Assembly (NCBI GenBank): GCA_945878865.1
Contig: CAMCUD010000002.1
Span: forward strand, 62,001 to 126,000
Source of the DNA: Bifidobacterium breve
GTDB taxonomy: Bacteria; Actinomycetota; Thermoleophilia; Solirubrobacterales; Solirubrobacteraceae
Reading direction: 5' to 3'
Length of the DNA stretch: 64,000 nt
Shown here: positions 1-64,000 of the stretch, piece after piece
How positions within the stretch are numbered: position 1 is the first letter of the stretch
Layout of the letters: each line of letters begins with the position of its first letter
Made by a program: the position numbers and the translations under genes
The notes under the pieces: model-generated
Told to the model about the DNA's origin: nothing
Seen by the model: the letters and a program-made list of their open reading frames with translations, nothing else
The model's database searches: none

Positions 1-57
1 ACCCGTAGTGTCCGTCGCAGCCGTCGTCCCAGACCACCACCAGGGGAGTTCGCCGCC

Positions 58-1596
58 GTGGGCCTGAACCTCGCCACCTTGCTCGACCAGAGCGCGCGTC
101 ACGCGCCCGACCACGTTGCGCTGCGCCTCGGCGAGCTCGCCGTGACGTACGCGCAGCTCGATGACCAAACGAAGCGGTTCGCCGGGCTGCTCAAGGCCCG
201 GGGCATCCAGCCGGGCGACCGCGTGGCGCTGATGCTGCCCAACGTGCCGCACTTCCCGATCGCCTACTACGGCGCGCTGCGCGCCGGCGCCGTGGTGGTC
301 CCGATGAACGTCCTGCTCAAGGGCCGTGAGGTCGCGTTCTACCTCCAGGACTCCGGCGCGAAGGTCCTCATCGCGTGGAACGGGTTCGGCGCCGAGGCCT
401 ACGAGGGCGCGGGGCTGGCCGGCGTGCCGATGGTGGGCGCGGGGCCCGACGAGCCGCCCGCGGGAATCGAGCGGGTCGAGGAGCTCGTCGGCGCGACGGA
501 GCCGCTCGAGGGCATCCACCAGACCGAGCCGACCGATCCGGCCGTCCTGCTCTACACGTCGGGCACGACCGGCAAGCCCAAGGGCGCGACGCTCACGCAC
601 AGCAATCTGGCGTGGAACACCGAGATCAACAGCGCGATGTTCGAGACCACGCCCGACGACGTGATGCTCGGCGCGCTGCCGCTGTTCCACAGCTTCGGCC
701 AGACGGTCTCGATGAACGGCGTGCTGCGCCGCGGCGGCACGCTCATCCTCCTGCCGCGCTTTGACCCGAACGACGCGCTCGCCCTCATCCAGCAGCACAA
801 GGTCACGCTGTTCGCCGGTGTGCCGACGATGTACGTCGCGTTCCTCAACACGCCGAAGCTCGCCGAGACCGACGTCTCGAGCCTCCGTCTGTGCGTGTCG
901 GGCGGCGCGGCGATCCCGGTCGAGGTGCTGAACACCGTCGGAGAGAAGATGGCGCGCATCCTCGAGGGCTACGGCCTCTCGGAGACGTCGCCGGTCGCGT
1001 CCTTCAACCATCCGGACCGCCCGAGCAAGGCCGGCTCGATCGGCACCCCGCTCTGGGGCGTCGAGATGGACGTGTGGGACATCGACGGCAAGCCGGTCGC
1101 CAACGGCGAGGTGGGCGAGATCGTCATCCGCGGCCACAACGTCATGGCGGGCTACTGGAATCGCCCGGACGCCACGCGGGAGGCCATCACCGAGGACGGG
1201 TGGTTCAAGACCGGCGACATGGCCACGCGCGACGAGGACGGCTACTACTTCATCGTCGACCGCAAGAAGGACATGATCATCCGCGGCGGCTACAACGTGT
1301 ACCCGCGGGAGATCGAGGAGGTCATCTACGAGCACCCGGCCGTCCTCGAGGCCGCCGTGTTCGGCATTCCGCACGACGAGTTCGGCGAGGAGGTCGCCTG
1401 CGCTGTCGTCGCCAAGCCGGGGCAGACGCTCGACGCCGAGGAGCTCAAGGGCTACGTCAAGGACCGCGTCGCGGCGTACAAGTACCCGCGCTTCGTGCAG
1501 GTCATCGAGGAGCTCCCGAAGGGCCCGACGGGCAAGATCCTCAAGCGCGAGATCGACAAGACGCCGTTCGGGGCCGGCGAGCCCGCAGGCGCCTGA
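58..1596 (+). CDS. Long-chain fatty acid--CoA ligase (AMP-forming)
   Basis: The 512-residue protein is a full-length acyl-adenylate-forming enzyme that activates a fatty acid with ATP and CoA in the cytoplasm. The P-loop-like motif YTSGTTGKPKG lies at about residues 166-176, GYGLSETSP near 305, DGWFKTGD near 383, and the C-terminal PTGKILKRE carries the conserved lysine. The GTG start follows AGGGGAG by about 10 bases. The 3' end overlaps the convergent PAP2 gene by 56 bases. The exact acyl chain length cannot be read from the sequence. Acyl-CoA reductase and enoyl-CoA hydratase genes lie elsewhere in the window, so a role in fatty acid use or lipid making is plausible. Confidence 0.9.
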   Translation: MGLNLATLLDQSARHAPDHVALRLGELAVTYAQLDDQTKRFAGLLKARGIQPGDRVALMLPNVPHFPIAYYGALRAGAVVVPMNVLLKGREVAFYLQDSGAKVLIAWNGFGAEAYEGAGLAGVPMVGAGPDEPPAGIERVEELVGATEPLEGIHQTEPTDPAVLLYTSGTTGKPKGATLTHSNLAWNTEINSAMFETTPDDVMLGALPLFHSFGQTVSMNGVLRRGGTLILLPRFDPNDALALIQQHKVTLFAGVPTMYVAFLNTPKLAETDVSSLRLCVSGGAAIPVEVLNTVGEKMARILEGYGLSETSPVASFNHPDRPSKAGSIGTPLWGVEMDVWDIDGKPVANGEVGEIVIRGHNVMAGYWNRPDATREAITEDGWFKTGDMATRDEDGYYFIVDRKKDMIIRGGYNVYPREIEEVIYEHPAVLEAAVFGIPHDEFGEEVACAVVAKPGQTLDAEELKGYVKDRVAAYKYPRFVQVIEELPKGPTGKILKREIDKTPFGAGEPAGA

Positions 1597-2128
1597 CGGC
1601 AGCGTCGCCGATGCGCGGCGCGACCCGCGCCGCGCACCAGCCCGCCAGGCCCCCGGCGAGCACGTCGCCGGGGTAGTGCACCCCGACGTGCACGCGGGTG
1701 AACGCGACGAGCAGCCCGAGTCCGCGCAGCGGGATCGCCGCCGCCGGCGGCAGATCCCGCGCGGCAGCGGTGCTGAACGCCAGCGCTGACGCGCTGTGGC
1801 CCGAGGGAAACGACGTGCTGCTCGGCATCTTCACGTGACGCGCGATCGGCACGTCGTGCGCGTCGCGGTCGGGCCGGCGCCGGCCGCCGAGGGGCTTGAG
1901 CAGCGCGTTCGTCGTCAGTGACGCGAGGGCGAGCGCGACCATCCCGTCGCGCGCGGCGTCGCGGCGGCCCGCGAGCGCCAGCCCGGCTGCCACGCCCATC
2001 CACAGGCGGCCGTGGTCGGCTGAGCGGCTGAGGTGGCGCAGTTCGCGGTCCCAGAACGGCGTGTGCAGGCGCGCGACCTCGGCGAACAGCCAGACGTCGG
2101 CCCGGTGCAGCTGGCGGCGGACACTCAT
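1541..2128 (-). CDS. PAP2-family membrane phosphatase
   Basis: This 195-residue protein has the three type 2 phosphatidic acid phosphatase motifs: K78...RP86, PSGH at 108-111, and R145...H151...D155. It has several hydrophobic segments and should dephosphorylate a lipid phosphate or isoprenyl diphosphate at the membrane. Its ATG overlaps the TGA of the upstream lipid kinase gene (ATGA, 2125-2128), so the two are probably translated together. A kinase and a phosphatase acting on related lipids in one operon suggests phospholipid or carrier-lipid turnover. The substrate is not visible. Confidence 0.85.
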   Translation of the reverse strand: MSVRRQLHRADVWLFAEVARLHTPFWDRELRHLSRSADHGRLWMGVAAGLALAGRRDAARDGMVALALASLTTNALLKPLGGRRRPDRDAHDVPIARHVKMPSSTSFPSGHSASALAFSTAAARDLPPAAAIPLRGLGLLVAFTRVHVGVHYPGDVLAGGLAGWCAARVAPRIGDAAVRRLRARRPRTASCRSRA

Positions 2129-3477
2129 CGCGCCACCCTCCCGCGGATCGTGTTCAGCAGCCGGCGCAGCAGCGTGCGGCCGCGCGCCCGAGCCAGGCCG
2201 GCTGGGGAGATCCCGGGGTGCGCGGGGGCGACACGGGCGCGGATCACGCCGGGCTCGACGCCGAAGCGCAGCGGCGAGGCGAGCTTCAGCGCCTCGCCGT
2301 CGACGGCCACCTCGATCTCGTCGCTCGACGTGACCTCGAAGGTGTCGGCCGACCACTCGCGCCACCCGTGCATGCCGGGGCCGCGCCCGGCCGCGAAGCG
2401 CGCGATGAGCTCGGTCGCCTGCGACGGCGTGCGCATCTGTGCGGCGACGATCCGCAGCGTGCCCGTATCGAGCTGGGCGCGCGTGCCGAAGCCCGGGCCG
2501 GCGTCGAGCGTGTAGGCGTTGTTCGCCACGAAGATCAGCTGGGCCTCGCCGTGGTCGTTGCCGTGCGGGCTGCGGTAGTGCAGGTCGAACCCCGGCGCGC
2601 CCGGGCCGAGCATCTGCGGCAGCATGTCCGCGGCGGTCCCGAGCTTGCGCCCGCGGTAGCCATCGGCCTGGACGATCGAGGCGTAGACGCCCAGCGATGC
2701 GTTGTTGACGAACGGACGGCCGTTGACCCGGCCGAGGTCGACCCGCCGCTCGACGGCGTCGCCGAACGCGGCGATCGCCCCGACGGCGTCCTCGCGGTCG
2801 ACACCGAGGTCGAGGGCGAAGTGGTTGCGAGTGCCCGAGGGGACGCACACATAGCCGAGCCCGTGCGCCGCGGCGACCGATGCCACGAGCGCTTGCGACC
2901 CGTCCCCGCCGGCCATGCCGAGGACGTCCGCGCCGTCGGCGGCCGCGCGCTCGGCCAGCTCGCGCAGGTCGTCGCCCGCGGAGAGCACGACGGGTTCCGC
3001 CCCGTGGGCGCGGGCGGCGTCGGCCAGGGTGTCGGCCGGGATGCGCCCGTCGCCGGACTTCGGGTTGATGATGAGCACGCCCTTCGCGGCCGGGCCGACG
3101 GGCGTCCCCGGCGGGGAGACCCCGTTCAGCGCACCGACGTCCACGCCGAGCGCGCGGTGGGCTGCGGCGAGCCCGAGCAGCAGGACCGCGGCGCTCAGGA
3201 GCAGCTCGCCGATGAGGTCCTCGCGGAGGACGATCGTCACCGAGATCGCGAGGGCCCCTACGCCGAATGCCGTGGCGACCAGGCGCGCCGCGCCCTGGCG
3301 CACGATCGCCCGCCACAGCGCCCACATCCCGCCGAAGGCCAGGAGCGCCGCGATGAGGCCGGAGGGGAAGCTGCGGGTGGCCACGCGCAGCTGGATCGCG
3401 ATGACGGCGACGCCGGCGACGAGAGCCAGGACCGCGAGCGCGCGCTGGCGAAGGGTGGGGGCCGCCGGCGTGCGCAT
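2125..3477 (-). CDS. Diacylglycerol kinase-like lipid kinase with N-terminal membrane domain
   Basis: The 450-residue protein begins with about four hydrophobic segments (residues 11-107). A DAGK catalytic domain follows, with INPKSGDG at 137-144, the nucleotide-binding GGDGS at 190-194 and VPSGTRNHFA near 212. The C-terminal half has the beta-sandwich pattern of the YegS/DgkB group. It probably phosphorylates diacylglycerol or a similar lipid at the inner membrane face. The added membrane domain is unusual compared with soluble DgkB. It is the first gene of a two-gene operon with the PAP2 phosphatase. Confidence 0.85.
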   Translation of the reverse strand: MRTPAAPTLRQRALAVLALVAGVAVIAIQLRVATRSFPSGLIAALLAFGGMWALWRAIVRQGAARLVATAFGVGALAISVTIVLREDLIGELLLSAAVLLLGLAAAHRALGVDVGALNGVSPPGTPVGPAAKGVLIINPKSGDGRIPADTLADAARAHGAEPVVLSAGDDLRELAERAAADGADVLGMAGGDGSQALVASVAAAHGLGYVCVPSGTRNHFALDLGVDREDAVGAIAAFGDAVERRVDLGRVNGRPFVNNASLGVYASIVQADGYRGRKLGTAADMLPQMLGPGAPGFDLHYRSPHGNDHGEAQLIFVANNAYTLDAGPGFGTRAQLDTGTLRIVAAQMRTPSQATELIARFAAGRGPGMHGWREWSADTFEVTSSDEIEVAVDGEALKLASPLRFGVEPGVIRARVAPAHPGISPAGLARARGRTLLRRLLNTIRGRVAR

Positions 3478-3518
3478 CGCGCGATCTTCTCACGGCGGGG
3501 GGCGGGAGGAGGGGGGTG

Positions 3519-3562
3519 GCCGGGACCTCGGCCCCGGAGCCTGATCGGTCCGAGGTCCCGGC
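3519..3562 (-). terminator. GC-rich hairpin between two minus-strand genes
   Basis: Arms at 3519-3531 and 3550-3562 form a perfect 13-base stem with an 18-base loop. There is no T tract on either strand. It lies between the stop of the unknown gene at 3670 and the start of the lipid kinase at 3477, so it may end upstream transcription or fold in the kinase leader. Confidence 0.45.
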
Positions 3563-3616
3563 CTATGGGGCGCCGTCCGCTCCCGCACGGCGGCGTCGGT
3601 TGTCTGATCAAGGTAC

Positions 3617-3669
3617 GCCCCCGCCGAGCGCGCCTGGACGCGCGTTCGAGTCGGGCGGGGGCGTCCAGG
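3617..3669 (-). terminator. Pair of competing hairpins directly after a stop codon
   Basis: Arms 3633-3641 and 3661-3669 form a 9-base stem that ends one base before the stop codon of the gene at 3670-4512. A second perfect 9-base stem pairs 3617-3625 with 3654-3662. The two stems share bases 3661-3662 and cannot fully form together. The position suggests a transcription terminator for the minus-strand gene. Confidence 0.5.
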
Positions 3670-4512
3670 TCAGGCGCGCAGGTCGACGTGCGGGTCGGCC
3701 GGGTGCTCTCGCGCCGCCGACGGCAGGTACGCCGCGCTGACGTCGTCGGCCGAGACCCGGCCGTGCCAGGCCTCCTCGCCGGCGCGCTGCGGGCGCGGGG
3801 CGCCGAGCAGCGGCGGCAGCTCGTCGGCGTCGTCCTTCGGGCGGTGCCAGGTCTTGAACTCCGTCCCGTTGGTCAGCACGCGGTACTCCTGCAGTCCGCC
3901 GTCGTGGCCGATGGTGAACTCGACGCGCGCCGCGTGTGTGCCGGGCGGCAGGCTGCCGAGGTCGACCGCGGGGGCGTCCTCGGCCGTCGGCCGGTCGGGC
4001 AGCGCGCCCGGGGCGAGCAGCCGGGGGTCGATCTGCGTCGCCAGCTCGATGTCGAGGCTGCGGCCGTCGGCGGTCGTCAGCGTGCCCGTGGCCTGCAGGT
4101 CGACGGGGGCCTCGGGCGGAGGCGGCTCCGGGACGCTGACGTGAATGGCCAGGCTCGGGCGCATGCTGGCCCCGGCAAGGCGCTCGGACTGCGCCACGAG
4201 CACCTCGCTTGCGCCGTTCGCGCTGAGGTCGTTGGGGTCGAGGATGTCGACCTTCACGCCGAACATGCGCTGCAGCACGGTGATGTAGTTCGTCAGCAGC
4301 GGGTCGTTGGCCCAGAGCGCACGCCTGCCCTGCACGGGCGGGTCGGCGGTTCGGGCGCGGGCCTCCTCGGCGGCCTGGCGCGCAGCGGCGCGCCCCCCGT
4401 CATCCGGGCGGTCGGCCGTCTGCTCGATGTCCCCTGTCTGCTGCCCCTGCCGGCGGACGGTCACCTGATATGCCGCCGCCGCGACCCAAAGGTCGGTGTC
4501 ACTGATCCTCAT
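3670..4512 (-). CDS. Unknown protein, 280 aa
   Basis: I do not recognise this protein. It has no signal peptide or membrane segment. An N-terminal helical part (residues 1-110) is followed by a Pro/Glu-rich join (VPEPPPPEAP) and a region that looks beta-rich, with TGTLTTADGRSLDIEL and HAARVEFTIGHDGGLQEYRV. The start is an ATG six bases after GGGAGGGGG. It is divergent from lon across 225 bases and has a hairpin right after its stop. It seems to be a single-gene unit. Confidence 0.6.
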   Translation of the reverse strand: MRISDTDLWVAAAAYQVTVRRQGQQTGDIEQTADRPDDGGRAAARQAAEEARARTADPPVQGRRALWANDPLLTNYITVLQRMFGVKVDILDPNDLSANGASEVLVAQSERLAGASMRPSLAIHVSVPEPPPPEAPVDLQATGTLTTADGRSLDIELATQIDPRLLAPGALPDRPTAEDAPAVDLGSLPPGTHAARVEFTIGHDGGLQEYRVLTNGTEFKTWHRPKDDADELPPLLGAPRPQRAGEEAWHGRVSADDVSAAYLPSAAREHPADPHVDLRA

Positions 4513-4691
4513 CGTCGCCCCCTCCCTGGGACTCGGCCACGGATGGCCTGTGATGGACCACTTTGTGGGGTGCCCTTCGGCGGGTGGGCGGCGTTACTTG
4601 AGCCGTCTGGACGGGTGTCCGAATGCCGTGCCAGTGCGATGATCTGCGTGCCCTACACTGAGATCTCCTCACACATGTGCGTGGGGTGGTG

Positions 4692-4697
4692 TATAGT
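4692..4697 (+). promoter_or_regulatory. Likely -10 element of the lon promoter
   Basis: TATAGT at 4692-4697 is the best -10 match in the 225-base gap before lon. It would give a leader of about 35 bases that holds the lon ribosome site. I see no clear -35, HAIR or CIRCE heat-shock operator. Short palindromes (GAGATCTC at 4660-4667, CACATGTG at 4672-4679) lie just upstream and could be operator parts. Confidence 0.35.
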
Positions 4698-4737
4698 TGC
4701 ACGCACAACCACTCACCCGTGGCAAAAGGACTTCTCT

Positions 4738-7020
<2,283 letters not shown>

Positions 7021-7030
7021 CGCCGGCACC

Positions 7031-7064
7031 GCGGACGCGCGCTTCCCCCCGGGCGCGCGTCCGC
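7031..7064 (+). terminator. Terminator hairpin after lon
   Basis: Perfect 12-base arms at 7031-7042 and 7053-7064 enclose a 10-base loop and begin 11 bases after the lon stop. No T run follows, as is common in GC-rich actinobacteria. Confidence 0.75.
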
Positions 7065-7100
7065 ACCTTCCCGGCTCGGCCGGTGTCTACGCTGGTGGCC

Positions 7101-8267
7101 ATGGTCTCTCTGCTGCTCACGCCGGTCATCACCGCGATCGCGGCCGCGACAGGTACGCCCGCCCCGGCGCCCGTGCCCGCGGAGTCCGCTGCGGCGCCGC
7201 GCCTGCAGCGCGTCGGCTCGTTCGAGCAGCCGCTGTTCGTCGACGCGCCGCCCGGCGACCGCTCACGCGCCTTCGTCGTCGAGCAGACGGGCAAGATCCG
7301 GATCATCAAGGGCGGCAAGACGCTTGACCGGCCGTTCCTCGACGTCTCGCAGAAGATCACCGCGGGTGGCGAGCAGGGACTGCTCGGCCTGGCGTTCGCG
7401 CCGGACTTCGCCCAGAGTCGCCGCTTCTACGTGCACTACAGCGCCAAGGAGGACGGCGGAACGCGCATCGTCGAGTACCGCGCCTCGGCGTCGGACCCGG
7501 ACGTCGCGGACGCCGGCTCGGCCCGCCTGGTGCTGCGTCAGGACCAGCCCGAGGCCAACCACAACGGCGGCGCGATCCGCTTCGGCCCCGACGGGCTGCT
7601 GTACATCGGCCTGGGAGACGGCGGAGGCGGCGGCGACCAGCACGGGCGTCGCGGCAACGGCCAGTCGCTCTCGACGAAGCTCGGCAAGATCCTGCGCATC
7701 GACCCGCGTCAGGACGGCGACCGCCCGTACTCCGTGCCGGAGGACAACCCGTTCGCCAGCCGGTCGGGCGCGGCGCCCGAGATCTACAGCTATGGCCTGC
7801 GCAACCCGTGGCGCTTCTCGTTCGATGCCGCCACCGGCGACATCGCGATCGCCGACGTGGGCCAGGATCAGGTCGAGGAGATCGACTTCGCCCGCAAGGG
7901 GCGCGCGAAGGGCGTCAACTACGGCTGGCGGGTCTGGGAGGGGCGCAAACGCTACGCGCCCGGTGAGTCAGCGCCCGGGGCGGTCTTCCCCGTCATCCAG
8001 AAGCTCCACAGCGACGGGTGGTGCTCGATCACCGGCGGCGTGTTCGTCCGCGACCGCGCGCTCGGGTCCGCGCTGCAGGGGCGCTACGTCTACGGCGACT
8101 TCTGCCAGGGCCAGGTCCGCGTCGCCAAGCTGCGCGCGGGCCGGGCGACGAACGACCGGCCCCTGGGCGTCGCGCGCGTCGAGAACCTCTCGAGCTTCGG
8201 CACCGACGGCCAGGGGCGGGTCTACGTCACGTCGCTGAGCGGGCCGGTCTACCGCCTCACGCGGTAG
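7101..8267 (+). CDS. Secreted GSDH-type (PQQ-dependent sugar dehydrogenase-like) beta-propeller protein
   Basis: The 388-residue protein has a signal peptide followed by a glucose/sorbosone dehydrogenase beta-propeller. Typical segments are GEQGLLGLAFAPDF, NHNGGAIRFGPDG, YIGLGDGG, YGLRNPWRFSFD and NYGWRVWEG. Such enzymes oxidise sugars or aldoses outside the membrane, often with PQQ. The frame opens at GTG 7083, but ATG 7101 lies seven bases after TACGCT (7088-7093), the spacing used by other leaderless genes here, so I prefer 7101. No PQQ synthesis gene is in the window and the substrate is not visible. Confidence 0.85.
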   Translation: MVSLLLTPVITAIAAATGTPAPAPVPAESAAAPRLQRVGSFEQPLFVDAPPGDRSRAFVVEQTGKIRIIKGGKTLDRPFLDVSQKITAGGEQGLLGLAFAPDFAQSRRFYVHYSAKEDGGTRIVEYRASASDPDVADAGSARLVLRQDQPEANHNGGAIRFGPDGLLYIGLGDGGGGGDQHGRRGNGQSLSTKLGKILRIDPRQDGDRPYSVPEDNPFASRSGAAPEIYSYGLRNPWRFSFDAATGDIAIADVGQDQVEEIDFARKGRAKGVNYGWRVWEGRKRYAPGESAPGAVFPVIQKLHSDGWCSITGGVFVRDRALGSALQGRYVYGDFCQGQVRVAKLRAGRATNDRPLGVARVENLSSFGTDGQGRVYVTSLSGPVYRLTR

Positions 8268-8628
8268 GCGCGGCCACGGCCGGCTTGGCCTTCGCCATCC
8301 GCAGCGCCCACAGCAGCATCGGCAGCTGCAGCGGCAGGCGGCCGTAGAGGGCCGCCTTGGGGATCTGCGGGTAGCGCTCGGGGTTGAGCGCCATGTGGAC
8401 GTTGGCGGGGAAGACGCCGACGACGGTCGCCGCGAGCAGCCAGCCGCCGAAGCTCCGCGTCTTCGGGTGCAGCACCGCAAGCCCTCCGACCGCCTCGGTC
8501 ACGCCGCTGGCGTAGACGAGCTCGCGGTGGGCGGGCAGGTAGTCGGGCATGATCGCCTCGTACATCTTGGGGCGCAGGAAGTGCAGGACGCCCGTGGCCA
8601 CGAAGGCCCAGCCGAACTTGGGATTCAT
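8257..8628 (-). CDS. DoxX-like small membrane protein
   Basis: This 123-residue protein has four hydrophobic helices and the DoxX-like pattern: FVATGVLHFLRP at the start, YASGVTEAVGGLAVL in the middle and VFPANVHMALN later. Its ATG overlaps the TGA of the upstream TetR gene (ATGA at 8625-8628), so it is translated with the regulator and may share its inducer. The end overlaps the convergent sugar dehydrogenase gene by 11 bases. Its biochemical role is not known. Confidence 0.75.
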   Translation of the reverse strand: MNPKFGWAFVATGVLHFLRPKMYEAIMPDYLPAHRELVYASGVTEAVGGLAVLHPKTRSFGGWLLAATVVGVFPANVHMALNPERYPQIPKAALYGRLPLQLPMLLWALRMAKAKPAVAAPTA

Positions 8629-9224
8629 CGGGCGCGCAGCCCCTCGAACGCGATGTCGGCGAAGCGGCGCCACGAGAAGCCCTCGCGGCCGTCGTTCTCC
8701 ATGTCGGCGATCTTCGCCAGTGAGCACATGAGCATGGAGACATCATCCATGGTCGCGTCGGCGCGGACCTGTCCCGAGGCCTTCCCGCGCTCGAGCAGCG
8801 ATGTGGTCGCGGCACGCAGCCGGTGCTGCTCGGCGGCGACGTCGGCGAGGATGTCGCGATTGCCGCCGACGGCGGCGGCGAGGCCGCGGTCGTTGGCACA
8901 CCGCTCGCCGCACGCGTGCACGAGCGTGAGCAGGAGCGCCCAGGGATCGCCTTCCCGCGCGGCGGTCGCCTCGGCTCCGTCGGCGAGCCGCTCGAAGTGA
9001 TCGCGCGCCAGCGCCTCGATCAGCGCTTCCTTTGTGGGGAAGTGGCGATACACCGTGCCCACGCCGACACCCGCGCGCTTGGCGATGTCGGGCATCTGCG
9101 CGTCCTGTCCGTCGGCGGCGAAGACCGCGCGGGCCGCCTCGAGGACCTTCTCGCGGTTGCGGCGCGCGTCCGCGCGCATGGGGCGAACGGCGATCCCGGC
9201 GAGGGGCGGGGGCGTAGCGCTCAC
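8625..9224 (-). CDS. TetR-family repressor
   Basis: The 199-residue protein has an N-terminal helix-turn-helix, with the DIAKRAGVGVGTVYRHFPTKEAL pattern broken over residues about 45-67, and a helical ligand domain. The GTG at 9224 is chosen because AAGGAG lies just before it. An ATG at 9179 would remove 15 residues and has no ribosome site. The gene is divergent from a DHA2 exporter, with two matching operators between them, so it most likely represses both itself and the exporter. It is followed by a coupled DoxX-like gene. Confidence 0.88.
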   Translation of the reverse strand: MSATPPPLAGIAVRPMRADARRNREKVLEAARAVFAADGQDAQMPDIAKRAGVGVGTVYRHFPTKEALIEALARDHFERLADGAEATAAREGDPWALLLTLVHACGERCANDRGLAAAVGGNRDILADVAAEQHRLRAATTSLLERGKASGQVRADATMDDVSMLMCSLAKIADMENDGREGFSWRRFADIAFEGLRAR

Positions 9225-9249
9225 GTGTCTCCTTGGCCGATCGGGGTGC

Positions 9250-9270
9250 AAACGGAACTCCATTTCCGCT
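9250..9270. promoter_or_regulatory. TetR operator-like site 1
   Basis: This site contains CGGAA and TTCCG as inverted arms around six bases (9253-9268), with AAACGGA at its left edge. It is nearest the TetR start and resembles site 2 across its whole length. Confidence 0.6.
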
Positions 9271-9288
9271 ACTGTGCGGCGCAGAGGG

Positions 9289-9309
9289 AAACGGACTTCG
9301 ACTTCCACT
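9289..9309. promoter_or_regulatory. TetR operator-like site 2
   Basis: AAACGGA at 9289-9295 and TTCC at 9303-9306 repeat the pattern of site 1 with 39 bases from start to start. It lies 19 bases before the exporter ATG, where a bound repressor would block transcription. Confidence 0.6.
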
Positions 9310-9327
9310 TTACACCCGGAGCTCACC

Positions 9328-10785
9328 ATGGCACCAGACACCACCTCCGCGGACGACCGGAAATGGCTCGCGCTCGCGCTGCTCGCCGTCGCGCAGTTCG
9401 TCGTCGTCCTCGACGCGTCCATCACCAACGTCGCGCTGCCGTCGATCGGCCGTGACCTCGAGATCACCCAGGAGAACCTGGCCTGGGTCGTCAACGGCTA
9501 CACGCTCGTCTTCGGCGGCTTCCTGCTGCTCGGCGGCCGCGTCGCCGACCTCGTCGGCCGGCGCCGGATGTTCATCACCGGCCTCATCCTCTTCAGCCTC
9601 GCCTCGCTCGTCGGCGGGTTCTCCACGAGCGAGGGCATGCTCATCGCCGCCCGCGCCGTCCAGGGCCTCGGCGCGGCGATCGTCTCCCCGGCGGCACTGT
9701 CGATCCTCACCGTGACGTTCGCCGAGGGGCCGGAGCGCAACAAGGCCATGGGCGTGTGGGGCGCGGTCGCCGGCTCCGGTGGCGCCGCCGGCGTGCTGCT
9801 CGGCGGCATGCTCACCGAGTGGCTGAGCTGGGAGTGGGTCCTGTGGGTCAACGTCCCGATCGGCCTCGGCGCGGCGGCGCTTGCGCTCTCGCTCATCACC
9901 GAGAGCCGGCAGGACTCCGACAGCCGCCACTTCGACATCCTCGGTGCGGTCTCGATCACCGCCGGCCTGTCGATCCTCGTCTACGCGCTCGTTGACGCCA
10001 ACGACGCCGGCTGGGGCTCCGGGCAGACGCTCGGCCTGCTCGGTCTCTCCGCCGCGCTCATCGCCGCCTTCGTCGTCATCGAGCGGCGCTCGAAGTCCCC
10101 GCTCGTGCCGTTCCGGATCTTCTCCAACCGCACGCTGACCGGCGCGAACGTCACCGGCCTGCTGATCGGCGCCTCGCTGTTCAGCATGTTCTTCTACATC
10201 TCGCTGTACATGCAGCAGACGCTGGGCTACGACGCCCTGAAGGCGGGCGTGGCGTATCTGCCGCTGGCGCTGACGATCATCGTCGCCGCCGGCGTGGCGT
10301 CGGGGCTCGTGACGAAGATCGGCTTCAAGCCGGTGCTGCTCGGCGGGCTCGCGCTCGTGACCATCGCGCTGCTGTGGTTCAGCCGCGTGTCGGTCGGCGG
10401 CGGGTACCTCTCGGACATCCTGTTCCCGAGCGTGCTGGCGGGCGCCGGGCTCGGCTTCTCGTTCGTGCCGGTCACGCTCGCTGCGACGCACGGGACCGAC
10501 GAGCACGACGCAGGCCTGGCGTCCGGCCTCATCAACACGTCGCAGCAGGTGGGCGGCGCGCTCGGGCTGGCGATCCTCTCGGCGGTCGCCGCGAGCGTGA
10601 CGGGCGACGTCGTCCCCGGCGCGCCGGGCTCGGTTGATGCGCTGACCGACGGGTTCCAGGCCGCGTTCCTGACGGGTGCCGGCCTCGCCGCACTCGGCTT
10701 CGTCGCGGCGCTGACCATCATCCGCGGCAGCGACTCGAAGGCCCTCATCGGGCAGGAGGTGCCGCAGGGCGCGGCGGCCGGCTGA
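9328..10785 (+). CDS. MFS drug/proton antiporter, DHA2 (14-helix) family
   Basis: The 485-residue membrane protein has about 14 hydrophobic helices. It shows the DHA2 pattern LDASITNVALPSIGRDL in helix 1, WVVNGYTLVFGGFLLLGGRVADL in helix 2 (broken here for length), the motif A form GRVADLVGRRR and motif C-like GAVAGSGGAAGVLLGG in helix 5. It should export a toxic compound in exchange for protons. The open frame extends upstream, but ATG 9328 follows GGAG and begins a normal family N-terminus. The divergent TetR gene and paired operators point to ligand-induced expression. The substrate is unknown. Confidence 0.9.
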   Translation: MAPDTTSADDRKWLALALLAVAQFVVVLDASITNVALPSIGRDLEITQENLAWVVNGYTLVFGGFLLLGGRVADLVGRRRMFITGLILFSLASLVGGFSTSEGMLIAARAVQGLGAAIVSPAALSILTVTFAEGPERNKAMGVWGAVAGSGGAAGVLLGGMLTEWLSWEWVLWVNVPIGLGAAALALSLITESRQDSDSRHFDILGAVSITAGLSILVYALVDANDAGWGSGQTLGLLGLSAALIAAFVVIERRSKSPLVPFRIFSNRTLTGANVTGLLIGASLFSMFFYISLYMQQTLGYDALKAGVAYLPLALTIIVAAGVASGLVTKIGFKPVLLGGLALVTIALLWFSRVSVGGGYLSDILFPSVLAGAGLGFSFVPVTLAATHGTDEHDAGLASGLINTSQQVGGALGLAILSAVAASVTGDVVPGAPGSVDALTDGFQAAFLTGAGLAALGFVAALTIIRGSDSKALIGQEVPQGAAAG

Positions 10786-10830
10786 CCGGTACTCTGACGG
10801 TCGTCATAGCCTGCCGAAAGGACCCGTGCC

Positions 10831-11508
10831 GTGCCGACCCTCAGCCGTGAAGGCGATGTCTTCGTCCTGCATCTCGGTGACGACGAGAACCGCTTCAACC
10901 CCGACTGGGTCGGTGCCGTCACCGAGCTGCTGGACGAGGCGGCCGCCGCCGAGGCGCCCCGCGCCGTCGTCCTGAGCGCGTCCGGGAAGGTGTGGTCCAA
11001 CGGGCTCGACCTCGAGTGGATCGGGGCGAACGTCGACCGGCTCGACGGCTTCGTCACGATGGTGCACGAGTTGCTGGCGCGCACGATCGTCTTCCCGGGG
11101 ATCGTCGTGGCGGCGATCCAGGGGCACTGCTTCGCGGCGGGCGCGATGCTCGCGCTCGCCGCCGATCAGCGCGTCATGCGCGCCGACCGCGGGTTCTTCT
11201 GCCTGCCCGAGGCGGACATCAACATCCCCTTCACGCCGGGGATGTCGGCGCTGATCCAGGCCAAGCTGTCGGCGCCCGCCGCGCACGAGGCGATGACGAC
11301 CGGCCGGCGGTTCGGCGGGGCGGATGCCGCCTCGCTGCAGATCGTCGACGAGGCGGTCGCCGAGGACGAGGTGCTTCCGCGGGCGATCGAGCGCGCCGCC
11401 GCGCATGTGGGCAAGAGCCCCGACGTGCTGCGGACGATCAAGGAGCGGATGTACCCCGGCGTGGTCGCGATGCTGCGCGACCGCGAGGCGAACCGCTTCG
11501 GGTCCTAG
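10831..11508 (+). CDS. Enoyl-CoA hydratase/isomerase-like (crotonase fold) protein
   Basis: The 225-residue protein has the crotonase fold, with ASGKVWSNGLDLEW for the first oxyanion-hole strand and GHCFAAGAMLALAAD for the second. It resembles the short delta3-enoyl-CoA isomerase group more than classical hydratases. The usual GADLxE motif is replaced by SNGLDLEW. GTG 10831 follows AAAGGA by eight bases, and TACTCT at 10790-10795 may be its -10. The stop shares a CTAG with the convergent gene. The reaction is inferred from the fold only. Confidence 0.8.
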   Translation: MPTLSREGDVFVLHLGDDENRFNPDWVGAVTELLDEAAAAEAPRAVVLSASGKVWSNGLDLEWIGANVDRLDGFVTMVHELLARTIVFPGIVVAAIQGHCFAAGAMLALAADQRVMRADRGFFCLPEADINIPFTPGMSALIQAKLSAPAAHEAMTTGRRFGGADAASLQIVDEAVAEDEVLPRAIERAAAHVGKSPDVLRTIKERMYPGVVAMLRDREANRFGS

Positions 11509-11975
11509 GACGGGTCGTAGACGAACTCGTCGTCGCCGAGCAGGACGACGACAGGCTCGCCGGTCCGCGCGGCGATCCCCAGGGGGCGTGCGGGATCGGT
11601 CGTCTCGTAGTCGGCCGCCACGACGCTGCGGCCGCCGACCAGCGATGCGATCTGCGTCACGGCGTCGGCGAGCATGTCGAGCCCGCCGATCGCGCCGATG
11701 ACCTTGCCCTCGGCGGCGTCGATGTCCATCGCCGGGAGCTGCTTCATCTCGGGCAGCATGGGCAGGACGACGTCCGGCACGGCCCCGTGGGCGAGCTCGC
11801 GCTCCTGGCCGTCGGCGTCGACGACCTGGATGCCGCCCAGGCGGACGGCCCGCACGGCGGCCGGCTCGCCGCCGTCCTCGCCGGGGTCCTGGAGGATGCT
11901 GACCTGCAGGGCGCCGGTGCCGTGCAGGAGCTCGCGCGCGAGCGCGATGGAACGATCGACGTCGACGGGAGGCAC
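11505..11975 (-). CDS. Unknown acidic protein, about 156 aa
   Basis: I do not recognise this protein. It has no signal peptide or membrane segment. One stretch, DYETTDPARPLGIAARTGEPVVVLLGDDEFVYD, shown here only by its ends DYETTD and EFVYD, looks like a small alpha/beta domain. The frame opens at ATG 11999, overlapping the upstream gene by 14 bases. GTG 11975 lies seven bases after TAGGCT (11983-11988, minus strand), so I prefer it. It is the last gene of a minus-strand group that begins with a metallophosphoesterase. Confidence 0.55.
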   Translation of the reverse strand: MPPVDVDRSIALARELLHGTGALQVSILQDPGEDGGEPAAVRAVRLGGIQVVDADGQERELAHGAVPDVVLPMLPEMKQLPAMDIDAAEGKVIGAIGGLDMLADAVTQIASLVGGRSVVAADYETTDPARPLGIAARTGEPVVVLLGDDEFVYDPS

Positions 11976-11985
11976 GACGTGCAGC

Positions 11986-12645
11986 CTACGCGCCCTCATC
12001 GCCGGCCGGCGTGGTGTCGACCTCGCCGGTGACCGGATGGCCGGCGCCGTCCCACAGCGCGACGCGACCCGTGCCGTCCGGGTACTCCGCCAGGGCGGCG
12101 CGGAACGTGCCGTCGCGAGCGTAGAGCTCGACCGTCGGCGGACCCTCCGCCCGCTGCCCGGTGCGCCCCCGCAGCGTGCCCTGCTCGTCGAGGAGCTCCA
12201 TGCCTGTCCCGCCGTCCGGCCAGACCCCGACGCCTGCGCGGTACCGGCCGGCCTCGTCCCAGAACTCCGCCGACGCCGATCGCGCGCCGAGCGGCCCGAC
12301 GGCCAGCAGCGCTCGCAGATGGCCGAGCGGGTCCCACACCGTCAGCCCGTTCGGGCCGTCGGGGTCCTCGCGGATCCCGACGCGCTGCCGGCGGTCGGCG
12401 TCCCAGAGGTCGAGGCTCGTCGTCCCGTCCAGCCACGAGCCGAGCGTGGCGCGCCACGTCCCGTCGGCGTCGGCGAGCTTCACCGACGCCGAGCCGCCGG
12501 GCTCCACGCGGACCGTCGCGCGGACCATGCCGTCGGCGTCGGCGAGGTCCAGCGCCACGCCGCCTTCGTCGCGCAGCCCGAGCCGCGCGCGCACGCGCCC
12601 GTCCTCGTCGACGATCTCGACGGCCGGGACGCGCAGGGGCTCCAT
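11986..12645 (-). CDS. Protein of about nine short beta-like repeats, 219 aa
   Basis: Nearly the whole protein is a tandem repeat of 22-24 residues with the pattern L-x-D-x-D-G-x-x-R-A-x-x-x-x-x-P-D-G. Clear copies include LADADGMVRATV, LADADGTWRATL, FWDEAGRYRAGV, LLDEQGTLRGRT and LYARDGTFRAAL. The alternation suggests one or two beta strands per copy, so a propeller or a beta-solenoid is likely. There is no signal peptide, so it is probably cytoplasmic. It sits 18 bases after a TMEM175 gene. I know of no function for this repeat. Confidence 0.7.
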   Translation of the reverse strand: MEPLRVPAVEIVDEDGRVRARLGLRDEGGVALDLADADGMVRATVRVEPGGSASVKLADADGTWRATLGSWLDGTTSLDLWDADRRQRVGIREDPDGPNGLTVWDPLGHLRALLAVGPLGARSASAEFWDEAGRYRAGVGVWPDGGTGMELLDEQGTLRGRTGQRAEGPPTVELYARDGTFRAALAEYPDGTGRVALWDGAGHPVTGEVDTTPAGDEGA

Positions 12646-12663
12646 GCTCCGACTACGACGCGA

Positions 12664-13278
12664 TCACCGGGCCGGGATCAGGAACCGTGTGAACGCCAGG
12701 ACGAGCCACAGGGCCACGGCGAGGTTGGGGGAGACGAAGGCGACAGGCACCGAGCAGAGGAAGACGATCACCGGCAGGGCCGATCGCAGCCGGGCCGCCC
12801 GGATCTCGGCCGGCGTGGTCGGCGGGTCGCGTAGCAGGTCGTGGTGCAGCGCGTAGTGGAAGATCGCCCCCATCCCGATGGAGACGAACGCGATGCACAG
12901 CGCGTACGGCCAGACGCCCCACGCCTGATCGCCGTACTCGCCGAGGAGGTCGGTCGGGACCGGCAGGAGCGCGATGAAGCACAGGACGAAGAGGTTCAGG
13001 GCCATGAGCCGGCCGTCGAACGCGCGGAGGTTGGCCAGCAGCCGGTGGTGGTGGACCCAGAAGAACCCGACCACGGCGAATGAGATGAAGTACGCCAGCA
13101 GCTGGAAGCGCACGCCCCACAGCTCGTGCGGCAGCGCCCGGCCGTTGTGGGCCGACGGCACCGTCGGGATGTTGATCGAGAGGACGAGCAGCGTGATCGC
13201 GATCGCGAACACGCCGTCGCTGAAGGCCAGGATCCGGCCGAACTCCAGCTCGCCGTCGTCCCGGCTGTGCAGCGTCAT
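12664..13278 (-). CDS. TMEM175-family (DUF1211) potassium channel-like protein
   Basis: The 204-residue protein has six hydrophobic helices and the signature FSDGVFAIAITLL at residues 19-31, the pore-lining first helix of bacterial TMEM175 channels. Such proteins form tetramers that pass potassium. WVHHHRLLANL, the second conserved segment, is also present. The ATG overlaps the TGA of the upstream metallophosphoesterase gene (ATGA, 13275-13278). Confidence 0.85.
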   Translation of the reverse strand: MTLHSRDDGELEFGRILAFSDGVFAIAITLLVLSINIPTVPSAHNGRALPHELWGVRFQLLAYFISFAVVGFFWVHHHRLLANLRAFDGRLMALNLFVLCFIALLPVPTDLLGEYGDQAWGVWPYALCIAFVSIGMGAIFHYALHHDLLRDPPTTPAEIRAARLRSALPVIVFLCSVPVAFVSPNLAVALWLVLAFTRFLIPAR

Positions 13279-13979
13279 ACCGGCTCGGGGTCGATCCGCG
13301 CCTGCTCGATCCGCCGCGCCACGAGATCGGCCCACGCCTCCCCGGGATGGCGTTCGCGCAGGTGCGCGGCGGCCGCCAGGTGGTCGTACGGCACCCGGTG
13401 ATGGTCGACGCCACCGTCGCCGCGGACCGTCGCGTACGCGGCGCAGGGGTCGCCGTCGAAGGGCATCCCGACGCTCCCGGGGTTGACGAGCTCGATCCCG
13501 CCGAACGCGCTGATCCGCCGGAACGGCAGGTGCGTGTGGCCGAAGACGAGCCGCGCGTCGGCGACGCCGTCGAGCAGCTCCTGCTCGTCGGGGGCCGGCT
13601 GGGGCAGGAACGAGCGGACGTCGCTGACCGGCGAGCCGTGCCAGGCCCGGCCGCCGGGCGCCGGCGCGCTCTCGGGCAGCGCGGCGAGTTCGGCCACGAG
13701 CGCGTCACCCAGCTCGGCGCGGCACGCGGCGATCGCGTCGGGGACGGGGAGGACGTCCGGCGCGTCCTGCGGCGCGGCCGTCCAGCGCTCGCCGTTGCCA
13801 CGGATCCAGGTGGCGTTCGGCAGCGCCTGCAGCACGGCGACGGTGGCGGCCGGCGCGGGGCCGAACAGCGCGACGTCGCCGCCGATGAGGTAGGAGGTCG
13901 CGCCGCGCAGCCGGGCGTCCTCCAGGACGGCCTCCAGGGCGGGCAGGTTGCCGTGCACGTCGTAGAGGAGGGCGAGCAT
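13275..13979 (-). CDS. Calcineurin-like metallophosphoesterase
   Basis: The 234-residue protein has the metal-binding motifs of the YfcE/MJ0936 type: D7-x-H9-x-N11 in YDVHGN, GGD at 33-35, GNGE at 61-64 in place of the usual GNHE or GNCD, and GHTH near 160. The replaced third motif residue is odd. ATG 13985 lies in the same frame, but GATCCT (13986-13991, minus strand) is six bases before ATG 13979, so a leaderless start there is more likely. It starts an operon with TMEM175, the repeat protein and an unknown gene. The substrate is unknown. Confidence 0.8.
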   Translation of the reverse strand: MLALLYDVHGNLPALEAVLEDARLRGATSYLIGGDVALFGPAPAATVAVLQALPNATWIRGNGERWTAAPQDAPDVLPVPDAIAACRAELGDALVAELAALPESAPAPGGRAWHGSPVSDVRSFLPQPAPDEQELLDGVADARLVFGHTHLPFRRISAFGGIELVNPGSVGMPFDGDPCAAYATVRGDGGVDHHRVPYDHLAAAAHLRERHPGEAWADLVARRIEQARIDPEPV

Positions 13980-13984
13980 CGTCA

Positions 13985-13991
13985 TAGGATC
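13985..13991. promoter_or_regulatory. Two-way promoter with overlapping -10 elements
   Basis: The seven bases TAGGATC read as TAGGAT on the plus strand, eight bases before GTG 13999. On the minus strand they read as GATCCT, six bases before ATG 13979. The two start codons are only 19 bases apart, so there is no room for separate promoters with leaders. Confidence 0.55.
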
Positions 13992-13998
13992 GCGCGTC

Positions 13999-14613
13999 GT
14001 GACGTCGAGCGAGCACCTGGCCCTGCACGGGCCCACCCTCACCCTGCGGATCCCGACCCTGGCCGACGCGCCCGCGCTGTTCGGGTTGGCCTCGGACCCG
14101 GAGGTGACGCGGTGGTTCTCCTGGGGGCCGTACACGGACGAGACCCAGGCGCGGGCCTACCTCGAGCGCCTGCCCGGCCAGCGCCGGCGGGGCGAGCAGC
14201 TCGACCTCGTCCAGCAGCACCGCGAGCACGGGATCATCGGGATCACTGGCCTGTCGGAGTTCTCGATGCGCGACCGGCGCGCGCTCGTGGGCACGTGGTT
14301 CGGCCGGGAGTTCTGGGGCTCGGGCGCGAACACCGAGTCGAAGGCGCTGATCTGCCATCTCGGGTTCGACCTGCTCGGCCTCGAGCGGATCACGAGCGTG
14401 GCGAACGTCGAGAACGCCAGGTCACGGCGCGCGCTGGAGAAGGCCGGCTTCGTCCACGAGGGTGTCCTGCGCGGCTGGCACCGGCACGGTGACCGGCAGC
14501 TCGACGTGGCGATCGTCAGCATCCTGCGCCCCGAGTGGGAGGCGATGACCACGCGTCATCTCGACTACACGGTCGAGGGTGAGCCGCCCGCCGCCTTCGT
14601 TGTAGAGCGGTGA
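13999..14613 (+). CDS. GNAT acetyltransferase, RimJ/RimL type
   Basis: The 204-residue protein matches the RimJ/RimL group of N-acetyltransferases: LTLRIPTLADAPALFGLASDP at the start (pattern broken for length at LTLRIP), REFWGSGANTESKALICHL as the acetyl-CoA-binding segment and NVENARSRRALEKAGF near the end. It probably acetylates a protein N-terminus, an amine or an antibiotic. GTG 13999 is likely leaderless. The stop lies four bases before that of the convergent ABC permease. Confidence 0.82.
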   Translation: MTSSEHLALHGPTLTLRIPTLADAPALFGLASDPEVTRWFSWGPYTDETQARAYLERLPGQRRRGEQLDLVQQHREHGIIGITGLSEFSMRDRRALVGTWFGREFWGSGANTESKALICHLGFDLLGLERITSVANVENARSRRALEKAGFVHEGVLRGWHRHGDRQLDVAIVSILRPEWEAMTTRHLDYTVEGEPPAAFVVER

Positions 14614-14617
14614 CCGC

Positions 14618-15370
14618 TCAGCCGTCGCGGCGCGCTTCCCAGGAGAAGCCGCGGATGGCCAGGACGATGCCGGCGGCGGCCCAGAGCGCGACGATCGCGA
14701 GGTTCGAGAGGTTGTCGGCCAGCGATGTCCCGGTGACCATGGCCGCGCTCAACCCGTCGATGAGGTGCACGAGCGGCAGCGCCTGCGCGATGTCGTGGAG
14801 GAACTTCGGCGCGTCCGCGGCGTCGTAGAACACGCCGCTGATGAAGATGACCGGGAGGAACACCGCGTTGACGTAGGCCGGCGTCGCCTCGAAGTTCGGG
14901 ATCGCATGGCTGAACGCCACGCCGAGCGCCGCGAAGCACACGACGCCGGCGAGCGAGAAGACGACCAGCTCGAACCAGTCCTTGGGCCACCCGATGTCGT
15001 AGAAGAGCCGGCCGGCGACGATGACGATGGTCAGCTGGATCGCGGCGTTCGTCACCGCGTTGCCGAAGACGCCGGTGAGATAGGAGCCCGTCGGCATCGG
15101 GGTGCCGCGCAGGCGCTTGAGCACGCCCTGCTCGCGCAGGAAGACGACGTTGTGCGCGAGCGCGACGAACGTCGTGGTCATGATGCTCATGCCGGCGATG
15201 CCGGGAACGAGCACGTCGAGGTTCGCCTGGTTGTCGGCGTAGAGCGTGCCCAGCAGGAACAGCAGCAGCAGCGGCAGGAAGAAGTTGAAGAACGCCGCCG
15301 CCGGGTTGCGCCAGAACATCTTGCGCTCGAGGCGGTACTGGCGCCAGGCCAGCGTCATCGGCTCAGCCAT
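14618..15370 (-). CDS. ABC-2 type exporter permease
   Basis: The 250-residue protein has six hydrophobic helices and the ABC-2 permease pattern, including NVVFLREQGVLKRLRGTPM before helix 3 and YVNAVFLPVIFISGVFY near helix 5. It forms the membrane part of an exporter with the ATPase encoded directly upstream, whose stop it overlaps by eight bases. An ATG ten bases further in is also possible. The exported compound is unknown; drugs and lipids are typical for this family. Confidence 0.88.
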   Translation of the reverse strand: MAEPMTLAWRQYRLERKMFWRNPAAAFFNFFLPLLLLFLLGTLYADNQANLDVLVPGIAGMSIMTTTFVALAHNVVFLREQGVLKRLRGTPMPTGSYLTGVFGNAVTNAAIQLTIVIVAGRLFYDIGWPKDWFELVVFSLAGVVCFAALGVAFSHAIPNFEATPAYVNAVFLPVIFISGVFYDAADAPKFLHDIAQALPLVHLIDGLSAAMVTGTSLADNLSNLAIVALWAAAGIVLAIRGFSWEARRDG

Positions 15371-16256
15371 GGTCGGGCACCTCCGCGCCGGCCTCCGCGG
15401 GCGTCTCGCTGGTGAGCTCGAGGTAGACGTCCTCGAGCGACGGGCGCGTCACGGTGAGCTCGCGCAGCTCCTCGCCACGCGCCAGCGCCGCGCTCGTGAG
15501 CTGATGCAGCAGCGCGGTCGGTGCGTCGGTGACCCGGGTCTGCAGCTCGCCGGCCTCGTCGCGCCACGTGATCCGGTGGCGGCTGGCCGAGCCCACGCCG
15601 AGCGCGGCGGGCGGCCCCTCGGTGACGATGCGCCCGTCCTTGACGATCGCCACGCGGTCGCACAGCGCCTGCGCCTCGTCGAGATAGTGCGTGGTCAGCA
15701 GGACCGTCTTGCCCAGCTCGGCGAGCGCGCGCACGGTGTCCCATGCGGCACGGCGCGCGGCCGGGTCGAAGCCCGTGGTCGGCTCGTCGAGGAAGATGAG
15801 CTCGGGGTCGCCGACGAGCGCGAGCGCGAAATCCAGTCGGCGCGCCTGGCCGCCGGAAAGCTGGCGGGCGCGCTTGCCGGCACTCTCGGTCAGCCCGGCG
15901 AGCGCGATGACCTCGTCGACGTCCCGCGGCTCGGTGTACATCGCCGCCCAGTGCGCGACCGCCTCGCGGACGGTGACGTGGCGGTACATGCCGCCGCTCT
16001 GCAGCACGATGCCGACGCGGGAGCGCAGCGCACGCGGCCGGCCGCCCGGGTCGAACCCGAGCACGGAGACGATGCCGCTCGTGCGCTGGCGGTAGCCCTC
16101 GAGGATCTCGACGGTGGTCGTCTTGCCGGCGCCGTTGGGACCCAGCAGGCCGAAGACCTCGCCGCGCGCGACCTCGAAATCGATGCCCCGGACGGCCTCG
16201 TGGCCGCCGTAGGACTTGTGCAGGTCGCGGACGAGGATCGCGGGGGCGTCGCTCAT
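15363..16256 (-). CDS. ABC-2 type exporter ATP-binding protein
   Basis: The 297-residue protein has Walker A GPNGAGKTT at 39-47, the signature QLSGGQARR near 137 and Walker B ELIFLDEPTTGFDP, followed by the C-terminal extension of DrrA/CcmA-type exporters. It powers the permease encoded next. ATG 16268 is in the same frame and would add four residues; neither start has a strong ribosome site. It is divergent from ppx across 75 bases. Confidence 0.9.
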   Translation of the reverse strand: MSDAPAILVRDLHKSYGGHEAVRGIDFEVARGEVFGLLGPNGAGKTTTVEILEGYRQRTSGIVSVLGFDPGGRPRALRSRVGIVLQSGGMYRHVTVREAVAHWAAMYTEPRDVDEVIALAGLTESAGKRARQLSGGQARRLDFALALVGDPELIFLDEPTTGFDPAARRAAWDTVRALAELGKTVLLTTHYLDEAQALCDRVAIVKDGRIVTEGPPAALGVGSASRHRITWRDEAGELQTRVTDAPTALLHQLTSAALARGEELRELTVTRPSLEDVYLELTSETPAEAGAEVPDHG

Positions 16257-16316
16257 CACGGGTCTCATCTTCGCAGGGGATGCAGGGCATCTGTCGGCTG
16301 CGTGCGCCAGGCCTGA

Positions 16317-16322
16317 CAGGAT
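16317..16322 (+). promoter_or_regulatory. -10 element for leaderless ppx
   Basis: CAGGAT at 16317-16322 lies nine bases before ATG 16332, and no ribosome site is present between them. This is the -10 spacing seen for leaderless genes in the window. Confidence 0.4.
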
Positions 16323-16331
16323 CGGGCGCGC

Positions 16332-17228
16332 ATGCGCTGCGCCTGTGTCGACATCGGGGCGAACACCACGAGGCTGCTCGTCGCCGAGCCGAGCGGGGCG
16401 GGAGGCCTGCGACCGGTCTTCGCCGAGCGGCTCTTCTCGCCCCTGCGCGCAGAGCGCGATCCGGGCGACCCGCTCGACGACGAGGAGGTCGCCGCGCTGG
16501 CCGGCCAGGTCGCCGCGCAGGTGGCGCTGGCCCGCGAGTACGGGGCCGAGCGCGTGGCCGTCGTGGCGACCGCCGTGCTGCGCTCGGCGGCCAATCGTGA
16601 GGACGTCGCCGCGCGCATCGGCGGCCGCGCGGGCGAGCCGCTGCAGATTCTCGACGGCCACGCCGAGGCGCGGCTCGTGTTCTCCGGCGCGCTCGGAGCG
16701 CTCGACGAGCCTCCCGCCGGCGAGGTCGGCGTCGTGGACATCGGCGGCGGCTCGACCGAGGTGGCGGTCGGCACGGCCGCGGCCGGACCGCGGTGGTCCG
16801 CATCGATCCAGATCGGCTCCCGCGTGCTGACCGCCGCGCACGTCCGGCACGACCCCCCGACGGCCGAGGAGCTGCGCGCGCTGCGCGCCGACGCCGTCGC
16901 GGCGCTCGACGTGCTGCACCCGCCTCCCGTCGACGACGCGTACGCGGTGGGAGGCGACGCCACGTCGCTGCGCCGGCTCGTCGGCCCGGTGCTCGACGCC
17001 GACGCGCTCGCCGCGGCGCGCGCGAAGGTGTGCGCTGCGCCCGCGCAGGACATCGCCATCGATCTCGAGCTGCACCCGCAGCGCGCGCGGGTCTTGCCGG
17101 CGGCGCTGCTCCTCCTCGAGGCCGCGACGGTTGCGCTGCACGCGCCGCTGCGTCTCTGCGGCGGCGGGCTGCGCGAGGGGGTCGTCCGAGAACTCCTGCA
17201 AGACTCGGGGCATGGCCAAGGCGCGTGA
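16332..17228 (+). CDS. ppx: Exopolyphosphatase/guanosine pentaphosphatase (short Ppx/GppA)
   Basis: The 298-residue protein has the ASKHA phosphatase motifs: CVDIGANTTRLLVAE near the start and VVDIGGGSTEVAVG near 135, with an intact C-terminal GGGLREGV. It removes terminal phosphates from polyphosphate or from pppGpp. It lacks the extra C-terminal domain of E. coli Ppx, as is usual for the short actinobacterial form. Two CHAD half-genes and ppk1 follow on the same strand, and the 3' end overlaps the first by 17 bases. This context supports polyphosphate as the substrate. Confidence 0.88.
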   Translation: MRCACVDIGANTTRLLVAEPSGAGGLRPVFAERLFSPLRAERDPGDPLDDEEVAALAGQVAAQVALAREYGAERVAVVATAVLRSAANREDVAARIGGRAGEPLQILDGHAEARLVFSGALGALDEPPAGEVGVVDIGGGSTEVAVGTAAAGPRWSASIQIGSRVLTAAHVRHDPPTAEELRALRADAVAALDVLHPPPVDDAYAVGGDATSLRRLVGPVLDADALAAARAKVCAAPAQDIAIDLELHPQRARVLPAALLLLEAATVALHAPLRLCGGGLREGVVRELLQDSGHGQGA

Positions 17229-17694
17229 GATCCCCGGGCTGGAGGGCGACCTCCCGTTCGCGGTCGCCGCGGCCCGCACGGTCCGCGTGCGCGCGACCGA
17301 GCTGTTCGAGCACCTCGACGGCGTCCTCGACATGGAGGACATCGAGCGCGTGCACGACGCGCGCGTCGCGACCCGCCGGCTGCGCGCCGTGCTGGAGATC
17401 TACGCCCCGTGCTTCCCGTCCGAGCCGTTCGCGGCGGCGCTGAAGGACGTCAAGGCGCTCGCCGACGCCCTGGGGGCTCGGCGCGATCCCGACGTCCACC
17501 TCGACGCACTCGCAAAGCTCGGCGCCGCCCTGCCGCCGGAGGACGCGCCGGGGATCGCGCTCGTGGCCGACCGGTTCCGGGCCGAGCAGGCCGAGGGCAA
17601 CGACGTCCTGCGCCAGGCGCTCGAGGACGTCGCCGAGCACCGGCTGCGCGAGCGCCTCGTGATGCTCGCCGACGCGGCCGAGGCGGCGGCGTGA
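17212..17694 (+). CDS. N-terminal half of a split CHAD polyphosphate-binding domain
   Basis: The 160-residue protein holds the first half of a CHAD domain, with the conserved histidine in RVHDARVATRRLRAVLE and the LGARRDPDVHLDAL segment. A normal CHAD domain has two such helical halves in one chain; the second half is encoded by the next gene in another frame. The stop TGA lies within GTGA (17691-17694), where the next gene starts. CHAD domains bind polyphosphate, which fits the ppx and ppk1 neighbours. It may pair with its partner protein. Confidence 0.8.
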   Translation: MAKAREIPGLEGDLPFAVAAARTVRVRATELFEHLDGVLDMEDIERVHDARVATRRLRAVLEIYAPCFPSEPFAAALKDVKALADALGARRDPDVHLDALAKLGAALPPEDAPGIALVADRFRAEQAEGNDVLRQALEDVAEHRLRERLVMLADAAEAAA

Positions 17695-18239
17695 AGGCCA
17701 AGCGGGTCAAGCACCTCGACCCGCGGGGCGGACTGGCCGACCAGGCCGAGCGGATCATCCGGGTCCGCCTCGACGAGCTCATCGCGTTCACGCCGCGCGC
17801 GCTGGATCCGTCGGAGGTCCAGGCCCTGCACGACATGCGGATCGCCGCCAAGCGGCTGCGCTACGTGCTGGAGATCTTCGGGGACCTGTTCGGGCCGTAC
17901 GCTGACAAGGCCGGGCGCCGCGCGAAGGACCTGCAGGACCTCATCGGCGAGATCCACGACTGCGACGTCATGCTGCCGCGGGTGCACGCGCTCATGGCCG
18001 AGCTGGAGGCCGACGCCGCCCGCACCGTCAGGGCCGCCGCCGGGCCCGCCGAGGACCTCGATCCGGCGCTGACCGCGGCCGCGCCGCACGGGCCGCAGTG
18101 GCGCGGGCTGCACACGCTCGCCACGCATCTGGTCGCCCGCCGCGCGCTGCTGTTCGAGCGCTTCCTCCTGCTCTGGACCGAGCTGGGGCGGGAGGGCTTC
18201 GTCGCCCGCCTGGACTTCGCCCTGCGCGAGCGCGCCTGA
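17691..18239 (+). CDS. C-terminal half of a split CHAD polyphosphate-binding domain
   Basis: The 182-residue protein begins at GTG within the GTGA overlap and contains the second CHAD half: ALHDMRIAAKRLRYVLEIFG followed by LQDLIGEIHDCDVMLP. It is basic at the start (KAKRVKHLDPRGG) and helical throughout. With the previous gene it makes up one complete CHAD domain. A -1 frameshift at the joint could also give a fused protein. It lies 64 bases before ppk1. Confidence 0.8.
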   Translation: MKAKRVKHLDPRGGLADQAERIIRVRLDELIAFTPRALDPSEVQALHDMRIAAKRLRYVLEIFGDLFGPYADKAGRRAKDLQDLIGEIHDCDVMLPRVHALMAELEADAARTVRAAAGPAEDLDPALTAAAPHGPQWRGLHTLATHLVARRALLFERFLLLWTELGREGFVARLDFALRERA

Positions 18240-18245
18240 CCCGTG

Positions 18246-18262
18246 GTGACAACGGAGTGAAA
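18246..18262 (-). promoter_or_regulatory. Weak PHO-box-like pair before ppk1
   Basis: On the minus strand TTTCAC (18262-18257) and TGTCAC (18251-18246) are exactly 11 bases apart, the unit spacing of the other arrays in this window. Only two units are convincing, and they point away from ppk1. Confidence 0.35.
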
Positions 18263-18267
18263 GGGGT

Positions 18268-18294
18268 GGTATCCCGCGCCGCGCGTGGGATACC
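18268..18294. promoter_or_regulatory. Inverted repeat over the ppk1 promoter
   Basis: GGTATCCC at 18268-18275 and GGGATACC at 18287-18294 are perfect inverted arms around 11 bases. The right arm covers most of the presumed -10 TACCGT at 18291-18296, which is seven bases before GTG 18304. It could be an operator for an unknown regulator. Confidence 0.5.
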
Positions 18295-18303
18295 GTCCAG
18301 GGC

Positions 18304-20460
18304 GTGAGCAGCCTCGATCGCGCCGCCCCTTCCACCCTCGACGAGACGGGCGCCGCCCCGTCCGCGCCGGGGCTCGACAGCCCGGAGCTGTACTTCAACC
18401 GGGAGCTGTCCTGGACGGACTTCAACGACCGGGTGCTCCAGCTCGCGGAGGACCCGACCGTCCCGCTGATGGAGCGGGTGAAGTTCTGCGCGATCTGGAC
18501 CTCGAACCTCGACGAGTTCTTCATGATCCGCGTCGCCGGCCTGCACGACCAGGTCGACGCGGGCCTGTCGGACCCCAAGATCGATGGGCGCACGCCGGCG
18601 GAGACGCTCGAGGCGATCCGTGAGAAGGTCCGCGGCCACCTGGCCCGCGTGCACGGCTGTCTGCGCCGCGAGCTGTGGCCGGCGCTCGCCGAGCACGATG
18701 TCCGCCTGGTCGGCCTCGACCAGATCACCGGCCCGGCGCGCGAGAAGCTCGAGGCGCGCTACCGGCGCGAGATCTACCCGGTCCTCACGCCGCTGGCGGT
18801 CGGGCTCGGCCGGCCGTTCCCGTACATCTCCAACCTCTCGCTGAGCCTCGCCGTGCAGGTGCGCGACCCGCACACCGGCCACGAGGTCTTCGCCCGGGTG
18901 AAGGTGCCGAAGGAGATGCTGCCGCGCTTCGTGCCCGTCGACGCGCCTGACGGCAAGGGCCATGTGTTCGTCGCGCTCGAGGAGATCATCGCCGCGCATC
19001 TGCAGGACCTCTTCCCGGGGATGGAGATCGTCGACCAGGGTGTCTTCCGCGTCACGCGCGACGCGGACTTCGACGTCTCCGATGAGGCCGACGACCTCCT
19101 GCAGGCCATCGAGCAGGAGCTGCGCCGCCGCCGGTTCGGCGAGGCGGTCCGCCTGGAGGTCAACACCGGGATCAGCCCGCTCCTGCGCGAGCAGCTGACC
19201 GGCGCGCTCGGGCTCAGCGAGGACCAGGTCTACGACGTCGACGGCCTCCTGGACCTGACGGATCTCTGGCAGATCGTCAAGCTGCCCGGGATGCGCGAGC
19301 TGCGCGACCGGTCGTGGACGCCGGTGACCCAGCCGCGCCTGCAGGACGACGACGGCGAACGGGTCGACATGTTCGCCGAGATCCGCCGGGGCGACATCCT
19401 CGTCCACCACCCGTACGACGCGTTCACCACGTCGGTGGAGCGCTTCGTCCAGCAGGCGGTCAACGACCCCGACGTCCTCGCGATCAAGCAGACGGTGTAC
19501 CGCACGAGCGACGACACGCCGCTGATCCCCGCGCTCATCCGCGCGACGGAGAACGGCAAGCAGGCGGTCTGCCTCGTCGAGCTCAAGGCGCGGTTCGACG
19601 AGCGCGCGAACATCATCTGGGCACGCGAGCTGGAAGAGGCCGGCGTCCACGTCGTCTACGGGCACCCGGCGCTGAAGACGCACGCGAAGGCGATTCTCAT
19701 CGTCCGCCGCGAGGGGGACGGGGTGCGCCATTACGTGCACGTCGGCACCGGCAACTACCACCCGAACACCGCGCGGCTCTACACCGACTTCGGCCTCTTC
19801 ACCTGCGACGAGAACATCGGCAACGACGTCGCGGACATGTTCAACTTCCTCACCGGCTTCGCCCGTCCGCGGCGCTACCGCCGGTCGCTCGTCGCGCCGT
19901 CGGGCCTGCGCGACGGGATCATCGAGCGGATCGAGAAGACGATCGCCGCCCACGAGGACGGGAAGCCGACCCGCATCCAGATGAAGATGAACTCGCTCGT
20001 CGACCCGGCGTGCATCCGCGCGCTGTACCAGGCGTCGCAGGCGGGTGTGCCGATCGACATCAACACCCGCGGGATCTGCTGCCTGCGTCCGGGGGTGCCT
20101 GGCGTGTCGGACACGATCCGCGTCATCTCGGTCCTCGGCCGGTTCCTCGAGCACTCGCGGATCTACGCGTTTCACCGCGGCGACGAGACGGAGGTCCTCA
20201 TCGGATCCGCCGATCTCATGCAGCGCAACCTCGACAGCCGGGTCGAGCTCGTCGTGCCGGTGCAGGACGACGTCCTGCGCAGCGACATCCTCGACACGAT
20301 GGAGCGCTGCCTGGCCGACGACACGGGAGCGTGGGAGCTGCAGTCCGACGGCACGTGGGCGCGCCGCGCGGCGGCTGCGCCGCCGCGGTCCGTGCAGCAC
20401 GAGCTCATGATCGGGCACGCGGCCCGCGCCCAGGAGGGCCGCGCCGCCGGAGAGCCCTGA
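18304..20460 (+). CDS. ppk1: Polyphosphate kinase 1
   Basis: The 718-residue protein has the full Ppk1 layout: N domain with YFNRELSWTDFNDRVL at about 30, head domain, and two phospholipase D-like C domains. The autophosphorylated histidine is H460 in LKTHAKAILI and the second conserved histidine is H617 in EHSRIYAF. It makes polyphosphate from ATP, reversibly, at the membrane or in the cytoplasm. GTG 18304 has no ribosome site and follows TACCGT by seven bases, so the mRNA is likely leaderless. It ends the ppx-CHAD-CHAD-ppk1 cluster. Confidence 0.96.
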   Translation: MSSLDRAAPSTLDETGAAPSAPGLDSPELYFNRELSWTDFNDRVLQLAEDPTVPLMERVKFCAIWTSNLDEFFMIRVAGLHDQVDAGLSDPKIDGRTPAETLEAIREKVRGHLARVHGCLRRELWPALAEHDVRLVGLDQITGPAREKLEARYRREIYPVLTPLAVGLGRPFPYISNLSLSLAVQVRDPHTGHEVFARVKVPKEMLPRFVPVDAPDGKGHVFVALEEIIAAHLQDLFPGMEIVDQGVFRVTRDADFDVSDEADDLLQAIEQELRRRRFGEAVRLEVNTGISPLLREQLTGALGLSEDQVYDVDGLLDLTDLWQIVKLPGMRELRDRSWTPVTQPRLQDDDGERVDMFAEIRRGDILVHHPYDAFTTSVERFVQQAVNDPDVLAIKQTVYRTSDDTPLIPALIRATENGKQAVCLVELKARFDERANIIWARELEEAGVHVVYGHPALKTHAKAILIVRREGDGVRHYVHVGTGNYHPNTARLYTDFGLFTCDENIGNDVADMFNFLTGFARPRRYRRSLVAPSGLRDGIIERIEKTIAAHEDGKPTRIQMKMNSLVDPACIRALYQASQAGVPIDINTRGICCLRPGVPGVSDTIRVISVLGRFLEHSRIYAFHRGDETEVLIGSADLMQRNLDSRVELVVPVQDDVLRSDILDTMERCLADDTGAWELQSDGTWARRAAAAPPRSVQHELMIGHAARAQEGRAAGEP

Positions 20461-20521
20461 TTTTGGTGCATCGGAGGACCGCATCGGCGCGGCCGGGGCG
20501 GTGTTCCGGCATCCGCACCGT

Positions 20522-20551
20522 TTGACGGACCTTCGGGGGGCTCGCTACCGT
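20522..20551 (+). promoter_or_regulatory. Promoter of the secreted-protein gene at 20559
   Basis: TTGACG at 20522-20527 and TACCGT at 20546-20551 are separated by 18 bases, and ATG 20559 follows by seven bases. This is the clearest -35/-10 pair in the window and implies a leaderless mRNA. Confidence 0.65.
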
Positions 20552-20558
20552 GATGAAC

Positions 20559-21563
20559 ATGTCCCGCCGACGACTGGCCCTCGCGCCCGTCGTCGCGCTT
20601 CTGCTCAGTGGCCTGGTGGGGGGCCCTGCGGCTTCGGCTGCGCAGTCCCCTACGCCCGAGCCGACCGCGACGGCCGCAGCGACAAAGAAGAAGAAGAAGT
20701 CGAAGAAGCCGACGGTCTCCAGCCTCGACAAGCGGCTGAAGAAGACCGAGAAGAACCTGGCCGCTGCCCGCAAGCAGCTGCGGATCGTCCAGCGCGCGAC
20801 CGCGACGCTCGTCAGCGGCCTGGACACCGTCGTCGGGGCGAACGGGTCGATCGAGTCGCTGCTGGGCAGCGGGCTCGGCGATGTCGCCGGGCCGCAGCTC
20901 GCGCAGCTCCAGGCGATCCTCGACAAGTCGGTCTCCGACCAGGCCGCGACGAACGCCAACGCGCTCGTCGTCGCGCTGCAGAACCCCGCGCTCAAGCCGC
21001 AGCTCGAACAGCTCATGACCGGCCTGTTCGGCGTGAGCCCCACGACGATCGGGCAGTCGATCGCCAACCTTGGTCCGGCGATCCAGCAGGGGCTCGCGCA
21101 GATCACGGTGCGTGAGCAGCCGGTGCTCTTCGCCAAGGTCGGCGGGGTGTCATCGAGCGCGGTCGTCGGCGGCGACCTGCCGGACGACCTCAACCCCCTC
21201 ACGGTCTCCGGCTCGGTGGTCCTCAACGTCTCGGGCGCCTCGGCCACCCCGGTGCAGCTGCTCGCCGGCGCGCGCAGCGACGAGGGCGATCAGCCCGCGG
21301 CCAAGGCCGTGCTGGACTCCATCGAGGTCGAGGCGGGCAGCGGCGTGACGGTCGGCGGCGGCTCGGACTTCGGCACCGGCCACCGCGTGGTCGGCGGCAG
21401 CGGCGCGGTCGTGGGCCTCAACCGCATCGAGCGGTCGAGCGCCCTGGACCCGACGAGCAGCAAGCTCGTCGACATCGCGCAAGGCCCGCTGACGGTGAGC
21501 GGCAGCGGGTCCGTGCTCGTGCGCTTCACCGTCCGCGTGACGGACGACAGCGCCAACGACTAG
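20559..21563 (+). CDS. Secreted protein with lysine-rich coiled coil, unknown function
   Basis: The 334-residue protein starts with a signal peptide that ends near PAASAAQ. A Pro/Thr-rich linker, a run of lysines (KKKKKSKK) and a coiled coil (SLDKRLKKTEKNLAAARKQL) follow. The C-terminal half is rich in Gly, Ser and Val (VSGSVVLNVSGAS, VGGGSDFGTG) and looks beta-rich. ATG codons at 20553 and 20559 are in frame; 20559 fits the promoter spacing best. I do not recognise a family. It may be wall-associated. Confidence 0.65.
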   Translation: MSRRRLALAPVVALLLSGLVGGPAASAAQSPTPEPTATAAATKKKKKSKKPTVSSLDKRLKKTEKNLAAARKQLRIVQRATATLVSGLDTVVGANGSIESLLGSGLGDVAGPQLAQLQAILDKSVSDQAATNANALVVALQNPALKPQLEQLMTGLFGVSPTTIGQSIANLGPAIQQGLAQITVREQPVLFAKVGGVSSSAVVGGDLPDDLNPLTVSGSVVLNVSGASATPVQLLAGARSDEGDQPAAKAVLDSIEVEAGSGVTVGGGSDFGTGHRVVGGSGAVVGLNRIERSSALDPTSSKLVDIAQGPLTVSGSGSVLVRFTVRVTDDSAND

Positions 21564-21578
21564 TCCCTTCAGCGGGGC

Positions 21579-21629
21579 GTTGTGGCTCTGCCACAACCCC
21601 CGGCGGGAGTCCGGCTCTGCCGGACTCCC
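21579..21629. terminator. Two adjacent triloop hairpins between convergent genes
   Basis: An 8-base stem (21579-21586 with 21590-21597) and an 11-base stem (21605-21615 with 21619-21629) both close the same three-base loop TCT. They fill the 69-base gap between the stops of the secreted-protein gene and the reductase gene, so they can end transcription from both sides. Neither has a T tract. Confidence 0.75.
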
Positions 21630-21632
21630 CTC

Positions 21633-23609
21633 CTACCAATGGACGCCCTTCATGAGGTTCGCCACCGCGATCTGCTCCACGGACGCGCGCTCCGCCGGGT
21701 CGTCGGTCCCCTTCGCCGCAGCGCTGTCGGGGAACAGCTTGTACGCGGTGTGCAGGATCTGGTCTGACACCCGCGGCAGCAGCGCGTTCATCAGCACGCC
21801 GAAGGTGCCCAGCCGCGTGTTGATCTCCTTCGGCTTGGCGCGGATGGCCTCGCAGATGAGGTCGGCCGCCTCGTCGGGCGTCGCGGTCGGGAACGAGTCG
21901 TAGATCTTCGTCGGGGCGATCATGTCCGTCTTGACGAGCGGCATGTGGATCGTCGTGAACGTGACGTTGTCGCCGAGCGTCTCGGTCGCGGTCACGCGGC
22001 TGAACGCGTCGAGCGCCGCCTTGCTCGCGACGTACGCCGAGAAGCGCGGCGTGTTCGCCTGGACGCCGATCGAGCTGACGTTGACGATGTGCCCGCGCTT
22101 GCGCTCGCGCATGTGCGGCAGCAGCTCCATGATGAGCTTGATGGCGCCGAAGTAGTTCAGCTGCATCGTGCGCTCGTAGTCGTGGAAGCGGTCCTGGCTG
22201 AGCGCCACCGACCGCCGGATCGAGCGGCCGGCATTGTTGACGAGGTAGTCGACGGCGGCGTGCTCGGCGAGGACGTCCTTGACGAGCCGGCCGATGTCCT
22301 CGAGGTCGGTGAGGTCGGCGGGGTAGACGTACGCCGTGCCGCCGAACTGCTCGATCTCCTTCTTGACGAGCTCGAGCTTGTCCTCGCTGCGCGCGACCAG
22401 CAGCGGGATCCCGCCGGCGCGGGCGATCTTGATGGCGGCGCTCTTGCCGATGCCCGCCGAGGCGCCGGTGATGAGCACGGTCCGCCCGTTGACGGCGCCC
22501 TCGAACGAACGGTCCTTGTGGAGGTCCGGGTCGAGGTTGCGCTCCCAGTAGTCCCAGAGCTTGCCGGCGTAGCTGTCGAGCGGCGGAACGGCGATGCCGG
22601 TGCCGTCCAGCGCGCGCTCGGTGTCGCGCGTGTCGAACTCGCTGGCCAGGCCGACGTAGTCCAGGACGACGTCGGGGATGCCCAGCTCGGCCAGGAACGT
22701 CGCGCGCATGTCCTTGGCGAACTGCAGGTTCATGAGCAGGCTCAGCGTGCCCTTGGGCAGCGCGTCGAGCAGGCCCTTGTCGACGCGCATCGACAGCTGC
22801 GGCGCGTGCGCCGCGCGACAGAACGTGTTCAGCGCGTCGCCCGACTTGATCGGCCGTGACGAGGCGAGGTGGAACGCCTGGCCGTCACGGTCGGGCAGGT
22901 GCGCGATGTGGTCGATCGCGTCGGCGACATAGTCGACGGGGACGATGTTCGTCGCCCCGAGCTCCGGCCCGACGAGCGGGAACCACTCCGGGACGAAGTG
23001 GCGCAGGCGCTGGATCGGCTTGAAGAGGTAGTACGGCCCGTCGACCTTGTCCATCTCGCCGGTCTGCGAGTCGCCGACGACGATCGCGGGGCGGTAGATG
23101 CGCCACGGGGTGTCGGTCTGCAGGCGCACGAGCTGCTCGGACTCGAACTTCGTGCGGTGGTAGGGGGACGGCAGGTCCTGCCCCTCGTCGAACATGTCCT
23201 CGCGGAACAGGCCCTTGTACATGCCGGCGACCGCGATGGACGAGACGTGATGGATGCGGTCGGCGCCCATCGCCTTCGCCGCCTCGAGGACGTGCGCGGT
23301 GCCCTCGACGTTCAGCGCGCGGTTCATCTCGTCGGTCGCCGTCATGTCGTACATGGCGGCGAGATGGAAGACGTCGGTGACGTCCTGCAGCGCCGCGGTG
23401 TCCGCGTCGTCGAGGCCGAGCCGCGCCTGGGTGAGGTCGCCGATCACGGGGCGGACCCGCCCGGCGGCGCCCCAGCGCTCGATGAGCTCGTCGAGGCGCG
23501 CTGTCGACGACTCGCGCACCAGCACCGCGATGTCGGCGTCGCGCCGAAGCAGGCGTTCGACGAGGTTCCGGCCGATGAAACCTGTCGCGCCCGTCACGAA
23601 ATACGTCAT
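21633..23609 (-). CDS. Alcohol-forming fatty acyl-CoA reductase (FAR), two-domain bacterial type
   Basis: The 658-residue protein has two Rossmann domains. The N-terminal domain starts TYFVTGATGFIGRNLVERLL and has the PYHRTKFESEQL active-site segment. The C-terminal SDR domain has LITGASAGIG near 376 and SAYVASKAALDAF near 521. Both domains and the ends (GEMDKVDGPYY, WDYWERNLDPDL, MKGVHW) match, from memory, the Marinobacter enzyme that reduces acyl-CoA through aldehyde to fatty alcohol. GAGGAGA precedes the ATG. It stands alone as a minus-strand gene. Fatty alcohol for wax esters is the likely product. Confidence 0.85.
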   Translation of the reverse strand: MTYFVTGATGFIGRNLVERLLRRDADIAVLVRESSTARLDELIERWGAAGRVRPVIGDLTQARLGLDDADTAALQDVTDVFHLAAMYDMTATDEMNRALNVEGTAHVLEAAKAMGADRIHHVSSIAVAGMYKGLFREDMFDEGQDLPSPYHRTKFESEQLVRLQTDTPWRIYRPAIVVGDSQTGEMDKVDGPYYLFKPIQRLRHFVPEWFPLVGPELGATNIVPVDYVADAIDHIAHLPDRDGQAFHLASSRPIKSGDALNTFCRAAHAPQLSMRVDKGLLDALPKGTLSLLMNLQFAKDMRATFLAELGIPDVVLDYVGLASEFDTRDTERALDGTGIAVPPLDSYAGKLWDYWERNLDPDLHKDRSFEGAVNGRTVLITGASAGIGKSAAIKIARAGGIPLLVARSEDKLELVKKEIEQFGGTAYVYPADLTDLEDIGRLVKDVLAEHAAVDYLVNNAGRSIRRSVALSQDRFHDYERTMQLNYFGAIKLIMELLPHMRERKRGHIVNVSSIGVQANTPRFSAYVASKAALDAFSRVTATETLGDNVTFTTIHMPLVKTDMIAPTKIYDSFPTATPDEAADLICEAIRAKPKEINTRLGTFGVLMNALLPRVSDQILHTAYKLFPDSAAAKGTDDPAERASVEQIAVANLMKGVHW

Positions 23610-23696
23610 CGCTCTCCTCAGCTCCCCGGGGTGATGGCCCGGAGGCTACACCGCGGGGCCAGCGGGCCTGGCAGGTTGCGGGCCGAGAAACACGAA

Positions 23697-23722
23697 CGCC
23701 CCGGGCAGGGAGGTCCGGGGCG
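23697..23722 (-). terminator. Small hairpin
   Basis: CGCCCCGG at 23697-23704 pairs with CCGGGGCG at 23715-23722 around a 10-base loop. It lies further downstream of the small membrane protein gene and may be a second terminator for it. Confidence 0.35.
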
Positions 23723-23773
23723 CTGGTGTCACGTCAGTGCGGTCGGCGAGGAGGGCTCGCTCGCACAACGCAG

Positions 23774-23796
23774 CGTGCCCGCCTGGGGCGGGCACG
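23774..23796 (-). terminator. Terminator hairpin of the small membrane protein gene
   Basis: Perfect 10-base arms at 23774-23783 and 23787-23796 enclose a three-base loop, 30 bases downstream of the minus-strand stop at 23826. Confidence 0.65.
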
Positions 23797-23825
23797 GTGT
23801 GAAGATGTCGAGAAGGCTGCGGGGA

Positions 23826-24095
23826 CTACCAGCCGCCGGCCCAGTGGGCCGCGGAACCCTGGACCTTCGACGCGGCCTTGCGGCGCGCCTTGCGCTTGTC
23901 CAGCGCGAGCTGGATGAGCGACATCGTCAGGACGAAGAGCGGGAAGAAGGCGATCAGCGCGAAGCCGAAGTTCGTGACGACCTTGTCGGTCGTCTCGCCG
24001 TACAGGCCCTCGCCGGCGTCGTGGGCGAGAGCGGGGGTGGCCGCGACCAGCAGCATGGTGGCGGCGAACGTGAGGGCGGTCAGAGAGCGTCGCAT
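23826..24095 (-). CDS. Small membrane protein with signal peptide, 89 aa
   Basis: The protein has a signal peptide (cleavage after TPALA), a short outer part beginning HDAGEGLYGETTDKVV, one membrane helix (FALIAFFPLFVLTMSLIQLAL) written here only by its ends FALIAF and IQLAL, and a basic inner tail KRKARRKAASK. I do not recognise the family. TAGAAT (24107-24112, minus strand) lies 11 bases before the ATG and overlaps the -10 of the divergent hydratase gene. A terminator follows. Confidence 0.65.
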   Translation of the reverse strand: MRRSLTALTFAATMLLVAATPALAHDAGEGLYGETTDKVVTNFGFALIAFFPLFVLTMSLIQLALDKRKARRKAASKVQGSAAHWAGGW

Positions 24096-24105
24096 CGGAG
24101 GATCG

Positions 24106-24112
24106 GATTCTA
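24106..24112. promoter_or_regulatory. Two-way promoter with overlapping -10 elements
   Basis: GATTCTA reads as GATTCT on the plus strand, eight bases before ATG 24120. On the minus strand the bases 24107-24112 read as TAGAAT, 11 bases before ATG 24095. The start codons are 24 bases apart. Confidence 0.5.
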
Positions 24113-24119
24113 TACCGGG

Positions 24120-24833
24120 ATGGCGTCGCTGGAGCGTTCCCGTCCCCTTCCTGGCGTCGAGCTGCTGCGCCTGAACCGCCCCGCGGTCCGGAATGCGCTC
24201 GATTCCCCGACCCTCGTCGAGCTGCTCGCGGCCCTTGAGGAGATCGCCGCGGACCCGTCCGCGCGGGTCCTGGTCTGGTCCACCACGTCGACCGTCGCGT
24301 TCTGCGCCGGGGCGGACGTGGGCGAGCAGCTGGACGACGCCGGCGGCATCCGGCGGATGGAGCTGTTCTGCCAGCTCTACGCCGCGCTGGAGGCGCTGGA
24401 GATCCCGTCCGTGTGCGTCTGCGTGGGCAACGTGCTCGGCGCCGGGACGGAGATCGCGTCCTCGTGCGACCTGCGGGTGGGCGGGGACAACCTCAAGCTC
24501 GCGTGGATGGCCGCGCGCCGCGGCGTGCCCGTCGGCCCGGCGCGGCTCGTCGGCCTCGTGGGGCTCGCGCGCGCCAAGGAGCTGGCGTTCACCGCACGGG
24601 TGCTCGGCCCGGACGAGGCGCTGGAGCTCGGTCTCGTCTCGTCGGTCGTGCCTGCCGCGGAGGCGGAGGCGGCGGCGCTCGAGCTGGCGGGCAAGGTGGC
24701 CGAGCACGACGGCGTGCGCGAGCTCAAGGCGATGTTCCGTGATCTCGAGCGCACCGCGGAGCGGGTCGCGTACGAGAACGAGCGCCTGATGGCGTTCCAG
24801 CGGCACGGCACCGGGCTGCCGACGGGGACGTAG
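24120..24833 (+). CDS. Enoyl-CoA hydratase/isomerase family protein
   Basis: The 237-residue protein has the crotonase fold: LNRPAVRNALDSPTLVELLA at the start, FCAGADVGEQ for the first oxyanion strand and GNVLGAGTEIASSCDLRVG for the second. The glutamate in GTEIASSCD fits a catalytic position. It acts on a CoA thioester in fatty acid or related breakdown. The long upstream open frame is a shadow of the reductase gene; ATG 24120 fits a leaderless start. Two tandem hairpin repeats follow its stop. Confidence 0.85.
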   Translation: MASLERSRPLPGVELLRLNRPAVRNALDSPTLVELLAALEEIAADPSARVLVWSTTSTVAFCAGADVGEQLDDAGGIRRMELFCQLYAALEALEIPSVCVCVGNVLGAGTEIASSCDLRVGGDNLKLAWMAARRGVPVGPARLVGLVGLARAKELAFTARVLGPDEALELGLVSSVVPAAEAEAAALELAGKVAEHDGVRELKAMFRDLERTAERVAYENERLMAFQRHGTGLPTGT

Positions 24834-24845
24834 GGGCGCCGGGGG

Positions 24846-24893
24846 CCGAACGTACGTCTGGCGGGCCCCAGGCCCCGCACGACAGACGTTCGG
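24846..24893. repeat. Hairpin repeat copy A
   Basis: This 48-base unit can fold into an interrupted stem: 1-6 with 43-48, 11-15 with 38-42 and 16-20 with 29-33. Bulges of four bases (GTAC and ACGA) lie on opposite sides. Copy B follows 61 bases later with six changes. Confidence 0.7.
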
Positions 24894-24906
24894 CCCAGAG
24901 GCGGGG

Positions 24907-24954
24907 GCGAGCGTACGTCTGGCGGGGCTCTGGCCCCGCACGACAGACGTTCGC
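24907..24954. repeat. Hairpin repeat copy B
   Basis: This copy matches copy A at 42 of 48 positions. The outermost pair changes from C-G to G-C at both ends and the fifth pair from A-T to G-T, so stem pairing is kept. It ends three bases before the -10 of the ABC-F gene. Confidence 0.7.
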
Positions 24955-24957
24955 TCC

Positions 24958-24963
24958 TACCAT
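24958..24963 (+). promoter_or_regulatory. -10 element for the leaderless ABC-F gene
   Basis: TACCAT lies six bases before GTG 24970 and no ribosome site is present. Confidence 0.5.
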
Positions 24964-24969
24964 GACCCC

Positions 24970-26886
<1,917 letters not shown>

Positions 26887-26950
26887 ATAAGACATAACGT
26901 CTAGTTCGGCCGGGCAACTCCGCTCGCCGTCACTCCGCTGGCCACGCCCA

Positions 26951-26956
26951 TAGGGT
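26951..26956 (+). promoter_or_regulatory. -10 element before the ATC-start permease gene
   Basis: TAGGGT ends six bases before ATC 26963, the same spacing as for TACCAT and GTG 24970. The TAG is also an in-frame stop, which rules out any start further upstream. Confidence 0.5.
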
Positions 26957-26962
26957 CCGCCC

Positions 26963-28216
26963 ATCGCACTCGCCATCGCCATCTTCGCCGTCGCGCTTGC
27001 GCTCATCGCGACGGACTGGGTCGACCGCACGAAGATCGCCCTCGCCGGCGCGATCCTGCTGATCCTCACCCAGACGCTCGATCAGGAGCAGGCGATCGAG
27101 GCGATCGACTTCAACACCATCGGCCTGCTCATGGGCATGATGCTCATGGTCAAGATCACCGAGACGACGGGCGTCTACACGTATCTCGCGATCAAAGCCG
27201 GCCAGCTCAGCCGCGGGCGCTCGTTCTTCCTCGTCCTCGCGTTGTGCGGCGTCACCGCGCTGCTCAGCGCGTTCCTGGACAACCTCACGACGGTGCTGCT
27301 CGTCGTGCCGATCACGTTCCTCCTCGCCGACGCGCTGGACATCGACCCGGTCCCGCTCGTGATCATGGAGGTCATCGCGTCGAACATCGGGGGCACCGCG
27401 ACGCTCATCGGCGACCCGCCGAACATCCTCATCGCGGGCGCCACGGGCCTGTCGTTCAGCGCGTTCATCGCGAACCTTGCACCGATCGCGTTCCTCACGC
27501 TGCTGGCCGTCCTCGGCATGCTCTATCTCGCCTACCGCAAGTCGTTCGTCATCGCGCCCGAGGCCCGCACCCGGGTGATGGAGCTCGACGCGGAGAAGTC
27601 GATCGAGGACATGCGCGAGCTCAAGCGCACGGTGCCGGTGCTCGTGGGCACGATCGTCGCGTTCTTCGCGCACCAGGCGCTGCACCTCGAGCCGGCCACC
27701 GTGGCGCTCGCCGGCGCGACGGTGATGCTCTTCACCAGCACCCAGTCCGTCGAGAAGGCGCTGGCGGGCGTGGACTGGGCGACGCTCTTCTTCTTCATGG
27801 GGCTGTTCGTCGTCGTCGGCGGGCTGGAGGAGACCGGCGCGATCGACGAGGTCGCGCATGCCATCGCCGACGTCACGGACGGGAACCGCACCGCGGAGAT
27901 CCTGGGGATCCTGTGGTCGTCGGCGCTCGGCTCGGGCATCGTCGACAACATCCCGTTCACCGCGGCGATGATCCCCGTCGTCGACCAGCTCCAGGGCCAG
28001 CAGATGGACGACGCCTACTGGTGGGCGCTCGCGCTCGGGGCGTGCTTCGGCGGCAACCTCACGCTCATCGCCGCCGCGGCGAACGTCGCCGCGGCCGGCA
28101 TGGCGTCACGAGCGGGTGCGCCGATCAGCTTCATGCGGTTCCTGCGCGCCGGTGTTCCCGCCACACTGCTGTCCATCCTGCTGGCGACGATGTACGTGAG
28201 CGTGCGCTACCTGTGA
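26963..28216 (+). CDS. ArsB/NhaD-type ion permease with apparent ATC start
   Basis: The 417-residue protein has 11-12 hydrophobic helices and the ion transporter superfamily signature NIGGTATLIGDPPNILI. Candidates are a sodium/proton antiporter or an anion permease. The first helix and the conserved DFNTIGLLMGMMLMV segment need a start near 26963. No ATG, GTG or TTG lies in frame between the stop at 26951 and ATG 27131. ATC 26963 follows TAGGGT by six bases. Starting at 27131 would remove 56 residues with helix 1 and part of helix 2. A sequencing error is possible. It is coupled to the CBS gene by a GTGA overlap. Confidence 0.75.
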   Translation: MALAIAIFAVALALIATDWVDRTKIALAGAILLILTQTLDQEQAIEAIDFNTIGLLMGMMLMVKITETTGVYTYLAIKAGQLSRGRSFFLVLALCGVTALLSAFLDNLTTVLLVVPITFLLADALDIDPVPLVIMEVIASNIGGTATLIGDPPNILIAGATGLSFSAFIANLAPIAFLTLLAVLGMLYLAYRKSFVIAPEARTRVMELDAEKSIEDMRELKRTVPVLVGTIVAFFAHQALHLEPATVALAGATVMLFTSTQSVEKALAGVDWATLFFFMGLFVVVGGLEETGAIDEVAHAIADVTDGNRTAEILGILWSSALGSGIVDNIPFTAAMIPVVDQLQGQQMDDAYWWALALGACFGGNLTLIAAAANVAAAGMASRAGAPISFMRFLRAGVPATLLSILLATMYVSVRYL

Positions 28217-28677
28217 GCCCGAACGACCTCACCCAGGCGGTCCGTCGCGAGGCGCCGGTCCTGCGCGCCGATGAGCCGCTCGGCGACGCGACCCGGCGGG
28301 TGCTCGAGAGCGGGCTGCCCGCGCTGCCGGTGGTCGATGACCGCGAGCGGCTCGTCGGGGTGTTCGGCGAACGGGAGTTCTTCGGCGCGCTGTTCCCGAA
28401 GTACATGGAGCAGCTCGGCTACGCGGGGTTCGTGCGGCGCGCGCTCGACGAGGTGCTCGAGAAGCGGTCGAATTGCGCGGTCGAGCCCGTGGGCGACTGG
28501 ATGTTCACCGAGCACGTCGACGTCCCGGCCGACGCATCGGACACGCAGATCGCTGAGACGTTCCTGCACCACCGCGTGCTCATCCTCCCGGTGACCGACG
28601 ATCGGCGCGTGCTCGGCGTCATCACGCGCTCTGACTTCTTCGCCGCCCTCGCCGGTCGGTTCCTCGAGCGCACATGA
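28213..28677 (+). CDS. CBS-domain regulatory protein
   Basis: The 154-residue protein has a pair of CBS motifs: APVLRADEPLGDATRRVLE with LPVVDDRERLVGVFGERE at the start, and VDVPADASDTQIAETFLHH with LPVTDDRRVLGVITRSDFF at the end. Such pairs bind adenine nucleotides and gate transporters. It is translationally coupled to the permease before it (GTGA) and the antiporter after it (ATGA), so it may control both. Confidence 0.85.
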   Translation: MSPNDLTQAVRREAPVLRADEPLGDATRRVLESGLPALPVVDDRERLVGVFGEREFFGALFPKYMEQLGYAGFVRRALDEVLEKRSNCAVEPVGDWMFTEHVDVPADASDTQIAETFLHHRVLILPVTDDRRVLGVITRSDFFAALAGRFLERT

Positions 28678-29858
28678 CGCTCGTCGCGCCGCTCGCGGCG
28701 TCGGCGACCGCCGACGTCCTGCTCGATCTCTTCATCGTGCTGCTCGCAGCGAAGATCGGCGACGAGATCTTCAAGCGCATCGGGCAGCCGGCGATCGTCG
28801 GCGAGATCCTCGCGGGCCTGATCGTCGGACCGTCGGTGCTCGGCATCGTCGAACTGGGGGAGACGCTCGAGGTCTTCGCCGAGCTCGGCGTCGTCTTCCT
28901 GCTGTTCTGGGTGGGACTGGAGACCCGGCTGAGCGACCTGCTGAAGGTGGGGCCGGTCTCCGGCGCCGCTGGCGTCCTCGGCGTGATCGTCCCCTTCGTG
29001 GGCGGCATCGGGCTCGGCCTGGCTCTGGGCAAGGACACGAGCACGGCGGTGTTCCTCGGGGCCGCGCTGGTGGCCACGAGCGTGGGTATCACCTCCGCCG
29101 TGCTGCTGGAGATGGGCGCCATGGACCGGACGGAGAGCCGGGTCATCCTGGGCGCCGCGATCGTCGACGACATCCTCGCGCTCGTGCTCGTCGGCGTCGC
29201 GACCGGGATCGCCGAGGATGGCGGGTTCGACCCGCTCGGGGCGGTCGTCGTCCTGCTCGCCGCGGTCGCGTTCCTGCTGTTCTTCGGCCTGGGCGGGACG
29301 AAGGTCCTCGCGCGCTGGCCAGGCCTGCTCACCGCGCCGCGGTTCAGCGAGTCGCCGCTCCTGCCCGCGGTGATCATCTGCCTCGGCCTCGCGGCCTTCG
29401 CGGCGGAGATCGGGCTGGCGGCGATCATCGGCGCGTTCCTGGCGGGTATGACGATTGCCGAGACGAAGGACGAGCACGCGATCGAGGAGGAGGTCGCGCC
29501 GCTGTACGCGTTCTTCCCGCCGTTCTTCTTCGCGGTGATCGGCATCCAGGTGGATCTCTCGGCGTTCACCGATCTCGGCACCGACGCGCTGCTCATCGGG
29601 GTCACGGTCCTGGCCGTGCTCACGAAGTTCGCCGGCGCGTGGCTCGGGGCCCGCCCGCTCGGGTCGCGGTCCGCGGCGTTCGTCGGCGTGGGCATGGTGC
29701 CGCGCGGCGAGGTGGGGATCATCGTCGCCTCGATCGGCCTCGCCGTCGGCGCGTTCGACGAGGAGCTGTTCGCGGTGATCGTCGGGATGTCGATCCTCAC
29801 GACGCTCGTCGTCCCGCCGATGCTCAGGCGTCTGGCGGCGGCACCGCAGCCCGGCTGA
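28674..29858 (+). CDS. CPA2-family cation/proton antiporter (Kef-type)
   Basis: The 394-residue protein has about 12 hydrophobic helices. The conserved GEILAGLIVGPSVLG segment is near 42 and the ion-binding Asp pair lies in GAAIVDDILALV. It lacks the C-terminal TrkA-N domain of KefB/KefC. It exchanges potassium or sodium for protons at the membrane. It is the third gene of a tightly coupled operon with the NhaD-type permease and the CBS protein. Its last 35 bases overlap the convergent GH31 gene. Confidence 0.88.
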   Translation: MTLVAPLAASATADVLLDLFIVLLAAKIGDEIFKRIGQPAIVGEILAGLIVGPSVLGIVELGETLEVFAELGVVFLLFWVGLETRLSDLLKVGPVSGAAGVLGVIVPFVGGIGLGLALGKDTSTAVFLGAALVATSVGITSAVLLEMGAMDRTESRVILGAAIVDDILALVLVGVATGIAEDGGFDPLGAVVVLLAAVAFLLFFGLGGTKVLARWPGLLTAPRFSESPLLPAVIICLGLAAFAAEIGLAAIIGAFLAGMTIAETKDEHAIEEEVAPLYAFFPPFFFAVIGIQVDLSAFTDLGTDALLIGVTVLAVLTKFAGAWLGARPLGSRSAAFVGVGMVPRGEVGIIVASIGLAVGAFDEELFAVIVGMSILTTLVVPPMLRRLAAAPQPG

Positions 29859-32085
29859 CGTACGTCACCTCGCGGTCGGCGCTGCACCACCACCGCCCGT
29901 CGCGCCAGCCCACCCGGGTGCCATCGGCGAGGCGGACCGCCGCGCGGCCCGTCGGGGGCTCGCCCCACAGCGTCGCCTCGAGCGGACGCTCGTCCTCCGG
30001 CGTGTCGCCGAGGCCGGTCGCGACGTGGTCCTCCGGGTAGGTCACGACGATCGAGCCTTCGCGCACGTAGACGGGGATGCCGGCGAGGCCGACCTCGGCT
30101 TCGACCTCCTGGCCACCGCGCACGCGCCGCCCGCTCCACGCCTCGATCCACGCGCCGCGCGGCAGCAGCACCTCGCGCGAGGTGGCGCCCTCTTCGAGGA
30201 TCGGCGCGACCCAGAGGGCGGGCCCGAAGCCGAACGCGTCGGCGACGCCCCAGCCGCGATCGTCGTCCGGGTCGAGCATCGAAAGCGGCCGGGTGATCGG
30301 CAGGCCGCAGCGCGCGGCGGTAGCGGCTGCCGCGCGGATGTACGGGACGAGCCGCTCGTGCAGCAGGACGTAGCCGCGGTAGACGTCGAGCGTCTCGGGG
30401 TCGTACGTCCACGGCTCCTGCTGCAGGCGGCCGTGCGCCTGCATGAGCGGGGTGAAGCAGCCGAGCTGCACCCAGCGCAGGAGCACCTCCTTCGGGCAGC
30501 GGTCGACGAGCGCGTGGCCGAGGTAGCCGCCGACGTCGTGCGACCAGTTCGAGAAGCCGGTCGACGCCGCGCTGATCGTGCACGCCACGAGCGCGCGCAG
30601 CGACCACAGGTCGCTGATCTGATCGCCCGCCCACAGCATCCCGACGCGCTGCTGGCCGCTCCAGCCCGACCGGCCGAACAGCACGCCGTCGCCGGGGTGG
30701 ACCTCGTCAAGCGCGCGCTGCATCGACTCGCGGTAGCGCTGCCCGTACTCCCACGCGTGCTCGGCGCCGCGCCGGCCGTCGTGCAGGCGCAGGTCGTCGG
30801 GGAGGTAGTAGCCCTCGCCGTCGTCGGCCTTGATCCCGGTGACACCGAGGCGCAGCGCCGCCTTGGCCTGCTCGCGCCACCAGCGCTCGGCCCGCGGGTT
30901 CGTGAAGTCCACGGGCGAGCCGGTACCCATCCACCAGCGCGCCACGTACGTCTCGTCCTCGGCATCGTGGAGGAAGTGCCCGGCGCGGCGGCCTTCCTCG
31001 TAGTTCGAGGCCGGCGCGCGGTGCAGGCGCTGTGAGCCGGGGTCGGGCGGGACCTGGCCGTCGAAGCTGTCGATGTTCACCCACGGCGTGACCCACACGA
31101 CGGTGCGCACGCCGCGGGCGCGCAGGCCGCGCACCATCCCCGGGGCGTCGGGGAACTGGTACGGGTTGAACTCCCACGTGTTGTATTGCGTCTCCCACGG
31201 GGAATCGAGCACGACGGCGTCGAGCGGGATCCCGTGCCAGCGGCACCCGTGGACGTCCTCCATGACGTCCTCCTGATGGGGGTAGACGTCACGGCTCTTC
31301 CAGAACCCGTAGCCCCATTCGGGCAGGAGCGCCGGGAGGCCGGAGCGGCGCAGGTACCGGCGCAGGCGCGCGGCCGGTGAGGGGTCGCAGAGGACCTGCG
31401 CGCGCAGCGGGCCGGCGGCGGCGCGGGCGGAGATCGTGGTGCGGTCGCCGAGGTCGAAGCGCGTGCCGTTGCCGTAGCCCTGCAGCCAGACCGCGTAGCC
31501 GCGCGAGGACTGCAGCCACGGCGCAGGCGCATAGTCGCCCTGGGGGACGCCGCCGAGCTCGAGCATCTCCGGCGGGCAGGCGGGGCCGGTGTACCGGCGG
31601 TCGGCACCCAGCTGGATGTCGCGGCCGGCGTGGTCGACGCGCAGCGCGTGGTGCGCGCCCAGGCCGCCGAAGCGCTCTTCGGCGCGGCCGTCCCACGCGA
31701 CCGCCAGACGCAGCGGCGCGTCGTCGGCGGCGAGCTCGAGCTGGAGCGTCGCGTCGTCGGTCAGGGCGAGCCGGAGCCGCCCGCGGCGCCCGCCGTTGAA
31801 GTGCACCGTGAGCGTCGCGCCGAAGCCGTCGTCGTCGAGGTCGATCCGGTCGTAGCCGATCGCGTGCTCGGGGAAGCCGCGCGCCTCGTCGCCGATCACC
31901 CCCTCGGTCACCTGGATGAACCGGTCGCGCACCACGCCGTCGCAGCACCACACGCCGAGATGGCGGATGAGCCGGCGCCCGGAACGGCGCAGGTGGATGC
32001 GGAACGGGGCGGACTTGATCTCCAGCCGAAGGTCCCCGCGCGCGACCGCGAGCGTACCCGTCTGCTGGTCGGTGAAAACGCTCAC
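29824..32085 (-). CDS. Glycoside hydrolase family 31 (alpha-glucosidase/alpha-xylosidase type)
   Basis: The 753-residue protein has the GH31 layout: an N-terminal beta domain, a TIM barrel and a C-terminal beta part. The presumed nucleophile is D421 in IKADDGEGYY and the acid/base is D488 in WAGDQISDL. WVTPWVNID and FSNWSHDVGGYLG also fit. There is no signal peptide, so it acts on cytoplasmic sugar. The GTG start follows GGAGG at a short distance. It is divergent from the PHP-glycosyltransferase operon, and an 11-base repeat array lies between them. The exact sugar is unknown. Confidence 0.88.
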   Translation of the reverse strand: MSVFTDQQTGTLAVARGDLRLEIKSAPFRIHLRRSGRRLIRHLGVWCCDGVVRDRFIQVTEGVIGDEARGFPEHAIGYDRIDLDDDGFGATLTVHFNGGRRGRLRLALTDDATLQLELAADDAPLRLAVAWDGRAEERFGGLGAHHALRVDHAGRDIQLGADRRYTGPACPPEMLELGGVPQGDYAPAPWLQSSRGYAVWLQGYGNGTRFDLGDRTTISARAAAGPLRAQVLCDPSPAARLRRYLRRSGLPALLPEWGYGFWKSRDVYPHQEDVMEDVHGCRWHGIPLDAVVLDSPWETQYNTWEFNPYQFPDAPGMVRGLRARGVRTVVWVTPWVNIDSFDGQVPPDPGSQRLHRAPASNYEEGRRAGHFLHDAEDETYVARWWMGTGSPVDFTNPRAERWWREQAKAALRLGVTGIKADDGEGYYLPDDLRLHDGRRGAEHAWEYGQRYRESMQRALDEVHPGDGVLFGRSGWSGQQRVGMLWAGDQISDLWSLRALVACTISAASTGFSNWSHDVGGYLGHALVDRCPKEVLLRWVQLGCFTPLMQAHGRLQQEPWTYDPETLDVYRGYVLLHERLVPYIRAAAATAARCGLPITRPLSMLDPDDDRGWGVADAFGFGPALWVAPILEEGATSREVLLPRGAWIEAWSGRRVRGGQEVEAEVGLAGIPVYVREGSIVVTYPEDHVATGLGDTPEDERPLEATLWGEPPTGRAAVRLADGTRVGWRDGRWWCSADREVTYVSRAAVPPPDA

Positions 32086-32125
32086 ATCCTCCAGCTTCCC
32101 CGTGATGGCGCAAGAGCCTCAGAGC

Positions 32126-32169
32126 GTTCACAGAAAGGTCACGAGCTGGTTGCAGCAACGTCACAGAAA
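32126..32169 (+). promoter_or_regulatory. PHO-box array before the PHP-glycosyltransferase operon
   Basis: Four units start every 11 bases: GTTCAC (32126), GGTCAC (32137), GGTTGC (32148) and CGTCAC (32159). The first and last share the tail AGAAA. The array points toward the ATG at 32229 and also lies upstream of the divergent GH31 gene. Confidence 0.7.
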
Positions 32170-32228
32170 GCGTCCGTTTGCAGCCGAATATCCGTCGTGA
32201 ACGTAGGAACGAAACGACGGGAGCACCG

Positions 32229-34502
32229 ATGGTCCCCACCTCGACCAGCCGGGTCGATCTGCATGTCCACTCCACCGCCTCAGCGGTCTCCAAGCTCGGG
32301 GTCCAGCGGGCCCTCGGCCTCCCGGAGTGCGCGACGCCTCCGGAGGAGGTCTACGAGCTGGCCAAGCGCCGCGGGATGGACTTCGTGACGATCACCGATC
32401 ACGACACCATCGACGGGGCGCTCGAGCTCGCCGCGACGTACGACGACGTCTTCATCAGCGAGGAGCTCACCGCCTGGTTCAAGGGCGAGTCGCAGGCCGT
32501 CCACATCCTCACGCTCGGGATCACCCCCGAGGACCACGAGTGGCTGCAGGCGCACGCCGACGACGTCGAGCAGGTGGCCGAGTACCTCCACGAGCGCGAG
32601 ATCGCCTGCGCGCTCGCGCACCCGTTCTACGCCGTCGAGGCGCCGCTGACCCCGCGTCACCGCCGTCGCCTCGCGCAGCTCTTCCCGGTTTGGGAGGTCC
32701 GCAACGGCTCCCGCGCCAAGGAGCTCAACGCGCCGGCCGCGATCTACATCGAGACGCACGGCGGGACCGGCGTCGGCGGCACCGACGACCACGCGGGCGT
32801 CGACATCGGCCGCACGTTCACGGAGACCCCGCACGCCGAGACGTGGCAGGAGTTCCTCGCGCACATCCGCGCCGGCCAGGCGGTCGCGCGCGGCGACCAG
32901 GGCAGCGCCGCGAAGTGGGCGCACGCCGCGATGGCGCTCGCCGTCCGCTCGCTCGGGCGCGGCGAGAGCGACGAGGCGCCGAACCCGCTCGCCGTCCTGA
33001 CGATGGTCCAGCGCGTGATGAGCGAGGGCGACGCGCGCCGCGGCGCGATCGGTGCGGACCTCGGACCCGACGACGCGCGCGCCGTGCTCCGCGCGTGGCT
33101 GGACTCCGTCGACCTCGACATGAGCGAGCGCGAGCTCATCGCCCACCTCCAGGGCGACGACTTCACGCACGCCGACCTGTTCCGCCGGGCCCGGCGCACG
33201 CACGAGCGCAAGCTCGCCGCCGCCGTCGACCTCATCGTGGAGACGGCCGAGACCAACGGCGACTACGGCGCCGCCGCGGCGTCGGTGTTCGGCGCCTGCA
33301 TCAGCGCGATCCCGTACGCGCCGGCCGCCGCGTTCCTCGGGAAGGAGAAGGGCAAGCTGGTTCACCGGGAAGGCGAACCCCTCCGCGTCGCGCTCGTCGC
33401 CGACGGCGTCGGCGGCATGCACGGCGTGACGCACACGCTCGACGAGATCCGCGAACGCGGCGTGCCCGGGTTCGAGGTCGAGGTCGTCGGCACCGACCAC
33501 AACGTCGACCGGCGCCTCAGCGCGGTCGCCGAGGTCGACATCCCGTTCTACGCGGGGCTGAAGATCGGCGTCCCGTCGGTGCCCGGCATCGTCGAGACGC
33601 TCGCCGAGGGCCGCTACGACCTCGTCCACCTCTGCTCGCCCGGCCCGTCCGGCGTGGCGGCGGCGGTGATCGCGAAGATGATGGACCTGCCGGTGCTCGG
33701 CAGCTACCACACCGAGCTGGCCGCCTATGCCGGGCAGCGCAGCGGCGACGACCGCCTCGAGAACGGCATGCGGATGGCGCTCGCCGCCTTCTACGGCCAG
33801 GCCGACCACGTGCTCTCGCCGAGCCCGGCCAGCGACGAGGTGCTGCACGGCCTGGGCATCGCGCCGGAGAAGGTCGGCCGGTGGGATCGCGGCGTGGACA
33901 TCAGCCGGTTCCGCCCCGAGCTGCGCACCGAACGCGACGACGACCGGTTCGACGTCCTGTACGCCGGGCGCCTGACGAAGGAGAAGGGCGCCGACCTGCT
34001 CGCCGAGGCGTTCCTCAGCGCCCGGGCGCGCGACCCGCGGCTGCACCTCGTCCTCGCGGGCGGAGGGCCGGAGGAGGACCAGCTGCGCGAGCGCCTCGGC
34101 GAGCACGCGACGTTCCTCGGTTGGCAAGAGGGGGACGACCTCGCGCGCACGTACGCGAACGCCGACCTCTTCCTGTTCGCCAGCCGGACGGACACGTTCG
34201 GCCAGGTGCTCCTCGAGGCGCAGGCCAGCGGCCTGGCGGTCGTGGCCGTCAAGGAAGGCGGACCGACGTCGATTATCGAGGATGGCGTGAGTGGGCGGTT
34301 GTGCCCGCCGGACGCCGAAGCGCTCGCGGCCACGGTCAACGAGCTCGCCTCCCAACCCCTCGTGCGCGAGCGGCTGGCAATCGGTGGGCTCGCGGCGGTC
34401 CGTGAGCGGACATGGGACGCGGCCCTGCGTCGCCTCGCAGACGGATACCACCAGGCACTGAACGTTCGCGAGGCAGGCGCTGAGGTGCGCCGTGCCGCGT
34501 AA
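32229..34502 (+). CDS. PHP-domain phosphoesterase fused to a GT4 glycosyltransferase
   Basis: The 757-residue protein joins two enzymes. Residues 1 to about 220 form a PHP domain with DLHVHSTAS (H12, H14), TITDHDTIDG (56 on), ALAHPF and GGTDDHAG, the metal ligands of the YciV/RNase AM group. After a helical join, residues from about 375 form a GT4 enzyme with GSYHTELAAYAG, YAGRLTKEKG and the DX7E motif in DTFGQVLLEAQ, like PimB or SqdX. The frame opens at 32178, but ATG 32229 follows GGGAG by six bases. It heads a four-gene operon behind a PHO-box array. Role in glycolipid or glycan making is inferred. Confidence 0.85.
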   Translation: MVPTSTSRVDLHVHSTASAVSKLGVQRALGLPECATPPEEVYELAKRRGMDFVTITDHDTIDGALELAATYDDVFISEELTAWFKGESQAVHILTLGITPEDHEWLQAHADDVEQVAEYLHEREIACALAHPFYAVEAPLTPRHRRRLAQLFPVWEVRNGSRAKELNAPAAIYIETHGGTGVGGTDDHAGVDIGRTFTETPHAETWQEFLAHIRAGQAVARGDQGSAAKWAHAAMALAVRSLGRGESDEAPNPLAVLTMVQRVMSEGDARRGAIGADLGPDDARAVLRAWLDSVDLDMSERELIAHLQGDDFTHADLFRRARRTHERKLAAAVDLIVETAETNGDYGAAAASVFGACISAIPYAPAAAFLGKEKGKLVHREGEPLRVALVADGVGGMHGVTHTLDEIRERGVPGFEVEVVGTDHNVDRRLSAVAEVDIPFYAGLKIGVPSVPGIVETLAEGRYDLVHLCSPGPSGVAAAVIAKMMDLPVLGSYHTELAAYAGQRSGDDRLENGMRMALAAFYGQADHVLSPSPASDEVLHGLGIAPEKVGRWDRGVDISRFRPELRTERDDDRFDVLYAGRLTKEKGADLLAEAFLSARARDPRLHLVLAGGGPEEDQLRERLGEHATFLGWQEGDDLARTYANADLFLFASRTDTFGQVLLEAQASGLAVVAVKEGGPTSIIEDGVSGRLCPPDAEALAATVNELASQPLVRERLAIGGLAAVRERTWDAALRRLADGYHQALNVREAGAEVRRAA

Positions 34503-35646
34503 CACGGCCACCATCCTTCGCCGGGGAACGGCGACGCCGCGGCCGCGTCCTGCGCGCCGCGGCGTCCACCCGGCGCGGCTGCGCGTCGTCGACGTCGCGC
34601 TGTTCTACGGCGAGCGCAGCGGAGGCATCCGCACGTACCTCGACAACAAGGTCGCCTGGGCGCACGGCACGCCGGGCATCGAGCATCACCTCGTCGTGCC
34701 CGGTCCCAAGCGGCGACACGAGGGCGGCCGCCACGAGCTGCCGTCCTTTCGCGTCGCGGCGGCCAACGGGTACCGGCTGCCGCTCGGCGTCGGCGGCCTG
34801 AAGGACACGCTGCGCGCGCTGCGACCGGACGTCGTGCTGCTGCACGACCCGTTCTGGGGTCCGCTCGGCGTCTGTCAGGTCAGCCACGATCTCGGCGCAC
34901 GGGTCGTCGCCGTCCACCACGGCTCCAGCGCGCTGGACGCCGCCGGGATGCCGGGCCCCGACGCGCCGTGGCGCGCGGCGTTCCGCCGGTGGATGCACCA
35001 CGCCTACCAGGAGGTCGACGCGGTCATGTCCGCGGTGGATACGCGCGAGGACAGCGGTCGCGACGCCACGATCCCCCTGCGCTTCGGACTGCATCCCGCG
35101 TTCGCTCCCGTGCCCGGCATGCCCCCGCGCGGCGACCACGTCCTCTACGTCGGGCGGATCGCCCGGGAGAAGGGGGTCTTCGAGCTCGTGCGGGCCGCGG
35201 CCCAGGCGCCCGAGCCGTGGCCGCTGCGCCTCGTGGGAACCGGCCCGGCGCTCGATCGGGTCAAAACGCTGGCGGCGGAACTCGGTCTGGGCCGGCGGCT
35301 GCAACTTCGCCCCTACATCCGTGACCCGGCGCACCTCGCCGAGAGCTACCGCAAGGCGTCCGTAGTGGTCATGCCCGGGGCCCACGAGACGTTCGGCCTC
35401 GTGGGGTTCGAGGCGGCTGCCAGCGGCGCGGCCACCGTGGCGTGCTCGACCGCGCCGAGCGCGGCGGTCGCCGGCTCGCTCGTGCAGACGTTCCCGCCGG
35501 GTGACGTCGGCGAGCTCGTCACCGCGATCCAGGCAGCACGGGCTGCGACGCCGAACCTCGACGCCGCCGCGGCGCTCGCCCGCGGGATGACGTGGCGGCG
35601 CGCGCTGGACGCCGAGCTCGCCGACCTCCGGGAGCTCGCCCGATGA
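34492..35646 (+). CDS. GT4 glycosyltransferase
   Basis: The 384-residue protein has the GT-B fold, with GERSGGIRTYLDNK in the N-terminal domain, LYVGRIAREKG at the domain joint and the EX7E motif in HETFGLVGFEAAASG. It transfers a sugar from a nucleotide donor. Its GTG lies 11 bases before the end of the PHP-glycosyltransferase gene, and its stop overlaps the next gene. The two glycosyltransferases probably add successive sugars to one acceptor. Confidence 0.88.
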   Translation: MPRNTATILRRGTATPRPRPARRGVHPARLRVVDVALFYGERSGGIRTYLDNKVAWAHGTPGIEHHLVVPGPKRRHEGGRHELPSFRVAAANGYRLPLGVGGLKDTLRALRPDVVLLHDPFWGPLGVCQVSHDLGARVVAVHHGSSALDAAGMPGPDAPWRAAFRRWMHHAYQEVDAVMSAVDTREDSGRDATIPLRFGLHPAFAPVPGMPPRGDHVLYVGRIAREKGVFELVRAAAQAPEPWPLRLVGTGPALDRVKTLAAELGLGRRLQLRPYIRDPAHLAESYRKASVVVMPGAHETFGLVGFEAAASGAATVACSTAPSAAVAGSLVQTFPPGDVGELVTAIQAARAATPNLDAAAALARGMTWRRALDAELADLRELAR

Positions 35647-36440
35647 GCGTGGCGACGAGCGGCCCGGCCGGCCGTCATCTCGCGCTCGTCCCGGACCCGG
35701 CGCCGCGGCGCCAGGCGCCGGTGCGCACCGACGGGCCGCGGCTCGCCGTCGCGATCCACGACGTCGCGCCGGCGACCTACGAGCGGTGCGCGCTGCTGCG
35801 CGACTGGCTCGACGACCACGGGGTCGAGCGCGTCACGCTCCTCGTCATCCCGGCGCCGGACCTCCATCCGTTCCAGGACCGCAGCCCGGAGCTCGCGGGC
35901 TGGCTGCGCGAGCGCATCGCCCAGGGCGACGCTGTCGCCCAGCATGGCCTGCAGCACCGCCAGTCGCGGCGCGGCGCGCCCGTGCGTCAGGCCGTGGCGC
36001 GCTGGCAGGCCCGCGACGCGGCGGAGTTCGTCGGGCTCGACGCGGGGGAGACCCGCCGCGCCGTCGAATCCGGTCGGCGGCTGCTCAAGCTCGCAGGCGT
36101 CGAACCGCGGGGATTCGTCGCGCCCGGCTACGCGTACACCCCGTCGCTGCGCCAGGCGCTGGCAGGCCGCTTCGACTGGTGGGCCGATCTGCTGCGCCTG
36201 CACCGCGGAGGCCGAGCCACCGTGGCGCCGGCGCTCACGCTCGGGACCACGACCCCGCTCAAGCGCGCGCTCTCGCCCCTCATCGTCCGCGGGATGGCCG
36301 CCGCCGGCGGGCCGCTGCTGCGGGTCGACCTGCACCCCGCCGACCTCGACCACAGCCGGCACATCCTCGCCCTCGATTCGGTGCTCGGTCGTGCTGGAAG
36401 GCGCACCTCCGTCACGTACGACGATCTCCTCGCCGCCTGA
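35643..36440 (+). CDS. DUF2334-type polysaccharide deacetylase-like protein
   Basis: The 265-residue protein has the DUF2334 form of the polysaccharide deacetylase fold: LAVAIHDVAPATYE at the first metal site, VTLLVIP, and AQHGLQHRQ as the second metal site. It would remove acyl groups from a sugar. No signal peptide is visible, which is unusual for secreted deacetylases. ATGA couples it to the preceding glycosyltransferase. The acceptor is presumably the glycan made by the two preceding enzymes. Confidence 0.8.
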   Translation: MSVATSGPAGRHLALVPDPAPRRQAPVRTDGPRLAVAIHDVAPATYERCALLRDWLDDHGVERVTLLVIPAPDLHPFQDRSPELAGWLRERIAQGDAVAQHGLQHRQSRRGAPVRQAVARWQARDAAEFVGLDAGETRRAVESGRRLLKLAGVEPRGFVAPGYAYTPSLRQALAGRFDWWADLLRLHRGGRATVAPALTLGTTTPLKRALSPLIVRGMAAAGGPLLRVDLHPADLDHSRHILALDSVLGRAGRRTSVTYDDLLAA

Positions 36441-37707
36441 GCCGCCGCGCCATGTCGCCGCGCCGGCGCGCCTCGGTCCTCCCGACGGGTGCGGTGAGCG
36501 CGACCGCCGGCTGTGGGTGGCGTCTGAACGGGCCCTGCGGGCCAACTGGCGGCAGGGGCGCCGCCGCGATGGCACGCCGTACGCGTTCACCTGCCCGGCC
36601 CCGCCCCGCTATCGCCATATGTGGCACTGGGACAGCTGCTTCCACGCGATCGCCTGGCGGCGGCTGGACCCGGCGCGCGCACGGGCCGAGCTGCGCACCG
36701 TCCTGCGCTCGGGCCGGCCGGACGGCTTCCTGCCGCACACCGCGTTCTGGCACTGGCCCGCCGGCTGGCGGCGCGCGCCGTTCTACGCGACGAGATCGGT
36801 GCTCGGCAGCTGGATCACCGAGACGATCAACCCGCCGCTGCTGCCCTTCGCGTGGGAGCTCGTCGCCGACGCCTCACCGGACCATCCGGAGTTTCGCGCC
36901 GAAGCGATCGACGCGCTCGGCACGCACCTGGACTGGCTCGCGCACCACCGCGACCCCGACGGCGACGGCCTGCTGACGATCGTCGCGCCCGACGAGTCCG
37001 GCCTCGACGACGCGCCCAAGTACGACGCCGTCTACGGCCGGATGAGCCACGACCGGCTCGGCTACTTCTGGCTCATGGAGCGTTCGCGCCGCGCGGCGTG
37101 GCATTCCCACACGATCATCGAGCGCTGGGACCACCACGTCGAGGACGTCCTCGTCAACGTCGCGTACGCCTTGTCGCTGCGGGCCCTCGGGCGGATGAGC
37201 GGCGAGCCGGGCTGGACGGAGCGTGCGCGGCGCACCGAGGCGGCGCTCCTGGAGAAGTGCCTCGACCCGGGGACCGGCCTGTTCTTCGACCTCCACGGCC
37301 CCCGTGAGGTGCCGGTGCGCGTCTCGACGTGGTCGGCTCTGGCGCCGCTCGCGCTGGAGACGCTGCCTGAGGACGTGCGCCGGCGGCTCGTCGAAGAGCA
37401 TGTCCTGCATCCCGGCCGGTACCGCGCGCCATGCGGGATCCCGTCGGTGGCGATCGAGGAACCGGCGTTCCATCCGGGCTTCGACCGCTGGCGGACCTGG
37501 CGCGGCCCCTCGTGGGTCAACACGGCGTGGTTCCTCGTGCCGCCGATGCGGCGGCTGGGCTACGAGGAGGAGGCGGCGCGGATCGTCGGCGGGCTCGCCG
37601 ACGCGGCGGACCGCGACGGCCTGCGCGAGTACTACCACCCGTTCACCGGCAAGGGGCTCGCCTCGCGGGACTTCGGGTGGTCGACGCTGCTGCTCGACCT
37701 GGTCTGA
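36391..37707 (+). CDS. GH63-like glycoside hydrolase (alpha/alpha barrel)
   Basis: The protein of about 438 residues has segments typical of the GH63 group that includes glucosylglycerate and mannosylglycerate hydrolases: MWHWDSCFHAIAWR, DGFLPHTAFWHWP, GPSWVNTAWFLV and YYHPFTGKGLASRDFGWS. The start is uncertain. GTG 36391 is the best in-frame choice but overlaps the deacetylase gene by 50 bases and lacks a ribosome site; GTG near 36516 is the next. It is the last gene of the operon. The substrate is inferred only from family likeness. Confidence 0.78.
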   Translation: MLEGAPPSRTTISSPPEPPRHVAAPARLGPPDGCGERDRRLWVASERALRANWRQGRRRDGTPYAFTCPAPPRYRHMWHWDSCFHAIAWRRLDPARARAELRTVLRSGRPDGFLPHTAFWHWPAGWRRAPFYATRSVLGSWITETINPPLLPFAWELVADASPDHPEFRAEAIDALGTHLDWLAHHRDPDGDGLLTIVAPDESGLDDAPKYDAVYGRMSHDRLGYFWLMERSRRAAWHSHTIIERWDHHVEDVLVNVAYALSLRALGRMSGEPGWTERARRTEAALLEKCLDPGTGLFFDLHGPREVPVRVSTWSALAPLALETLPEDVRRRLVEEHVLHPGRYRAPCGIPSVAIEEPAFHPGFDRWRTWRGPSWVNTAWFLVPPMRRLGYEEEAARIVGGLADAADRDGLREYYHPFTGKGLASRDFGWSTLLLDLV

Positions 37708-37723
37708 GCGTCCGCTGAGCGGT

Positions 37724-37729
37724 TAGGGT
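37724..37729 (+). promoter_or_regulatory. -10 element for leaderless transporter gene
   Basis: TAGGGT lies nine bases before ATG 37739, with no ribosome site between. Confidence 0.45.
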
Positions 37730-37738
37730 CTCGCCCGC

Positions 37739-38611
37739 ATGGAGGCCTCACCGCTCGCCATGGTCGCGCTGGGCCTCGGCCTCGCGATCATCATGTTCGC
37801 GCTCGGGACGACGCTCACGGCGGCGGACTTCCGGCGGGTGATCACCGCGCCGCGGGGCGTCGCGGTCGGCATCGTCAACCTCGTGCTCATCGCGCCGCTG
37901 CTCGCGTTCGCGATGGCCGAGCTGTTCGACCTGGAGCCGACCCTGGCTGTCGGGCTCGTGCTGCTCGGCGCCGCGCCCGGGGGCGCGCTCGCGAACCTCC
38001 TCACGCATCTCGCGCGGGGCGACACGGCCCTGTCGATCACGATGACCGGGGTGAGCAGCGTCGCGTCGGTCGTGACCGTCCCGCTCTACCTCGGCCTCGC
38101 CACCGCGTACTTCGGCGCCGACGACATCGGCGATGACCTGTCGATGCCGCTCATCGTGGTGCGGACGTTCTTCGGCATCGCGCTCCCGCTCGGTGTGGGG
38201 ATGTGGGCGGCGTCACGCCGGCCCGGGTGGGTCCAGGCGAATCAGCGGGCGATCCGCGCCGCAGCGATCGGGACGTTCGCGCTCGTCGTGGTGATCGCGA
38301 TCGTCACGGAGCACGCCACGGTCCTCGACCATCTCGGCCCGGTCGTCGGCGCGGCCCTCGGGCTGAACGTCGCGGCGATGGCCGTGAGCTTCGGCGTCGC
38401 GAAGGTGGTGCGGCTCGACGGCCCGCAGTCGACGGCGATAGCGATCGAGCTCGGCGTCCACAACGCGGCGCTCGCGGTGGCGATCGGCGCATCCCTCGAC
38501 GAGGAGCTCGCCGTGCCCGCCGCGGTCTACAGCACGTTCATGCTCGTGACGGCCGGAGCGTTCGCCCGCGTGATGTACCGGCGCAATGCCGAGGCGCTCA
38601 CAGCGCCCTGA
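37739..38611 (+). CDS. Bile acid:sodium symporter (BASS) family transporter
   Basis: The 290-residue protein has 9-10 hydrophobic helices and the BASS segments FALGTTLTAADFRRV, GAAPGGALANLLTHLARGD and IAIELGVHNAALAVAIG. The family takes up organic anions, often with sodium, and includes transporters of keto acids and steroids. It has its own likely leaderless promoter and overlaps the convergent synthase gene by 14 bases. The substrate is unknown. Confidence 0.85.
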   Translation: MEASPLAMVALGLGLAIIMFALGTTLTAADFRRVITAPRGVAVGIVNLVLIAPLLAFAMAELFDLEPTLAVGLVLLGAAPGGALANLLTHLARGDTALSITMTGVSSVASVVTVPLYLGLATAYFGADDIGDDLSMPLIVVRTFFGIALPLGVGMWAASRRPGWVQANQRAIRAAAIGTFALVVVIAIVTEHATVLDHLGPVVGAALGLNVAAMAVSFGVAKVVRLDGPQSTAIAIELGVHNAALAVAIGASLDEELAVPAAVYSTFMLVTAGAFARVMYRRNAEALTAP

Positions 38612-39923
38612 CGGGTGGCAGGTCGTGGGCGTCGTCGGGGCGCACCATGAGGACCTGGTGGATCGTGATGCCGCCGTGCTCGAAGCCCTGCGCCGCGCCG
38701 GCGTGGTGCGCGCGCCAGACGCGCTCGCGCTGCTCGCCGATCGCCGCGATCACGCCCTCGCGGTCGGCCGCCATGTTCCGCAGCCACGCGCGCAGCGTCA
38801 GCGCGTAGTGCTCGCGCAGTGACTCGACGTCACGGACCTCCAGGCCCTGGTCCTCCATGAGACCGACGAGGTCGCCCAGGCGCAGCAGCTCGCCGTCGGG
38901 GAACACGTACCGCGCCGTGAAGCTGTCCGGCCCGCCCGCGTCGGAGTACAGCCGGCCGATGGCGTGGTTGAGCACCAGCCCGCCGGGCGTGACCAGCGAG
39001 CGCAGCTGCGTGAGATAGGCGGGCATCTGGTCGCGGCCGACGTGCTCGGACATCCCGATGCTCACGACCTTGTCGAACGGGCCGTCGCGCACGTCGCGGT
39101 AGTCCTGGACGCGCACCTCGACCCGGTCCTCGACGCCGGCGGCGCGCACCCGCTCGCGCGCGAGCTCCGCCTGCGCCTCGGAGATCGTCACCCCGACCGC
39201 GTGGACGCCGTACCGCGTCGCCGCGTGGATGAGCATCGAGCCCCAGCCGCATCCGATGTCCAGCAGGCGCTCGCCCTCCTTGAGCCGGAGCTTCTGGCAG
39301 ACCCGGTCGAGCTTGCGCTCCTGCGCGGCTTCGAGCGACTCGTCCGCAGATGCGAAGACCGCGCACGAGTAGACCATCGACGGCCCCAGCTGGATCTCGT
39401 AGAACCGGTTCGACACGTCGTAGTGGAACGCGATGGCCGCCTTGTCGCGGCGCAGCGAATGCAGCCGACCGGGCAGCTTGGCCTCGGACTCGGGGATCGG
39501 CGGGCGGCGCAGCATCCGCGCGCCGCCGATGCGGGCCGCGTGGGCGAACGCGCGGATCTTCGCGCGCCGGTCGAGCGCGAGCCCGCCGTAGCGCTCACGC
39601 AGGAGCAGCGCCTGCTCGAAGTCGCCTTCGAGATCGATCGCCCCGGTGATCCACGCGCGGATGAGCCCGAGCGAGTCGGGACGGTGCAGCAGGTGGGCCA
39701 GGGCGTCCTGCCCGAAGAGGATCGTCAGCGGTGGCTGGCCGTCCTCCGTCGGCCCGAGCTCGCTGCCGTCCCAGAACCGCATGCCGAACGGGCGTCGCGC
39801 CAGCTGCGGCGACAGCTCGAGCAGGAGCTCCTCGATCTCCGCGGCGACGCCGGTCGCCGCACTCGCTTCAGGACCCCGAGGAGCCTGCGTCGCATCGGTG
39901 ATGCTGTGCGAGGTCGTTGCGAT
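38598..39923 (-). CDS. Cyclopropane-fatty-acyl-phospholipid synthase family methyltransferase
   Basis: The protein has the CFA synthase layout: an N-terminal lipid-binding part (FWDGSELGP, RAWITGAIDLEGDFEQAL) and a SAM methyltransferase with LLDIGCGWGSMLIHA near 219 and FHYDVSNRFYEIQLG before it. It methylates unsaturated acyl chains in membrane phospholipids. High third-base GC shows coding upstream of the first in-frame ATG (39782), but no ATG, GTG or TTG is available there. ATC 39923 follows TAAGGT by seven bases, so I place the start there with doubt. Confidence 0.8.
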   Translation of the reverse strand: MATTSHSITDATQAPRGPEASAATGVAAEIEELLLELSPQLARRPFGMRFWDGSELGPTEDGQPPLTILFGQDALAHLLHRPDSLGLIRAWITGAIDLEGDFEQALLLRERYGGLALDRRAKIRAFAHAARIGGARMLRRPPIPESEAKLPGRLHSLRRDKAAIAFHYDVSNRFYEIQLGPSMVYSCAVFASADESLEAAQERKLDRVCQKLRLKEGERLLDIGCGWGSMLIHAATRYGVHAVGVTISEAQAELARERVRAAGVEDRVEVRVQDYRDVRDGPFDKVVSIGMSEHVGRDQMPAYLTQLRSLVTPGGLVLNHAIGRLYSDAGGPDSFTARYVFPDGELLRLGDLVGLMEDQGLEVRDVESLREHYALTLRAWLRNMAADREGVIAAIGEQRERVWRAHHAGAAQGFEHGGITIHQVLMVRPDDAHDLPPVRAL

Positions 39924-39930
39924 GTCAAGG

Positions 39931-39936
39931 ACCTTA
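39931..39936 (-). promoter_or_regulatory. -10 element before the synthase gene
   Basis: TAAGGT on the minus strand ends seven bases before ATC 39923. No ribosome site follows, as for the other leaderless genes. Confidence 0.4.
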
Positions 39937-39967
39937 CCCCCGGAGGGTGGATCCGAAAAGGGGATCG

Positions 39968-40717
39968 TCAGCCGCTGATCTGGCGGGTGATCCGCCCGCC
40001 CGGCGTGGCGACGAACGCCTTGCCGCCCTTGACGAACGCCGACCACTGGCCGCCGCCGATGTCGAGGAACACCGCGTAGTCGAAGGCGGAGGCGGGCCGG
40101 CGGGCGCGCCCGGTCGCGCTGCGCACGATCCGCTGCGGCGCGCCCGGGTCGATCTGCGACCACGCGAAGCCCGTGAGCCCGCCGATGGGCGTGGGCGTCG
40201 TGCTGAGGACGCGCACCTCGCCGTCCCAGGTGGCCTGGGCGCTGCGCAGACGGCCGTCGCGCAGGACGACCTGGACGTCGACGCGCTCGGCGGCGACGCG
40301 GACGTTGCGCGGGCGGCCCTTCGCGTCGGCGCGCAGGCGGCGCAGCGCGACCGCGAGGTTGGCGCGGCGCAGGAGCGAGCCGCGCTGCAGCCCGGAGGGC
40401 GGGCCGGTGGGCGCCGGCGGGGGCGTCGCTGCCGGCTCCGTCTCGGGCTCGGGATCGCTTGGCGCCTCGGTGACCTCGGTCTCGGGCGCCGCCGCGGTCG
40501 ACGCGGCTGCCGGGGCCTTCGACTCCTCGCCGGCCGACAGGTACACCAGCGCGCCGCCTAGGCCGAGCAGGACGAGGACGACCACGACGGCGACGAGGAT
40601 CGGACCGCCGCGCCGGGGAGGGCGGGCGCCCGGCATGCCGGGTGTCTGCGAGCCCGAGGAGCTCAGGCCCGCGAGCGGGTCCTCGTCGACCTTGTTGCCG
40701 AAGGCGTCGTAGGGCAC
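39968..40717 (-). CDS. Membrane-anchored protein of unknown function
   Basis: The 249-residue protein has an N-terminal cytoplasmic part rich in Gly, Ser and Pro, one membrane helix (GPILVAVVVVLVLLGLGGAL, about 37-56), a Glu/Pro/Thr-rich outer linker and a C-terminal folded part with VRVAAERVDVQVVLRDGRL and DYAVFLDIGGGQWSAF. I do not recognise the outer domain. GTG 40717 lies six bases after TAGGCT (40724-40729, minus strand), so it is probably leaderless. Confidence 0.65.
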   Translation of the reverse strand: MPYDAFGNKVDEDPLAGLSSSGSQTPGMPGARPPRRGGPILVAVVVVLVLLGLGGALVYLSAGEESKAPAAASTAAAPETEVTEAPSDPEPETEPAATPPPAPTGPPSGLQRGSLLRRANLAVALRRLRADAKGRPRNVRVAAERVDVQVVLRDGRLRSAQATWDGEVRVLSTTPTPIGGLTGFAWSQIDPGAPQRIVRSATGRARRPASAFDYAVFLDIGGGQWSAFVKGGKAFVATPGGRITRQISG

Positions 40718-40771
40718 GGGCGCAGCCTAGATCCTGCGGCCACGGATCACACGGCGGACGGCGCAAGTCCA

Positions 40772-40785
40772 GGCCGGCGCCGGCC
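40772..40785. promoter_or_regulatory. Perfect 14-base GC palindrome before the sulfotransferase gene
   Basis: GGCCGGCGCCGGCC is fully symmetric and lies just before TTACCT (40787-40792), the likely -10 for ATG 40799. It may be a protein-binding site, or chance in GC-rich DNA. Confidence 0.35.
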
Positions 40786-40798
40786 GTTACCTGTGGTG

Positions 40799-41677
40799 AT
40801 GAGCACCGCGCTTCACCCGCCGGCGACGCCGCTCGGTGGGCCCAAGTGGCGGCTCGAGCAGCTGAGCGACCGCCAACGCTCACGCGCCGGGAGGATCACG
40901 CTCCGTGGCACGTGCCGCGACCTCCAGACCTACGTGACCTTCATCGGGTACCCCCGCAGCGGCCACTCGATGGTCGGCTCACTGCTCGACGCCCATCCGC
41001 GTGCCGTAGTGGCGCACGAGCTCGACGCGCTCCGGTACGTCGAAGAGGGCTACGACCGGTGGCGGCTGTTCCACCTCATCCTCAGCAACGCCAAGCGGAC
41101 CGCGCGCCGCGGACGCGTCCAGACGGGGTACTCCTACGCCGTGCCGGGTCAGTGGCAGGGACGGTGGGAACACCTCCAGGTCATCGGCGACAAGAAGGGC
41201 GGCCGCTCGACGATCCGCCTTGACGACGACCCGTCGCTCATCGACCGGCTCGCGCAGACGGTCGCGCTGCCCTCCAAATACGTGCTGATCGTGCGCAACC
41301 CCTTCGACAACGTCGCGACGATCTCGCGACGGGACGTCGAGGAGCAGGGCGTGGCGGCCGAGGGCGCCCTCGATCATGCCATCCGCCGGTACGTCGACCT
41401 CACCGAGCGGGTGGAACGGTTTCTCGCGCGCACTCCCGACGCCGACGTTCACCTCGCGCAGCACGAGCAGTTCATCGCGTCGCCTCGTGAGGCGCTTGGC
41501 GCGCTGTGCGCGTTCCTCGGCCTCAAGGCCGAGGACGAGTACCTGGAGGCGTGCGCGGCGCTCCTCTACGAGGCGCCGAGCCGCAGCCGCGACCGGATCG
41601 CGTGGTCGGACGACCAGCGCGCCGAGCTTGACGCGCTCATCGCCCGCCACTCGTTCCTGGCGGGCTACACCCTCTAG
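40799..41677 (+). CDS. Sulfotransferase-like protein
   Basis: The 292-residue protein has the PAPS 5'-phosphosulfate-binding pattern YPRSGHSMVGSLLDAHP at residues 51-67 and a second segment YVLIVRNPFDNVATISRRD that fits the 3'-phosphate-binding part. It may transfer sulfate to a glycan, lipid or small molecule. The frame opens at GTG 40793, but ATG 40799 fits the -10 spacing better. Its stop shares CTAG with the convergent cell-wall gene. The acceptor is unknown. Confidence 0.75.
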   Translation: MSTALHPPATPLGGPKWRLEQLSDRQRSRAGRITLRGTCRDLQTYVTFIGYPRSGHSMVGSLLDAHPRAVVAHELDALRYVEEGYDRWRLFHLILSNAKRTARRGRVQTGYSYAVPGQWQGRWEHLQVIGDKKGGRSTIRLDDDPSLIDRLAQTVALPSKYVLIVRNPFDNVATISRRDVEEQGVAAEGALDHAIRRYVDLTERVERFLARTPDADVHLAQHEQFIASPREALGALCAFLGLKAEDEYLEACAALLYEAPSRSRDRIAWSDDQRAELDALIARHSFLAGYTL

Positions 41678-44670
41678 TCGCCGCCGCCCGCACCGCGGGC
41701 GCGCAGGCGGTCCGCGCGCCGGGCGGCGTGAAGCGCGAACTTCGACGGGCGGGACGGCAGCTTCGGGTTCTTGATCGTGTCGAGGCGGCGCACGAGCTTC
41801 GTCCACTGCTCGGGCTTCAGCAGGGCGTCGAGCTCAGCGGCCCGGTCGCCGGTGGGCTGGTAGCCAGGTCGCCAGCCGATGTGGATGTGGTCAGCGTGAT
41901 CGGCGAGGGCGAGCGTGTTGTCGGTGCCGTCGTACTGCATCAGCGTGATGATCTGTGCCGGCTTCATCGCGCCCTGGAGCGTGAGCAGCCGGCGCACGAC
42001 TCGGTCGGTGAGCGAGCCCTTGCCCTGGTGGCCGTAGATCGGCACGCCGTTGATCGCCGCGATGTCGACGGCCGTGCCGGTGGTGTGGTGCGACACGTTG
42101 CCCGACGAGGTGTAGACGCCGTGGCCGCACCGCAGGCTGGTGACGGTGGGCTTGAAGCCGCTCGCGGCGAGGAACTCCAGGGTCGCCAGCACGCGCCGGT
42201 CGATCGTGCCGGCGCTGATGTCCCGGCGGCCGCACGAGTAGATCTCGACGCGGCCGTCGTCGAGGACCCGCCGCTGGAGCGTCTGCTTGTCCATGAGCAG
42301 GATCTGCCCCGTCGTCGCGGCGGTCTCCGGGCCGACGTCCGCCGCCCGGGCGCGGTACAGCGCGGTCGATTCGAGCAGCCGCCAGCCCCGCACGATCGGC
42401 CGCGGGTCGATGCGCGGAGCGTCGCGACCGGCCGGGCGGATCTCGAAGTCCAGGTCACGGTCGTCGCCTTCGTCCCCGGCGGCCGACGTGCCCAGCTGCC
42501 CAAGCACGGTTCCCGCCACCACGCGGCTGCCCTTGCGCAGCGGCGTGTACCGGACGTCCTTGGGGCGCAGGTCGTAGTCCACCGTGAACGCGCGGTCCAG
42601 CGCGTCTGCGCTGGGCGCGGGAGCCTCGGTCGTCTTCGGCGCCGGCGCATCCGTGGACGCCTGCGGATCCTGCTGCTCGGCAGGCAGGTCGATCGCGCGG
42701 TCGGGGAGGAGGGGGTCGAGGACCGGGTCGGCCTTCTCCTTGGCCGCTTCGACATCGGGCGGCTGAGGAGAGGAGGGGACCGGCGCCGGTGACTCCTCGG
42801 GCGTCTCCGGGGCGGTGGTCGTCGGTGGGGCGGGGGTCGTCTCGGGTGCTGGTGTGTCGGTCGGCGCCGCCGGAGCGGTGGCGCTCGGGGCGGGCGTCGT
42901 GGTCGCCGGCGGGACGGTCGTGGTCGGCTGCTCGGGCGCGGGCTGCGTCTCGGTCGGCTCGGCCGGCGTCGTCTCCGACGTGGCCTGTGGGGCCGGCTCG
43001 GGCGCGGGCGTCGTCGAAGCCGGGGCCGGCGGGGTCGAGGTCGTGGCGGGCGGGATCGACGGCAGCGACGCCGGCGAATCGATCTGCGGGTCGGGCGCCG
43101 GGGCGGGCTGCGCCTCGGGGGCCACGCCGCCGCTCGTCGGGGACGCCCCCGGCAGCGCAACCTCGGACGAGGCGGCCGGTGCGGACGCCACCGCCGGCTC
43201 CAGCGCCGCCTGCGATGACCCGCTCTCCGCCGAGAGCGGCGGGCGCACGGCCATGCTGGGGGCGGGCGCTACGACGACGGTGGTCGAGGCGGCGCCGGTG
43301 TCGACGTCCGTGGAGGCGCCGATCCCGTCCGACGTGGCGTCCGCCGGTCGAGCCGGTGTGGAGGATGCGAGCGGCGCGAGCTCCGCGGCGCGATCGGTGG
43401 TGCTCGCCGCGAGCCTGGGCGAAGGGTCGCGGTCGGGGAGACCCAGTTCGACGGAGATCTCGTCCTTCGTCGACGCCTCGCCCTTGGGCACGGGCACCTG
43501 AGTCGAGAACGAGCGCAGACCGCCGTACGTGTACACGTTGCCGTACGCGTCGCGCAGCCGGACGTAGCGTCCGAGCCGGTCGTTCGTGCCCATCGCGACG
43601 ACGGTGCCGTCGGTGACCGCCGTGGCGGCGTGGTCGGAGGACGCCCGGATGCGCAGACGCCGATCGTCATCGATGCCCGGCAGCAGCCGCGGGGTGGGGG
43701 CGCCACGGCTCGGCCCGCCGGGCTGGCCCACGGGGAAGATGCCCTGCGTGAGCCCGGTGAGTGAGCTGACGAGGTCGTCCGGCAGGGCGGCGACCAGCCG
43801 GGCACGCCGCAGGACATCGGAGACGTACCAGTCCGCGTGGTTGTACGCGAAGATCGCCCTGCGGAGATCCTTGGCGGCGCCGGCCGCGCGGAGGTACCGG
43901 GCCGCGGCGAAGATCGCGTCGACCGGGTTGAACGGGTCACGCTCGCCGTCGAGGTTCGCGTCGACGCCGTACTGCCGCCAGGTCGCCGGCATGAACTGCA
44001 TCCAGCCCAGGGCGCCGGCCGACGACACGCTGAGGTTCCGCCCATAATCGGTCTCGATCTCGTTGATCGCCGCGAGCACCTCCCAGCGGATGCCGTACTG
44101 CACGCCGGCCGCCTGGTAGATCGGCAGCAGGAACGGCGGAATGCGGAAGGAGTCGATGAAGAAGCTCGGGACGCCGACGGCCGTCGGACCGAGGGGCGAG
44201 AGCGACCCGGGGGGCGCTCCGGCGCCGCGCGCGCTCGCGGCGGGGGCCGCTGCGCCGCCCGCTGCGGCCGGCGTCTTCGCCACGGTCTTCCGCGCCGGGC
44301 GCCGCCCGTCAAGGTCGCGGTCCTTGTCGGAGCCGGTGGTCTTCTGCCGCGCGGGTCGGCGGGTGCTCTCCGGTGGCGCATCGCCGAGCGCCGGTGCCGG
44401 CGTGGTCGTGGTCGTCGGAGGCGTCGCCGCCGTCGTGGTCGCCGGGGCCTCGGCGGGCGGCGCCGTCTCCGCGGGGGCGGGCGCAGCCGGCTCGACGGCC
44501 GGGGCCGCCGTGGTCTCGGTCGGCTCGGCCTGGGCGGGCGCCGTCGCCGTCGGCTCATCCGGCGTCGTGGCGCCGGCGACGGGGGCATCGGCCGCCGTCG
44601 CCGGTCCGGCGAGCAGCACGACAGGTGCTGGTGCGGTGACCAGCAGCGTGGCGATCGTCCTGCGGATCAC
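41674..44670 (-). CDS. Secreted multi-domain cell-wall hydrolase: SLT transglycosylase, interrupted M23-like domain, M15-like domain
   Basis: The 998-residue protein has a signal peptide and a Pro/Thr/Ala-rich stretch, then an SLT domain (about 175-310) with the catalytic glutamate in AINEIETDYGRN. An M23/LytM-like strand set near 350-385 (TVVAMGTNDRLGRYVRL) is interrupted by a linker of about 290 residues very rich in Pro, Thr and Ala. The second M23 half (GTVLGQLG, LDFEIRPAG) is near 710-765. The C-terminus has HHTTGTAVDIA near 860 and HADHIHIGW near 928, as in M15 carboxypeptidases. The M23 zinc ligands are not evident. GTGA couples it to the gene upstream in the pst1 operon. Confidence 0.8.
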   Translation of the reverse strand: MIRRTIATLLVTAPAPVVLLAGPATAADAPVAGATTPDEPTATAPAQAEPTETTAAPAVEPAAPAPAETAPPAEAPATTTAATPPTTTTTPAPALGDAPPESTRRPARQKTTGSDKDRDLDGRRPARKTVAKTPAAAGGAAAPAASARGAGAPPGSLSPLGPTAVGVPSFFIDSFRIPPFLLPIYQAAGVQYGIRWEVLAAINEIETDYGRNLSVSSAGALGWMQFMPATWRQYGVDANLDGERDPFNPVDAIFAAARYLRAAGAAKDLRRAIFAYNHADWYVSDVLRRARLVAALPDDLVSSLTGLTQGIFPVGQPGGPSRGAPTPRLLPGIDDDRRLRIRASSDHAATAVTDGTVVAMGTNDRLGRYVRLRDAYGNVYTYGGLRSFSTQVPVPKGEASTKDEISVELGLPDRDPSPRLAASTTDRAAELAPLASSTPARPADATSDGIGASTDVDTGAASTTVVVAPAPSMAVRPPLSAESGSSQAALEPAVASAPAASSEVALPGASPTSGGVAPEAQPAPAPDPQIDSPASLPSIPPATTSTPPAPASTTPAPEPAPQATSETTPAEPTETQPAPEQPTTTVPPATTTPAPSATAPAAPTDTPAPETTPAPPTTTAPETPEESPAPVPSSPQPPDVEAAKEKADPVLDPLLPDRAIDLPAEQQDPQASTDAPAPKTTEAPAPSADALDRAFTVDYDLRPKDVRYTPLRKGSRVVAGTVLGQLGTSAAGDEGDDRDLDFEIRPAGRDAPRIDPRPIVRGWRLLESTALYRARAADVGPETAATTGQILLMDKQTLQRRVLDDGRVEIYSCGRRDISAGTIDRRVLATLEFLAASGFKPTVTSLRCGHGVYTSSGNVSHHTTGTAVDIAAINGVPIYGHQGKGSLTDRVVRRLLTLQGAMKPAQIITLMQYDGTDNTLALADHADHIHIGWRPGYQPTGDRAAELDALLKPEQWTKLVRRLDTIKNPKLPSRPSKFALHAARRADRLRARGAGGGD

Positions 44671-45074
44671 GTGAGGCCCGGTGTCGTCCTCGGCATGAGC
44701 TGCGCGCCGCACTGCCAGCAGAAGACGGCCCCGCGACTGTGCGGCGCGCCGCACGCGGAGCACATGCCGCTCGCCGCGCTCTCCTCGAGCGCGAGGATGC
44801 GCTCGACCTCGCCGAGCTCGGCGTCGATCTCCTGCAGCTCACCGGCCTTCTGGACCAGGACGTCGAGCCGGAAGTGATCGCGGATCGCCATCTCGTAGGT
44901 CAGGCCGCCGAGGTCCCACTGGCGCTCGGCCAGCTCGCGCGCGAGAACATCGCGGCGCGCCCGCACCTCCTCGGGGGTGAGGTCCTCCGACGTCGCCAGT
45001 CGCGGCGTCCCAGCCGCGGGGGTCGCGCCGTTCGAACCAGCCGGCACGGCGGGCCGGTCGAAACGTCCGCTCAC
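44667..45074 (-). CDS. Zinc-ribbon protein with coiled coil, 135 aa
   Basis: The protein has a disordered start, a helical middle (PEEVRARRDVLARELAERQW, then VLVQKAGELQEIDAELGEVE) and a C-terminal four-cysteine zinc ribbon (CSACGAPHSRGAVFCWQCG). It is coupled at both ends: GTG overlaps the TGA of the gene before it and its TGA overlaps the GTG of the cell-wall hydrolase. Its role is unknown; zinc ribbons like this often form protein contacts. Confidence 0.7.
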   Translation of the reverse strand: MSGRFDRPAVPAGSNGATPAAGTPRLATSEDLTPEEVRARRDVLARELAERQWDLGGLTYEMAIRDHFRLDVLVQKAGELQEIDAELGEVERILALEESAASGMCSACGAPHSRGAVFCWQCGAQLMPRTTPGLT

Positions 45075-45988
45075 CCGATCACCTCTCCCTCGTCCCCGCC
45101 GCCGGGCGCCGCGTCGTCCTTCTTCGGCGGCGCGCCCTGCGTCTGCGTTGTGTCCTTGAGCTTCTTCGACTTCTTGACGTAGTCGTCACCCGACGAGTTC
45201 TCGAGCGCCTTCAGGTCGCTGTCCGAGGCGGTGGACGCGCCGTTGCCGCCGGTGTCCGATGACGCTGCGCCGTCACCGGACGAGCTGTCGGCGTCGGGGT
45301 CGGACGAGGAGACCTCGACGACCTTGGCGTCCGGGAAGCTCGCCTTGAGGTCCTTGAGCGCGGCGGTCGCCTCCTTCTTCGACGTGAACACGCCGGAGTA
45401 GATGACGTAGGTGCCGCCGTCGAGCGACGGGTACTCGTCGGCATCCAGAGCGCCGACATCCGCGGCGCCCTGCCCGGTCGCCGCCGTCTTGGCCTGGGCG
45501 ATCGCCGCCGGATCGGTGCCGTCCTTGGGCAGGGTCTGCAGCTGAATGGTCCAGCCGTCCTCTCCCGTCCAGTCCGAGACGAACTCGGTCGGGGCCGCGG
45601 CGGCGGCCGCGGCGGCCGGAGCCGCCGCCGGGGCGGCGGCGTTGACGACCACCGGCTTGGGTGACGCCACCTGGATCTCCGGGTCGCTGAGCGCGGAGCC
45701 GAGGAGCCCGCCGACGAGCAGGAGCCCCGCCACGCCCGCGGCGACGAGCGTCGTGTTGCGCGCCGTCCACCACGACGTGCGCGGCGGCACGGGAGGCGTC
45801 GGGACGGTGGCAGGGGCTGCAGCGCCCGGTGGTGGCCCGAAGAGCTCGCCGAACTCGAGGCGAGGACCCGTCCGCCGTTCGCCGCAGTTCAGGCAGTACC
45901 GCTGGTCGGTGGCGAGCGGCGCCCCGCAGGCGCGGCACGCGTCGCCGACATCGCCGAGACGTGGGGTGTGAATCTCCTGCGTGGCCAT
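45071..45988 (-). CDS. Zinc-ribbon membrane protein with SPOR-like outer domain
   Basis: The 305-residue protein has an N-terminal zinc ribbon (CRACGAPLATDQRYCLNCG), a Pro-rich join, one membrane helix (about 80-102) and an outer domain with WTIQLQTLPKDG and YVIYSGVFTSKKEATAALKDL that resembles SPOR. SPOR domains bind denuded peptidoglycan. The C-terminal tail is Ser/Asp/Lys-rich. Coupled to the next zinc-ribbon gene and, through it, to the cell-wall hydrolase, it could place that enzyme. It lies nine bases after the lipoprotein gene. Confidence 0.7.
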   Translation of the reverse strand: MATQEIHTPRLGDVGDACRACGAPLATDQRYCLNCGERRTGPRLEFGELFGPPPGAAAPATVPTPPVPPRTSWWTARNTTLVAAGVAGLLLVGGLLGSALSDPEIQVASPKPVVVNAAAPAAAPAAAAAAAAPTEFVSDWTGEDGWTIQLQTLPKDGTDPAAIAQAKTAATGQGAADVGALDADEYPSLDGGTYVIYSGVFTSKKEATAALKDLKASFPDAKVVEVSSSDPDADSSSGDGAASSDTGGNGASTASDSDLKALENSSGDDYVKKSKKLKDTTQTQGAPPKKDDAAPGGGDEGEVIG

Positions 45989-45997
45989 CCGGACCTC

Positions 45998-46723
45998 CTA
46001 GCGGGTCACCGTCGCCGGGACGGCGAGATCGAGCTTCGCGCCCTTGGGGTTGCCGATGAAGAAGACGCTGAACTTCGCGCGCTTGCCAGGCTTGACGCGC
46101 GGAACCTGGCCCTTCCCGAGCGCGACGACCTTGCCGCCCTTCGTCGCGACGGCGTACACGACGATCTCCTTCTGCTCGACGTCGGACTTGTTCATGACGA
46201 ATCCGGTCGCCGCGACGCCTGCGGGGTCCTCGCTGAGGTTGATCTGCTGCAGCGTGATGCGGGGCTCCTGCGTCTTGAGGTCCTGCTTCTCCTTGCCGAT
46301 CACGACGCGGGCATCTTCGGGCTTGGAGGCGGCGACGACCTGGTCGTTGACCCAGGTCACCGACTCACCGGGTCGCAGCATCGCGATGCCCACGAGCGAC
46401 CGGTCGAGGCCTGGGGCGTCGTTCTTGTAGATCGACTTGCCCGCCGTGTCGATGACGTCGACCGCGATCGGCACCTCGACCATCCGCCGCTGCGACGTGT
46501 TCTTCAGGCGGACGCCCACGGCGGTCCCGTTGGCGTCCTGCAGCACCCACGTGCGCTGGACCTTCACCGCCGGGTTCTCGTCCTTGACGACGAGGCCCTT
46601 CTTCGTGAACGCCTCGGTGCTGGACTCCGAGAGCTTCGCGGCCTTGTCCTGGGTCGACTCGCACGCGCTGAGGGCGGCGGCCGCGAACGCGCAAGCGCAG
46701 AGAATGAGCCCGCGCTGCAGCAT
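45998..46723 (-). CDS. Lipoprotein of unknown function in the pst1 operon
   Basis: The 241-residue protein has a lipoprotein signal peptide with lipobox LSAC and mature start CESTQDKAAKL. The rest looks like two immunoglobulin-like beta domains (VGVRLKNTSQRRMVEVPIAV and AATGFVMNKSDVEQKEIVVY, broken here). It resembles proteins with FxLYD-like repeats. Its ATG overlaps the pstB1 stop by one base (TGATG), so it is made with the transporter. A role beside PstS1, which has no lipobox, is possible. Confidence 0.7.
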   Translation of the reverse strand: MLQRGLILCACAFAAAALSACESTQDKAAKLSESSTEAFTKKGLVVKDENPAVKVQRTWVLQDANGTAVGVRLKNTSQRRMVEVPIAVDVIDTAGKSIYKNDAPGLDRSLVGIAMLRPGESVTWVNDQVVAASKPEDARVVIGKEKQDLKTQEPRITLQQINLSEDPAGVAATGFVMNKSDVEQKEIVVYAVATKGGKVVALGKGQVPRVKPGKRAKFSVFFIGNPKGAKLDLAVPATVTR

Positions 46724-47622
46724 CAGCCGAACGCGCCCCCGACGTACTCGCGCGTGCGGTGCTGCGTGGGCGCGTGGAAGATCTGGTCGGTCGGTCCGTA
46801 CTCGACGAGGTCGCCGAGGTACATGAAGGCGACGTTGTCCGCGACGCGGTAGGCCTGCTGCAGGTTGTGGGTGACGATCACGATCGCCACCTCCTCGCGC
46901 AGGCGCACGATGAGCTCCTCGATGACCTCCGTGGACTTCGGGTCCAGCGCCGAGCACGGCTCGTCGAGGAGCAGCACCTCGGGCCGAGCGGCGAGCGCCC
47001 TGGCGATGCAGAGACGCTGCTGCTGGCCGCCGGAGAGGCGCAGCGCGGGGTGCTGCAGGTCGGCGCGCACCTCGTCGAACAGCCCTGCGCGGACGAGCGC
47101 CTCCTCGACCTGCGGCGCGAGCTCCTTCTTGCCCGGCCGCTTCTTGCCCTGCTCACGCAGCGCGTAGGCGACGTTGTCGAAGACTGACATCGGGAACGGG
47201 TTCGGCTGCTGGAACACCATCGAGATGCGCCGGCGCAGCTGCGTGACTTCCAGCTGGTCGACGTCCTGGCCGTCGAGCAGGATCCGCCCCTCGCGCGTGG
47301 CTGTGGGCGTCAGCTCGGTGAGGCGGTTCAGCGATCGCAGGAGCGTGGTCTTGCCGCAACCCGACGGGCCGATCAGCGCGAGCACCTCGCCCTGGCGGAT
47401 CGGCAGGCTGACGCCCTTGACCGCGGGCTTGCCCCCGTACGCGAGCACGAGGTTCTCCGCGCGCATGCGCTCGATGGCGGGCACCCGGGGCCGATCCGGC
47501 CGGCTCAGACCGCGCGCACGCGCGGGCGCGCCGTCCAGCGCGGGCTCGCCGCCGTTGGACGACGGCGCGGGCGCAACGGTGGCCTGACGGTCGGCCGCGA
47601 TGCGGCGGACCGGGGGCGGCAT
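46723..47622 (-). CDS. pstB: Phosphate ABC transporter ATP-binding protein PstB (set 1)
   Basis: The 299-residue protein has Walker A GPSGCGKTT, the PstB form NPFPMSVFDNVAY, signature [15 protein letters not shown], Walker [14 protein letters not shown] and the switch histidine in IVTHNLQQA. An N-terminal extension of about 60 residues is not usual. GTG 47634 is also in frame, but ATG 47622 overlaps the pstA1 stop by one base as at the other joints of this operon. It powers phosphate import with PstC1 and PstA1. Confidence 0.95.
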   Translation of the reverse strand: MPPPVRRIAADRQATVAPAPSSNGGEPALDGAPARARGLSRPDRPRVPAIERMRAENLVLAYGGKPAVKGVSLPIRQGEVLALIGPSGCGKTTLLRSLNRLTELTPTATREGRILLDGQDVDQLEVTQLRRRISMVFQQPNPFPMSVFDNVAYALREQGKKRPGKKELAPQVEEALVRAGLFDEVRADLQHPALRLSGGQQQRLCIARALAARPEVLLLDEPCSALDPKSTEVIEELIVRLREEVAIVIVTHNLQQAYRVADNVAFMYLGDLVEYGPTDQIFHAPTQHRTREYVGGAFG

Positions 47623-48587
47623 CAGCGATTCCACAGGTTGCTCCTCGACGTCGAGCTGCCGCCGACCACGCGGGCGACAGCGAAGTTCAGCACCAGCACG
47701 ACGAGCAGCAGCACGAACGCCGCCGCGTACGCCTTCTCATACGCGCCGCCCTCACCGGCGGGCGAGTTCTCGTACACGTAGCTCGTGAGCGTGGAACCCG
47801 TGCCCGTCAGGAGCCCGAGGACCGGCATGCCCTCCTGCGGCTCGATGAGCAGCGTGTTGCCCAGCAGGATGATCACGATCGCCGTGTCGCCGGCGATCCG
47901 CCCCATCCCGAGTGCGGTTCCCGTCGCGATCGACGGGCGGACCGCGGGCAGGAGCACCCGTCGGATGGTCGCGGCCTTCGTCTTGCCGAGCGCGTACGAC
48001 GCCTCACGGACGTGGCCGGGGATCGCGTTGAGCCCCTCGCGCGTCGCCCCGACGACGAGCGGCAGGGCGATGAAGCTCATCATGATGCTGGCGTTGATCA
48101 GGGATCGCCCGAAGACGCCGCCGCCCTCGGCGGTGAACGACAGCCACCCGAGCCAGGGCTGCTGGAAGATGATGAGCCCGAAGATCGCCAGGACGATCGA
48201 CGGCGTGCCTGCGACGATCTCCACGCCGGATTCCACCGCGCGTGCGAGGCCGGCCGGGCGACCGTATTCGACGAGCCAGATCGCCACGCAGACGGCGAGC
48301 GGGATCGCGATGGCCGTCCCGAGCACCGTGAGCATCAGGGTGCCGAGGATGGGATCGAGGATGCCGCCGCTCTTCGTCTGGTCGACGGCGCCGGTGGGGC
48401 GCTCGAACAGCAGCTCGGGCCGCAGGTACTGCAGGCCGCGGAAGCCCATGTAGAGCAGGATGGACGCGGCGGCGACGCACAGGGCGATGCCGCACGCCCA
48501 GCAGAGGGCGAGCGCGAGGCGGTCGGTCCAGCGCCAGGTTGAGTAGGACTCGACCGCGCCGGTGCGCTTGGGGGCAGCGGCGGCCAT
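47622..48587 (-). CDS. pstA: Phosphate ABC transporter permease PstA (set 1)
   Basis: The 321-residue protein has six hydrophobic helices and the PstA segments VEYGRPAGLARAVESGVEIV (broken here for length) and GTPSIVLAIFGLIIF. The cytoplasmic loop REASYALGKTKAATIRRVLLP contacts PstB. It starts one base inside the pstC1 stop (TGATG) and ends the same way against pstB1. Confidence 0.95.
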   Translation of the reverse strand: MAAAAPKRTGAVESYSTWRWTDRLALALCWACGIALCVAAASILLYMGFRGLQYLRPELLFERPTGAVDQTKSGGILDPILGTLMLTVLGTAIAIPLAVCVAIWLVEYGRPAGLARAVESGVEIVAGTPSIVLAIFGLIIFQQPWLGWLSFTAEGGGVFGRSLINASIMMSFIALPLVVGATREGLNAIPGHVREASYALGKTKAATIRRVLLPAVRPSIATGTALGMGRIAGDTAIVIILLGNTLLIEPQEGMPVLGLLTGTGSTLTSYVYENSPAGEGGAYEKAYAAAFVLLLVVLVLNFAVARVVGGSSTSRSNLWNR

Positions 48588-49603
48588 CAGGTCCGGATCC
48601 CGTACTTCTTCATGGGCTGCTTGACCACGTAGGCGCCGATCGACAGCGCCATCGCGGACACGAGGAGGACCGCGGCGATCCCGTACAGCGTGGACGCCAT
48701 CGCCGGGTTGGCCAGGCCCTCCCGGTAGAAGACGATCGTCGCGGCCAGGGGCCGGGTCGGCTCGAGGAAGAACGTGAGGCCGTCGACGGGGTTCGGGGCG
48801 AAGGCGGTGCCCCCGGACACCATGGCGAGCATGATCGCCTCACCGAGTGCCCGCCCGGTGGCCAGTACCGCGCCCGCGACGATCGCGGGTCGGGCGGTGC
48901 GCACCGAGATCGTCCACATCACGCGCCAGCGGTTTACGCCGAGCGCGGCCGCCCCCTCGGTCCAGCCCCTCGGCACTTGCCGAAGCGCCTGGGCGATGAT
49001 GGCGGTCATGATCGGGATGATCATCACGGCGAGGATGAAGGTTGCGAGCAGCCAGTTCTCACCAGTCAGCGAGATCACGCCGGCGACGGACTCCTTGCGG
49101 TCCTGGCTGATGAGGTCGCCCACGAATGGCGCGAGGACGAGGATGCCGATCAGGCCGTAGATGACGGACGGCACCGCGGCGAGAAGCGACACCGTCGGCG
49201 TCAGGATGCGACGCAGCGATTCCGGTGCGAACTCCACCATGAAGATGGCGGCGAGCGTCGAGAAGGCCGCGCCGAACAGGACGGCGACGCCGGTCGTCAG
49301 GACGGTGCCCCAGATGAGGTCGAACGCGCCGAAGTCGTAGACCGGCTCAGCCGTTCCCGGCTGCTGGATGCGGTCCATTTGCTGATTGACGTTGCCGGTG
49401 TCGCCAAACCATCCGAGCCCGTTGTGGGAGAAGGAGGGCCACGCCTTCGAGAAGACGAACACCACCATGCCGACGATCAGCGCCAGCACGAAGCAGGACA
49501 CCGCGCCGAGCACGAGCTCGGCGCGGCGGTCGGTCCAGGGTTCGCGCAGGCGGGCGAGCGCCGCGAGTGGCCGTCCCGTGGCCGTCGGGGCGCTCGTCGC
49601 CAT
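48587..49603 (-). CDS. pstC: Phosphate ABC transporter permease PstC (set 1)
   Basis: The 338-residue protein has six hydrophobic helices, MVEFAPESLRRILTPTVSLLAAVPS and the EAA-type loop TEGAAALGVNRWRVMWTISV. ATG 49603 overlaps the pstS1 TAA by one base (TAATG). It forms the membrane channel with PstA1. Confidence 0.95.
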   Translation of the reverse strand: MATSAPTATGRPLAALARLREPWTDRRAELVLGAVSCFVLALIVGMVVFVFSKAWPSFSHNGLGWFGDTGNVNQQMDRIQQPGTAEPVYDFGAFDLIWGTVLTTGVAVLFGAAFSTLAAIFMVEFAPESLRRILTPTVSLLAAVPSVIYGLIGILVLAPFVGDLISQDRKESVAGVISLTGENWLLATFILAVMIIPIMTAIIAQALRQVPRGWTEGAAALGVNRWRVMWTISVRTARPAIVAGAVLATGRALGEAIMLAMVSGGTAFAPNPVDGLTFFLEPTRPLAATIVFYREGLANPAMASTLYGIAAVLLVSAMALSIGAYVVKQPMKKYGIRT

Positions 49604-50418
49604 TAGTTGACCGACACCCAGTTCGAGTTGACGATCGCCTTCGCGGCGGCGTTGGTCCGGATCCACTTGAGGAACTTCGCCGTCGCGCCCGTGGGCTTGC
49701 CGCGCGTGACCATCCAGAACGAACGCAGGCCGGGGTAGGTGCCGGCCTTCGCGTTGCGCAGCGTGCACGCGACGCCCTTGTACGCGACAGCGTTCGTCCC
49801 GGTTGCGAACTTGAAGTCGACATAGCCGATGGCGTTCTTGTTCGCGCGGACCGCGGACTGCACGAGGCCGTTCGATGCCTTCTGGCTGGCGCTCGTCGCG
49901 ACGCGCTGGCCGCTCGGGCCGCCCATGAAGATGTTCTGGAACGCGTCCTGCGTACCGGAGGCCTGCGTACGGACGTTCAGGTCGATCGTGCCGCTGATCT
50001 TCGCGCCGGGCACATCGCTCCAATTGCGGATGCGGCCGGAGAAGATCTGCTGGACCTGCTCCTGGCTGAGGTTCGGGACGGGGTTGTCCGGGTTGGTGAC
50101 GATGCAGACGCCGTCACGCGCGATGCGGTTGAACGCGAGGCCTCCCGGATCAGACTGCTGCGGGTCGCGCGACGAGTTGCCGATGGTGACCCGTCCCCGG
50201 GCGACGTCGTTGATGCCGACGTCCGAGCCGCCCTCGAGGAGCTTGAAGCGGACCGTGTTGGGGAAGGCCTTGAGGTAGCCCTTCGCGAGCTCACGGGCGA
50301 GCGGCGCCACCGAGGTCGACCCGCTCATGGTGATGGTCGACTTGGCGGGCGCCGCAGCCGGCGCGGCGGCGAGAAGCACGGCGCCGAGCGCCGCAGCGGT
50401 GATGGACGTGCGAAGCAT
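49603..50418 (-). CDS. pstS: Phosphate-binding protein PstS (set 1), secreted form
   Basis: The 271-residue protein has a normal signal peptide ending near PAAAPAKS and no lipobox cysteine, unlike PstS2. The mature part has the PBP-like pattern TITMSGSTSVAPLARELA, IGNSSRDPQ and VRTQASGTQDAFQ for phosphate contact. How it stays near the membrane is not clear; the operon's own lipoprotein may help. AAGGAG lies 11 bases before the ATG. Two PHO-box arrays lie upstream, so it should be strongly induced by phosphate shortage. Confidence 0.92.
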   Translation of the reverse strand: MLRTSITAAALGAVLLAAAPAAAPAKSTITMSGSTSVAPLARELAKGYLKAFPNTVRFKLLEGGSDVGINDVARGRVTIGNSSRDPQQSDPGGLAFNRIARDGVCIVTNPDNPVPNLSQEQVQQIFSGRIRNWSDVPGAKISGTIDLNVRTQASGTQDAFQNIFMGGPSGQRVATSASQKASNGLVQSAVRANKNAIGYVDFKFATGTNAVAYKGVACTLRNAKAGTYPGLRSFWMVTRGKPTGATAKFLKWIRTNAAAKAIVNSNWVSVN

Positions 50419-50504
50419 GAAGGTGGGGACTCCTTGGAGCATGGGCCGGTGATCCGGTCCTCGGAGGGACGGCGAGTCCGGCAGTCTCGTCACGGCGGCG
50501 CGAC

Positions 50505-50548
50505 CTCCGGTGAACGACCCGTGTTCAGCTGGAGAAGATCTGGTGAAC
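50505..50548 (-). promoter_or_regulatory. PHO-box array 1 of pstS1
   Basis: On the minus strand four 11-base units begin GTTCAC (50548), CTTCTC (50537), GAACAC (50526) and GTTCAC (50515). The outer units are perfect and the inner ones degenerate. The array points toward pstS1. Confidence 0.8.
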
Positions 50549-50579
50549 AGCGGCGGGGGGCCGCCGAGTCGGCTGGCCG

Positions 50580-50623
50580 AGCTGGTGAACAACTTGTGAC
50601 GTGCTCGTGTTCGTCCCGTGAAC
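50580..50623 (-). promoter_or_regulatory. PHO-box array 2 of pstS1
   Basis: On the minus strand four 11-base units begin GTTCAC (50623), GAACAC (50612), CGTCAC (50601) and GTTCAC (50590). The arrangement repeats array 1: perfect outer units and weaker inner ones. Confidence 0.8.
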
Positions 50624-50723
50624 GGGGTTGCCGCGGTGTCCTGTCGTGCGACAGCCTGCAGCGCCTCGTGCGGGCCGGCCAGCGGCGCGCCGCCATGTCT
50701 TCGACTCACCAGGATCACAGACC

Positions 50724-52736
50724 TTGAGCAATCCACGCCTCGCAGGCGGCCCGCGCCGCAAGTCCGTTCCCGTGCGCGCGGCCGAGGCCGTTCGTGGCCG
50801 GCTCGCCGGGTTCGGTCGTCTGCTCACGCGCGACCCGCTCGCCACGTTTCTCCTCGTCTCCGCAATCGCGGTCACGATCCTCTTCTTCAGCCTGCTGGGA
50901 TCGCTCTTCCCCAAGCCGCCGGGCCACGAGGTGCCGCTGAGCACCGTCAACAGCCTGGCGAAGGCCGGGCGCGTGCAGGAGGCGACGCTGCTGGACTACG
51001 ACGCGGTCGTCGTGGCGCAGACGACGGCCGGGTCTGAGATCTACGCGAGCTACCCAGGCTCCGACGCCGCGACGCAGGAACTCCTGCGCACGCTGCAGCA
51101 GGGCAACGCGATCGTGACGGTGGACGAGCAGTCGTTCAAGCCCGCGCGCGTGATCATCGTCCAGTTCCTGCTGCCCATCCTGCTCCTGGTGTGTCTGTTC
51201 GCGCTGTTCATGCGGCTGGGCGGCGAAGACGGGTCCGGCGGCATCGCCTCGTTCTCGAACTCGAAGGCGAAGGGCACGAAGCGCAAGAAGGGGCAGAAGG
51301 GCCCGATCACGTTTGACTCCGTCGCCGGCGCGGGTGAGGCGCTGACCGAGCTTAAGGAGATCCGCGACTTCCTCGAGGATCCGACGAAGTACCTGCAGTT
51401 CGGCGCCGCGGCGCCGAAGGGCGTCCTGCTCGTCGGGCCTCCCGGCACGGGCAAGACCCTCCTGGCACGGGCCACCGCCGGCGAGGCCGAGGCCGCCTTC
51501 TACTCGGTCTCCGGCGCCGAGTTCGTCGAGTCGCTTGTCGGCGTCGGCGCGGCGCGCATTCGCGACCTCTTCGCGAAGGCCCGCAAGACGGCGCCGTCGA
51601 TCATCTTCATCGACGAGCTCGACGGCGCCGGCCGCAAGCGCGGCGCGGGCGTCGGGCAGGGCAACGACGAGCGCGAGCAGACGCTGAATCAGCTCCTTGT
51701 CGAGATGGACGGCTTCGGCGGCGACGCCGGCATCGTCGTGATGGGCGCGACGAACCGCCCGGACATCCTCGACCCCGCGCTGCTGCGCCCCGGGCGCTTC
51801 GATCGGCAAGTCGTCGTTGAGAACCCCGACGTCCACGGGCGCTTCGAGATGCTGCAACTTCACGCCAAGGGGCGGACCTTCGCCGCCGACGCCGACCTCC
51901 AGGAGATCGCGAAGCTGACCCCGGGATTCTCCGGCGCGGAGATCGCCAACCTCGTCAACGAGGCGGCACTCCTGTCGGTTCGTGAGCAGAAGAGCGAGAT
52001 CGACCAGGCGACGCTCGAGGAGGCGATCGATCGCGTCGTCGCCGGCCCGGCGAAGAAGTCCCACGTCCTCACGCGCGACGAGCAGTGGATCATCGCGGTC
52101 CACGAAGCCGCGCACGCGGTCGTCAGCCGGGCGGTGGGCCAGAAGGTCAGCGCGCAGAAGCTCAGCATCGTCGCGCGTGGCCGTCAGCTCGGCACGTCGG
52201 CGGAGATGCTGACCGACCGCGACTCGCAGATCCACCAGAAGCCCGATCTGGACCGTCAGCTCACGGTGATCCTCTCCGGCGCGGCCGGCGAGCGGCTCGA
52301 GTTCGGCGTGGTGTCGACCGGCATCAGCGACGACCTGCACGCCGCGACGAAGCTCGCGCGCTCCATGGTGACGTCGTTCGGCATGTCGGAGCGCCTGGGC
52401 TTCGTCACCATCGGCGAGCCCGCGGGTGAGGTGTTCCTCGGCGCGGCGCTCCAGGATCTCGGCTCGACCGGCCCCGCGACGCTCAACCTCATCGACGAGG
52501 AATGCGAGCGAATCGTGTGGGAGGCGGAGTACCGGGCCGAGGAGGTGCTGCGGCGCAACTGGGATGCGGTCATCGAGGTCGCACGGGCGCTCATGGAGCA
52601 GGAGACGCTGTCCGGTGTCGCGCTTGATGCGGTGCTGTCGCCGGTCTCGTACGTCGATCTCGCCGAGATCCAGCCGCCCGACTGGGACGAGTCCCGGCCG
52701 GACCATCCCCGGATCTCGCGGAGCGACGACGAGTGA
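50724..52736 (+). CDS. FtsH-family membrane AAA+ zinc metalloprotease
   Basis: The 670-residue protein has two membrane helices (about 39-62 and 150-172), an AAA+ domain with Walker A GPPGTGKT at 238-245 and second region [20 protein letters not shown], and a protease with H460-E-A-A-H464 and the third zinc ligand D537 in SDDLHAA. It degrades membrane and soluble proteins. TTG 50724 lies nine bases after AGGA and is the best start, though GTG 50772 is possible. It may be a second FtsH. It is divergent from pst1 and leads an operon ending in a DNA-binding-domain gene, so a role in Pho control can be proposed. Confidence 0.9.
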
Positions 52737-53557
52737 GCGACCACCCGCGCGCGACCGAGCGGCTGATCCGGGCCAGCGGCCCGGCGGCGCTGGCTGTCGC
52801 CACCGTCGCGCTCGTCCTGTCCGCGACCGGCGCCGCCGATGCCGCGCGCTCACGCGTGGCGAAGGTCGTCGCGCCGACGTCGCGCGTCAAGGTCGTCTCC
52901 AAGCCCCAGGCGGGCGCGCTGCTGCTGCTCGGCCGCAACAGGAAGTTCCCCGCCAGCGCCATCCCCAAGGTCGCCAGCGCGCGCAACGCGGACACCGTCG
53001 GCAACCGCTCGGCGAAGGACCTCGTCACCACGTGCAACGCCGAGTCCGTCGATCTCGGGACCTGGTGCCTGCTGGCCCAGCCCTATCCCGTGCCCAACGA
53101 GGACACCGGCAAGAACGACTACTTCTATGCGACGAGGAAGTGCACCGAGCTGGGCGGCTACCTGCCGACGGCCGCGCAGCTGCTCGGCGCCGTCACGCGC
53201 GTCAAACTCGCCGGCACGATCGATGACGACCGACTGACCGCGTCGATCGACGAGGATCCCACGGACGGCCGGAAGGACCGGCGCGAGATGACCGCCACGC
53301 TCATCACCACGCAGGGCGGCTCCAGCTCGGCCGGATCGCAGGGCGTCACCGAGGGCTCCAAGGGCGACCCGAAGACGGGTGAGCCCGATCCGGTGCCGCT
53401 GCCCGCAAACCCCCAGCCCCAGACGCTCCAGTACGTCACCGTCTACGACAACCGCGACGCGGGCGGCTTCGCCGGCGCGAAGCCTGTCTCGCAGCCTGAG
53501 CTGTTCCGGTGCGCCTTCGACAAGGCCCAGGGGGAGCAGGCCTCGAGCGAGGGCTGA
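52733..53557 (+). CDS. Secreted protein of unknown function, 274 aa
   Basis: The protein has a signal peptide ending near GAADAARS. A motif ARNADTVGNRSAKDL follows; such NADT-x-G-x-SA motifs recur in secreted actinobacterial proteins and phage fibres. The middle has four cysteines (TTCNAES, TWCLLA, RKCTEL and FRCAFD), probably in disulfides. The C-terminal part is polar and Gly/Ser/Pro-rich. GTGA couples it to the FtsH-like gene. Confidence 0.65.
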   Translation: MSDHPRATERLIRASGPAALAVATVALVLSATGAADAARSRVAKVVAPTSRVKVVSKPQAGALLLLGRNRKFPASAIPKVASARNADTVGNRSAKDLVTTCNAESVDLGTWCLLAQPYPVPNEDTGKNDYFYATRKCTELGGYLPTAAQLLGAVTRVKLAGTIDDDRLTASIDEDPTDGRKDRREMTATLITTQGGSSSAGSQGVTEGSKGDPKTGEPDPVPLPANPQPQTLQYVTVYDNRDAGGFAGAKPVSQPELFRCAFDKAQGEQASSEG

Positions 53558-53558
53558 C

Positions 53559-53948
53559 GTGTCGACGATGGGCACCCCGGGCATCGATCCAGCGCTGACG
53601 CCGTTCACGACGCCGGTTCCCGTGGCGCGGCCCGAGTCGGTCTTCTACGACGACGTGGAACTGCGGCCGTCCGAGTACGAGGCGCTCGTCGGCGGCCGCC
53701 GGGCGGGACTGACCCGCCGCGAGTTCCAGATCCTGGCGTGTCTGGCGCGGCGCCCGGATCGCGTCATCACTCGCCAGGAGGTCTACGAGGAGGTCTGGGG
53801 CGGGGCCATGCCGCACCGCGACCGCTCCGTCGACGTCTTCGTCCGCAAGGTCCGCCGCAAGCTCGCCGGGGTCGCGCCCGGCCGCCAGTTCGTGCATACG
53901 CACTTCGGCGTCGGATACCGGTTCGCGCCGGATCCGCCTGCCGAGTGA
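53559..53948 (+). CDS. OmpR/PhoB-type DNA-binding domain without receiver (copy 1)
   Basis: The 129-residue protein is just a winged helix of the OmpR/PhoB kind: LTRREFQILACLARRPDRVI, TRQEVYEEVWG, the recognition helix DRSVDVFVRKVRRKL and the wing FVHTHFGVGYRF. There is no receiver domain, so phosphorylation cannot control it. Its recognition helix nearly equals that of the full response regulator at 60823. GTG 53559 is one base after the stop of the previous gene; ATG 53568 is also possible. It probably binds the same PHO boxes. Confidence 0.82.
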   Translation: MSTMGTPGIDPALTPFTTPVPVARPESVFYDDVELRPSEYEALVGGRRAGLTRREFQILACLARRPDRVITRQEVYEEVWGGAMPHRDRSVDVFVRKVRRKLAGVAPGRQFVHTHFGVGYRFAPDPPAE

Positions 53949-54572
53949 TCAGCGGCGCTTGAGGCCGATGCCCTCGAGCGCGTGCGCGACGGATTCGCAC
54001 GCGTCGATGGCCGACTCGATCGTCTCGAAGATGTCCTTCCAGCGGATGACGACCATCGGGTCGATTCCGCCGGCGAACAGCGACGCCACCGCGTCGCGCG
54101 TGAGACGGTCGCCCTCATTCTCGAGGCGGTGGATCTCGACGAGGTGGGGGGAGAGGTCGCGGTCCTGGCGCAGCGCCTCGATCGCGCGGGCGACCTGCTC
54201 ACCGGCGCCGACGAGGACGTCGGCGAGGAGCAGCGCCTGCTCCATCGGCGCCTCGACCTTGTAGATGACGAGCTGGTCGGCGGCCTGCTCGGCGTCGTCG
54301 ACGATGTCGTCGAGCGCGGTGGCGAGGCGATGGCCGTCGCCGAAGTCGAACGGGCGGCCCGCCCGGTCCTCCGAGAGCGCGTAGATGATGTCGTGGGTGA
54401 TGCGGTCACCCTCCTGCTCTCCGCGCACGATCTCCTGCGAGAGCTCGCCGCTCTCGGGGTACTCGCGCAGGAGGTCGCGCAGCAGCTCGCACACACGCTG
54501 GGCGTTCTGCCCGGCTTCGGCGAAGAGCGCGAGGAGGTGGTCGTCTGTCTGGCGGGAGCCGAGCAGGGCCAT
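53949..54572 (-). CDS. DUF47 PhoU-like protein
   Basis: The 207-residue helical protein matches DUF47, the PhoU-related family that usually partners Pit low-affinity phosphate transporters: QEGDRITHDIIYAL, LDDIVDDAEQAADQ and RLENEGDRLTRDAVASLF carry the acidic metal-binding pattern. No pit gene is in the window. GTG 54605 is in frame, but ATG 54572 lies eight bases after TAGGGT (54581-54586, minus strand), a leaderless start. Its stop directly abuts that of the convergent DNA-binding-domain gene. Confidence 0.85.
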   Translation of the reverse strand: MALLGSRQTDDHLLALFAEAGQNAQRVCELLRDLLREYPESGELSQEIVRGEQEGDRITHDIIYALSEDRAGRPFDFGDGHRLATALDDIVDDAEQAADQLVIYKVEAPMEQALLLADVLVGAGEQVARAIEALRQDRDLSPHLVEIHRLENEGDRLTRDAVASLFAGGIDPMVVIRWKDIFETIESAIDACESVAHALEGIGLKRR

Positions 54573-54580
54573 CCCGACCG

Positions 54581-54586
54581 ACCCTA
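54581..54586 (-). promoter_or_regulatory. -10 element for leaderless DUF47 gene
   Basis: TAGGGT on the minus strand ends eight bases before ATG 54572, with no ribosome site between. Confidence 0.5.
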
Positions 54587-54633
54587 CCCGGTGCTTCGCG
54601 CTCACGGCTTCCGGGGGTAGACACCGGCGTTCG

Positions 54634-54666
54634 TTTCACGATTTCTTCACACCTGATTCACGGCGG
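54634..54666 (+). promoter_or_regulatory. PHO-box array before DNA-binding-domain gene 2
   Basis: Three units start every 11 bases: TTTCAC (54634), CTTCAC (54645) and ATTCAC (54656). They point toward ATG 54713. Confidence 0.75.
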
Positions 54667-54712
54667 GGTAACGCCCGACCCACGCGGGCCCGGCACTGTT
54701 GCCCGTGAGCTG

Positions 54713-55075
54713 ATGGAGACTGCTGCGTCGCCGGAGGAGGTCCTGAGCATCGGGCCCGTGGAGATCCGCCCCGCGGGAGGTCTCGTGACGCTCAGCGGCC
54801 GGACGCTGGTGCTCTCGGTCCGGGAATTCGCCTTGCTGGTCGCAATGGCCCGGAAAGCGGGGCGTATCGTTTCCCGGGGTGAGCTCTACGCGCTGGTCTG
54901 GGGCGCTCCGCTGCGCGCGGGCGATCGCTCCGTCGACGTCTACGTCCACAAGCTCCGCGTGAAGCTCGAGGAGGGGGCGCCGGGCTGGGTGTTCATCCAC
55001 ACGCACGTCGGCTTCGGCTATCGCTTCGCACCGGAGCCTTCACATCTTTTTCACAAGACGGCCACAACTCGATAA
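54713..55075 (+). CDS. OmpR/PhoB-type DNA-binding domain without receiver (copy 2)
   Basis: The 120-residue protein is again only the winged helix: SVREFALLVAMARKAGRIVS, RGELYALVWG, recognition helix DRSVDVYVHKLRVKL and wing FIHTHVGFGYRF. Its own promoter region carries a PHO-box array. The codons for its last residues (SHLFHKTATTR) form most of the PHO-box array of pstS2. It may compete with, or assist, the full regulator at PHO boxes and act as a feedback element. Confidence 0.82.
   Translation: METAASPEEVLSIGPVEIRPAGGLVTLSGRTLVLSVREFALLVAMARKAGRIVSRGELYALVWGAPLRAGDRSVDVYVHKLRVKLEEGAPGWVFIHTHVGFGYRFAPEPSHLFHKTATTR
55038..55070 (+). promoter_or_regulatory. PHO-box array before pstS2, inside the previous gene
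   Basis: Units start every 11 bases: CTTCAC (55038), TTTCAC (55049) and GGCCAC (55060). A fourth position (55071, GATAAC) is weak. The array overlaps the last codons of the DNA-binding-domain gene and points toward pstS2. Confidence 0.75.
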
Positions 55076-55148
55076 CAGACTCAGGTCGCGCTGCTGGAAG
55101 GCTGCCACGGCTTCTATGGGAGACCAGAACCATCTAGGAGGAACGTCT

Positions 55149-56258
55149 GTGAAGGCGTACCGATTCATCACGGCGCTCGGCGCGTGCGCCGTGCTCGCGT
55201 TCGGCGCGGCCGCGTGCGGCAGCGACGACGACAGTGGCAGCAGCAGCACCTCGTCCTCGAGTGCACAGAAGGGCGGCACCATCAACGGCGCCGGCGCGAC
55301 CTTCCCCCAGCCGATCTACAGCGAGTGGGCGGCGCAGTTCAAGGACGCGCAGGGCACGACGGTCAACTACCAGGGCATCGGCTCCGGTGGTGGCGTCGCG
55401 CAGTTCAGCGAGGGCACCGTCGACTTCGGCGCGACCGATTCGGCGATGGACGACGACGAGATCAAGACCGCGGAGAAGAAGGGCAGCACGCCCGTCCACG
55501 TCCCGACGGTCGCCGGCGCGGTCACCGTGTCGTACAACGTCTCGGGCGTCGACAAGGGCCTGAAGCTCGACGGCGAGACCATCGCCAACATCTTCCTTGG
55601 GAAGATCACGACCTGGAACGACCAGGCGATCGCGTCGCAGAACTCGGGCGTCGACCTGCCGGACACGAAGATCACCGTCTGCCACCGCTCGGATGAGTCG
55701 GGCACGACGAAGAACTTCACCCAGTTCCTCGCCAACTACTCCAAGGCGTGGGAGAGCGGCCCGGGCGTCGACAAGTCGGTCAAGTGGCCGACGGGCACCG
55801 GCGCGAAGGGCAATGACGGCGTCGCGGCCTGCATCAAGCAGACCGAGGGCGCGGTCGGCTACGTCGAGCAGGCGTACGCGCTGCAGAACAACTTCACCTA
55901 CGCCTCGGTGAAGAACAAGGACGGCCAGTACGTCGAGCCGACGCTGGAGGCCGCTTCGGCCGCCGTCGCGGGCGCGAACCCGCCGGCCGACCTGCGGTTC
56001 AGCACGATCGACGCCTCGGGCGCCGACGCCTACCCGATCACCGCCACGACGTTCCTCCTCGTCTGGGAGGACCAGTGCAAGGCGGGCATCAAGGAGTCGA
56101 CGGCCGGCCTCGTCAAGGACTGGCTGAACTACGGTCTGGGCGACGGTCAGAAGGTCGCCGAGCAGCTCGAGTACGCCCCGCTGCCCTCGGACGTCCTGTC
56201 CAAGGCGCAGGCGAAGGTCGACGCGCTGCAGTGCAACGGATCCCCGCTCAAGGGCTAG
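55149..56258 (+). CDS. pstS: Phosphate-binding lipoprotein PstS (set 2)
   Basis: The 369-residue protein has a lipoprotein signal with lipobox AAAC, then a Ser/Asp-rich linker and a PstS fold with GAGATFPQPIYSEWA, FGATDSAMDDDE and CHRSDESGTTKNFTQFL as phosphate-contact segments. GTG 55149 follows AGGAGG (55136-55141) by seven bases, the best ribosome site in the window, which fits strong induced expression. The upstream PHO-box array makes it a likely Pho target. Confidence 0.95.
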   Translation: MKAYRFITALGACAVLAFGAAACGSDDDSGSSSTSSSSAQKGGTINGAGATFPQPIYSEWAAQFKDAQGTTVNYQGIGSGGGVAQFSEGTVDFGATDSAMDDDEIKTAEKKGSTPVHVPTVAGAVTVSYNVSGVDKGLKLDGETIANIFLGKITTWNDQAIASQNSGVDLPDTKITVCHRSDESGTTKNFTQFLANYSKAWESGPGVDKSVKWPTGTGAKGNDGVAACIKQTEGAVGYVEQAYALQNNFTYASVKNKDGQYVEPTLEAASAAVAGANPPADLRFSTIDASGADAYPITATTFLLVWEDQCKAGIKESTAGLVKDWLNYGLGDGQKVAEQLEYAPLPSDVLSKAQAKVDALQCNGSPLKG

Positions 56259-56287
56259 AGACGCATCTACGTCACTGAGGAAACGTC

Positions 56288-57295
56288 ATGGAAGCCGGAA
56301 GCCTCTCCTCCAAGAAGACGGGCGCCCCGAAGCCGAGTTGGGCTTCGGGGTCCGGCTCCCATGTCGGTGACGCGATCCTGAAGTACGGGCTCGCCGGCCT
56401 CGCGGTCGGCGTGCTCGTGCTCATCGCGTACTTCTTCGTCCGCCTCATCGTGGAGGCGGAGCCGGCGCTCAGCCAGGTCGGCGTCATCGATTTCGTCTTC
56501 GGGGACAGCTGGGTCCCCTCGCAGGGCGACTACGGCGCGCTGCCGCTGCTGGTCGGCACCCTCATCACGTCGGTCATCGCGTTGATCGTCGGCGTGCCGG
56601 TCGCGATCGCCACCGCGCTGTACATCACCGAGCTGTGCCCCAAGCGCTTCCGCGGCCCGCTCACCGTCGTCGTGGACCTGCTCGCCGCGGTGCCGTCGGT
56701 CGTCTACGGCCTCTGGGGCATCTTCTTCCTCGCGCCCAAGCTCGAGCCGGCGGAGAAGTGGTTCTCGGAGACCTTCGCGTTCCTGCCGCTCGTCGACCCC
56801 GACAAGGTGTCGATCCCCAACTACTTCGTCGCCGGCGTGATCCTCGCGATCATGATCGTCCCGATCGTCAGCGCCATCTCGCGCGAGGTCATCAGCACCG
56901 TTCCGGCCGAGCAGAAGGAGGGCGCGCTCGCCCTCGGCGCCACGCGCTGGGAGATGCTCCGCATGGCCGTCCTGCCGTACTCGCGCGCCGGCATCGCGGG
57001 CGCCTCGATGCTCGGCCTCGGCCGCGCGATCGGCGAGACGATCGCGGTCGTCATCGTCATCGGCAACGCCGCGGTCATCGGCAGCACGATCTTCTCGCAG
57101 GGCTACACGCTCGCCGCGGTGATCGCCAACGAGTTCGGTGAAGCGGCGTCCGATCCGCTGCACCGCGCGGCGCTCATCGCCTGCGGCCTCCTGCTGTTCA
57201 TCCTGACGCTCATCGTCAACGCGATCGCGAGGTACTTCGTGAACAAGGCCGAGGAAGGGCAGGCCTCGCGCGTGCCCGCGGGGATGGCCGGATGA
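56288..57295 (+). CDS. pstC: Phosphate ABC transporter permease PstC (set 2)
   Basis: The 335-residue protein has six hydrophobic helices, with LCPKRFRGPLTVVVDLLAAVPS broken at LLAAVPSVVYGLWG and the PstB-contact loop KEGALALGATRWEMLRMAVL. GAGGAAA precedes its ATG. Its stop overlaps pstA2 by four bases (ATGA). Confidence 0.95.
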   Translation: MEAGSLSSKKTGAPKPSWASGSGSHVGDAILKYGLAGLAVGVLVLIAYFFVRLIVEAEPALSQVGVIDFVFGDSWVPSQGDYGALPLLVGTLITSVIALIVGVPVAIATALYITELCPKRFRGPLTVVVDLLAAVPSVVYGLWGIFFLAPKLEPAEKWFSETFAFLPLVDPDKVSIPNYFVAGVILAIMIVPIVSAISREVISTVPAEQKEGALALGATRWEMLRMAVLPYSRAGIAGASMLGLGRAIGETIAVVIVIGNAAVIGSTIFSQGYTLAAVIANEFGEAASDPLHRAALIACGLLLFILTLIVNAIARYFVNKAEEGQASRVPAGMAG

Positions 57296-58158
57296 GGCAG
57301 CTCGAACCCACCAGCCGCACCCGCATCGCCAAGGACCGCGCCGCGCGCGGGTTCCTGCTCGCGCTCACGCTGCTGGCGCTCGTCCCGCTTGCGCTGATCC
57401 TCTACTACCTCGTCAAGCAGGGCTTCGAGGCGATCAACTGGGAGTTCCTGACGACCGACCCGACAGGCCGCTTCCTCGGCGACCCGGGCGGCATCCGCAG
57501 TGCCATCGTCGGCACGACGATCATGGTCGCGCTCGCCGCGGCGATCTCGGTGCCGATCGGCGTTGGCGTCGCGCTGTACCTCGTCGAGTACGGCAAGCGC
57601 ACGCGCTTTGCCAACACGGTCCGCTACTTCATCGACGTCATGACCGGCGTGCCGTCGGTCGTGTTCGGCCTGTTCGTCTACATCACGCTCGTCGTCTCGC
57701 AGATCGGCGGCACGTTCGCGGCGTGGAAGGGCTCCGTCGCCCTGGCGCTGCTCATGATCCCGATCGTCGCCCGCTCGTCCGAGGTCGTGCTCAACCTCGT
57801 GCCCGACAGCATCCGTGAAGCGGCGCTGGCGCTGGGGGCGCCGCGCTGGCGCGTCGTGACGCGCGTGGTGCTTCCCACGGCGTTCCCGGGCCTCGTCACT
57901 TCGTCGCTGCTGGCCATCGCCCGCGGCGCCGGCGAGACCGCGCCGCTGCTCTTCACGGTCGCCTTCGCCAACGAGATGGCGTTCAACCTCAACGACCGCA
58001 TGAACTCGCTCCCGCTGCAGATCTACAATGACGTCAGCCAGGCGCAGGACCGCCTGGTCGCACGGGCGTGGGGTGCGGCGCTCACGCTGGTCGTCATGAT
58101 CCTCGTCCTCATCGTGATCGCTCGCCTCGTGCAGCGAAGGAGCCGTCTGGCAACATGA
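57292..58158 (+). CDS. pstA: Phosphate ABC transporter permease PstA (set 2)
   Basis: The 288-residue protein has six hydrophobic helices, [20 protein letters not shown] and [16 protein letters not shown] in the first half, and the loop [21 protein letters not shown]. It pairs with PstC2. Its stop overlaps pstB2 (ATGA, 58155-58158). Confidence 0.95.
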
Positions 58159-59033
58159 ACACGCCCGATCCGACCACCGCCACCAAGCCCCAGGCCTCGA
58201 TGAACCAGCCCAACGCCGACGCGACCCCGGCCGCCGCTCCCGCGAGTGCGCCCACCACCACGTCGGTCGAGAGCGCTGACGGCCGTGAGGTGACGCTGAC
58301 CGACGTGCACGCCTACTACGGCGGGTCGGAGGCCGTGAAGGGCGTCGATCTCGTCTACAAGCCCAACGAGGTCACGGCGATGATCGGCCCGTCGGGCTGC
58401 GGCAAGTCCACGCTCCTGCGCTGCATCAACCGCATGCACGAGGAGATTCCCGGCGCCCACGCCACCGGCAAGATCGTCGTCGACGACATCGACCTGTACG
58501 ACCCGTCGATCGACCTCACCGCCGTCCGGCGCGCGGTCGGGATGGTGTTCCAGAAGCCGAACCCGTTCCCGACGATGTCGATCTTCGACAACACCGCCGC
58601 GGGCCTGCGCCTGAGCGGGACGAAGGGCGTGGACGTCAAGGAGCGCGTCGAGTGGGCGCTGCGCGGCGCCGGCCTCTGGGACGAGGTCAAGGACCGGCTC
58701 GACAAGCCCGGCATCGGCCTCTCCGGCGGCCAGCAGCAGCGCCTGTGCATCGCGCGCACCATCGCCGTGGAGCCCGAGGTCATCCTCATGGACGAGCCCT
58801 GCTCGGCGCTCGACCCGATCGCCACGCTGAAGATCGAGGATCTCATCCACGAGCTCAAGCAGCGGTTCACGATCGTCATCGTCACGCACAACATGCAGCA
58901 GGCGGCGCGCGTCGCGGACACGACGGCGTTCATGTACCTGGGGGAGCTCGTCGAGCACGCGCCGACGCAGCAGATCTTCAACAACCCCGGCGACCCCCGC
59001 ACGGAGGAATACGTCACCGGTAAGTTCGGGTGA
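58155..59033 (+). CDS. pstB: Phosphate ABC transporter ATP-binding protein PstB (set 2)
   Basis: The 292-residue protein has Walker [10 protein letters not shown], the PstB segment [13 protein letters not shown], signature [15 protein letters not shown] and Walker [14 protein letters not shown]. An N-terminal tail of about 40 residues is rich in Pro, Thr and Ala. It shares the PstB core with set 1 but lacks that set's N-terminal sequence. PhoU follows after four bases. Confidence 0.95.
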
Positions 59034-59037
59034 TCCC

Positions 59038-59814
59038 GTGCCGAACATTCCACCGACGAATGGGGTTTCGGACACGCCCGGCGGGGAACATCCCGCCACG
59101 ATGACGTCGGAGAGCGGACGCACCCGGAAGGTCTTCACCGAGGACCTCGCGCGCATCGAGGAGATGGCCCTGGAGGGCCTCGACCTCGTCGTCGCGCAGA
59201 TCGATCGCGTGCTGGAGGCCGTCGAGCACCAGGACGTCGAGCTGGCGGAGATCGTCATCGCCGACGACGACCGCATCGACGGCCGCTACCTGGAGATCCA
59301 CCAGGCGATCCTCACGATGCTCGCGCTCCAGGCGCCCGTCGCGGGCGACCTGCGGCTCGTGGCGGCGCTGCTGCACATGGTCAAGCACATGGAGCGCATG
59401 GCCGACCAGTGCGTGAACATCGCGAAGATGCTGCCGCTCGTCGGCTACGAGCCGCCGCGCAACGCCGAGCTGCTGGCCAAGGTGCTGCGGATGGGCCGGG
59501 CGGCGCGTTCGGAGGTCACGCAGTCGCGCCAGGCGTTTGCGATGCGCGACGTCGGCCTGGCCGAGGACCTCGTCCGCCAGGACCGGGAGATCAACAACCT
59601 GAACAAGGAGATCTTCCGCATGGCCGTCGACATCGGCGACGACACCGACACCCGCGAGTGGGCGATGTCGATGACGATGGTCGCGCGCGCGTTCGAGCGC
59701 ATCGGCGACAACGCGGTGGACATCGGCGAGCAGACGGCGTTCGTCGTCAGCGGGCTGTTCCGGGAGTTCTCGGATGCGAATCGCGGCGCCGGCGACCCGC
59801 CGCGCTCGTCCTGA
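59038..59814 (+). CDS. phoU: Phosphate signalling regulator PhoU
   Basis: The 258-residue protein has the two three-helix PhoU repeats, with metal-binding acidic patterns ERMADQCVNIAKM and ERIGDNAVDIGEQ. PhoU links Pst activity to the sensor kinase and shuts the Pho response when phosphate is plentiful. GTG 59038 is used; ATG 59101 would remove a disordered N-terminus of 21 residues. It is in the pst2 operon, and its end overlaps the next gene by 41 bases. No phoR kinase is in the window. Confidence 0.93.
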   Translation: MPNIPPTNGVSDTPGGEHPATMTSESGRTRKVFTEDLARIEEMALEGLDLVVAQIDRVLEAVEHQDVELAEIVIADDDRIDGRYLEIHQAILTMLALQAPVAGDLRLVAALLHMVKHMERMADQCVNIAKMLPLVGYEPPRNAELLAKVLRMGRAARSEVTQSRQAFAMRDVGLAEDLVRQDREINNLNKEIFRMAVDIGDDTDTREWAMSMTMVARAFERIGDNAVDIGEQTAFVVSGLFREFSDANRGAGDPPRSS

Positions 59815-60703
59815 CCTTCGCGCCGGCCTGCTTGTCCTGCTGCTCGCCCTCGGCGGGTGCGGCGACGCGTCGGACGGCCTGACGTCGGCCAGGTCGCAGC
59901 TGCACGGGGCGATCCGGGTCGACGGCGACCCGTCGGCCACGGTCGTCGGTCGTTCGGCGGGCGAGCAGTTCGTGCGGTTCCATCCCGACGCCCGGGTGCT
60001 CGTCGACGGCACGGGGGAGGATGCGGCGGTGCGCCGCGCGTGCGCCGGGGAGGTCGACGTGGTCGTCGCTGCGCCCCCGGCCGGGGTGGCCTGGCGCGGG
60101 CCGGTCCGCTGCCCGGACGGCCAGCGGATCACGTGGGTGCAGGTCGGCGCGGACGCGCTCGTCGTGATCGCAGGGCCGCGCAGCCCCGTGGCATGCATCT
60201 CGACAGCGCGGCTGCGCGCGCTGGCGTCCCGGCCGTCGTCCGCCCGTGGTCTGGTCGGCGCGATCCGTGGCTCGGGCGTGCAGCGCCGCTTCTCCGAGGG
60301 TGTCGGCCTTCCCTCGGCCTGGGCGGGCACGGAGGTCTCCGAGGATGATGGCGCGCTCATCGACGCGGTGGCGGCGTCCGGCGACGGGCTGGGCTACGCC
60401 CGGTTCGGGGCGGTGCGGCGCGCGCGCCGGGCGGGGGTGCGGGCCGTCCGTGTCGATGACGGCGCCGGGTGCGTCGCGCCAACGGCCGACGCGATCCGCC
60501 GCGGCGCGTACCGGCCGTTCTCCCGGTCCATCGTGCTCGGCTGGACACGCGACGGGAACCGGCGCGAGGTCGTACGGTCGTTCGCGGCCTTCGCGGCGGC
60601 CCGCCAAGCGACGATCAACGCGGGGGCGAAGACCGTGCCGCTCGACCGCACGGGGATGCGACGGGCCGTCGCGGGTGCGGCGGCGAGCGGCGCGGCGCCC
60701 TGA
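59774..60703 (+). CDS. PstS-like lipoprotein (third substrate-binding protein)
   Basis: The 309-residue protein has a lipoprotein signal with lipobox LGGC and then a PstS-like fold: AIRVDGDPSATVVGRSAGEQ, VDVVVAAPPAGVAW and VAASGDGLGYARFGAVRRA match the SBP core in reduced form. The usual SGTxxxF phosphate motif is not clear, so it may bind another ligand or act as a sensor. It begins 41 bases inside phoU in another frame. It lies just before the response regulator. Confidence 0.7.
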   Translation: MRIAAPATRRARPDLRAGLLVLLLALGGCGDASDGLTSARSQLHGAIRVDGDPSATVVGRSAGEQFVRFHPDARVLVDGTGEDAAVRRACAGEVDVVVAAPPAGVAWRGPVRCPDGQRITWVQVGADALVVIAGPRSPVACISTARLRALASRPSSARGLVGAIRGSGVQRRFSEGVGLPSAWAGTEVSEDDGALIDAVAASGDGLGYARFGAVRRARRAGVRAVRVDDGAGCVAPTADAIRRGAYRPFSRSIVLGWTRDGNRREVVRSFAAFAAARQATINAGAKTVPLDRTGMRRAVAGAAASGAAP

Positions 60704-60745
60704 GTGCGCACGCGCACACACCGGGATTCGCCGTGTTTGCGGCAC

Positions 60746-60778
60746 GGCCTGTGAACATCCTGTGACCCCGGTGTCACC
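60746..60778 (-). promoter_or_regulatory. PHO-box array before the response regulator, reversed
   Basis: On the minus strand GGTGAC (60778), GGTCAC (60767) and GTTCAC (60756) are 11 bases apart. The array points away from the regulator gene, unlike the arrays before pstS1, pstS2, the DNA-binding-domain gene and the PHP-glycosyltransferase gene. TAGACT at 60807-60812 is the likely -10. Confidence 0.6.
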
Positions 60779-60822
60779 GGGATGGCGATCCGCCGCTACA
60801 TCGCTTTAGACTCATGACCGCC

Positions 60823-61683
60823 ATGACGGATCGCACCCTGGTCGGCCGCCCCACCGACCTCACCAGCGCGCCCAGCCCTCAGGGCGCACCGCTTCGGATC
60901 GCTGTCATCGACGCGGACTCGGGGTTCCTGCAGGTGCTGACGAAGCGCCTTGACCGCCTCGGCTGGGAGCACCGGGTCGTTCCCGGTCCCGTGCCGATCG
61001 AAACCGTCGTGGCCATGCGGCTCGGCGCGATCGTCATCGACCTCGCGACCCTGGGCACGCAGGCCTGGGACTACCTCGAGCGTCTGTGCAACGCCGTCCC
61101 GGGTCTGGGCGTCGTCGTCTGCACCGGGCAGTCCACCGTCGCCCAGCGCGTCCGCGGCCTGCGCATGGGCGCCGACGACTGGGTGACGAAGCCCTGCCAC
61201 CCGGAGGAGCTCATCGCCCGCGTGGAGGCCGTCGTGCGCCGTCGCCGCCGGACCGAGGCGCCCGCCGCGTCGAAGCCCGTTCAGGCCGGGGAGGTCGAGG
61301 TTCGCGCCGACCAGTTCCAGGCCTTCGTCGACGGCCGGTCGATCGACCTGACCCGCCGCGAGTTCGAGCTCATCCACCTGCTCGCCGAGGCCGAGGGCCG
61401 CGTGCTCGAGCGCGAGGAGATCTACCAGCGCGTCTGGGGCTACGCCATGGCCCGCGGCGACCGCTCGGTCGACGTGTTCGTGCGCAAGCTGCGGCAGAAG
61501 CTCGAGAAGGCGTCGCCGAACTGGCGCTACATCCACACGCACTTCGGCGTCGGCTACCGCTTCTCGCCCGAGCGCGTGGACGTGGAGCCCGCCGGCGCGC
61601 TCGAGGCCGAGCTGGCCGAGGTCGCCGCGCAGGTCGCGCGGGGCGAGACGCCCGCCGGCGTGCCCGGCGTGCCGGTCGAGTAG
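60823..61683 (+). CDS. PhoB/PhoP-type response regulator
   Basis: The 286-residue protein has an N-terminal receiver with acidic pair D30 and D32, phosphoacceptor D73 in VIDLATLG, T101 and K123, followed by an OmpR-type winged helix (about 158-250) with recognition helix DRSVDVFVRKLRQKL. A C-terminal tail of about 35 residues is unusual. ATG 60814 is in frame, but ATG 60823 better fits the -10 TAGACT. Placed after pstSCAB-phoU, it is the likely master regulator of phosphate starvation. Its kinase is not in the window. Confidence 0.88.
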   Translation: MTDRTLVGRPTDLTSAPSPQGAPLRIAVIDADSGFLQVLTKRLDRLGWEHRVVPGPVPIETVVAMRLGAIVIDLATLGTQAWDYLERLCNAVPGLGVVVCTGQSTVAQRVRGLRMGADDWVTKPCHPEELIARVEAVVRRRRRTEAPAASKPVQAGEVEVRADQFQAFVDGRSIDLTRREFELIHLLAEAEGRVLEREEIYQRVWGYAMARGDRSVDVFVRKLRQKLEKASPNWRYIHTHFGVGYRFSPERVDVEPAGALEAELAEVAAQVARGETPAGVPGVPVE

Positions 61684-61690
61684 CGCGCGG

Positions 61691-61696
61691 TACCCT
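61691..61696 (+). promoter_or_regulatory. -10 element for leaderless membrane protein gene
   Basis: TACCCT lies seven bases before ATG 61704 with no ribosome site between. Confidence 0.45.
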
Positions 61697-61703
61697 GGCC
61701 CTG

Positions 61704-62069
61704 ATGTCCGGGGCAACCGTCCGCAACATCGCGATCATCGTGATCCTGGCTGCCGCCGTGGCGTTCCTGCCCGGCGGCATCGAGGGCGCGTCGCTGGTCA
61801 GCCAGGTGCTGTCGGCGGTCTTCGTCGTCCTGATGGCGCTGATCCTCGGGCAGCTCTATCGGCGGTTCCGGTACGACATCTACGGGCTGGGCGACCAGTT
61901 CCGGGCGATCTTCTACTGCTCGGTGGCGGCGATCGTCATCGCGCTGGCGTGCGCGTCGCGGATGCTCAACGAGAACGGCGCGACGTTCGCGCTGTGGTTC
62001 GTGCTCATGGGCGGCGGGGCCTTCGGGCTCTACGCCACCTGGCGGCACTACCGCGAGTACTCCATCTGA
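61704..62069 (+). CDS. Small membrane protein with four helices, 121 aa
   Basis: The protein has four hydrophobic helices, around 8-24, 31-47, 66-84 and 93-111, with a charged loop YRRFRYDIYGLGDQFR between helices 2 and 3. I do not recognise a family. Its likely leaderless promoter separates it from the regulator gene before it. Confidence 0.65.
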   Translation: MSGATVRNIAIIVILAAAVAFLPGGIEGASLVSQVLSAVFVVLMALILGQLYRRFRYDIYGLGDQFRAIFYCSVAAIVIALACASRMLNENGATFALWFVLMGGGAFGLYATWRHYREYSI

Positions 62070-62085
62070 CTTCCTGCGCGAAGTC

Positions 62086-62111
62086 GTCACGAACGCGTCT
62101 GGTTCCGTGAC
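62086..62111. other. Inverted repeat before the Tad genes
   Basis: GTCACGAAC (62086-62094) and GTTCCGTGAC (62102-62111) pair with one bulged base. The site may be an operator or a weak terminator. Confidence 0.35.
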
Positions 62112-62134
62112 ACCCCGCCCGGGAGGCTCCGGGC

Positions 62135-62485
62135 ATGCCCGCCAGCGCCTCCCGTCTCCGCGCCGATGACGGCTCGACGACCGTCGAGTTCGTCGCGATG
62201 CTGCCGGTCGTGGTCGTCCTCGCGCTGGCGGCGTGGCAGGTGCTCGTCGCCGGGCAGGCCGCCTGGCTGAGCGGCGGCGCGGCCGCGGCAGCCGCGCGGG
62301 CACAGGCGATCGGGGCTGACCCGCGCGCGGCCGCGAGGGGGCGGCTGCCCGGGCCGCTGCAGCGCGGCGTCCGCGTGCGGACGAAGGACGGCGAGGTGAC
62401 GGTGCGCGTCGTCGTCCCCGTGATCGTCGGGCGGGGCAGCCTGGGGAGCTTCACGGCGCGCGCGCACCTGCGTGACCAGTCATGA
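62135..62485 (+). CDS. TadE-like pseudopilin
   Basis: The 116-residue protein has the TadE pattern: a short basic start, DDGSTTVEFVAMLPVVVVL with the conserved glutamate, one hydrophobic helix and a small outer part. TadE-type proteins are minor pilins of tight-adherence (Flp) pili. ATGA links it to the next TadE-like gene. Confidence 0.8.
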   Translation: MPASASRLRADDGSTTVEFVAMLPVVVVLALAAWQVLVAGQAAWLSGGAAAAAARAQAIGADPRAAARGRLPGPLQRGVRVRTKDGEVTVRVVVPVIVGRGSLGSFTARAHLRDQS

Positions 62486-62829
62486 CGCGGGCCGGTGAAG
62501 AGCGCGGGCAGTCGACGGTCGAGGTCATCGCCCTGCTGCCGCTCCTGCTGGCCGTCGTGCTCGCCGGCGCACAGCTGCTCGCCGCCGGGCTCGCGCGAGA
62601 GCAGGCCGGCACGGCGGCGCAGGCCGCCGCGATGGCGTTGCTGCAGGGCGACGACCCGCAGGACGCGGCGCGCGACGCGGTGCCGGGCTGGTCGAAGTCA
62701 CGGGTGACGGTCCGTGTGAGGGCGCGCCGCGCCGAGGTGCGCCTACGCCCACCCGTGATCGTGCCCGGCCTGGCCGGTCGTCTCGAGGCGCGGGTTGTGG
62801 CCGACGCCGGTCCGGAGGCCCAGCCATGA
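62482..62829 (+). CDS. Second TadE-like pseudopilin
   Basis: The 115-residue protein has the same plan, with ERGQSTVEVIALLPLLLAVV at its start and one helix. It overlaps both neighbours by ATGA. It is probably a partner minor pilin of the first. Confidence 0.8.
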   Translation: MTRAGEERGQSTVEVIALLPLLLAVVLAGAQLLAAGLAREQAGTAAQAAAMALLQGDDPQDAARDAVPGWSKSRVTVRVRARRAEVRLRPPVIVPGLAGRLEARVVADAGPEAQP

Positions 62830-63479
62830 GCGCGTTGCGCGCGCTGGTCGAGCACTTCGTCGCACCGCCGGAGGAGGCGCCGCTCGTCGCGCCTGCGCCG
62901 GTTGTGTCCGTTCCGCCTGCGGTGGCGTTGCTCTGCGGCGCCCGGCACGCCCGGTCGGCGGGCGGCATCCTCGGCCTGCGCCTGGCGCAGCGCCACGGCG
63001 TGCGCGCCGCGCTCGTGGCCGTCTGGACCGGGCAGCACGCCGGCGGCGCCGGGGCGGGCACGGCAGGCGGGCCCACCACGCGCGAGGCGCGACGAGTCGC
63101 GCGGGCGTGCGTGAGCCGTGAGCTGACGGCGCACGCCGCCGGCCGCGTCGTGGTCGTCGAGCTGCCCTCGGACGAGGTCGCTGCTGCGGCGGCGGCACAG
63201 CGCGCATTCGGGGTCGCCGCGTCGCTTCCCACCGTGCTCGTCGTTGCGGGCGCCCGTGACACGCCGATGGCCGACCTGCTGGCGTCGCGCGATCTCGTCC
63301 TCGTCGCCGGGGATGACGCACTGGCGGATCTCGCGGTCGACGCCCTGCGCCGCGACGGCGTCACCGCCCGCCGCTGCGCGCTGCCCGCCGCGCCGGCGGC
63401 AGCCGCCGCGATGCGCGGCATGCCTCTCGGCCCGGCCGCCCGGCGGGCCTGTGACCTCGCGCTGGAAGGAGCGCCATGA
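62826..63479 (+). CDS. Unknown cytoplasmic protein in the Tad locus, 217 aa
   Basis: The Ala-rich protein has alternating strand and helix parts (VALLCGARHARSAGGILGLR, RVVVVELPSDEVAAA, PTVLVVAGARD, DLVLVAGDDALADLAVDAL). This recalls a Rossmann or degenerate MinD/TadZ-like fold without a Walker A motif. It may be a Tad locus scaffold, but I cannot assign it. ATGA joins it to the pilin genes on both sides. Confidence 0.55.
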   Translation: MSALRALVEHFVAPPEEAPLVAPAPVVSVPPAVALLCGARHARSAGGILGLRLAQRHGVRAALVAVWTGQHAGGAGAGTAGGPTTREARRVARACVSRELTAHAAGRVVVVELPSDEVAAAAAAQRAFGVAASLPTVLVVAGARDTPMADLLASRDLVLVAGDDALADLAVDALRRDGVTARRCALPAAPAAAAAMRGMPLGPAARRACDLALEGAP

Positions 63480-64000
63480 CCGACGACCGCGGGCAGGCCA
63501 CGCTGCTGCTCATCTGGATCCTCATCGGCGTCGCCGCTGCAGTGCTGCTGCTCGGCGGCGTCGCCCGCGGGATCGGCGCGGGCAACGACCGCCAGCGCGC
63601 CGCCGACCTCGCCGCGCTGTCGGCTGCGCGGGCGATGCACGCGCGCTTCGGCGGGCTCTTTGCCTCCGGCGGCACGCACGTCGAGCTCACCGCCTACCGC
63701 CGGGCCGCCGAGGACGCGGCCCGCGAGACCGCCCGCCGTAACGGCGCCGAGCGCGTCGCCGTCTCGTTCCCCGAACGCGACAGCTTCGCGCCGACGCGCG
63801 TGCGGGTCGAGATCCGCGACGCGATCGCGGTGGGAGACGAGGCCGTCACCCATCGCGCCGTCGCGGTGGCCGAGCTGGCTCCCCCGGCGGACGTCGCGTT
63901 CGCCGGCGGTGCGGGGGAGGGCGACTACCGCGGGCCGCTTGCGACTCGCCAGGGCAAGCAGATGCGCCCGGATGTCGCGATCGCGTTCGACCGGATGTAC
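63476..64000 (+). CDS. TadG-like membrane protein, cut by window edge, perhaps fused to an M15-type peptidase
   Basis: The visible 175 residues start with DDRGQATLLLIWILIGVAAAV (broken: GQATLLL begins the helix), as in Tad/Flp pilus proteins, followed by a helical outer part with DLAALSAARAMHA. The last residues, RQGKQMRPDVAIAFDRMY, look like the lead-in of an M15-type peptidase that follows such domains in relatives. The gene continues beyond the window. Confidence 0.65.
   Translation, partial: MTDDRGQATLLLIWILIGVAAAVLLLGGVARGIGAGNDRQRAADLAALSAARAMHARFGGLFASGGTHVELTAYRRAAEDAARETARRNGAERVAVSFPERDSFAPTRVRVEIRDAIAVGDEAVTHRAVAVAELAPPADVAFAGGAGEGDYRGPLATRQGKQMRPDVAIAFDRMY

What the first reader, a model, noticed from the sequence alone, without database searches (positions are those of the whole stretch)
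32126..37707. Phosphate control of a PHP-glycosyltransferase, deacetylase and hydrolase operon
An array of four 11-base units sits before an operon that encodes a PHP phosphoesterase fused to a GT4 enzyme, a second GT4 enzyme, a DUF2334 deacetylase-like protein and a GH63-like hydrolase. Many bacteria replace phospholipids or phosphate-rich wall polymers with sugar-based ones when phosphate is scarce. The operon could be such a remodelling pathway, with one protein holding both phosphate removal and sugar transfer. I know of no described system with this makeup.
Basis: inference. Interest (0 to 1): 0.8.

Follow-up and report, generated by a model that had tools for sequence, protein, structure and literature searches.

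The report
Phosphate-starvation operon fusing phosphoesterase and glycosyltransferase
A soil-bacterium operon that almost certainly switches on when phosphate runs out encodes an unusual two-in-one enzyme (a phosphate-removing domain joined to a sugar-adding domain) with a second sugar-adding enzyme and a deacetylase, most likely to make an amino-sugar membrane lipid that saves phosphate.

Summary
Four 11-base units (32126-32169; unit 3 degenerate) precede a PHP-GT4 fusion, a second GT4, a DUF2334 deacetylase and an MGH1/GH63-like hydrolase. The array is a PHO box by several tests. 37 of 41 promoters of this gene across the order keep the TTCAC spacing (0.04 expected). The pattern occurs 4 times in the 4.96-Mb genome: here, at both pst operons of the window, and before a PstS-like protein. 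A matrix built from this gene's promoters in other genomes ranks the window's pst promoters 2nd to 5th. In another family the fusion gene lies between pstSCAB-phoU-ppx and ppk1. Phosphate control is therefore strongly supported, though not measured. The product is inferred. For both glycosyltransferases and the deacetylase the best curated match is GpgS/GpgD (glucosaminyl-phosphatidylglycerol synthesis), far below cut-off. My best reading is PlcP-Agt-like remodelling: the PHP domain takes phosphate from a lipid precursor, the fused GT4 adds a sugar, and GT4b plus deacetylase add glucosamine, giving a cationic glycolipid. A soluble glycoside is the main rival. The fusion extends to other families of the class and another class. 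I found no paper describing it. It is a new variant of a known kind.

The parts
32126..32169 (+). PHO box: four 11-nt direct repeat units (GTTCACAGAAA GGTCACGAGCT GGTTGCAGCAA CGTCACAGAAA), third unit degenerate
   Evidence: Read directly; only perfect genome match of the footprint; conserved upstream of orthologues; top hit of a matrix trained on other genomes
32187..32192 (+). Probable -10 region (about AATATC); A and T at matching offsets are 94% and 91% conserved among orthologous promoters
   Evidence: Column conservation; position inferred; no sigma-70 consensus hit
32229..34502 (+). PHP phosphoesterase domain (about 1-225), helical linker (227-377), GT4 glycosyltransferase (385-757)
   Evidence: Pfam/NCBIfam; AF2 model pLDDT 86.7; H12 H14 D57 H58 E79 H131 D186 H188 invariant in 26, 41 and 23 sequences
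34492..35646 (+). Second GT4 glycosyltransferase (GT4b), EX7E motif conserved
   Evidence: Pfam PF00534; best NCBIfam GlcN_PG_synth 131.6 bits, below cut-off 480; conserved residues
35643..36440 (+). DUF2334 deacetylase (GpgD-like), ATGA overlap with GT4b
   Evidence: PF10096 E 5e-22; NCBIfam GlcNAc_PG_deac 94.7 bits, cut-off 280; catalytic-type D and HxxxH kept in most relatives
36441..37707 (+). MGH1-like (GH63-type) glycoside hydrolase; start codon uncertain
   Evidence: PF22422 E 1.5e-67; conserved PDESG..DD and REYY motifs
29824..32085 (-). Divergent GH31 glycosidase, the most frequent neighbour of PHP-GT4 in the order
   Evidence: PF01055; head-to-head in 18 of 40 relatives; catalytic aspartates conserved
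50509..50547 (-). PHO box of the second pst operon (site proximal to pstS)
   Evidence: Score 28.2 with the cross-genome matrix; genome pattern hit
50584..50622 (-). PHO box of the second pst operon (site distal to pstS)
   Evidence: Score 24.3
54635..54673 (+). PHO box before a DNA-binding-domain gene and pstSCAB-phoU
   Evidence: Score 30.7; genome pattern hit
55039..55077 (+). PHO box directly before pstSCAB-phoU
   Evidence: Score 34.2
60814..61683 (+). Response regulator (receiver + Trans_reg_C) at the end of the pst cluster: candidate PhoP/PhoB
   Evidence: Pfam; PHO-like repeats just upstream at 60750-60788, score 16.0 against a random maximum of 14.2; role inferred

Best explanation
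The operon belongs to the Pho regulon. When phosphate is scarce a PhoP/PhoB-type response regulator binds the four-unit box and switches it on together with both pst operons (motif and context shown; binding and expression inferred). The operon then makes an amino-sugar glycolipid that replaces phospholipid. The PHP domain removes phosphate from a lipid precursor such as phosphatidate or a phospholipid; the fused GT4 transfers a first sugar to the diacylglycerol; GT4b adds N-acetylglucosamine; the DUF2334 enzyme deacetylates it to a positively charged glucosamine. This does in one polypeptide what PlcP and Agt do as two proteins, followed by GpgSD/HexSD-like steps. The GH31 and MGH1-like hydrolases would trim or recycle the sugar part. 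All enzymatic steps are inferred from family membership.
For: PHO box: conserved spacing in 37/41 promoters; 4 sites genome-wide, three in the pst region of the window and one before a phosphate-binding-type protein; matrix from other genomes finds the pst promoters; in 101 family genomes 50 sites against 1 control, and of 30 fetched 17 precede PHP-GT4 and 8 pst genes. Context: PHP-GT4 follows pstSCAB-phoU and a ppx-like gene and precedes a ppk1-like gene in another family; next to PhoD, 5'-nucleotidase and GDPD genes in another class. Lipid link: best curated match of both GT4s is GlcN_PG_synth and of the deacetylase GlcNAc_PG_deac, repeated in distant relatives; gene order PHP-GT4, GT4b, deacetylase kept at 31-39% identity. 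Analogues: Pho-box-controlled plcP-agt (PMC8528852), gpgSDF (PMC12713373), hexSDF (PMC10128005).
Against: Curated scores are far below equivalog cut-offs (125/480, 132/480, 95/280). No flippase gene in the operon, unlike gpgF/hexF. By fold the GT4 is nearest to MshA, sucrose-phosphate synthase and BshA, which act on soluble acceptors. The PHP domain's nearest solved relatives are TrpH-like phosphoesterases, not lipid phosphatases. GT4b and the deacetylase are missing beside many orthologues, so the product must vary or be completed elsewhere. No expression or lipid data.
Confidence: 0.5

Rival explanations
1. Soluble glycoside pathway: the GT4 domain makes a glycosyl phosphate (as MshA or sucrose-phosphate synthase do) and the PHP domain removes its phosphate; GT4b and the deacetylase finish a small aminoglycoside or compatible solute, which the MGH1-like and GH31 enzymes break down.
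For: Nearest solved folds of the GT4 are MshA (Z 36.5), sucrose-phosphate synthase (36.0) and BshA (34.7); MshA and BshA products are deacetylated next (own knowledge); a phosphatase joined to a GT fits a GT/phosphatase pair; the neighbouring hydrolase is nearest to glucosylglycerate hydrolase.
Against: Curated family scores favour the glucosaminyl-lipid synthase over MshA for both GT4s (125 vs 81; 132 vs 56 bits) and the deacetylase matches only GlcNAc_PG_deac. An MshC-like gene occurs in relatives with and without a PHP-GT4 match, so it is not tied to a thiol pathway. Pho control has no obvious reason here.
Confidence: 0.2
2. The operon decorates phosphatidylglycerol with glucosamine (true GlcN-PG route), changing membrane charge without replacing phosphate lipids.
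For: Both GT4s and the deacetylase are homologues of GpgS and GpgD.
Against: Scores far below the equivalog cut-offs; no GpgF; a phosphate-sparing response would not be expected to use a phospholipid acceptor; the PHP domain has no role.
Confidence: 0.13
3. Phosphate-free wall polymer (teichuronic-acid type) replacing a phosphate-rich one.
For: Weak TuaC similarity (45.8 bits of 550); GalU-like nucleotidyltransferase gene after PHP-GT4 in one genus; precedent of phosphate-controlled teichuronic acid in Bacillus (own knowledge).
Against: No polymerase, flippase, undecaprenyl-phosphate transferase or exporter in the operon; TuaC is one of the weaker hits.
Confidence: 0.12
4. The box is a site of another OmpR-type regulator and the operon does not answer to phosphate.
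For: OmpR-family regulators in general bind direct repeats of about 10-11 bp (own knowledge); M. tuberculosis PhoP uses TCACAGC-N4-TCACAGC (quoted in PMC9019756).
Against: The same motif marks both pst operons and almost nothing else in the genome, and the gene sits in phosphate clusters in other families.
Confidence: 0.04

Closest known systems
PlcP-Agt lipid remodelling pathway (Proteobacteria, e.g. P. aeruginosa PA3219/PA3218; PMC8528852, PMC4796936)
   Same: Phosphoesterase plus GT4 expressed under Pho control; expected result is glycolipid in place of phospholipid
   Different: Phosphoesterase here is a PHP domain, not the calcineurin-like PlcP, and is fused to the GT4; extra GT4b and deacetylase; substrate untested
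gpgSDF, glucosaminyl-phosphatidylglycerol synthesis (PMC12713373)
   Same: GT4 and DUF2334/COG3233-type deacetylase side by side; best curated HMM match for both GT4s and the deacetylase
   Different: Well below equivalog cut-offs; no flippase gene; additional PHP-GT4 fusion; Pho box
hexSDF with UgtA, aminohexosyl-hexosyl-diradylglycerol of C. difficile (PMC10128005, PMC11898633)
   Same: Logic of two sequential sugar transfers followed by deacetylation of the second sugar
   Different: HexS is annotated as an MGDG-synthase type enzyme; control is by HexRK; no PHP domain
Actinobacterial PHO boxes (Streptomyces PhoP, 11-nt direct repeat units, GTTCACC core; PMC6283541)
   Same: Same unit length, same TTCAC core, direct repeats, degenerate units tolerated, found at pst promoters
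   Different: Four-unit array with characteristic weak third unit; not tested with protein
MshA/MshB and BshA/BshB thiol pathways
   Same: GT4 of very similar fold followed by a deacetylase
   Different: Deacetylase family differs (DUF2334, not LmbE); no link to MshC distribution; Pho control

Membership tests
Pho regulon (PHO box) | 11-nt direct repeat units with TTCAC/GTTCAC core upstream of the gene | tested here: met
Pho regulon (PHO box) | Same motif at pst promoters of the same genome | tested here: met
Pho regulon (PHO box) | Binding by PhoP/PhoB and induction in low phosphate | not testable with these tools
   Needs EMSA or ChIP and RNA-seq
gpgSDF (GlcN-PG synthesis) | GpgS and GpgD equivalog scores above NCBIfam cut-off | tested here: not met
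   125/132 of 480 and 94.7 of 280 bits
gpgSDF (GlcN-PG synthesis) | GT4 and DUF2334/COG3233-type deacetylase adjacent in one operon | tested here: met
gpgSDF (GlcN-PG synthesis) | Flippase gene gpgF in the operon | tested here: not met
   The four operon genes and the next gene (SBF symporter) are not flippases
PlcP-Agt pathway | PlcP (calcineurin-like metallophosphoesterase) paired with the GT | tested here: not met
   The phosphoesterase is a PHP domain
PlcP-Agt pathway | GT4 that uses diacylglycerol as acceptor | not testable with these tools
   Needs enzyme assay; reference Agt sequences could not be fetched for a tree
PlcP-Agt pathway | Pho box in the promoter | tested here: met
PHP phosphoesterase superfamily | Metal-ligand pattern HxH, DH, E, H, DxH | tested here: met
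   H12 H14 D57 H58 E79 H131 D186 H188 invariant, also in relatives at 35-41% identity; the aspartate a few residues after HxH in TrpH-like enzymes (own knowledge) is Ser18 here
PHP phosphoesterase superfamily | Pfam PHP gathering score | tested here: inconclusive
   PF02811 20.0 of 26.4 bits (below); PF13263 PHP_C 22.5 of 21.3 (above)
GT4 glycosyltransferases | Glycos_transf_1 domain and GT-B fold with (D/E)X7E | tested here: met
Glucosylglycerate/mannosylglycerate hydrolase (MGH1-like) | PF22422 domain; NCBIfam glucosylglycerate hydrolase cut-off | tested here: inconclusive
   Domain met (229 of 27 bits); equivalog not met (140.9 of 550)
Mycothiol-type pathway (MshA) | MshA equivalog score | tested here: not met
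   80.7 of 462.5 bits

The most novel reading that the evidence does not exclude
PHP-GT4 is a single-polypeptide phospholipid-to-glycolipid converter: its PHP domain strips phosphate from a membrane lipid precursor and hands the diacylglycerol to its own GT4 domain. This would be an actinobacterial, independently evolved counterpart of PlcP-Agt, with amino-sugar lipids as the phosphate-saving product in Thermoleophilia.
Probability: 0.33. Interest if true: 0.8.

Novelty: new variant of a known kind. Interest (0 to 1): 0.62.

Why it matters
Phosphate-starvation lipid remodelling is described for proteobacteria, cyanobacteria and mycobacteria. I found no described pathway for Thermoleophilia. 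If right, these bacteria use a different phosphoesterase fold, fused to the glycosyltransferase, and probably make a cationic glycolipid. The same fusion, with similar neighbours, reaches other families and another class of the phylum, so one enzyme assay would inform many genomes. The work also gives a usable PHO-box matrix for a group with no published regulon that I found.

Tried and rejected
Strict Streptomyces-type pattern GTTCAY-N5-GTTCAY found only one other site in the genome; the lineage's own box has a weak third unit. Tandem Repeats Finder does not list the array (too degenerate). Mycothiol reading: an MshC-like gene (about 277 of 485 bits) is in relatives with and without PHP-GT4, so no link. 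PHP domain folded alone without alignment gave a useless model (pLDDT 37) and was not searched; the fold search of the full model returned only the GT half in its top rows, so the PHP half rests on sequence and on pLDDT of about 90 in the full model. No clear PHO array upstream of the fusion in the distant families, so Pho control there rests on gene context only. Sigma-70 consensus scan found no promoter. No paper found on PHP-GT4 fusions in lipid remodelling or on phosphate lipids of Thermoleophilia; the library is open-access only. The whole genome was not available as a file, so genome-wide statements rest on pattern searches. My notebook first counted 18 PHP-GT4 and 7 pst sites among the fetched loci; the recount is 17 and 8.

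Full report
WHAT IS THERE. The window lies in a 4.96-Mb genome of a Solirubrobacterales bacterium; the nearest named relative of the gene is Svornostia abyssi J379 (94% identity). On the + strand, PHP-GT4 (32229-34502), GT4b (34492-35646), a DUF2334 deacetylase (35643-36440) and an MGH1/GH63-like hydrolase (to 37707) follow each other with overlapping or near-touching ends. A GH31 gene (29824-32085) runs the other way. Between the two start codons lies GTTCACAGAAA GGTCACGAGCT GGTTGCAGCAA CGTCACAGAAA at 32126-32169.

THE ARRAY IS A PHO BOX. (a) Footprint: I took the DNA before the PHP-GT4 start in 40 relatives plus the window. The pattern TTCAC-N6-KTCAC-N17-KTCAC, that is units 1, 2 and 4 of a four-unit 11-nt array, scores at least 13 of 15 in 37 of 41, against 0.04 expected from dinucleotide shuffles; unit 3 is weak but its final C is invariant, and a -10-like A-N3-T follows at fixed distance in most. 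The relatives share ancestry, so the count is not 41 independent events, but the coding identity goes down to 57% and the surrounding intergenic DNA is little conserved. (b) Specificity: with up to one mismatch the pattern occurs four times in the whole genome, reversed control zero: here (the only perfect one), before each of the two pst operons in the window, and before a PstS-like protein on another contig. (c) Cross-prediction: a matrix built only from PHP-GT4 promoters of other genomes, run over the 64-kb window, ranks this site first (41.1 bits) and four pst-promoter sites second to fifth (34.2 to 24.3); the maximum in 30 random windows is 14.2. A sixth site (16.0) lies before a response-regulator gene at the end of the pst cluster, a candidate PhoP. 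(d) Other genomes: in 101 family genomes the perfect pattern gives 50 sites against 1 control; of 30 fetched, 17 precede PHP-GT4, 8 pst genes, and others a PAP2 phosphatase (Pfam), a gene that reads like 5'-nucleotidase and one near a Ppx/GppA-like gene (the last two are my reading). This matches the Streptomyces PHO box of 11-nt units with a GTTCACC core (PMC6283541, PMC9019756).

GENE CONTEXT. In family f3 PHP-GT4 lies downstream of pstSCAB-phoU (BLAST) and a ppx-like gene and upstream of a ppk1-like gene (the last two by my reading). In another class of the phylum it sits near PhoD genes, in one case also 5'-nucleotidase and GDPD genes. In the order PHP-GT4 was found in 94 of 201 genomes at E below 1e-60. 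Among 40 neighbourhoods GH31 is head-to-head in 18, the deacetylase present in 17, GT4b in 14 and the MGH1-like hydrolase in 10 (one partial). The order PHP-GT4, GT4b, deacetylase returns in another family of the class at 31-39% identity, so that trio is old and the hydrolase a late addition. In one genus PHP-GT4 is followed by a gene that reads like GalU, consistent with a UDP-sugar donor.

THE FUSION ENZYME. PHP metal-ligand residues H12, H14, D57, H58, E79, H131, D186 and H188 are invariant, also in relatives at 35-41% identity. The nearest curated relatives of the PHP part are CehA/McbA metallohydrolases and 3',5'-nucleoside bisphosphate phosphatase; nearest solved structures are TrpH-like phosphoesterases. 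The model (pLDDT 86.7) shows the PHP domain, a helical linker and a GT-B domain; the GT-B part matches MshA, sucrose-phosphate synthase, BshA and PimA folds. By curated profiles the best match of both GT4s is N-acetylglucosaminyl-PG synthase and of the deacetylase N-acetylglucosaminyl-PG deacetylase, all below cut-off, and this repeats in distant relatives.

HOW IT MOST LIKELY WORKS. Shown by sequence: membership of the PHO regulon's motif class, domain content, conserved active-site residues, conserved gene order. Inferred: PhoP binding, low-phosphate induction, lipid acceptor, sugars, PHP substrate, role of the hydrolases. The closest working analogue is PlcP-Agt, in which a phosphoesterase frees diacylglycerol from phospholipid and a GT4 glycosylates it under Pho control (PMC8528852, PMC4796936). 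The deacetylase half resembles GpgSD and HexSD, which place N-acetylglucosamine on a lipid and deacetylate it (PMC12713373, PMC10128005, PMC11898633). The operon would combine both ideas. Where GT4b is missing but the deacetylase remains (for example L055, L061, L074), PHP-GT4 itself may transfer GlcNAc.

WHAT WEIGHS AGAINST. Distances to characterised enzymes are large, no flippase is in the operon, and the best fold matches act on soluble acceptors. A soluble glycoside with PHP acting on a glycosyl phosphate is therefore kept as the main rival. The membership claims 'is gpgSDF' and 'is PlcP-Agt' fail defining features; 'works like' remains open.

VERDICT. Phosphate control: about 0.93. Envelope amino-glycolipid by the stated route: about 0.5. 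It is a new variant of a known kind.

Noticed in passing
window 53559-53949 and 54716-55075: Two short ORFs that hold only a Trans_reg_C (OmpR/PhoB-type) DNA-binding domain and no receiver, one of them between two PHO boxes before pstS.
   Followed up: partly
window 60750-60788 and 60814-61683: PHO-like repeats on the minus strand just before a receiver plus Trans_reg_C response regulator at the end of the pst cluster: candidate autoregulated PhoP.
   Followed up: partly
window 46723-50736 (-) and 55116-59814 (+): Two complete pst operons lie within 13 kb, one with phoU, with an FtsH gene between them.
   Followed up: partly
L084 1500-3035: PHO box before a 474-aa PBP-like (PstS-type) protein on another contig of the same genome, next to a long proline-rich protein.
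   Followed up: partly
L085 1501-2442, L090 1501-2490: Perfect PHO box before a xylose-isomerase-like TIM-barrel protein in two relatives; it lies about 5.4 kb upstream of PHP-GT4.
   Followed up: partly
L063 5178-7449: In genome G133 (same genus) the PHP-GT4 match is split at residue about 610 into two frames, a frameshift or sequencing error.
   Followed up: no
window 29824-32085: A GH31 glycosidase is the most constant neighbour of PHP-GT4 in the order, yet its link to a phosphate response is unexplained; nearest curated relatives are alpha-xylosidase YicI and YihQ-type.
   Followed up: partly
L056 7980-9741, L079 5264-6106: PHP-GT4 is followed by a GalU-like nucleotidyltransferase (and in L056 a GHMP-kinase-like gene), read by eye.
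   Followed up: no
window 38598-40883 (-): A cyclopropane fatty-acid synthase (CMAS) gene lies convergent to the operon end, with an SBF-type symporter between.
   Followed up: no
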